Source of the DNA: Spirochaetota bacterium
GTDB taxonomy: Bacteria > Spirochaetota > Brachyspiria > Brachyspirales > JACRPF01
NCBI GenBank assembly: GCA_038043445.1
Contig: JBBTBY010000123.1
Location: forward strand, 1-38,551
Direction of reading: 5' to 3'
Length of the DNA: 38,551 nucleotides
Part shown: positions 1 to 38,551 of the stretch, in pieces
How positions within the stretch are numbered: position 1 is the first letter of the stretch
How the letters are laid out: every line of letters begins with the position of its first letter
Program-made: the position numbers and the translations under genes
Notes under the pieces: generated by a model
Databases searched by the model: none
Told to the model about the DNA's origin: nothing
Seen by the model: the letters and a program-made list of their open reading frames with translations, nothing else

Positions 1-586
1 TCTCATACGCGGAACGAATAGTCGCGATAAGCCGAGAGCAGATGCTCCGAACCGTCCCCGCCGGTTTCTCAATGGCTTGGGCTATCTCGGACGAAGTATA
101 CCCGTCTGAATAGAGCTGCAGTATATACCGATGGTCGATGGGGAGCGCATTGATGACCGCCTGTGCCGCCTGAAGGCCGGGATTATCGGCATACGATGAC
201 GGCGGAAGGTCGGAACTCCCGGTGTTATTGTCCGCAAGCATATCGATGCGGAGTATGTCGCTGCCGGAAGTGACCGGCTCGTCAAGCGATACGGTCGCCA
301 CTGCTTCCTCCGCCGCGGCAAGCCGCCGCAGATAGTCGTTGCGGGTATTGATGGCTATTACATATATCCAAAGCTTAAGGCTCCCGCGAGCGGGATCATA
401 TCGCTCTATCGCGCCTATGACCTTGGCCAGAACGTCACAGGACAATTCTTCGGCGTCGGACGTATCGTTCACCCATTGCCCGAAGAGATGGCGGATATAG
501 CCGAAATACTTTTCCTGGAAGAGGCGATAGCAGCGCATATTATTCTGGCGTATCCCGGAGATGAGGATGATGTCGTCAGCCGGCAC
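1..586 (-). CDS. ECF-like sigma-70 factor, C-terminal end cut by window edge
   Basis: Reading the minus strand from a GTG at 586 gives 195 open codons that run off the left edge. Residues about 18-90 look like sigma region 2: a segment with RLFQEKYFGYIRHLF, then DTSDAEELSCDVLAKV and the YDPARGSLKLWIYVIAIN block with the following NDYLRRL. Residues about 138-192 look like region 4, with ALPIDHRYILQLYSDGYTSSEIAQ as helix-turn-helix, then GTVRSICSRL. The protein should direct RNA polymerase to a small set of promoters. No ATG lies upstream in this frame before AT-rich sequence, and no good ribosome site precedes the GTG, so the start is uncertain; an internal ATG (residue 17) is the alternative. 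No anti-sigma gene is visible. The region 100-135, rich in D, S, N and P, is a longer linker than most small ECF factors have. Confidence 0.8.
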   Translation of the reverse strand, partial: MPADDIILISGIRQNNMRCYRLFQEKYFGYIRHLFGQWVNDTSDAEELSCDVLAKVIGAIERYDPARGSLKLWIYVIAINTRNDYLRRLAAAEEAVATVSLDEPVTSGSDILRIDMLADNNTGSSDLPPSSYADNPGLQAAQAVINALPIDHRYILQLYSDGYTSSEIAQAIEKPAGTVRSICSRLIATIRSAYE

Positions 587-686
587 GGCCGGTATTGTGT
601 TCGGGGTTCCCATATATCGATCCGTATAATTATCAGAAAATTATTGATCACAGTACGGCTCACAAATGACGAGGCGGGGCGGGAAG

Positions 687-765
687 ACGCGGTTGTAATT
701 GACAGGAATTCGGCGGGTGGTATACTGGCATGTATGGGCGGTAAAAATGCAAAGTACTATCCCTT
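687..765. repeat. 79-bp direct repeat, copy A
   Basis: Positions 687-765 match 3213-3291 at 78 of 79 bases (only T696 versus G3222 differs). The repeat holds a complete promoter and the first six codons of a small gene (MQSTIP). Upstream and downstream sequences of the two copies are unrelated. After copy A the sequence becomes AT-rich. Confidence 0.95.
699..726 (+). promoter_or_regulatory. sigma-70 type promoter in repeat A
   Basis: TTGACA at 699-704, 16-bp spacer, TATACT at 721-726. It is identical to the copy at 3225-3252. It would start transcription near 733 and read into the truncated small ORF at 747 and possibly into the BtrH-type gene. Confidence 0.7.
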
Positions 766-818
766 CAGGAAAAGAGAACATGAATTTAAATATCAGATTC
801 TATATTAAAAAATATTGA
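747..818 (+). pseudogene. truncated 5' copy of the small gene at 3273
   Basis: The ATG at 747 starts the same six codons (MQSTIP) as the intact gene at 3273, then the frame leaves the repeat and runs 17 further codons of AT-rich, unrelated sequence to TGA at 816-818. The product would be a meaningless 23-residue chimera. It marks where the small gene was interrupted or where a second partial copy was joined to foreign DNA. Confidence 0.6.
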
Positions 819-843
819 AATAATATTTTTATTTATATAGTAT
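815..843 (+). promoter_or_regulatory. possible promoter of the BtrH-type gene
   Basis: TTGAAA at 815-820, 17-bp spacer, TAGTAT at 838-843. The surrounding sequence from 766 to 972 is so AT-rich that such matches are expected by chance. The rest of this stretch holds only the strong ribosome site AAGGAGGAGG, ending about 7 bases before the ATG at 973. Confidence 0.3.
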
Positions 844-972
844 GTTAATCAGAAAAGCCAATGGATTTTTCATAATTTTTTATAAGGATATGATTAATAT
901 GAGTAAAGTTGAGATTTAGAGTTTCTATGTTTTTAGAGAGGTTTGCTTTAAAATATAAGGAGGAGGCTTATT

Positions 973-1953
973 ATGGTAATAGAAAATGTTAAATCATTTG
1001 AAGGCCAACATTGTGAAACGACAGCTACAGGAACTTTATTATATCAGCTTAATATTGAATTTTCAGAACCTATGCTTTTTGGTTTAGGCCAGGGTCTTAG
1101 TTTTATTTTTTGGAATATGAAAACTATGGATTTCCCTTTTATAGGAGGCCGTGTAAAACCAGATGTATTAACTGAAAATATTGCGAAAAACTTAAACTGC
1201 AAATTGATTGTTAACGAAACATCATCAAAACAAAAGGCGTGGGACAATGTAAAGGAACTTATAGACAAAGGTCAAATAACAGGTTTGAAACTGGATTCTT
1301 ATTATCTTGAATATTTTTCTGAACCTATCCATTTTGCAGGACATTATGTTGCAATTTATGGTTATGATGATAAGTATGCTTTTTTAGTTGACACAAAACC
1401 AAACGGGTGTAAAGTTAAAACATCATTAAAAAGTTTATCCCTGGCAAGGTCTGAAAAAGGGCCGATGTCATCAAAAAATTTGTATTACACTTTACAAAAA
1501 ACTGATAAAAATTTTGATTTAAATACAGCCATTATTGCTGCAATCAGAAATAATGCAAATGAATATCTCAATCCGCCAATTTCTAATATTTCCTATAAAG
1601 GGATTTTTAAAACAAGTTCTGAAATAATTAAATGGTTCAAACAAAGCAAAAATATTAAAAATGAGTTTAAAACTTCAGCCATGCTTATGGAAAAAGCAGG
1701 AACAGGCGGTGCTTTATTCAGGAATTTATACAGGGATTTTTTAAAAGAAAGTTATGAATTGATAAAGCTTGATAAAATAAAATCAGCACACCAGGCATTT
1801 GTTGAAATTGCCGGACTTTGGACTTCTGTTTCAGGTTTGTTCACTAAGGTCAGTCAGACAAAAAATATTCAATATATTCAGCAAGCATCTGATATTTTAA
1901 AAACAATATCAGCAAAAGAAAAAAGTGCAATGGAAATATTAGTGCAAATATAG
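973..1953 (+). CDS. BtrH-type acyltransferase (BtrH_N / DUF4872-like)
   Basis: This 326-residue protein resembles the family of BtrH, which in butirosin biosynthesis moves an acyl group from a carrier protein to an aminoglycoside using a cysteine-protease-like fold. The N-terminal motif FEGQHCETTATGTLL supplies the expected nucleophile Cys14. It is followed by the family-typical SEPMLFGLGQGLSFIFW segment. The HFAGHYVAIYGYDDKYAFL segment near residue 118 supplies the His. The C-terminal half (about 185-326) is helical, as in DUF4872. There is no signal peptide, so it should be cytoplasmic. A very strong ribosome site precedes the ATG. Base composition (about 30% GC, A/T third positions) is completely unlike the flanking genes and points to recent transfer. 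No carrier protein, ligase or peptide substrate gene lies beside it, so its acyl donor and acceptor are unknown. Family assignment is from motif recall; function is inference. Confidence 0.75.
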   Translation: MVIENVKSFEGQHCETTATGTLLYQLNIEFSEPMLFGLGQGLSFIFWNMKTMDFPFIGGRVKPDVLTENIAKNLNCKLIVNETSSKQKAWDNVKELIDKGQITGLKLDSYYLEYFSEPIHFAGHYVAIYGYDDKYAFLVDTKPNGCKVKTSLKSLSLARSEKGPMSSKNLYYTLQKTDKNFDLNTAIIAAIRNNANEYLNPPISNISYKGIFKTSSEIIKWFKQSKNIKNEFKTSAMLMEKAGTGGALFRNLYRDFLKESYELIKLDKIKSAHQAFVEIAGLWTSVSGLFTKVSQTKNIQYIQQASDILKTISAKEKSAMEILVQI

Positions 1954-2029
1954 CTGCCAATTTTTCTCATACAAAATGAATGATAATGAATTTAAGACTG
2001 GCCTTGCACGATTACGGGTACTTTTTAGT

Positions 2030-2058
2030 TTGACAAAGCAAAAAAGAATAGATATCTT
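2030..2058 (+). promoter_or_regulatory. possible promoter of glycosyltransferase stub
   Basis: TTGACA at 2030-2035, 17-bp spacer, TATCTT at 2053-2058, ahead of the stub at 2118. The rest of 1954-2117 shows no gene and no clear terminator. Confidence 0.35.
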
Positions 2059-2117
2059 TTAAATGAGGGTGGGGATTTCTGCAAAAATTCTGTACTTGAA
2101 ATTAAGGATAAAATCTA

Positions 2118-2225
2118 ATGCTGATAAAAAAAATCAAAATAGCTGTAGTTGGCACTTTTCCACCCAGAGAATGCGGAATAGGCACAATTAGCTCGATATA
2201 TCGTAAAGCCGCATTTCTCAATTGA
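2118..2225 (+). pseudogene. 5' stub of a glycosyltransferase family 4-like gene
   Basis: The ATG at 2118 begins MLIKKIKIAVVGTFPPRECG and continues IGTI before the frame passes into transposase-derived sequence and stops at 2225 (35 codons). The pattern I-A-V-V-G-T-F-P-P-R-x-C-G-I-G-T is the usual beginning of GT4/group 1 glycosyltransferases (the first beta strand and glycine loop of the GT-B fold). Everything after it is lost. A TAAGGAT-like ribosome site precedes the ATG, so the stub was once a real gene start. It belongs compositionally with the AT-rich BtrH-type gene. I infer that the two came in together, perhaps from a glycan or glycoconjugate locus. Confidence 0.65.
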
Positions 2226-2803
2226 AGCGATGGAATACGTACCGGAGACAAAGAAGGTTCTGTATCACGGGACGATGAATAAAGGGAAGCGGCGGAACTT
2301 TGAGATATTCGAACGTGCGCCAAGGATGGCGCAGCTGGCGGCGGCCATGGATGGCCAGAGCCGCCACGGCGAATGATTTTCTTGCTGCTGTAACTTCCCA
2401 CATCCCGAAATATAGACAACGGTATTTAAATTATTATGGCGAGTACTCGAGCCGCGCGAGGGCAAAAGAGAAAGAGTACGACGAGATGCCGCGGGAAGGT
2501 GCGTCCGTAGAGCAGCGTGAATATCGTAAGCGATGGGCGATGCTGATCCGAAAAGTGTACGAAGTTGATCCTCTCAAATGTCCTAAGTGCGGGAAGGAGA
2601 TGCATATTGTCGAATACGTGCGCGAGGCGTATGCTTTCCTGTACAAGCAATGGCTCGTTTCCATTAATGCTTGGTACGAGGAGCCGAAGCGAGCACCGCC
2701 AGAACAGCCCGTTTTGGCCTTAACATATCATCCGATATCGGATGAAGCACACTATGAAGATGAATTCACTTCGGCGGGGCTCAGTGCAAGTGCCGATGCG
2801 TAA
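2209..2803 (+). pseudogene. frameshifted IS91-type transposase, C-terminal remnant
   Basis: Two reading frames together give the C-terminal part of an IS91-family (Y2, HUH) transposase. Frame 1 (2209-2370) reads PHFSIEAMEYVPETKKVLYH and NFEIFERA before a stop. Frame 2 (from about 2367 to 2803) continues with NDFLAAVTSHIPKYRQRYLN, YYGEYSSRARAKEKE and RKRWAMLIRKVYEVDPLKCP, followed by the zinc-ribbon-like CPKCGKEM. The WAMLI-KKVYEVDPL-CPKCG arrangement is characteristic of this family. The catalytic HUH and paired tyrosines, which lie upstream in intact enzymes, are missing, so the element is dead. It joins directly to the glycosyltransferase stub near 2190-2209, so IS91-related transposition or a deletion adjacent to it probably truncated that gene. 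Confidence 0.8.
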
Positions 2804-3212
2804 CAGCAAACGGCAAAAGAGTGGTGTTGCCGCCGGAAATTAAATATCGGTGAATTCGGACGAAGAACCACGGATCGACGTTGGTAGGCGATGCGACACC
2901 GCTGGGACAGAGTTGGATTTGACAGGGATTTTGAGAAAAAAGCAGGAGAAGAAGGGGAGTACCACGATGAACCGGATTAACCGGATTTCATTGCCGATGT
3001 AATCTTGCTCATCCTGTTCATCCTGGTGACTCTGCTCTTCCGATGTTATCGGTTCTGAATATCTGGCCCGAAGTGAATTGCACATGCGCTTTGGTCCTTG
3101 TTGTCGCGGGAAAGAATATGTTGCTGAAAAGCGGTGAAAACGCGTGCGAGGCATCGGAAACGGTTGGATAGACATCGCGGAGGTAGGGTGGTGTATGCTA
3201 GAATGGGGTGAC
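2804..3212. other. non-coding stretch with intergenic repeat-like segment
   Basis: No convincing gene is visible in about 400 bases. Positions 2966-3030 contain GATGAACCGGATTAACCGG and, further on, CTTGCTCATCCTGTTCATCC. This resembles a widespread family of short dispersed intergenic sequences built from GGATTAACAGGATT and ATCCTGTTCATCCTG units. Around 2908-2935 the words TTGGATTTGACAGGGATTTT weakly echo the promoter part of the 79-bp repeat. Confidence 0.4.
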
Positions 3213-3291
3213 ACGCGGTTGGAATTGACAGGAATTCGGCGGGTGGTATACTGGCATGTATGGGCGGTAAAAATGCAAAGTACTATCCCTT
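3213..3291. repeat. 79-bp direct repeat, copy B
   Basis: Second copy of the repeat at 687-765, one mismatch. Here the small gene that starts inside the repeat is intact (3273-3485), so copy B looks like the original or complete context. Confidence 0.95.
3225..3252 (+). promoter_or_regulatory. sigma-70 type promoter in repeat B
   Basis: TTGACA at 3225-3230, 16-bp spacer, TATACT at 3247-3252. The predicted start point is close to 3259, only about 14 bases before the ATG at 3273, so the leader is very short and lacks a clear ribosome site. This may also be the main promoter for the hydrolase operon that begins at 3569, because no better one is visible between them. Confidence 0.65.
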
Positions 3292-3485
3292 TTAAAACGG
3301 TTGGCAGACGGATACCGGCGGCAGATTTCATCACAACGGTCAAATTCCTTGAGACAGTAGTGGCGCTGCGCGGGACAAAACCGTTCATCCCCAAGGGAGT
3401 ATACCGGTTCAAAACACACGAGGAGGCCCAGTCATGGTCCGAAAGGATGATGACACGCCCATCGGACGGTAAATCCGCACAGTAG
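3273..3485 (+). CDS. small conserved protein, KGVYRFKTHEEA type
   Basis: The ATG at 3273 opens a 70-residue basic protein, MQSTIPFKTVGRRIP..., with a helix-forming middle (ADFITTVKFLETVVAL) and the C-terminal signature PFIPKGVYRFKTHEEAQSW. Small proteins with a PxGVYRFxxxEEAxxW end occur in many bacteria, in my recollection often as partner of a nucleotidyltransferase-like gene in toxin-antitoxin-like pairs. No such partner follows here; the next gene, 83 bases downstream, is a glycoside hydrolase. A longer reading from an ATG at 3144 would cross the promoter and is unlikely. The name is therefore a description, not a function. It is preceded by promoter B and is the gene whose first codons are duplicated in repeat A. 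Confidence 0.55.
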   Translation: MQSTIPFKTVGRRIPAADFITTVKFLETVVALRGTKPFIPKGVYRFKTHEEAQSWSERMMTRPSDGKSAQ

Positions 3486-3521
3486 CCCGGACGATACGCA
3501 AAGAACGCACACCCCTCCGTT

Positions 3522-3561
3522 GCTATCCTATCAGCACAGCAGTAAGATAGCTGATAAGGAG
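3522..3561 (+). promoter_or_regulatory. overlapping inverted repeats next to the ribosome site
   Basis: GCTATC (3522-3527) can pair with GATAGC (3546-3551), and TATCAGC (3529-3535) can pair with GCTGATA (3550-3556). The two pairings share 3550-3551 and so exclude each other. The second one abuts AAGGAG (3556-3561), the ribosome site for the ATG at 3569. It may be an RNA switch, an operator, or coincidence. Confidence 0.35.
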
Positions 3562-3568
3562 CTTGCCA

Positions 3569-4942
3569 ATGAACTCGATATTCAGTACAGGGAATGCGTT
3601 CACCCCCGCAGGGAAGATGACCACTCGGTCTTCACGTGTAAGCGACGCGAGCCGGTTTTCCATCGGCTTTGAATGCCTCGACCGGAAGATGTTCGACGAC
3701 AGGAAGATGTACCCGAACCTCGCGAACCTCGGTGTGAAATGGGCGCGCGTGCAGACGGGATGGTCTCAGTGCGAGAAAGAAAAAGGCGTTTTCGATTTCG
3801 CCTGGCTCGATGCCATCGTCGATACGCTTCTTTCCATCGGCATTCAGCCGTGGTTCAACTGTACCTACGGCAATCAGCTCTATACCCCGGAAGCGACGCA
3901 TCAAACCGCCATCGGATGGACGCCGATGTACAAAGCCGAGGCCGCGGAAGGATGGGTGCGTTTCGTTGCACGGTTAGCGAAGCATTATAAAGGCCGCGTA
4001 ACGCATTTTGAGATATGGAATGAACCGGACCTCAACGGGCATGCGCATTTCTGGCGGCCGTATACACGCGACCCGTTCAAGTATACCGAGCTCGTGAAGA
4101 TAAGCGCTGCATCGATACGGAAAGCGAACCCCCAGGCATTCATCATCGGCGGGGCGTTCGCGCACGGCCTCGATACGTATGTCGAAGACTGCCTCAATTG
4201 CGGCATCGCGGACGTTTCCGACGCGATAACCTATCATTTCTACGGAAAGAACCCGGACGAGAAGTACGAGGACTATGCGAAGAAAGTGCGCGAGACGGTA
4301 CACCGCCGGAGATCGATACCCGTATGGCAGGGCGAATCGGGCGTGCCGTCGGGTATGCAGACAGAACAGGCCATGGCTGGTATTCCGTGGACGGAGGAGG
4401 CGCAGGCGAAATGGCTGCTCCGCCGGTCGCTCCTGGATGTGATAAATAATACGCCGTTCATATCGTATTTCCACGCGGCGGATTTCTCGCATTACATCAC
4501 CGATCGTTTCGTGGAGCATACGTATTATTACGGCGTGATGCGCGCGGACGGATCGATGAAGCCGTCGTTTCAGGCGTATCAGTCCATCTGCAGCTTGTTC
4601 GGTGACGCGACAAAGTACCGGGGGCATGAAGGCGGGTATCTGTTCGATGCGAACGGCGATATCAAAGGCGTCCCGGTGCATGCGTTCTTCCGCAATGGAA
4701 AAGGCTTGACCGTGTTCTGGAAGGGGGTCGATCTTCTTGAGCCGTATGCGCCGCCCAACGTATCGATACGCATACCGCATGAGCATGCGACGGGAATGAC
4801 GGACCCGGTCATCATCGACACGATAACGCAGGAGGTGTTCCGTATCACGAAAAAAGAGAAGCGGGAGCGCGAGTGGGTGTTCTCGGACATTCCGCTCATC
4901 GATTATCCGATCATCATCACCGACGCAACGACCGTACTGTAA
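3569..4942 (+). CDS. clan GH-A glycoside hydrolase, GH39-like, cytoplasmic
   Basis: The protein has 457 residues and a single (beta/alpha)8 barrel of the clan GH-A kind. The acid/base is expected at E152 in HFEIWNEPDLNG, the nucleophile at E256 in VWQGESGVPSG. The early strand GVKWARVQTGWSQCEKEKG and the C-terminal beta region (about 355-457) fit GH39-like enzymes, which are retaining exo-glycosidases (xylosidase, iduronidase and others); the substrate cannot be read from sequence. No signal peptide. A TTG at 3563 also opens this frame, but AAGGAG at 3556-3561 is correctly spaced only for the ATG at 3569. It is the first gene of the plus-strand operon and ends 11 bases before the dehydratase gene. 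Confidence is high for the clan, moderate for GH39. Confidence 0.8.
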   Translation: MNSIFSTGNAFTPAGKMTTRSSRVSDASRFSIGFECLDRKMFDDRKMYPNLANLGVKWARVQTGWSQCEKEKGVFDFAWLDAIVDTLLSIGIQPWFNCTYGNQLYTPEATHQTAIGWTPMYKAEAAEGWVRFVARLAKHYKGRVTHFEIWNEPDLNGHAHFWRPYTRDPFKYTELVKISAASIRKANPQAFIIGGAFAHGLDTYVEDCLNCGIADVSDAITYHFYGKNPDEKYEDYAKKVRETVHRRRSIPVWQGESGVPSGMQTEQAMAGIPWTEEAQAKWLLRRSLLDVINNTPFISYFHAADFSHYITDRFVEHTYYYGVMRADGSMKPSFQAYQSICSLFGDATKYRGHEGGYLFDANGDIKGVPVHAFFRNGKGLTVFWKGVDLLEPYAPPNVSIRIPHEHATGMTDPVIIDTITQEVFRITKKEKREREWVFSDIPLIDYPIIITDATTVL

Positions 4943-4953
4943 CGGAGTTAACC

Positions 4954-6117
4954 ATGAAAGTCACCGGCTTAAAAACATTCATCTGCGACGTGTACCGCAC
5001 CAATTGGGTGCTCGTGAAGGTGATGACCGATGAAGGGATATACGGCGTGGGCGAGGCCACCCTCGAACACCGTGAGCTTGCCGTTGAAGCGGCGGTGCGT
5101 GAGCTTGAGCGATACCTTGTAGGAAAGGACCCGCACAATATCGAGGCGTTCTGGGCTGAGGCATATCGCGATTCGTACTGGCGCAACGGGCCTGTGCTCA
5201 TGACAGCGCTCTCCGGCGTTGAGATGGCGCTTTGGGATATCAAGGGCAAAGCACTCGGCGTGCCGGTGTATCAGCTTCTCGGCGGAAAGGTGCGCGACGA
5301 AGTGCCCTGCTATGCGAATGCGTGGTTCGCCGGCTCGAAGACGCCCGCGGATTTTGCCGCGAAGGCGAAGGAAACGGTTAAGCTCGGATACAAAGGGCTT
5401 AAGTGGGATCCGTTCGGCAAAGCGTATCTCTCGCTTACGGCGGAAGAATTCAATACTGCTGTCGAGTGCGTCGAAGCGGTGCGCGATGCTGCCGGCAAGA
5501 ACGTTTTTCTCATGATAGAAGGTCATGGACGGCTCGATATACCCACTGCGGTGCGCGTGGGGCATGCGCTGGAGAAATTCGATATTTACTGGTTCGAGGA
5601 GCCGATACCGCCGGGCGATCTCAAGGGGCTTGCCGAAGTGAAGCGGCGCATCAATATTCCGGTCGCTGCCGGCGAGCGTCTCTTCGGGCGCTGGGAGTAC
5701 CGCGATTTCTTTGAGCTTGAATGTGCCGATTTTGCACAGCCGGATCTCTCGCACGCGGGCGGCATCATGGAGATGAAGAAGATCGCAGCGATGGCGGAAT
5801 GTCACTATATACCGTTCTGTCCGCATAATCCCATCGGCGCGGTGACGAATGCGGCAACGCTTCAGCTCGCGGCCTGCGTGACGAATTTCCATCTGCTTGA
5901 AACAATGTCCAACGATGTCCCGTACCGTAGCGCGCTTACGACGGAGAAGATACAATTCGAGAACGGCATGATGAAGATACCCGATGCGCCGGGGCTGGGC
6001 ATCGATATCAACGAAGAGGAACTTGCAAAACACCCGTATACACCGCATAATCTCAGGCACTTCAACGGCGATCTTACGATGATACGTCCGAAAGATGCCG
6101 GCGGTTGGACGAAATAG
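4954..6117 (+). CDS. enolase-superfamily sugar-acid dehydratase, GalD-like
   Basis: This 387-residue protein belongs to the mandelate racemase branch of the enolase superfamily. Members abstract a proton alpha to a carboxylate, and the GalD-like ones dehydrate aldonic acids to 2-keto-3-deoxy acids. The N-terminal capping domain is followed by the barrel with GYKGLKWDPFG, metal ligands E189 (IEGHGRLD), E215 or E216 (WFEEPIPPG) and E241 (AAGERLFG), and His191 plus His291 (PHNPIGA) as likely acid/base residues. E316 follows in LLETMS. The ATG at 4954 has ACGGAG 7 bases upstream; longer frames reaching back into the previous gene are artefacts. Because two fucosidase families lie in the same locus, L-fuconate or a related aldonate is a possible substrate, as well as D-galactonate. 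It should act in the cytoplasm on the sugar released by the neighbours. Confidence 0.85.
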   Translation: MKVTGLKTFICDVYRTNWVLVKVMTDEGIYGVGEATLEHRELAVEAAVRELERYLVGKDPHNIEAFWAEAYRDSYWRNGPVLMTALSGVEMALWDIKGKALGVPVYQLLGGKVRDEVPCYANAWFAGSKTPADFAAKAKETVKLGYKGLKWDPFGKAYLSLTAEEFNTAVECVEAVRDAAGKNVFLMIEGHGRLDIPTAVRVGHALEKFDIYWFEEPIPPGDLKGLAEVKRRINIPVAAGERLFGRWEYRDFFELECADFAQPDLSHAGGIMEMKKIAAMAECHYIPFCPHNPIGAVTNAATLQLAACVTNFHLLETMSNDVPYRSALTTEKIQFENGMMKIPDAPGLGIDINEEELAKHPYTPHNLRHFNGDLTMIRPKDAGGWTK

Positions 6118-6151
6118 GAATTTCGATTACAGACGTTTATGGAGTGGAAAA

Positions 6152-8473
6152 ATGCAGATCGATAACAGGAAAGCAGTTCCGATAATTCTATTGGTTATCC
6201 TGAATTGCGTGGCAAGTCTTTTACTCTACGCCGGGGAAACACCCCTGATCCATATCGATTTTGAAGACTTGTCTGGGAGATCAAGTTTGATCGATTTGGG
6301 TCGAAACAAAACAGGAATACATGACGGTGGATTCAACTACTCGCCCAATCTACCCCCCGGTCATCGGGAAGGTTTCAGCCTTGAGCTGAGTAAATCAGAA
6401 TCGATTTCCTATCCATCTGTTCGCGAAACGCTTTCCAACTTCACCGTGATGTGCTGGGTATTTCCGATAGAACGAGGCGAATGGACTCGACCATTGGGAA
6501 ATGTAATGCCCGATGTGAGTGCAGGTTTCGCCATCAGCATGGGTCCGAAAATGTCATTTCGATTTGGCTTTGCGCAAAAAAGTAATGGAAGCAGTATAAA
6601 AAACTGTTCTGTTCAGTTTGCCGATGAGAGCATCCCGGTAGGCGTGTGGTCTCATTTGGCGGTGGTGTATCTGGCGGGGAGTGAGATCAAAGGGTTTGTC
6701 AACGGCAAGGAAATGAGCGCTGTCAGTAAATACCCGTCGAAAAACTGGGGGGCGATAGTCACTTCGTCAGCAAAATTTTCACTCAATGGCGGTAACAAGA
6801 AAAGTGCACTTCGAATGGACGGCGTTTATTTGTTCACGAACGCACTTTCAGTTGAACAAATTGGCGATTGGGCGGAGCATCCGGATACATCGTACTTGAC
6901 GAACAGTAAGTTAATGGATACCGTGCTGAAAGACGAAAGTGAATACATCATCGGAAACACGGGGGGCAAAACCGACTCGCAGGAGACTGCAACCGGAGCC
7001 CTCGGGCTCAGCATCGACTGCACCAAGTCCTTGGGGAAAGTTAACCCTGCCGTAATGGGAACTTGCTTGAGACCGCAGAGAGTCACAAGCTACGAGACAG
7101 TGCGATTTAATGATGTGGGTGATTTTCAATCGTCGGGCTATGGGTTGATACAATCGTTCAGCGCGAATGGCGTGAATAGATTGGCGCCGATTTTCAAGAA
7201 CACGTCAACTCGTTTGTGGATGCAAACGATGCCCAACGAAACAGTCCTTTGGGAAATGCAGGCGCCCCTCATCAAAGCAATGTATCCCGCTAAATATTTT
7301 GTTCTTAATAACACCGCTCAAGGCAGCTATAAAAATAAAGTTGCGTACCGCTCCGAATCCGACAACACCTTAGTGGGAACGGCTCAACCCAAGGTGTATG
7401 CCGGCGGAGCATTGACTGCATGGTTGCGACTGAAGGAAATCCTCGGGACGGAAATTTTTGAGATGTATTACGAAATTTGGAATGAACCGCAATTCCCGGG
7501 AAATGGCACATGGGATCCGGTTTCCTTTGCAGCCTATACGAAAGATGCGGCTCGGCACGTGCGATCGATCGGAAAGAAAATAAAAATCGCGGCATCGCTC
7601 AATCTTGGGGATGCAGTATGGAACGATCAACTGCTCCAGAGAATACAGCCTGAGGAAATCGATTGTGTTGTAAACCACAATTACGGCTCATCGTGGATCA
7701 ATATCTCGAAGGATACCGGCGAAACCTATTTCGCCCGTATGGGTGAAATTGCCAAGCAATATGCGTTGATCGGAAACAATCTGGAGCTTACCGCCAAATA
7801 CGGTCGCGGAAACTGGGAATATGCAATAACCGAATGGAATATTCATCCGGAAGGATACAAGGGGCTTTTTCCCGCCAATGGTGACATGGCAGCAGCCTTG
7901 TATCACGGAATGATGCTCAATCTCTTTCTTGAAAAGAAAGTAAGCGCGGCGCAGCAATTTCAACTGCAGGGAACGACGCATTTCGGGCTCATCCGCGATG
8001 CCGATGCGTTGGCGCCCTTCCCCGCATTCTTCGTATACGATTTTTATACGCGCTATCTCAAGGGTTCGCTGGTACATACCGTTGTGCAGTCCCCGACGTT
8101 CCCCTGGCGCACCGCTCCCGTTGAAGGAAAACCCGATACGAAGGTGTATGACGAAAAGGTACAGGCACTTCGTGCCGTCGCTTCCCGGACGACGACCCAC
8201 CTCAACGTCATCCTGATAAATCTGCTTCCCAAGACCGACGTCCGGATACCGATCACCTTGACCGGCGCGGTCCCCCACGGGACGATCATTTCGGAGGAAT
8301 TGAATGGATGGGATCTCGGGGGACTGTCATCCACTGCGGAAGAGATCATCTCGAAGGTCTATGAAACGAATGAAGCCGTTGCATCCTGCTATGATGGCAA
8401 AGAGCTGACACTGTCCGTCCGCCGCCACGGACTGAAGGCTTTTCGAATACCGATAAAGACCGCGGAACGATGA
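6152..8473 (+). CDS. secreted LamG + clan GH-A glycoside hydrolase
   Basis: The product has 773 residues: a signal peptide (about 1-28, VPIILLVILNCVASLLLYAG), a LamG/concanavalin-like beta-sandwich (about 30-245, with FTVMCWVFPIERG and GVWSHLAVVYL), a (beta/alpha)8 barrel (about 285-660) and a short C-terminal beta domain. Expected catalytic glutamates are E445 in YYEIWNEPQFPG and E561 in YAITEWNIHPEG; the TEWN form recalls GH51 as much as GH39. The ATG at 6152 follows GGAGTGG and gives a good signal peptide. It is the only clearly secreted member of its operon. The first about 1.8 kb is distinctly lower in GC (hand-counted lines 38-50%) than the last 0.5 kb (about 58-60%) and than the neighbours, suggesting a chimeric or partly acquired gene. 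The exact GH family and substrate are unresolved. Confidence 0.78.
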   Translation: MQIDNRKAVPIILLVILNCVASLLLYAGETPLIHIDFEDLSGRSSLIDLGRNKTGIHDGGFNYSPNLPPGHREGFSLELSKSESISYPSVRETLSNFTVMCWVFPIERGEWTRPLGNVMPDVSAGFAISMGPKMSFRFGFAQKSNGSSIKNCSVQFADESIPVGVWSHLAVVYLAGSEIKGFVNGKEMSAVSKYPSKNWGAIVTSSAKFSLNGGNKKSALRMDGVYLFTNALSVEQIGDWAEHPDTSYLTNSKLMDTVLKDESEYIIGNTGGKTDSQETATGALGLSIDCTKSLGKVNPAVMGTCLRPQRVTSYETVRFNDVGDFQSSGYGLIQSFSANGVNRLAPIFKNTSTRLWMQTMPNETVLWEMQAPLIKAMYPAKYFVLNNTAQGSYKNKVAYRSESDNTLVGTAQPKVYAGGALTAWLRLKEILGTEIFEMYYEIWNEPQFPGNGTWDPVSFAAYTKDAARHVRSIGKKIKIAASLNLGDAVWNDQLLQRIQPEEIDCVVNHNYGSSWINISKDTGETYFARMGEIAKQYALIGNNLELTAKYGRGNWEYAITEWNIHPEGYKGLFPANGDMAAALYHGMMLNLFLEKKVSAAQQFQLQGTTHFGLIRDADALAPFPAFFVYDFYTRYLKGSLVHTVVQSPTFPWRTAPVEGKPDTKVYDEKVQALRAVASRTTTHLNVILINLLPKTDVRIPITLTGAVPHGTIISEELNGWDLGGLSSTAEEIISKVYETNEAVASCYDGKELTLSVRRHGLKAFRIPIKTAER

Positions 8474-8540
8474 GCCCGATGGCTCCGGACTCTTGGGACT
8501 GGGAAGAGCACGCGCAGCAAGAACGATCAAAGGAGCGATC

Positions 8541-9344
8541 ATGAACAAGCATGTTGAAAGTCTACTTCCGAAAGGAAAGAAGTGGAAGCTCGTGTGGCAC
8601 GACGAATTCGAGGGCCCCACGCTCGATGAAAGCAAATGGAGCTATCGTCTCCATCTCATGCATAAGCGGCATGAGACATTCTCCGACGGCGGGGTGATCT
8701 TCGACGGAAAAAGCAACATCCTTCTTCCGCTCATCAAGGACGGTGATAATTTCCGCTCGCCGCATCTGCAAACGGGAGCCAATTTCATGGACATGCCGGA
8801 AGAGGCATACGGGAAATCGATGTACAAGTGGCCTATCGGGAAATTTCAGGAGCAGAAGTTCCTCCATAAATATGGATATTACGAATGCCGCTGCAAGCTC
8901 CAGACAGAGCCCGGCTGGTGGTCGGCGTTCTGGCTGCAGTCGCCTATCATCGGTGCTGCTCCGGATGCGAATTTCTCGGGTGTAGAAGTCGATATCATGG
9001 AGAATTTCGCCCGCGACGGCATCGTCTATCACAACAATCACTGGGACGGCTATGGTGCCGACCACAAGCAGGCGGCTTCGGGGAAACGATCGCTTACGGA
9101 AACACCCGATGGCTTTCACGTTTTCGGACTTGACTGGAGCCCGGACGGATACACGTATTACATCGACGGCGAAAAGTCGTGGTTCGTCGAGGGACCGGTT
9201 TCTGACCGCGAGCAGTTCGTTTTGATCTCCACCGAGTGTAACGGATACCGCAACAGTGATTCACCGAGCGATGAACTGAAACAAGCGAAACTTCCTGACT
9301 ATTTTATTGTTGATCATGTGCGTGTATTCGATCTCGTAGAGTAA
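8541..9344 (+). CDS. GH16 family beta-glycanase without signal peptide
   Basis: The 267-residue protein is a GH16 beta-jelly-roll enzyme. It opens with WKLVWHDEFEGPTLDESKW and carries the catalytic ExDxxE signature in VEVDIMEN (E149 nucleophile, D151, E154 acid/base). GH16 enzymes cleave beta-1,3/1,4-glucans, galactans, agars, carrageenans or xyloglucan; the sequence alone does not say which. The aromatic residues in GWWSAFWLQS and the later FHVFGLDWSPDGYTYYIDG are usual fold elements. No signal peptide is present: the protein starts MNKHVESLLPKGKKWK. The start is fixed by AAAGGAGCG ahead of ATG 8541. A cytoplasmic GH16 is uncommon and suggests action on imported oligosaccharides, or export by another route. 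It lies 67 bases after the LamG hydrolase and 11 before the fucosidase. Confidence 0.9.
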   Translation: MNKHVESLLPKGKKWKLVWHDEFEGPTLDESKWSYRLHLMHKRHETFSDGGVIFDGKSNILLPLIKDGDNFRSPHLQTGANFMDMPEEAYGKSMYKWPIGKFQEQKFLHKYGYYECRCKLQTEPGWWSAFWLQSPIIGAAPDANFSGVEVDIMENFARDGIVYHNNHWDGYGADHKQAASGKRSLTETPDGFHVFGLDWSPDGYTYYIDGEKSWFVEGPVSDREQFVLISTECNGYRNSDSPSDELKQAKLPDYFIVDHVRVFDLVE

Positions 9345-9355
9345 AAGGAACGGTA

Positions 9356-10615
9356 ATGGACAGCACACTTCCAACAGAAAAACAGATCGACTTCCAGAAC
9401 TGGGAATTCGGCATATTCATCCACTTCGGCATTCGCACGTTCTACGAGGGCTGGAAGGACATGGACAAACGCCCGATGGAAGCCGTGAAGTTCGATCCCT
9501 CCGCGCTCGATTGCCGCCAGTGGGTGAAGACTGCGCACGATGCCGGTGCACGGTACATGGTGTTCACCGCGAAACATCATGATGGGTTCGCCAATTGGCC
9601 GTCGAAGTACACGAAGTTCTCCGTTGCGTCATCGCCGTGGAAGAACGGGAAAGGCGATGTGCTCCGCGAGTACACCGATGCCTGCCGTGAATTCGGCATA
9701 CACCCCGGACTGTACTATTCCCCATATGATCACACATCTCCCGTGTATAACGATCCGAAAGCATATGATGATTATTTCATCGATCAGATATCGGAAATAC
9801 TCACCGGCTACGGAGACATCGATATGCTCTGGCTTGACGGCTGCGGCAGCGAGAAGCACACCTACGACTGGAAGCGCATCATCGGCGAGATACGCCGCAT
9901 GCAGAGGGGGATACGCATCTTCAGTCTCGGTGATCCGGATTATCGCTGGGTGGGCAATGAGGATGGGCTTGCGCCATGGCCGTGCGAAAGCGTCGTCGAC
10001 CGCGCACCGACATCGATATTGTCGAATATCGAAGAGAGGACGGGGAAACGATATCTCCCCGCCGAATGCGATGTGACGATGCGAGAGCGCAACTGGTTCT
10101 ACAGCGATGCCGATGAGCATACGGTGAAATCGCTCGATGAACTTATAGGAATGTATTACTATTCCGTCGGGAGAAATGCGAATCTCCTTCTCAACATCGG
10201 TCCCGACCGCCGCGGGCGTCTGCCGGACAAGGATGCATCGCGTCTCCTGGAATTCGGTGCCGAGATAAAGCGGCGATTCGCTTCTCCGACAGCATCTATC
10301 GCGGATTGTTCGGTCACCGGAACGCGTGTCGAGTATAAGCGTTCGGATACCGTGCTCATCGATCACGTCGTTCTCGGCGAGGATATTCCCCAAGGCGAGC
10401 AGGTGAAGCGATTCTCCATTCGCGTCATGCCGCCGAAGACGGACCGCGAAGAGAAGATGATAACCGTATACGAAGGAAAGAATATCGGACATAAGGCGAT
10501 TTGCCGTTTCCCAGCGGTCAGGACCAGACGCATCATCATCGATATCCATGAGGCGGACGGTGATGTTCATGTGGTACGCTGCGATATCATAGGAAGCTCG
10601 GGGGAGAGGACATGA
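9356..10615 (+). CDS. GH29 alpha-L-fucosidase
   Basis: The 419-residue protein has the GH29 layout: WEFGIFIHFGIRTFYEGW at the start, then YMVFTAKHHDGFANWPSK with the active-site His pair (H74, H75), and the nucleophile D161 in IDMLWLDGCGSEK. GLYYSPYDH and the conserved LLLNIGPDRRGRLP close the barrel, followed by a beta domain (about 310-415). These enzymes release alpha-linked L-fucose with retention of configuration. No signal peptide, so cytoplasmic. ATG 9356 is preceded by AAAAGGAACG. The 3' end overlaps the next start codon by 4 bases (ATGA at 10612-10615), indicating translational coupling. Together with the GH95 start at 38237 it makes fucose a likely component of the target glycan. 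Confidence 0.92.
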   Translation: MDSTLPTEKQIDFQNWEFGIFIHFGIRTFYEGWKDMDKRPMEAVKFDPSALDCRQWVKTAHDAGARYMVFTAKHHDGFANWPSKYTKFSVASSPWKNGKGDVLREYTDACREFGIHPGLYYSPYDHTSPVYNDPKAYDDYFIDQISEILTGYGDIDMLWLDGCGSEKHTYDWKRIIGEIRRMQRGIRIFSLGDPDYRWVGNEDGLAPWPCESVVDRAPTSILSNIEERTGKRYLPAECDVTMRERNWFYSDADEHTVKSLDELIGMYYYSVGRNANLLLNIGPDRRGRLPDKDASRLLEFGAEIKRRFASPTASIADCSVTGTRVEYKRSDTVLIDHVVLGEDIPQGEQVKRFSIRVMPPKTDREEKMITVYEGKNIGHKAICRFPAVRTRRIIIDIHEADGDVHVVRCDIIGSSGERT

Positions 10616-11979
10616 ATATGCATGCAATAACCATTGACACATCACGCAGCATCGGAGCGATGGCGCATCCCGAACGGCTCTGGAACACGTCGATGCGCGT
10701 CGCCCCGTCGAAGGACATTATCGGGAAGGCGGTCTCGCTTTACGGGAAGCCGCGTATCGTGCGCGCCTGGGTCGTTCTCAACGAATACTGGGACTATCGC
10801 GACGATTCGTATCATCCCGACCATATTATCGGGGCTGACCGGCATACGGATGATGCGGCCATGTTCAGGTATGACCGCACGGTCACGCGTCCGTCGTCGG
10901 TGAGTTTCAGGGAGTATTTCGATGCGGTATCGTCGAATGCCGAAGAGGTGCTTCTCTGTATACGGCGCTATGAGCGCGAGGTCATGCGCGGTATCATCAG
11001 CGAGGAGAAGTACGAAGCGGTGCTCACAAAGGTGCTTCTTGAACTGAAGGAACGCTACTCGAACATACGCTGGCTTGAAGTGCTCAATGAAAGTGAATCA
11101 TCGATATTCGGCGGGCTTGATGCGGATACGTATTATCGTTTCTATCGGATGTATTATCGCGCCGTTGCTGCCGTCAACGCGAGAAAACTCCCCGGCCCCG
11201 AGCTCGGCATCGGCGGACCGATAAGCGCTACCGATTATCTTGAGCGCGTATATTCTTTTCTGAAGCGCTACGCCGCGGACACCGACACCAGCAAGCGCCT
11301 TGACTTCATCTGTCACCACGACTATACAAGTTCGCATCGCCCGGTACGCATCGGGGAGCTGCGCGAATGCATCGACGGCTGGCTTGCGGAATTCGGCCTC
11401 CCGCAGACGCTGCCTGTTTTTATTTCGGAGATAGGCATTCATGAAGCGCTTGGAAAGGATAATCTCCGCTATGCTGCGGGGGTGATGACGGTGCTGCAGG
11501 AGGCATATCGCCACCGCTTCATTCCCATGCCATGGTGCCTTCACCACGATATTAAACTGCAGCTCGGTGCGACCATGCTCCTCGCCGACGGGCGCCCGAC
11601 ACCCTACGGCAATGCCATGGCCATGTGCGCGCTCCACGGCGATGAAGAACTTGCGGTCGCCATCACCGGGAATACCGACCCCTGCGGTCTCGGCGTCCGC
11701 GCATGGGCATCGCGTTCGAAGGACGGCGGCATAGCGCTTACGGTGTGGCATTACGGCGGTATTTGGCACGAGATACCGGCGGTCGCGGTGCGCATCGCCG
11801 TTCCCGGGAATTTTCACATGCGTCATTATCGTATCGATGCGGATGCGGGCAATTGTCTTACGCATCCGGAAAAGAACGGTCTTGCATGCATCGATGAGCG
11901 CACGGTCACGGCGAATTCATATCTGGAGCTGCCGTTCCCGCGCGATGCATTGTCATCGTTCGTCTTCCGCAACGTCTGA
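10612..11979 (+). CDS. clan GH-A glycoside hydrolase, GH39-like, cytoplasmic
   Basis: The 455-residue protein lacks a signal peptide and overlaps the fucosidase stop by 4 bases. It has a GH-A barrel with acid/base E160 in WLEVLNESESS and nucleophile E273 in VFISEIGIHEAL, and a C-terminal beta domain (about 365-455). The barrel motifs are more divergent than in the gene at 3569 (NES in place of NEP). The early segment RIVRAWVVLNEYWDYRDDSY is unusual. A second ATG three codons in (10618) is an alternative start. It is the last gene of the operon and is followed by a terminator-like structure. Function: probably an exo-glycosidase on oligosaccharides; substrate unknown. Confidence is good for the clan and low for the family. 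Confidence 0.7.
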   Translation: MNMHAITIDTSRSIGAMAHPERLWNTSMRVAPSKDIIGKAVSLYGKPRIVRAWVVLNEYWDYRDDSYHPDHIIGADRHTDDAAMFRYDRTVTRPSSVSFREYFDAVSSNAEEVLLCIRRYEREVMRGIISEEKYEAVLTKVLLELKERYSNIRWLEVLNESESSIFGGLDADTYYRFYRMYYRAVAAVNARKLPGPELGIGGPISATDYLERVYSFLKRYAADTDTSKRLDFICHHDYTSSHRPVRIGELRECIDGWLAEFGLPQTLPVFISEIGIHEALGKDNLRYAAGVMTVLQEAYRHRFIPMPWCLHHDIKLQLGATMLLADGRPTPYGNAMAMCALHGDEELAVAITGNTDPCGLGVRAWASRSKDGGIALTVWHYGGIWHEIPAVAVRIAVPGNFHMRHYRIDADAGNCLTHPEKNGLACIDERTVTANSYLELPFPRDALSSFVFRNV

Positions 11980-12037
11980 TAGTTCACACGCGTTCCTTTT
12001 ATCACAAGGGCTCGACGGTATTATCCCCGCCGGCGTT

Positions 12038-12106
12038 ATGCTCGTATGCTGTCCCCGCTGGCCATGGATATATCTGCAGCGGGGATGGATTTTTCTGTTC
12101 GAGCAT
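12038..12106 (+). terminator. nested hairpin, probable terminator of the plus operon
   Basis: TCCCCGCTG (12052-12060) pairs with CAGCGGGGA (12077-12085), a 9-bp stem followed after five bases by ATTTTT. Outside it, ATGCTCG (12038-12044) pairs with CGAGCAT (12100-12106), so the T run sits inside the outer stem. It could be a simple terminator or a two-state structure. The rest of 11980-12133 shows no gene. Confidence 0.6.
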
Positions 12107-12133
12107 GTTCACAAAATAATCCCCGAAATGTTA

Positions 12134-12161
12134 TTGACAGTGTACCGCGGTCAGGTACAAT
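12134..12161 (+). promoter_or_regulatory. sigma-70 type promoter
   Basis: TTGACA at 12134-12139, 16-bp spacer, TACAAT at 12156-12161, about 30 bases ahead of the ATG at 12190. The spacer length is the same as in repeats A and B. Confidence 0.7.
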
Positions 12162-12189
12162 CACGGCAATACGTATTTCGGAGGACAGC

Positions 12190-12681
12190 ATGGTTCGTCG
12201 ATCGATCCTGGCATCGTTGTGCATTATCGCCGCGGCAGCCCTTGTGTCAGCACAGGGTGAAGCGCCGGTCAATCTGCTTAAAAAATGGAATTTATATGGA
12301 TCGTCGAACGCGACGGTCATGCAGCCCGACGGTGTCATCGTGTGCGAATGCGCGGCGGAAAAGGACAGTTCCGGTGTGAACCAGCGTGTCGTTCTCGATC
12401 AGGCAGAAGTACGGACCATCATCTTCTCCGGCGAGAGCAAAGCGCAAGATGCAACCGGCGACAGCGGCAACAATTACTGCCTCTATATCGATGTTACGCA
12501 CACCGATGGCACGCGGACATACGGTGTTGTTGCGCCTTTCAAAACAGGTACACATGATTGGGAGACGGCATCCGCAAAATATACCCCGGAGAAACCGGTG
12601 AAGCACCTTGATTGTTACCTGCTGTTCCGGAAAAAGACCGGCAAGGTCTGGTTCCGTAACGCATCGCTCGTTCAGCAGTAG
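12190..12681 (+). CDS. small secreted protein, possible carbohydrate-binding fold
   Basis: The 163-residue product has a signal peptide (MVRRSILASLCIIAAAALVS, cleavage likely after the SAQ near residue 22). The mature part is beta-rich: NLLKKWNLYGSSNATVMQPD, later NNYCLYIDVTHTDGTRTYG, a segment with FKTGTHDWETASAKY, and finally LLFRKKTGKVWFRNASL. The order of strands and the final VWFRNASL strand resemble galactose-binding-like jelly-rolls found in carbohydrate-binding modules, but I recognise no named family. The ATG at 12190 follows GGAGGACAGC; upstream in-frame ATGs lie before the promoter and are not used. It is the first gene after the hydrolase operon, has its own promoter, and is probably co-transcribed with the gene at 12732. 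Confidence 0.65.
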   Translation: MVRRSILASLCIIAAAALVSAQGEAPVNLLKKWNLYGSSNATVMQPDGVIVCECAAEKDSSGVNQRVVLDQAEVRTIIFSGESKAQDATGDSGNNYCLYIDVTHTDGTRTYGVVAPFKTGTHDWETASAKYTPEKPVKHLDCYLLFRKKTGKVWFRNASLVQQ

Positions 12682-12731
12682 CCGTACCGTACCGGCCGCA
12701 CGGCCGACGATCATTGTATTGAGGAGCTTCT

Positions 12732-15437
12732 ATGCCGAGGGTCGATGCTTTGTTCGGTTCTTTCCGCACTGCCGTCACTTTTGCCTTCGCCGCGGCAACA
12801 CTATCGGCCGTTCCGGCCGAATGGAAGGATATCCCGTTCGTTGAAACTGCTCCTGCCGTAGCGCCGGACGCCGAGGAACGCGCGCGCGGTTTCGTGCTCT
12901 TCACACGGCCAATCACCGAGCCCGTCTATCGCGAGACGAGGCCGCTCGCCGATGAGCGGCTGACGGTTTTTTCGGTCATGGCGGCGCAGGGCGAATATGA
13001 GACCGTCATTCTCGGCATCCATCCGCTCAAGGCGGTGTCCGGTATCTCGGTGAGCGTATCGCCGCTTGCGGGGCCGACAACGATCCCTTCTTCTGCGGTC
13101 GATGCGCGCATGGTGAAGTATGAAGAGATGCGTTACCCAATGTATACGACGAAAGGGACATATCGCCGGGTGCCGGAGCTCCTGTATCCGTTCGCGGCCA
13201 TCGATGCGAGCGAGGGCGTTACTGAGCAGGTGTGGATAACGATCGCCATACCGCAAACGGCTGCCCCCGGAGTGTATACCGCACAGGTGAACGTCGCTGC
13301 GGAAGGCGGCGTTTCGGTATCGATACCGCTCAGGGTGCGCGTGCTCGCCTTCGCGCTGCGTTCCGACCCGGCGAAATTCTACAGCACGTACAGCTACGAT
13401 ATACACTTTCGCGCCCGCAATTCGCTCGCGGCGATCGATCCGGCGCTTACCAATAAAGAAGGGCTCGACCGCATCGCGCTTGATGACTTTCGGACGATGA
13501 TAGCATACGGGATGAATATCCCGTCCACCGGCTGGTACTCCTACGATACCAAGACCAGCGGTTTTTACTATCGCGGCGTCGAGACGTTCGACATACTCCG
13601 CCGTGCGGGTTTCACCAATATCCCGTTCTATTTTGCCATCATCGGCAACGGGATAGCAGGGCTCTATCAGAAATATACGGGCTCATGGATTCCGGGACAT
13701 GCCCTCGTGACGAATATGCCGCCCGATGCCTTCTTCGATGAGGTCACCGAGAAGGTGAAGAAGATAGAGGCCGAGCGCATCGCGAGCAATTGGCCGCCGT
13801 TCTACTACAATCCCCTCGACGAGGTGGATGCCGCCGCTACCGAATTCGGCGTGCGTGTCCATGCCGCGGTGAAGAAGGCGGGCGTGCGAACGTATGCGAC
13901 GAAGGACCCGAAGTCGCCCGACGCCCCCGCGTATCGTGATGTCGTCGATCTCTGGTGCGCGCAGACATATTCGGTGCCGTATGAGGAAGTGCGCGCGACG
14001 CCGAATAAACGGTTCTGGACATATCCCAATCACAATGCCGGTGAGATCAAGATACGCGAGGCCATGTTCAAGGGCGGACGATTGACCTATGGCTACGGAT
14101 TCTGGAAAAGCGGTTACGAGGGCATCGTTCCCTGGATATGGCATTGGGACGTAGAAGACCCGGCCAATTATCTCGACGGCAATTATGCCGACACCGGACC
14201 GAAGATAGCCCGCGACGGCGCTATACTCCCCGCGACGTACTGGGTGTGCTTCCGCGAGGGCGCCGATGATGCGCGCTACATCTATACGCTCGCTGAGGCG
14301 ATAGCGTTCCATGAGAAGGAGAAAGACCCGTCATGCGCGGCGCTCGTGAAAGAAGGGAAAGCGTTCCTCAAGAAGATATGGGACGGCACTCCGCGCGTTG
14401 AGAAATATCTCGGAACGGAACGCTTCTGCACCGCCGATTTTTTTGGGTACCGCCTCAATATGGCGCGGCTTATCACATCGCTCTCGAAATTCCCCTCCGC
14501 TCCGGTAAAATTCTTTTCCGAGCCGAACGAGACGAAAAGCCCGGTATTCACCGCGCCGTCAGCGTTCGAGATCGCCGCGAAGCAGGGCCTCCTCGAAACG
14601 TATGATCTCGGTGATGATGATTTTTCAATGTGGGTGAACCTCATCAAAGAGGGCGTCATGGAAGTAGCGGATGATATCGTACACGCGGGCAAAAAGTCCC
14701 TGCGATGGACGGTGACCATAGACCACATCAATGACGGCGGCGAGGGCGGCAAATACCCGAAGGGCTGGCCGCGGATGAAGATCAATCTGCCGACGCCGAT
14801 AGACCTCAACGAGTACGACTACTTCTCAATGTGGTTCCGCGTGGATTCCAACCGCGATGAGGTCGCCGACGACCGTACGCCGTTCAGCATGGACCTCTAC
14901 ACCGCCTCGGGAAAATATCAGAAGTATCACATCGTCAATGAGACCGAGCAGCGCATTTGGCGGCGAATACTCATACCCGTGAGCGAATTCGCAACCCTTG
15001 TGCTCGGTACGCAGAACCTCAAAGTATTGAACGGCATACAGTTATGGGTGAATGAATCGGAATATGCCCACGGCACGCGCCTCGTGTTCCACCTCGATGA
15101 GGTATCCTTCGTGCGCTTCAAGGAACCGGTCATTGACTTTGCGGATATTCCCGGATACGCCGCTGCCGGTGATACCGTCCCGGTTATCTATTCCCTTCTC
15201 GGGGAGGCATCGGTGAAGCAGGGTGAGTGCCGTGTGCGTGCGTCCCTTCTCGACGCTGCCAAAGCGATGGTGGTTTTTGCAGAGCAGGACCTCAAAGCGT
15301 ATCGCCGCCTCGCGCTCCCGCTGACGTCGGTGCAGACGGGACCGCATCGCGTATCGCTCGAGATACTGAGGGGTTCGCGCGTCGTCTCATCCGTGACGTC
15401 CGATATGGCGATAATAGCAGGGCCGTTCGGGAGATGA
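12732..15437 (+). CDS. secreted GH123/DUF4091-like glycoside hydrolase
   Basis: The product has 901 residues. After a signal peptide (about 1-29) comes a beta-sandwich (about 50-210) of the kind preceding DUF4091/GH123 barrels, with EQVWITIAIPQTAAPGVYTA. The barrel (about 215-590) carries FYYNPLDEVDAAATEFG, whose D363-E364 pair corresponds to the Asp-Glu pair used in substrate-assisted catalysis by GH123. YGYGFWKSGYEGIVPWIWH and the later FREGADDARYIYTL fit the DUF4091 region. A CBM-like beta domain (about 617-810) and a C-terminal Ig-like piece follow. GH123 acts on N-acetylgalactosaminides; extending that to this protein is inference. The ATG has GAGGAG 6 bases upstream. The 50-base gap before it contains a GC-rich hairpin (CGGCC/GGCCG) without a T run. 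Confidence 0.65.
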   Translation: MPRVDALFGSFRTAVTFAFAAATLSAVPAEWKDIPFVETAPAVAPDAEERARGFVLFTRPITEPVYRETRPLADERLTVFSVMAAQGEYETVILGIHPLKAVSGISVSVSPLAGPTTIPSSAVDARMVKYEEMRYPMYTTKGTYRRVPELLYPFAAIDASEGVTEQVWITIAIPQTAAPGVYTAQVNVAAEGGVSVSIPLRVRVLAFALRSDPAKFYSTYSYDIHFRARNSLAAIDPALTNKEGLDRIALDDFRTMIAYGMNIPSTGWYSYDTKTSGFYYRGVETFDILRRAGFTNIPFYFAIIGNGIAGLYQKYTGSWIPGHALVTNMPPDAFFDEVTEKVKKIEAERIASNWPPFYYNPLDEVDAAATEFGVRVHAAVKKAGVRTYATKDPKSPDAPAYRDVVDLWCAQTYSVPYEEVRATPNKRFWTYPNHNAGEIKIREAMFKGGRLTYGYGFWKSGYEGIVPWIWHWDVEDPANYLDGNYADTGPKIARDGAILPATYWVCFREGADDARYIYTLAEAIAFHEKEKDPSCAALVKEGKAFLKKIWDGTPRVEKYLGTERFCTADFFGYRLNMARLITSLSKFPSAPVKFFSEPNETKSPVFTAPSAFEIAAKQGLLETYDLGDDDFSMWVNLIKEGVMEVADDIVHAGKKSLRWTVTIDHINDGGEGGKYPKGWPRMKINLPTPIDLNEYDYFSMWFRVDSNRDEVADDRTPFSMDLYTASGKYQKYHIVNETEQRIWRRILIPVSEFATLVLGTQNLKVLNGIQLWVNESEYAHGTRLVFHLDEVSFVRFKEPVIDFADIPGYAAAGDTVPVIYSLLGEASVKQGECRVRASLLDAAKAMVVFAEQDLKAYRRLALPLTSVQTGPHRVSLEILRGSRVVSSVTSDMAIIAGPFGR

Positions 15438-15449
15438 TGGCCGCACATA

Positions 15450-15477
15450 TTGATTCATTTCGCCCGTGCGATATAAT
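15450..15477 (+). promoter_or_regulatory. sigma-70 type promoter
   Basis: TTGATT at 15450-15455, 16-bp spacer, TATAAT at 15472-15477, ahead of the lipoprotein gene at 15508. A separate promoter suggests the lipoprotein is not only expressed with the preceding hydrolase. Confidence 0.65.
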
Positions 15478-15507
15478 GGCGCGTCATTGCCAACGTAAGG
15501 ATACGAT

Positions 15508-16899
15508 ATGTCCGATCCATGCCCCGCCCCGGTCCTTCGGGTATGTGCCTGTATTCTTCTAGCCGCTGCGCTCGCCCTGTCGACCGCCTGCAGCAAAGGG
15601 CCCGCGTCGGTATACGATTATCTCAATCGATTGCCGCTCAATGAGGGCGACAATATTACGACGCTCAAAGAGTATCGCTATTTCATGGACGCGCGGCGCG
15701 CGGCACGGGCGAACAACGGCCGAGAAGCGTTCAAGTTGTTCTATCGGCTGCTTGAGGATGTGCCCGATACCGATTATGAAGCGGAGGCGCTCTATTGGAT
15801 CGCGCGGGCGATACCGGGCATTATCGCCGGCGAGAACGCCTTTGTTACGAATTTTTTCTCGCGTGAATTCGCGCATACGAAGCGCAAAGAGTCGCGGGAG
15901 CTCTACACGTCGCGTGTGATGCGCCGCTTCGGGATCATTGCCGGTACGAACGGCGTATCATGGAACGGCAATCCCTGGCTTTCACTGGTGGCCAATGAGG
16001 CGCTCTTCCCCGCCAAGGATTTCGCCTGTATCACCGCGTTCACGAACGGGCGTTCTCTGTTCACGAACGGCATGACAAACGTGCGCCATTTCATGAGCAA
16101 TCTTACGCTGCTCCACACGCTCTCGAAGAAATTTCCCACCAGCATACTTCTTGAGCGACTCTACGCCGATGAATCGTTCCTCCCGGAGCCTGAGCGTCAT
16201 GACGGCGTGCTCAACCAGTACGAACGTTCGGCCTGTATGCGCATGCGCAGGGATGTCGAACGGACGATAGACGACATGCGTGCCGAGACGAATTACCATG
16301 CTGTCGTTACGGCCGTGACCGTGCGTCTGCGTGACCGCATGGGAAGCGAATCCGTGTATATCCCCTCCGACCGCACCATCATGCTGCTCAATGATTATGA
16401 TTTCGTCACGGTGCGCCGCATCGTGGAGAAGAAGCTCCACTATCTGCGTACGAACGAGGTCTGGGCGCTCATCGACGTCGATACGCCGTTCGGGACCGCA
16501 CGCGGATGGACGTACCTGAAATACATGATGCCGATATCGAACGTGATACGGAGCGACCGTGAGCAGGCCGATTTCCGCAAGGCGCTCGCATTGTACAATG
16601 ATCACGAGTGCATCGCCGCGGCTGAGGCGTTCTCGTCGTACCTGAAACGCTATCCGGAGGGATATCTCACTGACAAGGCCTGCTATCTCCTCTGGCAGGC
16701 GAATATGATGATCGGCTCGCTCGTGACGAGCAAGAACAACCCGTATTTCCGGTACGTACGGCGTTATCCGCTCTATTTCATTTACGATAAGAAGGGGGAC
16801 ATACTGCGCTCGTCCAATCTCCTTCACCACTTTCTCATGGGGACAATGACGAACAGCGAGTATCGTTTCAAGATAAACAACGACTACATCCTGGATTGA
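15508..16899 (+). CDS. lipoprotein with helical repeats and SH3-like domain
   Basis: The 463-residue product starts with a lipoprotein signal: hydrophobic CACILLAAALALSTAC with lipobox LSTAC and Cys28. The N-terminal mature part (about 50-130) looks like TPR-type helices, with REAFKLFYRLLEDVPDTDYE and EALYWIARAIPG. The part from about 270 to 345 looks like a bacterial SH3 domain, with VTVRLRDRMGSESVYIPS and TPFGTARGWTYLKY. A last TPR-like unit follows, with AAEAFSSYLKRYPEGYLTDK. Such proteins often act as envelope scaffolds; I cannot name a partner. ATG 15508 follows AAGGATACG. The gene has its own promoter and no obvious functional tie to the hydrolases. Confidence 0.65.
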   Translation: MSDPCPAPVLRVCACILLAAALALSTACSKGPASVYDYLNRLPLNEGDNITTLKEYRYFMDARRAARANNGREAFKLFYRLLEDVPDTDYEAEALYWIARAIPGIIAGENAFVTNFFSREFAHTKRKESRELYTSRVMRRFGIIAGTNGVSWNGNPWLSLVANEALFPAKDFACITAFTNGRSLFTNGMTNVRHFMSNLTLLHTLSKKFPTSILLERLYADESFLPEPERHDGVLNQYERSACMRMRRDVERTIDDMRAETNYHAVVTAVTVRLRDRMGSESVYIPSDRTIMLLNDYDFVTVRRIVEKKLHYLRTNEVWALIDVDTPFGTARGWTYLKYMMPISNVIRSDREQADFRKALALYNDHECIAAAEAFSSYLKRYPEGYLTDKACYLLWQANMMIGSLVTSKNNPYFRYVRRYPLYFIYDKKGDILRSSNLLHHFLMGTMTNSEYRFKINNDYILD

Positions 16900-16918
16900 C
16901 GGTGAAAAGGCCGTTAAT

Positions 16919-16946
16919 TTGACAAATACCCCGTAAATGATATTAT
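16919..16946 (+). promoter_or_regulatory. sigma-70 type promoter ahead of the DUF1501 cluster
   Basis: TTGACA at 16919-16924, 16-bp spacer, TATTAT at 16941-16946 (TATATA three bases later is an alternative). A strong ribosome site AAGGAG at 16954-16959 follows immediately. It drives the cluster 17138-23782. Confidence 0.6.
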
Positions 16947-16967
16947 ATAAGGTAAGGAGTTCGCGCT

Positions 16968-17141
16968 GTGGGAAAAGCGAATTGCTGCATCAATGGAGCG
17001 ACATCGCCGCCGTTTTCAAGTATATTATCTCAGTGCGGTCATGTCCTTGCATGTAAAGGTTTTCATTCCCTTGCCTGTTCTCGTGCGGGAACTATTTCGG
17101 AGCATCTCAGTCTAACATCTAAAAAGAAGAAAACATCATGA
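16968..17141 (+). CDS. possible small ORF, coupled to the next gene
   Basis: GTG at 16968 lies 8 bases after AAGGAG and opens 57 codons ending in TGA at 17139-17141, which overlaps the ATG of the next gene (ATGA). The predicted product starts MGKANCCINGATSPPFSSIL and ends in a basic SKKKKTS tail; it has five cysteines. Promoter, ribosome site, spacing and coupling all argue for translation. Against it, codon third positions are not GC-rich as in neighbouring genes, and I recognise no family. The alternative is an untranslated leader of about 190 bases. Confidence 0.35.
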   Translation: MGKANCCINGATSPPFSSILSQCGHVLACKGFHSLACSRAGTISEHLSLTSKKKKTS

Positions 17142-18316
17142 TGAAGCACGTTCGAGTATCGCCTGCTGCCTGCTATTCGGTGTTCACCACGAGCGCCGGC
17201 GCCGATGAATATCATATCGTCATCGGTCCGGAACCGGACTCGTTCGCGAAGGCGCTCACCGATGCGGTCGCCATCTACACCGATCTCATCAAGAGCATAG
17301 GTCTTTCGATGGATACGCAGGTGTTCACGAGGATACACACGGGCGATCTTTCCAATCAATTCGACTCGCTCCACCATTCGAAGCTCTACGACATCGCCGT
17401 CGACGGCGGGTATTCGTTCGTCGAGCAATCGCCGCTCAACGACCGACAGCTCACGTTCTTCGCCTACCACGTGAAGAACGCGAAGAAACCGCTCATGAAG
17501 ACCTCGGTACGCGACAGCGGCAGGCGTCCGAGCAATCATGTATCGATAGCCGGCGAGCACTACACGCTTTTCTACGCGGCGAATTATCAGCGCCCAGCGC
17601 CGTTCACCTCCTACGATCAGACGAAGATGATATTCGAGGATTACGATTCCTTCCTCCACGAGCACGGGCAGACGCTTCTTGATAATGTGATACGTACGTG
17701 GATGTTCGTCCGCGATATCGGCAATCATTATCGCGGCATGGTGGATGCGCGGCGCGAGTATTTCAACGAACACGGTCTCACGAAATATTCGCGGTATCTT
17801 GCGAGCACCGGCATTGAGGGTAGAAGCCGCGAAAGCTGGGTGCTTGTCGATATGGACGCGCTGTCCTATGCCGGGATACGCGAAGAGCAGATCGTACGCA
17901 TGGAGGCGCCGGAGAACATGTGTCCGACGCATGACTATAATGTCACCTTCGAACGCGGCGTGAAGGTGACGTTCGGCGACCGCGAACAGATGTTCATCTC
18001 CGGAACGGCGAGCATCGACAATAAGGGGGAGATACTGTTCCCCGCTGATGCACGCAAGCAGACGGAGCGTGCCGTGGAGAATATCCGCGCATTGCTCAAG
18101 CCCAACGGCTCTGACCTCGCGGACCTTGCCTACGCGATCGTGTATCTGCGCTGCCCTGCGGATGCGCGTGCCGTGCTTGGCGTGCTTGATGAGTTGTTCC
18201 CGAAGGACCTGCCGGTGGTCCGTGTCCATGCCCCGGTATGCCGCCCCGGATGGCTCGTTGAGATAGAGGGCGTTGCGATCCGCGACGCGAAGCATTCCGT
18301 GCCGGATTTCCTCTAG
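17138..18316 (+). CDS. chorismatase (FkbO/Hyg5)-like protein with RidA-type C-terminus
   Basis: The product has 392 residues and no signal peptide. The C-terminal part (about 265-385) has the RidA/YjgF/chorismatase fold: QMFISGTASIDNKGEILFP, TERAVENIRALLKPNGSDLA and LAYAIVYLRCPADARAVLGV. The central segment with IRTWMFVRDIGNHYRGMVDA, then REYFNEHGLTKYSRYLASTG, IEGR parallels FkbO/Hyg5 chorismatases, where TWxxxxxI and the STGIxG motif line the active site. Those enzymes hydrolyse chorismate to a dihydroxy or hydroxybenzoate product, but many homologues in PVC genomes sit beside DUF1549/DUF1501 genes and have no known substrate. Whether this one retains chorismatase activity cannot be told by eye. 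It starts 0-4 bases from the small ORF stop and ends 9 bases before the DUF1549 gene, so it belongs to that cluster. Confidence 0.65.
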   Translation: MMKHVRVSPAACYSVFTTSAGADEYHIVIGPEPDSFAKALTDAVAIYTDLIKSIGLSMDTQVFTRIHTGDLSNQFDSLHHSKLYDIAVDGGYSFVEQSPLNDRQLTFFAYHVKNAKKPLMKTSVRDSGRRPSNHVSIAGEHYTLFYAANYQRPAPFTSYDQTKMIFEDYDSFLHEHGQTLLDNVIRTWMFVRDIGNHYRGMVDARREYFNEHGLTKYSRYLASTGIEGRSRESWVLVDMDALSYAGIREEQIVRMEAPENMCPTHDYNVTFERGVKVTFGDREQMFISGTASIDNKGEILFPADARKQTERAVENIRALLKPNGSDLADLAYAIVYLRCPADARAVLGVLDELFPKDLPVVRVHAPVCRPGWLVEIEGVAIRDAKHSVPDFL

Positions 18317-18325
18317 GAGGAAAAA

Positions 18326-19933
18326 GTGAAGAACGCTGTTCTCATCATCCTTTCCCTGATCGCGATATCGACGGCGCTCATGCCGCAGGGGAAGAAGACG
18401 GCGAGGAAGACCGAAACGGCGGCACGGTATACGCCGAAGATCTATAAGGACTTTGCCATAAAGAACCGCATTGACGAGCTCGTGCTTGCGAAGCTTGAAG
18501 AGAAGCGGATAAAGCCGGCGGAAGCGGTGAACGATGAAACGTTCCTCCGCCGCGTGTACCTCGATATTACGGGGACGATACCGCAGAGCACGGATGTGAG
18601 GAAATTCCTCGACTCCACGGATCAGCATCGCCGGGAAAAGGTCGTTGATGCATTGCTCGCAAGCGAAGAACACATCGATTATCTTACGATGAAATGGCTC
18701 GATCTTCTGCGGGTACGCTCGGAATTCCCCATCAATCTCTGGCCCAATGCCGTACAGGCGTATCATCGCTGGATACGCGAAGCGGTGGTGAGCAATATGG
18801 CATATGACCGTTTCGCGCGCGAACTCATAACCGCGAGCGGCGTGAATTTCCGCGACCCGCCGGTGAATTTCTACCGTGCCATCCCGCGTAAGGAACCGCT
18901 CGTCATCGCACAGGCGGTGGCGCTCACGTTCCTTGGTGCGCGAACGGACAAGTGGCCGAAGGATGAAGCCCTCGGTTTCGCGGCGTTCTTTTCCAAGCTC
19001 GCCTATAAGTCGACCATGGAATGGAAGGAAGAGATCATATATTACGATCCTGACAAAAAACCGCTCATGGGAACGAACGGTGTCCCCGTACAGCCGCTGC
19101 TCCCCGACGGAACGAAGATTGCCTATGACATGGCGCTCGATCCGCGCATGCAGTTCGCGGATTGGCTCATCACCCCGGAAAACCCCTGGTTTGCCAAGGC
19201 CATCGTCAACCGCGTATGGTATTGGTATCTGGGGCGCGGCATCATACACGAGCCCGATGATATCAGGGATGACAATCCGCCGGCGAATGCAGAACTCCTT
19301 GCCTGGCTGGAGAAGGATTTTATCGCGCATAAGTACGATATGAAATATCTCATACGGCAGATCCTGAACTCGGGAACGTATCAGCTTGCTTCGAAACCCG
19401 CGGAGAACACGCCGACCAATGACATCTATTTTTCCCGCTATTACATCCGCCGGATCGATGCGGAGGTGATCATCGATGCGCTCTGCAGGATAACCGGTAC
19501 GACGGAATCGTATTCGAGCCCGGTGCCGGAGCCGTTCACCTACATCCCTGAGGATCAGACATCGGTACGGCTTAATGACGGCAGTATTACGAGCTCCTTC
19601 CTCGAAATGTTCGGCCGCCCGTCGCGCGATTCCGGCGCGGAGATGGAGCGCAATAACAGGCCGTCCGCCGCGCAGGAGCTGCATCTGTTGAACTCAAGCC
19701 ATGTACAGGATAAGCTTCGCCGCAGCACAACGCTTCGCCGTGTGCTCACCCAGGCGCGAACGCCGGAGAAGCAGGTCGAAGAGCTCTATCTTTCCATACT
19801 TTCCCGTTTCCCGACGGCGGAGGAAAAGGAGATAGCGCTCGAACATATGAAAGCAAATGCACGGAATAATGACGGCATCGGCGATATCGCATGGGCGTTG
19901 GTGAACGCAAGTGAGTTCATTCTCAAGCATTAG
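18326..19933 (+). CDS. DUF1549/DUF1553 protein lacking the CxxCH segment
   Basis: GTG start with AGGAGG just upstream; 535 residues. The N-terminus is a signal peptide (VKNAVLIILSLIAISTALM). DUF1549 covers about 45-225 (FLRRVYLDITGTIPQSTDVR, then REKVVDALLASEEHIDYLTM). DUF1553 covers about 270-530 (RMQFADWLITPENPWFAKAI, NRVWYWYLGRGIIHEPDD and the later QELHLLNSSHV). In typical family members the stretch after FLG carries CAxCHNHPF. Here residues 196-222 read AQAVALTFLGARTDKWPKD and then EALGFAAFF, with the CxxCH segment cleanly absent. Planctomycete homologues often also carry a cytochrome c domain (PSCyt1), absent here too. These proteins pair with DUF1501 proteins; their role is unknown, with a link to polysaccharide or sulfated sugar use often assumed. 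Confidence 0.85.
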   Translation: MKNAVLIILSLIAISTALMPQGKKTARKTETAARYTPKIYKDFAIKNRIDELVLAKLEEKRIKPAEAVNDETFLRRVYLDITGTIPQSTDVRKFLDSTDQHRREKVVDALLASEEHIDYLTMKWLDLLRVRSEFPINLWPNAVQAYHRWIREAVVSNMAYDRFARELITASGVNFRDPPVNFYRAIPRKEPLVIAQAVALTFLGARTDKWPKDEALGFAAFFSKLAYKSTMEWKEEIIYYDPDKKPLMGTNGVPVQPLLPDGTKIAYDMALDPRMQFADWLITPENPWFAKAIVNRVWYWYLGRGIIHEPDDIRDDNPPANAELLAWLEKDFIAHKYDMKYLIRQILNSGTYQLASKPAENTPTNDIYFSRYYIRRIDAEVIIDALCRITGTTESYSSPVPEPFTYIPEDQTSVRLNDGSITSSFLEMFGRPSRDSGAEMERNNRPSAAQELHLLNSSHVQDKLRRSTTLRRVLTQARTPEKQVEELYLSILSRFPTAEEKEIALEHMKANARNNDGIGDIAWALVNASEFILKH

Positions 19934-19956
19934 GCCGTAACGGCCGGGAGGCGTGT

Positions 19957-21300
19957 ATGAAGACACTGCAGAAGTACAAAGAGTACGGTAATGTCACCCG
20001 CAGACAGATGCTTCGTATGATGGGGGCGGGAGCATTGGGTGCTGTCGGCGCATCGCTTACCGGAGGAAAGCTTTTCGGTCAGCAGCCGAAGGCGAAGGCG
20101 AAATCGGTCATACAGATATGGATGTGGGGAGGACCGGCGCATGTCGATACGTTCGATCCGAAACCGGACGCCGGATACGATATATGCGGGCCTTTCAACA
20201 AGGCTATTCCGACGAATGTTCCGGGGATACAGTTCGGTGAATTCATACCCAAACTCGCACAGCGTGCCGATAAGCTGGCGGTCATTCGGAGCCTCACGCA
20301 TAAGAACAACGGACATGAAACCGCGTCGTACATGGTGCAGACCGGGCGTATGCCGGGCGGTTCGCTGGTATTCCCCTGTACGGGTGCGGTGACCGCGCTG
20401 AAGAAGGGTTACGATGCCGGCTACAAAGGGCTCATACCGCCGTATATTGTATTGACGCGGCTGCAGGGGCGTTTTTCCGAGGCCGGCTTCCTCGGGCAGC
20501 GGTATAAGCCGTTCGCCACCGGCGGAAATCCGAATGATGCGCGCTTTACCGTTGAGGGTGTCGTGTCGCGCGATCTGACAACGGAGCGGCAGCAGAGCCG
20601 CCGGGAACTTCTCGGCAAGCTCGATACGTTCGGAAAGAATCTCGCAGGTCTTCCCGAGATAACGCATGTCAACAACTGCGAGAACGAGGCGTGGGAGCTT
20701 ATCCTCGGTTCGGCCGGGAAGGTATTCGATCTCAATCAGGAGTCCAAAGATCTTCGCGATAAGTACGGCATGAACACGTTCGGTCAATCCTGTCTTGCGG
20801 CGCGGCGGCTTGTCGAGATCGGCGTGCCGTATATCACCATCAATTATGAGGGATGGGACACGCATAAGCAGCATTTTCAGATAATGCGGACGAAGCTTCC
20901 GCAGATGGATAATGCCATGTCGGCGCTCCTCGATGACCTTTCGCAGCGCGGTCTTCTTGACAGCACGATAGTGTGGTGGGGCGGCGAATTCGGCCGCACA
21001 CCGCGTGTGCAGTGGGAAGCCCCCTGGAACGGCGGGCGCAATCACTTCGGCAATGTGTTCTCATCCGTGGTCGCCGGCGGCGGGTTCAAGGGCGGGCAGG
21101 TGATCGGTTCCACGGACGCGACCGGCGAGGAAGTGCGCGATCGCCCGGTATATCCGTGGGATTTCATCGGTACGATGTATTCGCAGCTCGGCATTGACCC
21201 GGAGGGGACGATGATGCACCCCTCAGGATACGATGTCCGCATCACGCCGGGTCCCGAGGAAAAACTCCCTTCCGGCGGCAGGTTGACGGAGATCGTCTGA
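19957..21300 (+). CDS. Tat-exported DUF1501 protein
   Basis: The product has 447 residues. It has a twin-arginine signal: TRRQMLRMMGAGALGAVGAS at residues 14-33. The mature part starts the DUF1501 domain with SVIQIWMWGGPAHVDTFDPK and continues with AVIRSLTHKNNGHETASYMV, GVPYITINYEGWDTHKQHF, DSTIVWWGGEFGRTPRVQW and GGRNHFGNVFSSVVAGGGF. The Asp, Thr and His residues in these motifs match the alkaline-phosphatase/sulfatase-like fold predicted for DUF1501. Enzyme activity has not been established for the family as far as I know. The gene lies 23 bases after the DUF1549 gene. Tat export implies that it folds with its cofactor in the cytoplasm. Confidence 0.9.
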   Translation: MKTLQKYKEYGNVTRRQMLRMMGAGALGAVGASLTGGKLFGQQPKAKAKSVIQIWMWGGPAHVDTFDPKPDAGYDICGPFNKAIPTNVPGIQFGEFIPKLAQRADKLAVIRSLTHKNNGHETASYMVQTGRMPGGSLVFPCTGAVTALKKGYDAGYKGLIPPYIVLTRLQGRFSEAGFLGQRYKPFATGGNPNDARFTVEGVVSRDLTTERQQSRRELLGKLDTFGKNLAGLPEITHVNNCENEAWELILGSAGKVFDLNQESKDLRDKYGMNTFGQSCLAARRLVEIGVPYITINYEGWDTHKQHFQIMRTKLPQMDNAMSALLDDLSQRGLLDSTIVWWGGEFGRTPRVQWEAPWNGGRNHFGNVFSSVVAGGGFKGGQVIGSTDATGEEVRDRPVYPWDFIGTMYSQLGIDPEGTMMHPSGYDVRITPGPEEKLPSGGRLTEIV

Positions 21301-21311
21301 CGGTATAGTAT
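21283..21311 (+). promoter_or_regulatory. possible internal promoter before the PPC gene
   Basis: TTGACG at 21283-21288 lies in the last codons of the DUF1501 gene; 17 bases later comes TAGTAT at 21306-21311 (or TATAGT at 21304). If used, the RNA would begin at or just after the ATG at 21317, favouring a later start codon. Confidence 0.35.
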
Positions 21312-21316
21312 AGCGC

Positions 21317-23782
21317 ATGATCATTCTTTCGATGAGTACACAGTACGTCAGGGCGTGTGCAGTGAAGTCGCTCGTCGTATGTATCATGGCGTTCGGTGCC
21401 GTGCTGACGCTCATGGCTCAGGACCGCCCGCATGTGGGTTTTGTGTATCCCGCGGGGGCCATGCAGGGAACGAACGTTACCGTCGTTATCGGCGGGCAAT
21501 TCCTCGAGAACATCACCAATGTGTATATCACCGGGCAGCATGTCAGCGGTGTGAAGGTCAACTTTACCCGCGACATCGATCCCTTCGCGCTCGGGCAGCT
21601 CTATAACAGCAAGAATGTGCTCGAGGGTACGCTTAATATATTCAGGACGATAACGACGAACCGCAGCGGCACGAACGTGAGCTACATCACCAATGTGACG
21701 ACGAACGATGCGTACAATATCCGTTCGGAAACGAAGACGAACATCATCGAGACGAACGGCATCATCGAGACGAATTTCACGGTAACGCTCATCAGCAATC
21801 TCATGGGCACCAATCAGCGCGCCCAGCTCATTCGCCAGCTCGAGCGTACCGAGCAGCTCATCTCGTACTCCATGCGTCCGCCTGACGATCGCGACATGAT
21901 GATGTACATGCGTGATATTCAGCGCAAGAAGCAGCCCAATGCACAGCTTACCGACCGTGTGCATGTATCGATAACCGTAGACCCCGAGGCGGTCGTCGGG
22001 AAACGGGAGATACGCCTTGCCACTGCGCGGGGGTTCTCGGAACCGATAGTTTTTTATATCGGGAATATCCCCGAGGTCTATGAGCGTGAGCCCAATCAAC
22101 TCGCACGGCCGAATTCGGTGGACTCGCTCCCCGCCGTGTTCAACGGACAGGTCATGCCCGGCGAGACCGACTGCTTCAAATTCAGTGCGCGCAAAGGACA
22201 GAACCTTGTGTTCGTCGTACAGGCGCGTTCGCTCATACCCTATCTTGCCGACGCCGTGCCCGGATGGTTCCAGTCCGTCATTACCCTCTATACCGCCGCC
22301 GGGAAAGAGGTCGCGTACGAGGACGATTATCTCGGCAGCCCCGACCCGGTGATGTCCTATACGGTGCCTGAGGACGGTGACTATGTCATCGAGATACGTG
22401 ATTCGATTTATCGCGGGAGGGAGGATTTCGTATTCCGCATCCTTGCCGGCGAGATGCCCTTCGCGGCAATGAGCTATCCCTTGGGCGGCCCCGCGTATGG
22501 AACGACGAAGGTGGAGCTCAAAGGGGTCAATATCGCCAATGCGGATTCGTTCATTGAACCGCGTATGTATGAGCCGGGCATTGTGACCGTACCCCCGCCG
22601 GAGGGCGGTGTCCCGATACCGACGCTGTTCTTCGCCGACAATATGCCGGAGGTGTTCGAGAAGGAAGGGAACAACAGCGCGGTCGTGGCGCAGCAGATAC
22701 GGCTCCCGTCCGTCATCAACGGGCGCATCGATCCCCCCGGCGACATCGACAGTTATGTTTTTACCGGCAGGGAAGGGGAGCGGATCATCGCCGAGGTGTA
22801 TGCGCGCAGGCTCAATTCGCCGCTCGATTCAGCTTTGCGGCTTGCGGACAGCAAAGGGGCGGTGCTCCAGACGAACGACGACTACGTCGATAAGACGATG
22901 GGCATGGTGACGCATCATGCCGATTCGTATATCAATTTCATATTGCCGAGGAACGGTGCCTATACGCTGACGCTCAGGGATGTGCAGGGGAAAGGCGGCG
23001 ATTTCCATGCCTATCGGCTGCGTGTAAGCCCGCCGCGCCCCGACTTCAAGCTGCGTGTGTCGCCCTCGGCGATAAGCATTCCCCGCGGCGGCATCATGCC
23101 GCTTTCGCTCTTCGTGCAGCGTATCGACGGGTTCACGAATGACATCGTCCTTTCCCTTGATGATGCGCCGAACGGATACACGCTTTCCGGGGGCACGCTC
23201 CGCGGCACGAGCGATACGCTGCCGGTGACCTTGAACGCGGCCTATGATGTGCCGACGAACACCATGCCGCTTAAGATAATCGGTACATCGGTGTATGACG
23301 GGCTGCCGGTCAAGCGCACGGCGCTTCCCTGCGAGGATATGATGCAGGCGTTCTTCTTTCGGCATCTCATCGTATCCGATGATTTCATCGTGCTTACGCT
23401 CCCGGACCGTGCCCGCACGCAGCTCTCGATAGATATCGGCAGCAACAATATCGCGGCGCAGATCTCAGCGAACAAGGAGACGATGCTGCCGATAAAATAT
23501 CCGCCGGTTGCCCGCGGTCAGCGCGTAGCGTACACACCTATCGAACTTGCGCTCGATAATCCGCCCAAGGGCTTCCTTACGATACGTACGACGCCCATAT
23601 CGCCGACGAACGATACCTATGTCGTGGTAAAGACGGATGCATCGGTCAAACCCGGCCAACGCGGCAATCTCATCTTCGTCGCGTACACGCCGTGGGAACG
23701 ACGCGGTACGAACGGCGTGCTTCTCTCGAGCGGCCGTACGTTCTACTGTAACCTTCCCGCGATCGCGTACGAGGTTCGCTGA
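21317..23782 (+). CDS. secreted protein with two PPC domains
   Basis: The product has up to 821 residues. The signal peptide reads VKSLVVCIMAFGAVLTLMAQ; a GTG at 21362 would start exactly there and may be the true start, since neither ATG 21317 nor ATG 21332 has a ribosome site. The opening RPHVGFVYPAGAMQGTNVTV is the P-x-G-x-x-x-G-T pattern typical of the large proteins found next to DUF1549/DUF1501 genes. Pre-peptidase C-terminal (PPC) domains lie at about 255-375 (ETDCFKFSARKGQNLVFVVQ) and 455-585 (DIDSYVFTGREGERIIAEVY), followed by Ig-like beta domains to the end. Residues 110-167 are an insertion with eight Thr-Asn pairs. Probably periplasmic or surface-exposed and working with the DUF1501 protein; biochemical role unknown. 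It ends 20 bases from the convergent hydrolase gene with no visible terminator between. Confidence 0.82.
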   Translation: MIILSMSTQYVRACAVKSLVVCIMAFGAVLTLMAQDRPHVGFVYPAGAMQGTNVTVVIGGQFLENITNVYITGQHVSGVKVNFTRDIDPFALGQLYNSKNVLEGTLNIFRTITTNRSGTNVSYITNVTTNDAYNIRSETKTNIIETNGIIETNFTVTLISNLMGTNQRAQLIRQLERTEQLISYSMRPPDDRDMMMYMRDIQRKKQPNAQLTDRVHVSITVDPEAVVGKREIRLATARGFSEPIVFYIGNIPEVYEREPNQLARPNSVDSLPAVFNGQVMPGETDCFKFSARKGQNLVFVVQARSLIPYLADAVPGWFQSVITLYTAAGKEVAYEDDYLGSPDPVMSYTVPEDGDYVIEIRDSIYRGREDFVFRILAGEMPFAAMSYPLGGPAYGTTKVELKGVNIANADSFIEPRMYEPGIVTVPPPEGGVPIPTLFFADNMPEVFEKEGNNSAVVAQQIRLPSVINGRIDPPGDIDSYVFTGREGERIIAEVYARRLNSPLDSALRLADSKGAVLQTNDDYVDKTMGMVTHHADSYINFILPRNGAYTLTLRDVQGKGGDFHAYRLRVSPPRPDFKLRVSPSAISIPRGGIMPLSLFVQRIDGFTNDIVLSLDDAPNGYTLSGGTLRGTSDTLPVTLNAAYDVPTNTMPLKIIGTSVYDGLPVKRTALPCEDMMQAFFFRHLIVSDDFIVLTLPDRARTQLSIDIGSNNIAAQISANKETMLPIKYPPVARGQRVAYTPIELALDNPPKGFLTIRTTPISPTNDTYVVVKTDASVKPGQRGNLIFVAYTPWERRGTNGVLLSSGRTFYCNLPAIAYEVR

Positions 23783-23802
23783 GCGCGCTGGCGGTTCGAA
23801 GC

Positions 23803-26103
23803 CTACCGGGCACTATCGACCGCGGAAAGCCCGCTGATGAATACCGGGCATGTCGTAAGCGGTATCGTGATATCGTCTTTTCCTGCAATGGCCGATGATC
23901 TTCCATAGATATCGGTGACCGATACATTCCCTTTGACTTTTTTGAACGTAAGTGTTCCTGTGTCGCGAAGGCGCCATGCAGTGACGAGCGGTTTTCCGTT
24001 CACATCCCAGAGAAGCGCCCATGCCCCGTCCGCGTCGGTGATGCGCCCGCGATACACGGCATGCCGCATCTGATGGACAAGGTTGGCATACGCGACGGCC
24101 GCGGGCTTCGGCGCCATGGTGCCGTACCGGAGCAGACCGAAGTTGTGCTGCACCTCGTTGGTGTCGAACCCGTCACAGTAGAGATCGTACCAGAAGAATT
24201 TTTTCACGCCGAACGAGCGATGAACGAGGAATGCGCGCACCAGGTCCTCCGCCTGCGCCTTCTCGGTTTTCGGCGCGTCGCCGATAGTCACTCCGTCGAT
24301 GAAGGGCTTGCGCGATGTATAGCTCGCATAGCCCAGTTCGGTTATCCATATCTCGCGCGGTATCGAATGGGAATCGAGCATGGCGAGGAAATCCGGGTAT
24401 ACTTTCACGAGACCCTGCTCCTCGGGCGTGCCGCCGTGAAGCGAATACGGATGCGGGGCGACGATATCAATGAAGGGCGCCGCCCCCCAGTTCGATGCGA
24501 ATTTTCCTGTCCAGTCGGGGACGTCGAGCTCAGGCCATATCATTTTCGCGGAAGGGTCGACATCGCGAAGCGTCGTTGTCATCGCTTTCACAAGATCGGT
24601 GAACGCTTTTCCCCAGCTATCCGCCTGCCACACTTTCTCCGCGGGGAAACGTGTTTTCCAGCCGCCGAAATTATTCGGCTCGTTCTGTGATTCATAGATA
24701 GTGATCTTGCCTTTATGCAGTTCCATCGTCTTTCGTATTTTTGCGATATCAGCGTCCCAGCGATACGTGCCGTCGATAAGCGTGCCTTTTTCTGCATTCA
24801 CATAGGAGAAGAGCGGGAGCCAGCAGAGCGAATTCCTTTCCGCAAGTGCGAGCGTCGGCGAGAGCTCATTACTATCGGCACAGCGTGCGTAATTGATCCC
24901 GTCGCGGAACCAGCTGATGCCGAGTTTTGCCTGCAGGGCGGGGAGTTCGTCCCTGCCCCAGTTGCCGAAATGTGTGGCAACACCGAACGGTGAATCAAGA
25001 TCGGGTGTTCTCGGTCTGACATCCGGTATGACGCTGAAGGAGAGAAAATCCTCTTTGGAATTCAGCCCTGCGGCATTCACAAAAACGGCCGAGAGCGCGT
25101 AGTATCCCCTGCCGATCGCTGTCTTCATCTCTACGGCGGCGCTGTAATCGTTCTCGGGCGAAAGCGTGAGCGGTTCAAGCGTCCGCGTTGCAGTGCCGTC
25201 GACATCCGTAATGCGGAATCGGGCGGTCCTGATAACTGACCCGTCCGGCGCGGCAGGCACCGCGACGGTGAACGATATCATCTCTTCCGCAGTATAGATG
25301 CCGCCGGGGATGTTCGGCGTTATGAACGCCTTGAAATTCCCGGTGAACCAGCTGTTGTACTCGCCGGCAAGCATGCGCCCGATCTCCTCGGCAGAGAGCG
25401 CAGGTGCGCTTTCCCAATCCCCTTTTTTCGTGCAGTGCGATCTGATCTCATCGACGGTCAGTGCTCGGGAGAATACCGCCAATTCGTCGATGCTGCCGTT
25501 CAGGCGTCCGCCGCCGTCATTGGCAACGCCTATCTTGAGGAGCCCCGGCTGCGCCATGGCAAGCGGTACCGAGCAGGTGTTCACGAGCTTTCGTTCGCCG
25601 TTGACATAGAGCGAGAAATTATCCTTCCGACCGGCCCCCTCGAACACAAGGGCGATGTGATGCCATGTTCCCGCTTCGTTCACGGAGGGCGATGGCTCGC
25701 GAAGCATGTAGTCGCGCCTGTCCTTGCGCTGCTCTATCGCGGTCACGCTCCCGTCGGCGGAGAGGAAGAGGCGATGGAACCATCCCTGCGAAAGGATGTC
25801 CTGTATCTTTCCCGTTGCGCGGAGACGGACCCACACTTCTATCGTCTGTGCGGGGCGTTCCGCGGTGAGCGACGCGCGCGCCGGACATTCGACATGCGTC
25901 GTCTTCCCGTCGAACTCGAGTGCGCCGCCGGAAACGCCTTCGGTCCACCGTATCGCCCCGCGAATGACGGCATGATTGCCGTTCCCCGATACATCGAGGA
26001 TAATAGGGCCGCGCCCTTCGTTGAAGCGATAGCGTGCGATAAGTCCGTCATCGGCAAGAAGGAGCGATGATGCGCACATTACCAAGGAAAGAATATTTTT
26101 CAT
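23803..26103 (-). CDS. secreted LamG + clan GH-A glycoside hydrolase
   Basis: The product has 766 residues: a signal peptide (MKNILSLVMCASSLLLADDG), a LamG domain (about 20-225, GLIARYRFNEGRGPIILDVS and NGSIDELAVFSRALTVDEI), a linker/Ig-like part (about 245-360), a GH-A barrel (about 370-680) and a short beta domain. Acid/base E475 is in IYESQNEPNNFGGW, nucleophile E589 in IWITELGYASY, both as expected for GH39-like enzymes. KKFFWYDLYCDGFDTNEVQH is shared in style with the paralogues at 29135, 32710 and 34858 (the FFWYDL motif). It is the last gene of the minus-strand operon; GGAGCTC precedes the start. Secreted enzyme on an extracellular polysaccharide; substrate unknown. Confidence 0.8.
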   Translation of the reverse strand: MKNILSLVMCASSLLLADDGLIARYRFNEGRGPIILDVSGNGNHAVIRGAIRWTEGVSGGALEFDGKTTHVECPARASLTAERPAQTIEVWVRLRATGKIQDILSQGWFHRLFLSADGSVTAIEQRKDRRDYMLREPSPSVNEAGTWHHIALVFEGAGRKDNFSLYVNGERKLVNTCSVPLAMAQPGLLKIGVANDGGGRLNGSIDELAVFSRALTVDEIRSHCTKKGDWESAPALSAEEIGRMLAGEYNSWFTGNFKAFITPNIPGGIYTAEEMISFTVAVPAAPDGSVIRTARFRITDVDGTATRTLEPLTLSPENDYSAAVEMKTAIGRGYYALSAVFVNAAGLNSKEDFLSFSVIPDVRPRTPDLDSPFGVATHFGNWGRDELPALQAKLGISWFRDGINYARCADSNELSPTLALAERNSLCWLPLFSYVNAEKGTLIDGTYRWDADIAKIRKTMELHKGKITIYESQNEPNNFGGWKTRFPAEKVWQADSWGKAFTDLVKAMTTTLRDVDPSAKMIWPELDVPDWTGKFASNWGAAPFIDIVAPHPYSLHGGTPEEQGLVKVYPDFLAMLDSHSIPREIWITELGYASYTSRKPFIDGVTIGDAPKTEKAQAEDLVRAFLVHRSFGVKKFFWYDLYCDGFDTNEVQHNFGLLRYGTMAPKPAAVAYANLVHQMRHAVYRGRITDADGAWALLWDVNGKPLVTAWRLRDTGTLTFKKVKGNVSVTDIYGRSSAIAGKDDITIPLTTCPVFISGLSAVDSAR

Positions 26104-26127
26104 GGGAGAGCTCCGTTCAAAAGGTGT

Positions 26128-29124
26128 TTATCGTGCAAGACGATACCGAAGATAGAGATCGGGGTCTTTCACCGTGCCGATGCCCTGCCCGAATTCAAGG
26201 ATGGCCTTGCGGTCGGCCGTATCTGCATCGTTGATGAGCGCGCTTAAGGCTATCGTATCGCCCGGCTTGGCGCCGAAAAGGTCGAGCGGTATACGGAATG
26301 TGTACCGCAGTTTCCCGTCGAGCTTGACTGCGTACTCGATGCGTTTGTCGGCTTCCGGCACGGGACTTTTCCAAACAGCAAAGAGCGGTGAACCGCCGCG
26401 AAGTGCCGCCCCACATTCAAGGTTCCGTGATCCGTCGCGCCGGGCAATACCTATCTGCACGCTGTCCGCACGCCACATATCGTTCGCTGATGCCGGCGGA
26501 TCGATATGCGCGTCGTCGCGCACGGCGAGCTGTATGAAGAGCGACGTGTCGTCATTGGCGATAAAGAGCGCGCCGGAAAGGTCATCGGCGCCCTTCCACT
26601 GTTCCTTGCCCGCGGAAAGATCGACGAGCGAGGCTTTATCATCCCTGATAAGAACGGGGGCAAGGCCCGCGGCATCGGTCTTCATACCGCTGACAGAGCC
26701 GCCCATCCAGCGGGCGAGATCGACGATGCCTGCAATAGTGTCGAGCGCGGCGGCATCCGGCAGGCGATAGCGCTTCCTCCAGTTCGGCATGCCTGGCACA
26801 TCCTCGGCATACTCATCGACCGAGCCGATGCTCCCGCCGAACAGTTCCTTGTACAGTGCATCGCATTTCGATGAGTAGGCGTAGATGAGCCTGTCCGTGC
26901 GGTAGGGCTTTTCGGTTATCCATTCGGGTGTGCGCATCGATGCGGCAACGGCGCCGTTCCTGCGTATCTCAACGCGTACCGGCCCTGCCGCAAGCGGCAC
27001 CTGCACGGAGATAAGACCTGCGTCCGCGGTAATACGTTTGACGCCGTTCACCCATACCTCGCCGGGGGCTTTCAGTATCGCGGCAGCATCGATTATGTTC
27101 ATCGAACTTACGACGGGTTCATCGCGTCCGATATGCCACGGCACCACCTGCGCCTTCACGGGGAATACGATCGGCTCCGCTTCTATCGGATATTTATGGA
27201 AGAACGCCATCACCGTGTCCTCGGCTGTTTTTTTCGTTCCGCGCCAGATGTTCTCAAAATAGTCGGTGAGCACGGCGAACGCGAAATTGTGATTGCCTTC
27301 CGGCGCAAGATGATGCCCCTCGGGGTAATCGTTCCAGGTGACATAGCTTACGAACGACGCATCGCAGTCGACCGCGCGCTGCCAGAGCGTACGGTACTGC
27401 AGGGCGCCGGGGAGCACGAGATAGAGCATTTTCACATCGTTTGCCTTGAGCGACGGTATGTCCGCTGCGATGGGGAGTTTTCCGACCTTCTTATACGTCT
27501 TCACGTAGTCGGTCATCACCGCCTGTCCGTAAAAGCGTCCGCGCCGTCTGCATTCATCGCTCACGCGCTTCCATTCCTTTGTCGAGCGCGCATCCGCGGG
27601 ATAATCGGCAAAGCCGGTCACCGCGGGGAAATGATCGAGTATCGCATCGATGTAGCGGTCGTACTGCGCATCGAAATCGATCTCGCGCGAGCGGGCATTC
27701 TGATACATCGTATCCTTATCCCAAACATGATAGACGAATGCAGCAGGCACGCCTATCATGCGCCGCATCGCCTCATATCCTTCGGCGAGTGCTTTGACAT
27801 GCAGATCGATATCCTTTTTCCGGAAGAGATCGCCGTAATTGAGCACGCCGTCGCTGTAGCCCTCGGTGGCCCAGGTGAAGAATACGATGCGTCCGTCGGG
27901 GGCGCGCAGCCAATGCGGCGAATCCTTCCAGTCGCGCATAAGCTCGTTGATGCACTGCGCTGCGGCACGTATCTTTTCCTTTGCATCGGTCTTCTGGTTC
28001 GGATGCGAGATGCAGAGCGTGAGCTTGAAATCGATAGAGCGCTCCTTGAGCACTCTGAAAAAGCGGCGGATGACATCATTGTTGTAGGATGTTCCCGGCG
28101 TATACGTATCGGGGTCGGGGGATTGATAGTAGAAATGGAAGCCGTCGATACCGAGGCGTTTCGCGGTACGCACTTCGAATTCGATAGCATCGTCGGCAGC
28201 CTTGTTCGAAAGGAATGCCGCGAACGCTGAACGGTACGTGTATGCCCCGCCGATATTGCTCGCCGGTCCGTCGGGATATCCATACACAGCGTTCATATAG
28301 TACCCTTTATCGCTGCCGAATGTGCTCATCTGCGTCATGTAATGCGCGATGACGGGCTTGCCTTTAAAGAGCGGTGTGCGTAGCTCAGCGCGGTCTTTCT
28401 CGAGCGTTACCGCAGGCACGATGTCGCCCGGTATCTCGGAGGTTTTTGCTGCTTCCGTCGACCGCATGAGAGATGCAATATCATCCGCCGATAACGCTGC
28501 GGTATAGACGCGCACTTCATCGATGACGCCCTTGAACGCGAACGAATTGTTCCCGGCTGCGCCGATGAGGAATGTCCTCGCGTAGTCGCGGAACGTGCCG
28601 CTGAACGAAGCGGTCCCCGCCGCGGCGCCGTTCACGTACAGTGTTATTTTCCGCGCATTATACGCAGCAGCGACATGATGCCATTCGCCAATGCGTACCG
28701 GTGAGGAACCGACAGAGCATGATCCGCCGGTCATGCCCCAGACAGAGAAGCCGAACGTGGTGATGCCTTTATCCGAGTGCGCGAAGAGCCCCGCGTGGAA
28801 GCCGCTTTTACCGGCGATAAGCCGCTCCCGTCCCGCCTGCTCGTCGGGCTTTACCCATGCCGTTATCGTGAACGATGAATCCTCGGCACCGCTCATAAGC
28901 ACCGGCATGGCAAACTCTGCGCCCGCGGGTGCTCCGCTGAAACGCATGGCCTTTCCGATGCGACCCTCGGCCCAATCTGCCGCCCCGCGCATACGCGCGT
29001 GATTAGAATATCCCGAGCTGTCGTACACGCCTTTACCAGCGCCGTCATTGAACGACCACCAGGCGACAAGGCCGTCCTCCGCACAGAGCGATACAGCGGC
29101 GGTAATGATGAGCAGGATGCGCAT
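26128..29124 (-). CDS. secreted LamG + GH71/GH99-like + CBM9-like protein
   Basis: The product has 998 residues. The signal peptide is short (MRILLIITAAVSLCAEDG). LamG covers about 18-225 (GLVAWWSFNDGAGKGVYDSS and FKGVIDEVRVYTAALSADD). The catalytic region (about 255-680) begins GKPVIAHYMTQMSTFGSD and continues AKRLGIDGFHFYYQSP, the pattern of GH71 alpha-1,3-glucanases; GH99-like (WbsX-related) enzymes are the other candidate. A beta-rich segment (about 690-740) and a CBM9-like domain (about 800-998, GALFIANDDTSLFIQLAVRD and MWRADSVQIGIARRDG) follow. The catalytic residues cannot be assigned by eye. The ATG is preceded by GGAGGG and lies 10 bases after the upstream gene's stop. The domain set fits a surface or secreted alpha-glucanase or mannanase. 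Confidence 0.75.
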   Translation of the reverse strand: MRILLIITAAVSLCAEDGLVAWWSFNDGAGKGVYDSSGYSNHARMRGAADWAEGRIGKAMRFSGAPAGAEFAMPVLMSGAEDSSFTITAWVKPDEQAGRERLIAGKSGFHAGLFAHSDKGITTFGFSVWGMTGGSCSVGSSPVRIGEWHHVAAAYNARKITLYVNGAAAGTASFSGTFRDYARTFLIGAAGNNSFAFKGVIDEVRVYTAALSADDIASLMRSTEAAKTSEIPGDIVPAVTLEKDRAELRTPLFKGKPVIAHYMTQMSTFGSDKGYYMNAVYGYPDGPASNIGGAYTYRSAFAAFLSNKAADDAIEFEVRTAKRLGIDGFHFYYQSPDPDTYTPGTSYNNDVIRRFFRVLKERSIDFKLTLCISHPNQKTDAKEKIRAAAQCINELMRDWKDSPHWLRAPDGRIVFFTWATEGYSDGVLNYGDLFRKKDIDLHVKALAEGYEAMRRMIGVPAAFVYHVWDKDTMYQNARSREIDFDAQYDRYIDAILDHFPAVTGFADYPADARSTKEWKRVSDECRRRGRFYGQAVMTDYVKTYKKVGKLPIAADIPSLKANDVKMLYLVLPGALQYRTLWQRAVDCDASFVSYVTWNDYPEGHHLAPEGNHNFAFAVLTDYFENIWRGTKKTAEDTVMAFFHKYPIEAEPIVFPVKAQVVPWHIGRDEPVVSSMNIIDAAAILKAPGEVWVNGVKRITADAGLISVQVPLAAGPVRVEIRRNGAVAASMRTPEWITEKPYRTDRLIYAYSSKCDALYKELFGGSIGSVDEYAEDVPGMPNWRKRYRLPDAAALDTIAGIVDLARWMGGSVSGMKTDAAGLAPVLIRDDKASLVDLSAGKEQWKGADDLSGALFIANDDTSLFIQLAVRDDAHIDPPASANDMWRADSVQIGIARRDGSRNLECGAALRGGSPLFAVWKSPVPEADKRIEYAVKLDGKLRYTFRIPLDLFGAKPGDTIALSALINDADTADRKAILEFGQGIGTVKDPDLYLRYRLAR

Positions 29125-29134
29125 AAGCCCTCCG

Positions 29135-32100
29135 TTATTTCAGCACGATGATCGGCCAAAGCCGGGGATCGCGTGCATTGCCGAGACCTTCGGCTATCCA
29201 GAGCCAGCCCTTGCGCCCCTTGCCGTCATTATCGTTCACGATGCAGTTGAACGCCATCGAAGCAGGAAGTCCCGCACGAACAAGCGCTATCTCATACACC
29301 GTTCTTTTTCCGGCATCGTCGCGCTTCACCTCTGCGGCTATTTCGCCGTCGGCTATCGGCACGACTTTGTCCCCCGGCGCACGCTTTATCATGAGCACTT
29401 TGCCGTCGGAAAGTCCCACATCGTAGAGCATGGAATCACTTTCACTATCCTTTGATACAGCGAACTGAACGCTGTCCGCATTCCAAAGCCTGTCCATAGG
29501 CTCGTTCTGGAAATGGATATCGTCCTTTACCGTTATCTGCAGATAAAGCTTCGCATCGTCGCAGGCAATGCGTACTGCGGCGCTCTGGTCGTCGGCATCG
29601 CGCCAGTGAAGTTCCTTGCGCGTCGGGTCGAACGCGAAGAGATTGAAGATGTCCTTCAGTTCCTTAAGCTCCGCGAATACCTGCGCCGATGGCCACTGCG
29701 GGCTCCCCGGGCGATAGTCCCCTTTTGCGGTGATCGGTACCGCATAGCGTATCGCTACCGCGGCAAATCCGATCATCTCGTTATCGACGGTCAATCGTGC
29801 AGAGAGCATATCCTTTGAGCTGCCGCGCGCGGGTGATGATACCGTGAAATCGATCTTTTTCTGCTCCGATGCGGCGAGTGTAATGTCGCGCTCTTTCGGA
29901 ACAATGGCGCCGGCGAACGTGCCGCCCGCGGCGACCGAGAGCGAACCGGTTATCGGCTTGCCGAACGGGTTCTGTACCGAGACGGGTACCGCGGTACTGC
30001 TGCCGGGTATGACCGTGATCGAGCGCGGCATGGCGATGACCATGGGGCCGCCCTTCATCACGACTGGTCCGCTCTTATTCCAACGCAGATAGGAGGGCGT
30101 TTTCGTTATTGTCACGGCGGCTTTCCCCTCGCGCACGGATACCGGCCGCTCATTCCCCATGATATCGATTTGCGACGCGTCTGCCGCCTCGCCGATGTTG
30201 AGGTAGGTGAGCCGCGATGCGTTCTCATTGAGCCAGAGCACGGCGAGAGCTGCCGTATCGTTCTCATACAGATGCGCCATGATGCCCTCGCCGACATCGG
30301 CGATAGTGCGGAAACGGAACCCCCGCATAGTGCGCAGGAGCGCGTGATACGCGAGATAACCGGGGCGCGGTTCGTGATAGGCGCGGTCGTTATAACGGAT
30401 GATGCCGAAATTGTGTTCGCCCTCTTTCGGGTCCGGTCCGTCGCAGAAGAGATCGTACCAGAAATAGGCATGATGGCCCTCTGCCTGCACCGTGCTTATT
30501 TTCTTTACGAGCATTTCCGCCTGATCGCGTTCTGTCTGTCCGCCGACGACGGTGTATCCGCTCTCATTATCCCATATCTCAATACCGCTTTTGTCGATCT
30601 TTTTCAGATGTTCGCGTATCTTCGGGAATTTCTCAATGTAGAGCTCGTTCACATTGCCGTGTGCATGGTATGCATACACGTCGATGTTCTTCCCGATGGC
30701 CGCATAAAAACGGTCCATGCGGTCATAGCTCGTTTCGGTAAGCCCGCGCGACGGGCGGTTGGCGAACGCCCATCCTGAATTCATGACTTTCAGCGCCGGA
30801 TCGATATCCTTGATGCGTGTGTATGTCTCTTTATAAAGCTCGATATATCTGCTGAAATCGCCGGGCCAGAATCCCCAGTCCGCTTCGTTCCATACTTCCC
30901 AGTATTTCAGCCTGTCCTTGTAGCGTGTGACCGTGTTCGTCGCATAGACATAGTAGAGCGATAGATCGGAGGGCGGCGTGCGTCCGTCCTTTGAGAACCA
31001 GCCGGCGAAGTAATCGAGTATCGGGAGCGGCGTGACCTTCACGCCGAGGTGATTGGCAACAAGCGTATCGAGATTATTGTAATTCCACTGACCCTGCTTC
31101 GGTTCCACACCGCCCCAGGTGAAATCCCAGCGGAGCATGTCCACGCCGAGATAGTCGAGCCATTGATAGTACACATGTCCCGTATCGAGCTGCGATCCCC
31201 CGGGGTGGGCGCACATCGCATAGATGAAATCCCCCGGCTTTGCGCGTGCGGTGTTCTTTCCCGACACTATCCCGAACGAAACCGTTCCCTCGCTTATGGT
31301 GTGTCCGGTCGTCGTTGCCGCGAGAAGCTCTATCGCGAAATAGCCTTTGTTCGCCGTTCCCATTGTGAGCGGGAGCGTTTTCGCTTCTCGTGCTTCGAAA
31401 TGCACGGTCTTCTTTTTTGCGATCACCGGTGTCCCGAAATAATCGGCGATGCGTGCCGAGAGCACGACATCGGCGCTCTTACGCGTCTTGTTCGAATACA
31501 TGAGCGTGAATGCGCATTCCGCGCCCTGCTCAAAAATATTGATCGGCCGATCGTTCACGACGCTGAACATGCCGGTCTTCCTGAGCGATGCGAGATAGTC
31601 GCTCTGGTTCGCATCGGCATAGATGATGTTGTCGATATACACGACGGCGTCGCCCGCACCTTCAATGATAAGGCGATGTATCGTGATGGGAAAATCGAAT
31701 TTCCCGTCCTTGTTCCCTCCCCAGGTGGGGAATTCGAATTCATCCTTCGATTCAATGACACGAACGGTTTTCGTGAGCCATTGATCGCCGCCGAGATTGA
31801 GCCGCGTCGACTGGAACGTCTCACCGGTGGCATCCTGCAGCCGGATCTTTACCCACATATCCTTCGATGTGCTCTTCGCGCAGAGCGATACGCTCCCGCC
31901 GCGTTCGGTTATTTTCACATCTTTCGTGAAGTCGATGATGGGATATTCCGCATAGCCGCGCCCGTCAATGGATATCGTGACACCGAGCGAACGCTTCCCG
32001 ATGGCGGTCGCATCGGTGATCTCTGCATTTTCCGACTTGATCTTCACTTTCGCGAGCGGTTCAATGCGCCCCGACGCGTTCTCAAAATCCGCTGCGATAA

Positions 32101-32683
32101 CTTCGCCGCCGGCTGGTGCTTCCTTCTCGGTGTAGGTATGCGTTATCCGGTCGAAATAGATCGTTCCCGATCCGCTGCCTTCGACGATGATAGTATGGAA
32201 TTTCACCGGCACATCGAGCTTTTTATCGTTATTGCCGCCCCATGATGATTCGATGTCCGCGCTGCCGTCGGCAAGACGTATCTTCTTCGTTTCCCACGTT
32301 CCTTTCTTAAGCGTAAGCCCGCGGGACTGGAATGTCTCGCCCTTCGCATCGATAAGGCGCAGTTTTATCCATATGCCTTCGGCGGACGCGAATCCTGCGA
32401 GCGTCAGTTCGCCGCCGATATCTTCGATGGCATTGCCGCCCGTAAAAGGCGCGAGCACATATTCCGCATAGGCAGCCTTTTCATGCGTGTAGCTTATCTT
32501 AAGCGATCTCTCACCCGAGCGCTTCATATCGGCCGATGTCTCCGCGGACGATGCGGTAACGGGGTCCTGTTTGTACGCGGGGTTCGCTTTATACCCCGCC
32601 GGAAAATCGATGAGTGTGTCGGTGACGGTCTCTGCGAATGACAGAGAGGCGATCGCGCCGAGCAGGGCAAGGAATTTTTTCAT
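29135..32683 (-). CDS. secreted GH-A hydrolase with tandem WGG domains and CBM9
   Basis: The product has 1182 residues. After the signal peptide (MKKFLALLGAIASLSFA) come two tandem copies of one beta domain (about 20-185 and 195-357). Each has GETFQS, then a WGG motif with a KLD or KFD-P sequence (SSWGGNNDKKLDVPVKFHTI; PTWGGNKDGKFDFPITIHRL), and a final strand IYFDRI or VYIDNI. An Ig-like part (about 380-475) leads to a GH-A barrel (about 480-830) with E600 in YWEVWNEADWGFW and E707 in IWDNESGYTVV. A further beta domain and a CBM9-like domain (about 985-1182, with LWNADSVQFAVSKDSESD) finish it. The same WGG domain is found once in each of the two upstream genes. Secreted, large, GH39-like; substrate unknown. 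Confidence 0.8.
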   Translation of the reverse strand: MKKFLALLGAIASLSFAETVTDTLIDFPAGYKANPAYKQDPVTASSAETSADMKRSGERSLKISYTHEKAAYAEYVLAPFTGGNAIEDIGGELTLAGFASAEGIWIKLRLIDAKGETFQSRGLTLKKGTWETKKIRLADGSADIESSWGGNNDKKLDVPVKFHTIIVEGSGSGTIYFDRITHTYTEKEAPAGGEVIAADFENASGRIEPLAKVKIKSENAEITDATAIGKRSLGVTISIDGRGYAEYPIIDFTKDVKITERGGSVSLCAKSTSKDMWVKIRLQDATGETFQSTRLNLGGDQWLTKTVRVIESKDEFEFPTWGGNKDGKFDFPITIHRLIIEGAGDAVVYIDNIIYADANQSDYLASLRKTGMFSVVNDRPINIFEQGAECAFTLMYSNKTRKSADVVLSARIADYFGTPVIAKKKTVHFEAREAKTLPLTMGTANKGYFAIELLAATTTGHTISEGTVSFGIVSGKNTARAKPGDFIYAMCAHPGGSQLDTGHVYYQWLDYLGVDMLRWDFTWGGVEPKQGQWNYNNLDTLVANHLGVKVTPLPILDYFAGWFSKDGRTPPSDLSLYYVYATNTVTRYKDRLKYWEVWNEADWGFWPGDFSRYIELYKETYTRIKDIDPALKVMNSGWAFANRPSRGLTETSYDRMDRFYAAIGKNIDVYAYHAHGNVNELYIEKFPKIREHLKKIDKSGIEIWDNESGYTVVGGQTERDQAEMLVKKISTVQAEGHHAYFWYDLFCDGPDPKEGEHNFGIIRYNDRAYHEPRPGYLAYHALLRTMRGFRFRTIADVGEGIMAHLYENDTAALAVLWLNENASRLTYLNIGEAADASQIDIMGNERPVSVREGKAAVTITKTPSYLRWNKSGPVVMKGGPMVIAMPRSITVIPGSSTAVPVSVQNPFGKPITGSLSVAAGGTFAGAIVPKERDITLAASEQKKIDFTVSSPARGSSKDMLSARLTVDNEMIGFAAVAIRYAVPITAKGDYRPGSPQWPSAQVFAELKELKDIFNLFAFDPTRKELHWRDADDQSAAVRIACDDAKLYLQITVKDDIHFQNEPMDRLWNADSVQFAVSKDSESDSMLYDVGLSDGKVLMIKRAPGDKVVPIADGEIAAEVKRDDAGKRTVYEIALVRAGLPASMAFNCIVNDNDGKGRKGWLWIAEGLGNARDPRLWPIIVLK

Positions 32684-32709
32684 GGTCTATTCTCCCATCC
32701 GACTAAGTT

Positions 32710-34821
32710 TCACTTCTTTACGAAATATACCGGTGATGCCGTGAGCGTGACCGTACCCGTCCCGAGCGCATTCCCCATGATATCGACGGCGTTCATGCCA
32801 GCGGGCACCGTTACCGTCGCCGATGTTTTCGGTGACCACGCAGCGATCACGGCACCGGATGCGCGCTTGAACTCGAAGGCAAGTGCATCCGCATGGAAAT
32901 TGCGCTCCTTCACGAATTGAGCCCCCGAAAGGAGCGAGCTCATGACCACATACGCGCTGTAGGCGGGTTTCGGCATGCAGCCGAATTTTGCGTTGCGAAG
33001 GATGCCGAAGTTGTTCTCATTATACGCGCGATCCGCACCGTCATCCATGAGGTCGTACCAGAAGAGCTTCTCGACGACACCGGTGGAGAGCATGAGCACA
33101 TGCGCCCGCACGAGCATTCTCGCCTGCTCCGTTTCCGTCGTTTCGCGCGAGCCTTTATGCGTCGGCCAGCCGACCTCGGTTATCCATATATTCTGCTTTC
33201 CATTGTATTTCTCGATGAGCGACTTGATGTTCTTCATCTCTTCCACGAGCGTCATGCCGGCGACCTTGTCCTCCGGTGCGGAGGGATAACGGTACGGATG
33301 AACCGATACGGCATTGCAGTAGGAGAGCGCGCCGGCAGCGAACATCGCTTCGATAGGTTTCAGGTCATGCGTGCTGTGCTCACCGCCGAGTCCGACGATA
33401 TACGCATTCGCATCGACCGCGCGCACCGCTTCAAACGCTGTCTTGAGCACCTTCACATAGTTTTCCGGCGTATTTCCCGGGCGGTTCTTTCCGTCCTTGC
33501 CCTTCATGCCGCAGCCGCCCGTCCATTCATTCCATACCTCGTAGCATTTTATACGGCCTCTGTATTTCGCAGCAAGTGCCTTGCAGTACGCTCCGTACGC
33601 CGCGAGTGTCTCATCCGATGCGGGAAAATTACCTTCATCATAGAATTTATTCCCGTAGTTGAGGATGATGAGCGGTTCAATGCCGAGAGCGAGCGCGGCA
33701 TCGATGTAGGCATCGTATTTCGGATCGAAGACTATCCCGCCTTTCTTCTGCTCAACGCGGCTCCAGCACATCTCATCGCGGAGATATTTGATGCCCGCGG
33801 ACGCCATCATGTTCATCGTTTCCGGCGGGAAGTAATCGGGACGAAAACCGCTCTGATAATGCGTGCATATGCCGAAGAACGATGATGCTATGGACTTGAG
33901 GTCGATGGCAGGGTTCACGCTCATGCGTACCGTATAGCTCGCGACCGGAACGCCGGCGAGCGTGCTCTCTATCGTTGCGGTGATGAAGCCCTGCACCTTT
34001 GGGCCTATCGTGATGACATTCTCTTTGGAAAGTTCCATGCTCCCCTTCGAGAACACGCGTGTGCCGTCACTGATGCTGTAGTTCGCGCCGACAATGCCGT
34101 CCGCTGCGGGTGAAAGCTTCAGTTTCACTGAACCTGCGCTGAACGAATTGCCGTACGCGGGGGAATCGATCTCAGCTTTGAAGAGCGGTCGCGGTTCCTC
34201 GCGTTTTTTCATGAGGTATATATCGTCGATGGTGATAGAGCCTGCCCCTTTGTATCCCTTGCTCGGCCGGTCATAGACGATGGCATAGGGCTTCACCGGA
34301 TAATCGAGCTTTCTGTTCCCATCCCCGCCCCACGCACCGCCGTGGTCCTTAAGTTTGCATGCGTAGAATTTCCATTCGCCTTTCACGATGCTGTTCTCGT
34401 ATTCGAGCTGATGCGTTTCGCCGGAGGCGTCGTTCACGCGCAGGCGCAGTGACCCAGTCTCGCCGTCGAATTTCGCCCACATGCCGATGTATAACCCCGG
34501 TTTATCGACGACGAATTCTTTCCCGACATTCACATATTCGAGCTTCTCTCTGCCGATGAAGGTGAAATCTATCTTTACCGCTTTTCCCGCGCGTCCCGTC
34601 CCCTCGCTTACCTTCATGACGGCGTATTGATCGCTCTCGCCCGTCGTCCAGCCCTCGGTCGATGCGGCGTAATTGACGGGCGATACCCGCTCGAACGCCT
34701 TGTCGCTCTGAGAATCATCGGGTATCAGCTCTATCGGACGCCACTCAGCGAATAGACCAGCAGCGAGCGTTACGCACACAGCCGTCGTTATCAAGACTGA
34801 TCTGAAGATCATGTGTCCCAT
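32710..34821 (-). CDS. secreted GH-A hydrolase with one WGG domain
   Basis: The product has 703 residues: signal peptide (about 1-25), a WGG beta domain (about 45-205, GETHQLEYENSIVKGEWKFY and GAWGGDGNRKLDYPVKPYAI), an Ig-like domain (about 215-305), a GH-A barrel (about 310-640) and a short C-terminal beta part. E432 in YEVWNEWTGGCGMKGKDG is the acid/base, E549 in IWITEVGWPTHKGS the nucleophile. The barrel start FFGICTHYQSGFRPDYFPPE, then FWYDLMDDGADRAYNENNFG, are nearly repeated in the next gene (34858), so the two are recent paralogues. GGGAG lies 7 bases ahead of ATG 34821; ATG three codons later is possible. The WNEWxGGCGMKGK insertion after the acid/base is unusual for GH39. Secreted; substrate unknown. 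Confidence 0.8.
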   Translation of the reverse strand: MGHMIFRSVLITTAVCVTLAAGLFAEWRPIELIPDDSQSDKAFERVSPVNYAASTEGWTTGESDQYAVMKVSEGTGRAGKAVKIDFTFIGREKLEYVNVGKEFVVDKPGLYIGMWAKFDGETGSLRLRVNDASGETHQLEYENSIVKGEWKFYACKLKDHGGAWGGDGNRKLDYPVKPYAIVYDRPSKGYKGAGSITIDDIYLMKKREEPRPLFKAEIDSPAYGNSFSAGSVKLKLSPAADGIVGANYSISDGTRVFSKGSMELSKENVITIGPKVQGFITATIESTLAGVPVASYTVRMSVNPAIDLKSIASSFFGICTHYQSGFRPDYFPPETMNMMASAGIKYLRDEMCWSRVEQKKGGIVFDPKYDAYIDAALALGIEPLIILNYGNKFYDEGNFPASDETLAAYGAYCKALAAKYRGRIKCYEVWNEWTGGCGMKGKDGKNRPGNTPENYVKVLKTAFEAVRAVDANAYIVGLGGEHSTHDLKPIEAMFAAGALSYCNAVSVHPYRYPSAPEDKVAGMTLVEEMKNIKSLIEKYNGKQNIWITEVGWPTHKGSRETTETEQARMLVRAHVLMLSTGVVEKLFWYDLMDDGADRAYNENNFGILRNAKFGCMPKPAYSAYVVMSSLLSGAQFVKERNFHADALAFEFKRASGAVIAAWSPKTSATVTVPAGMNAVDIMGNALGTGTVTLTASPVYFVKK

Positions 34822-34857
34822 TGTAAATCTCCCAAGGATATATTTTATTACAGCGTT

Positions 34858-36927
34858 TTAAATGCCAAGGTCTTTTCCATAGATATACACTATGTCTTCG
34901 GTGAGACGTACGGACCTGTCCGATGAGATCGGGAGCCCCATGATATTCTTCACCGAGGAAACAGTTCCTGAGACCGTCGCGTCCTCGCGTCCGCTTGACA
35001 TCCACGCGATCAGGCATTCACTGCCGTCGGGCAGGGTATAAAGCACGGCATGACGGTTCTCATTGCGGAGGAGCTTGACGGCGGTCGCTCCTGCGGTCGC
35101 GCGATTGAACACCGAGAGCGCGACCATGGCTGGCTTGGGGGCGTAATTAAATACCTGATGACGTACAATGCCGAAATTGTCTTCGTTGTACATGCGGTTC
35201 GTTCCATCATCTTTATAATCGTACCAGTACACCCGCTCAACGAACCCCGTCGATTGAAGGAGCGCATACGTTCGTACGATATAGCGTGCTTGCGAGCGCT
35301 CGAGAACACCGCGGGAATCCGCCTGCGTAGGCCAGCCGATCTCGGTCACCCACGCTTTTTTCGGCGCTCCTTTCGCGGCAGCGCGATCGGCGATGGCGCC
35401 AACCTCTTCAACAAGTTTGCTCATTTCAGGCGGTGCAGGATATCGATAGGGGTGTATCGAGAATGCATCCATGGATGAACCGCCGGCGGTGCTTATCGCG
35501 CGCTCGATATTTTCTGCGCATTTCAAACCGTATTCCCCGCCGATGCCGACCACGGTGACATCCGGGTGCTCTTTTTTTACCGCACTATACACGGCTTTCT
35601 GCAGCCGGCCGTAGGCTTCCGGGGAATGATCGTTGACCTTGCCTTTCATGCCGCAGCCGCCGACCCATTCGTTCCACACCTCATAGGAAGTGACATTTCC
35701 CTTGGTCATGCCTGTCAATGCAGCGGCATAGCGGGCGAATGCCGCGATATCATCGTCCGTATTCGGGAAATCGCCGCCTGCATAGAGCTTGTTGCCGTAA
35801 TCGTATATGACGAACGGTTCCATGTTCAATTCTTTTGCGCGCGCGAGATATTTTCCGCACGCCTCGGGCATTTCATAGACGCCCGCGGTCCTTTCAGTCC
35901 AGCTCCAGGGGACCTCGTCGCGGAAATGGCGGATGCCGTACTGGGCAAGGAGATCCATCGATTCGAGCGGGTGGCTGTTGAGAAAATGAGTGCAAATCCC
36001 GATAAAGGCGTTCCTCGCGACGCCTGTGGCGGCGAGCACGGCGCACGGGAAAAGTTTTGTTTCAATGACGTTCCCTCCGCTGATAAGGTCGATGCGGCAG
36101 CGGTAGTATCCCGGAGCGCTCGGGGTGAATGTGACGGGGCATTCTGATGCGGCGCCCTCTCCTTTCGCGACGATAGTATCGAAGTAATCGGCGACGCTCC
36201 ATCGTATCGCGCTCCCCTCGCCGCGTGCGAACAATTCCACCTGCGCTTTCGGGGCATATACATTGCCGAACGGCGGAGCCCCCTCGATGACAAGTGACGG
36301 TCTTTTCTGTTCTGTTTTTTTCAAGCGTGTGACCGTGTCGAGCCAGAGCGAGTTCTTTCCTTTGTACCCGATCATCGGGCGGTCGAAGATGAGTTGGAGT
36401 TTTGCGGGCAGATCGAGCTTGCCGTTCTTGTCGCCGCCCCAGAAGGATGATTGCCCTGAAACGGAGAATGCGATGAAATGCCATCCGCTGTTCTGCTCTG
36501 CTATCGCCGCGAGCTGATGCGTTTCACCGTTCGCATCGACCAGCCGGACGAAGAGGGGGAATCGCGTTCCATCATCGAGTACCCAAAAACCGATGCCGCC
36601 GGGGGTGTCATCGTCGGTGACGGCAATGCCGGTATCGAGCTGGATGAATTCCAGTTTTTTCTCGGCGAGGAATTCATAATCGACACGAAGTGATGCGGCT
36701 CCATCGCGTTTGACAGCCTTGTCGACAACGACCGAAGCCTTTGCGCTCTGCGAACCATCTGCTGCGGCCCATGCCGTATCGAGGTTTTCGAATCCTTCGA
36801 TCTCCGAGATCGGCACGTATGATTGTTCCGGGCTGAGATCAGGCGCAGGACACTTGATCTCCTGCCGGCCGAAAACCAGGGATGTCATTCCAGCGACAAC
36901 GATGATTATGCGCGTCGTTCGTCTCAT
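34858..36927 (-). CDS. secreted GH-A hydrolase with one WGG domain, paralogue
   Basis: The product has 689 residues and is a paralogue of the gene at 32710. Signal peptide MRRTTRIIIVVAGMTSLVFG; WGG domain about 45-202 (NGETHQLAAIAEQNSGWHFI, SSFWGGDKNGKLDLPAKLQL and the IGYKGKNSLWLDTVTRL strand); Ig-like part about 215-300; barrel about 305-625 with E420 in YEVWNEWVGGCGMKGKVND and E529 in AWVTEIGWPTQADSRG. The frame stays open another 53 codons upstream into the regulator gene, but the ATG at 36927 follows AGGAGC and gives a proper signal peptide. First hydrolase after the regulator, 40 bases downstream of it, so under the most direct control. Secreted; substrate unknown. Confidence 0.8.
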   Translation of the reverse strand: MRRTTRIIIVVAGMTSLVFGRQEIKCPAPDLSPEQSYVPISEIEGFENLDTAWAAADGSQSAKASVVVDKAVKRDGAASLRVDYEFLAEKKLEFIQLDTGIAVTDDDTPGGIGFWVLDDGTRFPLFVRLVDANGETHQLAAIAEQNSGWHFIAFSVSGQSSFWGGDKNGKLDLPAKLQLIFDRPMIGYKGKNSLWLDTVTRLKKTEQKRPSLVIEGAPPFGNVYAPKAQVELFARGEGSAIRWSVADYFDTIVAKGEGAASECPVTFTPSAPGYYRCRIDLISGGNVIETKLFPCAVLAATGVARNAFIGICTHFLNSHPLESMDLLAQYGIRHFRDEVPWSWTERTAGVYEMPEACGKYLARAKELNMEPFVIYDYGNKLYAGGDFPNTDDDIAAFARYAAALTGMTKGNVTSYEVWNEWVGGCGMKGKVNDHSPEAYGRLQKAVYSAVKKEHPDVTVVGIGGEYGLKCAENIERAISTAGGSSMDAFSIHPYRYPAPPEMSKLVEEVGAIADRAAAKGAPKKAWVTEIGWPTQADSRGVLERSQARYIVRTYALLQSTGFVERVYWYDYKDDGTNRMYNEDNFGIVRHQVFNYAPKPAMVALSVFNRATAGATAVKLLRNENRHAVLYTLPDGSECLIAWMSSGREDATVSGTVSSVKNIMGLPISSDRSVRLTEDIVYIYGKDLGI

Positions 36928-36967
36928 TGTGTGCTCCTGTGCGTATATCGTTCTTCTTTCATCATGA

Positions 36968-38065
36968 TCACGGTACACTGACCGGTACTGCTGCCGTGCT
37001 CGAACGTTCGCAGAGCACCGATGCAATGCGTGTAATATGTTCACCGCCCGCGACGGCACGGAATGCTGTGCGAGCGAGATCATCATATCGCGCAGCCATG
37101 GCGGTTATGCCGGGGACCGTGTATGCATACTGGTCGCTGTCGCCTTCGCCGCCGTCGGCGATGATGCTTACATCCTCGGGGACGCGTATGCCGGCCTCCG
37201 CGTAAGCACGGAGCGCACCGGCGGCCCCGGACGCGGAATCGTATATGACGGCGGATGGCCGATGCGATGTGATAAGTTCCTTCGTTCTCACATACCCTGC
37301 AAGAAGCGCGCTGTCCCATGGCCGAATGCGGTGCGCACGGTCCATCAGATCCGGCGATATTCCGTGCTCGGAAAATATGCGGCGTATCGTGCGCTCGCGT
37401 ATGCGCGTTTCCTCCGCTTCCGGCTCATTGCCGATGTATGCGATGTCTGTGTGGCCGCTGTCGATGAGATATTGTAGCGCTCTCGACGCGCTCGCTTCGT
37501 AATCGGGGCAGACGATGCGTATATTAGTAAGCCCCTCCGCATTGACTTCATTGAAGAACACGAACGGTATGCCCGCGGCATTGAACTCAGCGAGCTGCGC
37601 TATCGAGATCTGCTGTGCGGGGAGCACGAACACCGCGGCGATGCCGCTGCTTTTAGCAATGATGTCGCTGATTATCTCATAGTCGGTATCTTTCTTGAGC
37701 TCAACGGGACGCAGCGTGAATTGCGATGCGGCCATATGCACATGCTCGGTGAGCCGGAAAATGAAATGCGAAAAATAGCGCGGGTATGCGAAGAGTATCT
37801 CGCGTCCGCCGGTGCCCTGTTCAAGTGCTATCTCGCCGTCGCGCCCCGCGATGAATATGCCTTTTCCCCGCCGCCGCTCGATAAGGCCTTCTTTCTCAAG
37901 TGCAAAGAGCATACGGTTAATGGTGGAAAGTGAGACATGGTAGCGCTTGATAAGCTCGCTTATTGAGGGGAGACGGTCATTGGACTGACCGCTCTTGATA
38001 CGCTCAAGGACGTATTCCTTGAGCTGTAAATACATTGGAATTTGGCTGTTTTTTGATATTTTCAT
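36968..38065 (-). CDS. GntR-type HTH + LacI-type ligand-binding regulator
   Basis: The product has 365 residues. Residues about 10-72 are a GntR winged helix (QIPMYLQLKEYVLERIKSGQ, then LPSISELIKRYHVSLSTINR, MLFALEKEGLIERRRGKG). Residues about 88-365 are a LacI/periplasmic-binding-protein type sensor, with SGIAAVFVLPAQQIS, GHTDIAYIGNEPEAEE, RPSAVIYDSASGAAGALRAY and VPEDVSIIADGGEGD. The layout is that of AraR, which binds L-arabinose in other bacteria; the sugar here is unknown. It heads the operon of secreted hydrolases and is divergent to a GH95 gene, so it most likely controls both. A palindrome sits between its promoter and its start. No Shine-Dalgarno sequence is visible before the ATG (the leader is about 20 bases), which predicts low translation. 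Confidence 0.88.
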   Translation of the reverse strand: MKISKNSQIPMYLQLKEYVLERIKSGQSNDRLPSISELIKRYHVSLSTINRMLFALEKEGLIERRRGKGIFIAGRDGEIALEQGTGGREILFAYPRYFSHFIFRLTEHVHMAASQFTLRPVELKKDTDYEIISDIIAKSSGIAAVFVLPAQQISIAQLAEFNAAGIPFVFFNEVNAEGLTNIRIVCPDYEASASRALQYLIDSGHTDIAYIGNEPEAEETRIRERTIRRIFSEHGISPDLMDRAHRIRPWDSALLAGYVRTKELITSHRPSAVIYDSASGAAGALRAYAEAGIRVPEDVSIIADGGEGDSDQYAYTVPGITAMAARYDDLARTAFRAVAGGEHITRIASVLCERSSTAAVPVSVP

Positions 38066-38067
38066 AA

Positions 38068-38081
38068 CTATAGCGCTATAG
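38068..38081. promoter_or_regulatory. perfect 14-bp palindrome, probable operator
   Basis: CTATAGCGCTATAG is a perfect inverted repeat lying 2 bases before the regulator ATG and just downstream of its promoter start region. Binding there would block both transcription and, as part of the RNA, ribosome access. It is the best candidate operator in the window. Confidence 0.55.
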
Positions 38082-38091
38082 ATATACAGGT

Positions 38092-38120
38092 AGTATAGTC
38101 AAATGCGATTTGTTTGTCAA
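38092..38120 (-). promoter_or_regulatory. sigma-70 type promoter of the regulator operon
   Basis: On the minus strand TTGACA (38115-38120), 17-bp spacer, TATACT (38092-38097), both near-consensus. The start point should be near 38085, placing the palindrome in the first 20 bases of the transcript. Confidence 0.75.
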
Positions 38121-38156
38121 GGTAATAATGCGCTGGTGATTTGACTCGGTCCGCAA

Positions 38157-38162
38157 TATAAT
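38157..38162 (+). promoter_or_regulatory. possible -10 element of the GH95 gene
   Basis: TATAAT at 38157-38162 has only a weak -35 match (TGGTGA) at 17 bases; TTGACT at 38140 is too close. A promoter needing an activator would look like this. GTCAAATGCGAT (38099) and GTCAATGCGAT (38173) form a near repeat in this intergenic region. Confidence 0.35.
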
Positions 38163-38236
38163 CCACCTATATGTCAATGCGATGGGTTTTCTGCGCCCAT
38201 TTATGATGTAGCTTATCTTCCGTAGTGAGGTTATCA

Positions 38237-38551
38237 ATGGATCCATTAACGCTTTGGTACGCAGCACCGGCGAGGAATTGGAATGAAGCGCTTCCCCTCG
38301 GCAACGGCCGATTCGGCGCCATGGTGTTCGGGGGCATAGGCGAGGAGCGATTACAGTTGAACGATGATACGCTCTGGTCGGGGTTCCCGCGGGAGTGGAA
38401 TAATCCGCGTGCGAAAGAGGTGCTTCCCGAGGTTCGCAAAGCGGTGTTCTCCGGTGATCATGTGTCAGCGACCGAGCTCTGTAAAAAGATGCAGGGGCCG
38501 TGGACGCAGGCATACGAGCCGATGGGCGATGTGCTCATCAAATTCCTGCAC
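38237..38551 (+). CDS. GH95 fucosidase-like protein, N-terminal part, cut by window edge
   Basis: The ATG at 38237 opens 105 codons to the window end. MDPLTLWYAAPARNWNEALP, then LGNGRFGAMVFGGIGEERLQ, LNDDTLWSGFPREWNNPRA is the standard N-terminal beta-sandwich of GH95 enzymes (1,2-alpha-L-fucosidase and alpha-L-galactosidase, inverting). The catalytic barrel lies beyond the window. No signal peptide is visible, so it should be cytoplasmic like the GH29 enzyme. It is transcribed divergently from the regulator across a 171-base gap. Substrate assignment rests on family knowledge. Confidence 0.88.
   Translation, partial: MDPLTLWYAAPARNWNEALPLGNGRFGAMVFGGIGEERLQLNDDTLWSGFPREWNNPRAKEVLPEVRKAVFSGDHVSATELCKKMQGPWTQAYEPMGDVLIKFLH

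Follow-up and report, generated by a model that had tools for sequence, protein, structure and literature searches.

A CBM11-related accessory module of GH39-type enzymes in a Spirochaetota genome and its homology to the flagellar sheath protein FlaA

Overview

Four copies of a domain carrying a WGG motif were identified in three adjacent enzymes of a Spirochaetota bacterium (assembly GCA_038043445.1, contig JBBTBY010000123.1, positions 1 to 38,551; this 38,551-nucleotide stretch is referred to as the window). The WGG module is a distant relative of CBM11 that is unannotated in Pfam and NCBIfam. It is also homologous over its whole length to FlaA, the outer-layer (sheath) protein of the spirochaete flagellar filament. 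Taken as a whole, the data are probably best explained by a CBM11-like glycan-binding accessory module of secreted GH39/PslG-type hydrolases, with FlaA as its offshoot. The carbohydrate-degradation toolkit thereby gains a large accessory-module family without a Pfam or NCBIfam annotation, and the module offers a means of finding its partner enzymes.

Module copies and their signature

An earlier note on this DNA described four homologous domains in three adjacent secreted GH-A enzymes, and these were found where it had placed them. Each copy is about 170 residues long, and the GET[FH]Q and WGG signatures were read from the translation at the expected places in all four. The copies and their motifs are as follows.

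32120..32632, minus strand: WGG module A1, first of the tandem pair in the 1182-aa enzyme (profile search E 2e-44 to 2e-73; alignment)
32327..32341, minus strand: GETFQ motif of A1
32207..32242, minus strand: WGGNNDKKLDVP motif of A1
31607..32116, minus strand: WGG module A2, second of the tandem pair in the 1182-aa enzyme (E 1.8e-71)
31811..31825, minus strand: GETFQ motif of A2
31688..31723, minus strand: WGGNKDGKFDFP motif of A2
34204..34743, minus strand: WGG module B, 703-aa enzyme (E 6.7e-61)
34408..34422, minus strand: GETHQ motif of B
34297..34332, minus strand: WGGDGNRKLDYP motif of B
36313..36870, minus strand: WGG module C, enzyme 34858-36927 (E 2.2e-65)
36514..36528, minus strand: GETHQ motif of C
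36406..36441, minus strand: WGGDKNGKLDLP motif of C

The internal duplication reported for the 1182-aa enzyme is borne out by the tandem copies A1 and A2, which share 37% amino acid identity (BLASTP 4e-32). In copy-against-copy comparisons within a tiny database, B matches C at 4e-25 and the A1-A2 versus B/C cross-pairs score 1e-6 to 1e-10. A search of the whole 5.1 Mb genome recovered the four copies at about 1e-61 to 2e-73, together with further, weaker copies on other contigs.

The conserved Asp in the final strand, proposed earlier as a module marker, does not hold as one: it is present in only 28 of 53 relatives and is general for the fold. The true hallmark is R-x-x-D-[AS]-x-G-[EQ]-[TV]-[FH]-Q together with W-G-G and a Pro 11 residues past the W. 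Conservation counts in the motif-fetched set are partly circular, because many members were first collected with motif-based patterns. Among 51 domains selected by profile only, the W is kept in 50, the G in 47, the D in 51 and the P in 45. In these 51 domains the acidic loop that follows WGG varies more, which weakens the idea of a calcium loop drawn from its [DN]x[DN]xKxD pattern.

Host enzymes and locus

The catalytic and regulatory features of the locus are listed below; motif positions were taken from the translation.

30284..31261, minus strand: GH-A (GH39/PslG-like) barrel of the 1182-aa enzyme (PDB 5jvk, E 7e-17; conserved NE and E columns)
30884-30895 and 30554-30568, minus strand: VWNE with the putative acid/base and NESGY with the putative nucleophile of the same barrel (conserved columns)
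29138..29605, minus strand: C-terminal CBM9-like domain of the 1182-aa enzyme (Pfam PF06452, 6.7e-8)
33916..34182, minus strand: probable Ig-like beta linker between module B and the barrel (strands 214-302 of the full-length AF2 model)
32902..33900, minus strand: GH39/PslG-like barrel of the 703-aa enzyme (5jvk E 3e-26; profile E 4e-66; Foldseek TM 0.80 on target)
33526-33537 and 33166-33180, minus strand: VWNE and TEVGW of the same barrel
35074..36012, minus strand: GH39-like barrel of enzyme 34858-36927 (42% identity to the barrel of the 703-aa enzyme)
35668-35679 and 35332-35346, minus strand: VWNE and TEIGW of the same barrel
36968..38065, minus strand: regulator with GntR-type DNA-binding and LacI-type sugar-sensing domains (Pfam GntR 3e-11, Peripla_BP_3 4e-24)

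The barrels belong to the GH39-like/PslG-like part of clan GH-A, with VWNE plus TE[VI]GW or NESGY and a profile match to 5jvk at 4e-66. Judging from these motifs, all three enzymes look catalytically intact, with the acid/base Glu in WNE and the nucleophile Glu in TE[VI]GW or NESGY. The nearest solved catalytic domains are the GH39-type barrel of Bacteroides cellulosilyticus (5jvk) and PslG (4zn2, 5bx9), whose chains show no match to the WGG module. GH50 was dropped as the catalytic family, as the closest solved barrels are 5jvk and PslG. GH2 enzymes and the GH50 agarase Aga50D (PDB 4bq2) likewise place a CBM-like sandwich before a barrel of clan GH-A, but neither has a sequence link to the window enzymes. 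Gene 34858 starts at 36927 with the signal peptide MRRTTRIIIVV; extending the ORF to 37086 makes it overlap the regulator gene. The locus is best read as a putative GntR/LacI-regulated polysaccharide-degradation cluster.

The module was said to occur in all three GH-A enzymes closest to the regulator. This applies to those three enzymes, but the domain profile gave no match in the GH39-type ORFs elsewhere in the window (3563-4942, 10612-11979 and 23803-26103).

Relation to CBM11

Pfam models searched over the three window proteins at E <= 1 gave nothing on the module, including CBM_11 (cut-off 27 bits) and FlaA (cut-off 25 bits). No NCBIfam model scored above its cut-off over the module, and relatives gave only weak FlaA1/FlaA2 matches (best 2e-6). 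The earlier note did not recognise the domain as a named carbohydrate-binding module. The models of Pfam and NCBIfam miss all four copies, but when profiles are compared the family comes to lie next to CBM_11. The hhalign comparison with CBM_11 (16 Spirochaetota CBM_11 sequences) gave 98.3% with E 1.6e-14, the best profile-profile match of the family, while that with CBM_4_9 gave 89.6%.

The AF2 model of module B (pLDDT 90.3) has 11 strands and a CBM-like beta-sandwich. Searched against the PDB, it matches FlaA1 first, then CBM27, CBM16, CBM4, CBM11 and CBM61, and Foldseek aligns the module model with CtCBM11 at E 2.5e-5 (TM 0.59/0.63). The module therefore has profile-level homology to CBM_11 and, as modelled, the same fold. 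CBM11 (PF03425; CtCBM11 of Lic26A-Cel5E, PDB 1v0a/2lro/6r3m) shares the beta-sandwich (TM 0.53-0.63) and is also an accessory module of secreted glycoside hydrolases. The window copies differ from it in the R..D.xG[EQ].[FH]Q and WGG...P signature and in the GH39/PslG-like partner barrel, and the WGG family has free-standing partner genes. CBM_4_9 (PF02018) and CBM16/CBM27/CBM61 have the general beta-sandwich and the terminal Asp strand in common with the module, but are farther by profile and do not share the signature. Binding of beta-1,3-1,4-glucan is a trait of the CBM_11 family. The profile neighbours CBM_11, FlaA and CBM_4_9 and the CBM-like predicted structure indicate that the module, described earlier as possibly new, is a new, widely distributed branch within the CBM11/FlaA superfamily of beta-sandwiches and not an unrelated new fold. 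In the literature searched, which left some preprints outside, neither a named form of the module nor a statement that FlaA is CBM-like was found.

Relation to FlaA

FlaA (PF04620; PDB 9cyn, 9pin, 10pl) is both the top structural match of the module and a whole-length profile match. A FlaA1-only alignment was too narrow (0.5%, no profile match), and a broader FlaA set, selected independently of the module, took its place. With this set, hhalign gave 96.4% (E 1.4e-9 over 159 columns). The profile-profile score was 66.8, against a maximum of 18.5 among 100 column-shuffled controls, and 75.1 with all Spirochaetota modules excluded. The module profile matches FlaA chains in the PDB directly (E 1e-6). 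In the reverse search, the FlaA profile matches Armatimonadota GH-A enzymes, with L025 exceeding the Pfam FlaA cut-off. In a GH-A-like ORF of the genome that contains the window (L121), Pfam itself calls the module FlaA (8e-9).

FE...W, ...DxxG..., GW and the terminal YFD segments are common to FlaA and the module, and FlaA, like the stand-alone modules, is a free-standing secreted beta-sandwich. Unlike the module, it lacks WGG and GETFQ and stands free in the periplasm around the flagellum; the copies in the window share their chains with GH-A barrels. Its distribution also differs, being near-universal in Spirochaetota: FlaA was found in 119 of the 120 Spirochaetota genomes sampled and was not found in the control genomes of the samples.

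In the phylogeny, FlaA forms a single clade (100/99) nested within the enzyme modules, and a single clade of enzyme modules was recovered in 0% or 5% of bootstrap trees (two trees). Tree support drops on adding CBM_11. Its position among the enzyme modules makes FlaA a candidate for a carbohydrate-enzyme module put to new use. The flagellar sheath protein may have originated as an accessory part of sugar-degrading enzymes, a direction that we infer from the trees; this would tie the spirochaete flagellar sheath to carbohydrate-recognition domains. We tentatively propose, with somewhat more doubt than belief, that FlaA derives from a glycan-binding GH39-type accessory module, used by enzymes of many phyla as a fused part or as a subunit secreted on its own, and that its sheath role is still sugar recognition, of FlaB O-glycans or peptidoglycan. 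A 2026 EMBO J paper (PMC13144727) calls it unsolved how FlaA2 recognises the peptidoglycan layer or the FlaB core with its glycans, and the link between FlaA and the module makes this question directly testable.

Distribution and split genes

The module occurs in Lentisphaerota, Verrucomicrobiota, Planctomycetota, Kiritimatiellota, Armatimonadota, Actinomycetota and others, with up to 22 copies per genome (one Victivallis genome). A search of viral contigs with module B gave no relatives. It is optional, as close GH39-like barrels lack it, and its placement varies: N-terminal, C-terminal, tandem, or in a separate secreted gene adjoining the barrel gene. At loci sampled blind to neighbours, a barrel gene adjoins the stand-alone module gene in 7 of 10; an earlier count of 10 of 13 included 3 loci chosen after a nearby barrel had been seen, and 7 of 10 alone counts. 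In one split pair (L268), the module gene spans 3260-4033 and the barrel gene 4037-6091. The NE and nucleophile columns are conserved in about 37 of 43 module proteins, and the module and barrel trees contain the same clades. The earlier view of a non-catalytic accessory domain ahead of GH-A barrels is backed by the fold, the optional presence, the tandem copies and the variable position. The split module and barrel gene pairs and the FlaA link had not been foreseen in that note.

Proposed function and alternatives

The module would most likely hold the glycan substrate beside the barrel. It could act fused to the barrel, as a single or tandem copy before or after it, or be secreted on its own as the product of an adjacent gene and serve as a partner. 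FlaA would be an offshoot of the family that turned free-standing. Classic type-B CBMs carry a row of surface aromatics; the strongest conserved patch of the module (DAxGETFQ, WGG and the Pro) is not such a row, which counts against the CBM reading.

The main rival to glycan binding, which we regard as possible but rather unlikely, is a barrel-docking subunit that lies against the TIM barrel, where it would shape or complete the groove for the substrate like the GH2 jelly-roll domain, split pairs being reassembled by protein-protein contact. Secreted module genes directly adjoin and often overlap barrel genes, whereas targeting would ordinarily call for covalent attachment of the module; the two domains are inherited together, with congruent trees; and the predicted full-length model is fairly confident overall (pTM 0.81). 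The order of beta-sandwich, Ig-like domain and barrel is that of GH2, but a GH2-like layout of the whole enzyme was rejected because the superposition is poor (TM 0.3, rmsd 20 A). Docking also fits poorly with close barrels that have no module in the chain, some with no neighbouring module found, and the C-terminal and tandem placements are hard to reconcile with one docking geometry.

A ligand-free structural beta-sandwich, kept by descent as a spacer or stability domain, appears improbable. The conserved residues are few and include turn-type Gly and Pro, and the related FlaA serves as a structural part of the flagellar sheath; independent secreted genes and the expansion to 22 copies per genome speak against a spacer, and the strong conservation of Glu, Gln, Asp and Trp points past spacing. 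Very improbable is that the likeness to FlaA reflects convergence of common jelly-roll folds without shared descent. Identity to FlaA is low (about 13%), WGG is missing from FlaA, and resemblance among jelly-rolls is common in fold searches. The profile-profile score, however, exceeds those of shuffled and reversed controls by a wide margin and is also higher than that of CBM_4_9 versus FlaA (0.3%), the HMM matches are reciprocal, and the module of L121, from the genome that contains the window, is called FlaA by Pfam.

The module-bearing enzymes and their neighborhood

Four copies of one domain, here called the WGG module, are present in three neighboring genes, in agreement with the earlier note:

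29135-32683, minus strand, 1182-aa enzyme with tandem modules A1 and A2
32710-34821, minus strand, 703-aa enzyme with module B
34858-36927, minus strand, enzyme with module C, beginning with a signal peptide (gene start at 36927)

A1 and A2 share 37% identity, B and C share 36%, and the cross-pairs between A1/A2 and B/C share 20–29% and retain significance. Conservation across the four copies is highest in D-A-x-G-E-T-[FH]-Q and in W-G-G-[ND]-x-[DN]-x-K-[LF]-D-x-P, separated by 24–29 residues. The GET[FH]Q and WGG segments of the signature first described hold, but the last-strand Asp does not serve as a hallmark, since just 28 of 53 relatives keep it, indicating a trait general for such folds.

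The clan GH-A barrels of all three enzymes contain both catalytic glutamates, and their closest solved barrels are a GH39 enzyme (5jvk) and PslG. The three genes adjoin a GntR/LacI-type regulator. Polysaccharide enzymes are abundant in the window, including GH39 types, GH16, a fucosidase, a GH123-type protein and LamG proteins. Additional GH39-type barrels without the module (3563-4942, 10612-11979, and 23803-26103) make the cluster a mix of both kinds. The adjoining gene at 26128-29124 encodes a 998-aa protein with a LamG domain, a GH71-like middle and a CBM9-like C-terminus, and possibly forms a four-gene operon with the three enzyme genes. A DUF1501 protein (19957-21300; E 1e-93) also lies within the cluster, facing the gene of an 873-aa protein (17063-19684) that had zero matches in a Pfam search. 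The nearest relative comes from groundwater, a Spirochaetes genome with a comparable row of such enzymes on one contig.

Distribution and conservation of the WGG module

No Pfam or NCBIfam model searched against the window proteins matches the module. A genome-collection scan retrieved relatives from Spirochaetota, Lentisphaerota, Verrucomicrobiota, Kiritimatiellota, Planctomycetota, Armatimonadota, Actinomycetota, Pseudomonadota, and candidate phyla. Of 145 genomes from the Victivallis phylum that were searched by profile, 28 contain the module, at a maximum of 22 copies per genome. Conservation counts in the first relatives set are partly circular because its members were fetched via two short motifs. 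In 51 distinct domains that the profile alone retrieved, the kept residues are D (51), W (50), GG (47 and 41), E/Q (49), P (45), and Q (42).

Domain arrangements are diverse. Two 1800-aa Actinomycetota proteins, from Rathayibacter (L026) and another Microbacteriaceae (L043), each carry five modules around a single GH-A barrel. Four Victivallis-group chains (L263, L264, L265, and L266) consist mostly of tandem modules, and no catalytic domain was detected in them. Paralogous GH-A proteins of ~1300 aa in the own genome (L115, L116, L118, and L119 on contigs C93, C90, C8, and C157) have a variant module at residues 270-490 with GQ[TLN]H and [WY]xG...FP.

Predicted fold and profile relationships

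The structure prediction proposed in the earlier note, run with AlphaFold2 on a 53-row alignment, gave an 11-strand beta-sandwich (pLDDT 90.3, pTM 0.84). A structural comparison with 350,542 PDB chains ranks FlaA1 of the flagellar sheath first (9cyn, E 1.7e-6), ahead of the K2-2 tailspike, a viral turret protein, CBM27, CBM16, CBM4, CBM11, and CBM61. The module sequence profile also reaches PDB FlaA chains (E 1e-6) and picks up FlaA genes in unselected spirochaete genomes. In profile-profile comparison, the module matches CBM_11 (98.3%), FlaA (96.4%), and CBM_4_9 (89.6%); FlaA against CBM_4_9 gives 0.3%. The module-FlaA score is 66.8, against less than 19 for all column-shuffled and reversed controls, and rises to 75.1 without any Spirochaetota modules.

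In the reverse direction, a FlaA profile constructed without the module retrieved GH-A enzymes of Armatimonadota and Kiritimatiellota, one of which (L025) passes the Pfam FlaA cut-off. The module of L121, a truncated GH-A-like ORF in the own genome, also passes this cut-off and is the closest enzyme module to FlaA in trees. L121 (1-1401, contig C9) has a signal peptide and the Pfam-FlaA module, and breaks off after the first part of a GH-A-like barrel. Two neighboring small lipoprotein-like genes in a Spirochaetota genome (L089, 1399-2744) are CBM_11 by Pfam (first 7e-18) and weakly FlaA (6e-5), bridging the two families.

Partnership of module and barrel

GH-A catalytic residues are kept in about 37 of the 43 module proteins examined, and three exceptions are GH16-type enzymes. 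Groupings agree between the module and barrel trees: B and C fall with enzymes of Planctomycetota, Lentisphaerota, Verrucomicrobiota, and Armatimonadota, A1/A2 fall with the sister genome, and a Lentisphaerota set and an Armatimonadota set occur in both. The module is optional, being missing from barrels that share 31–39% identity with the barrel of the 703-aa enzyme, and elsewhere it is C-terminal or present in two to five copies.

Several module-less barrels are immediately adjoined, often with overlap, by a gene for a secreted stand-alone module. Ten stand-alone single-module genes were picked blind to their neighbors: seven (L252, L255, L256, L258, L259, L260, and L269) directly adjoin a same-strand barrel gene and three (L253, L254, and L261) do not, far above the ~3% chance per gene roughly estimated from barrel density. 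L257, L262, and L268 likewise abut a barrel gene and were left out of this count, having been chosen after the nearby barrel was seen; L256, L257, and L262 are near relatives.

The best reading is that a CBM11-like accessory module would hold a putative glycan ligand for, or beside, the GH39/PslG-like barrel. The separately encoded secreted module genes raise the alternative that the WGG module may dock to the barrel and thereby complete its substrate site, in the manner of the GH2 sandwich domain. The predicted whole chain of the 703-aa enzyme (pTM 0.81) leans towards a defined module-barrel arrangement, without deciding between docking and the accessory glycan-holding role.

Origin of FlaA

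FlaA is nearly universal in the sampled Spirochaetota (119 of 120 genomes) and was detected in none of 14 control genomes. With CBM_4_9 as outgroup, FlaA forms a single clade (100/99) nested within the enzyme modules, and zero bootstrap trees group the enzyme modules as one clade excluding FlaA. When CBM_11 is added, the nesting persists but is weaker (FlaA plus 46 modules, 84/90), with a single enzyme clade in 5% of bootstrap trees; these trees make a direction from enzyme module to FlaA likely without proving it.

How FlaA2 recognizes the FlaB core has been stated to be unclear; FlaA2 lacks a known peptidoglycan motif, and glycan-mediated contacts and possible peptidoglycan contact were put forward (EMBO J 2026, PMC13144727). 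A term search of that article turned up neither a carbohydrate-binding fold nor a jelly-roll. Structural authors may already have noticed a CBM-like fold in preprints, and we do not claim priority. The kinship of FlaA with a carbohydrate-enzyme module offers a concrete hypothesis for FlaA2 recognition.
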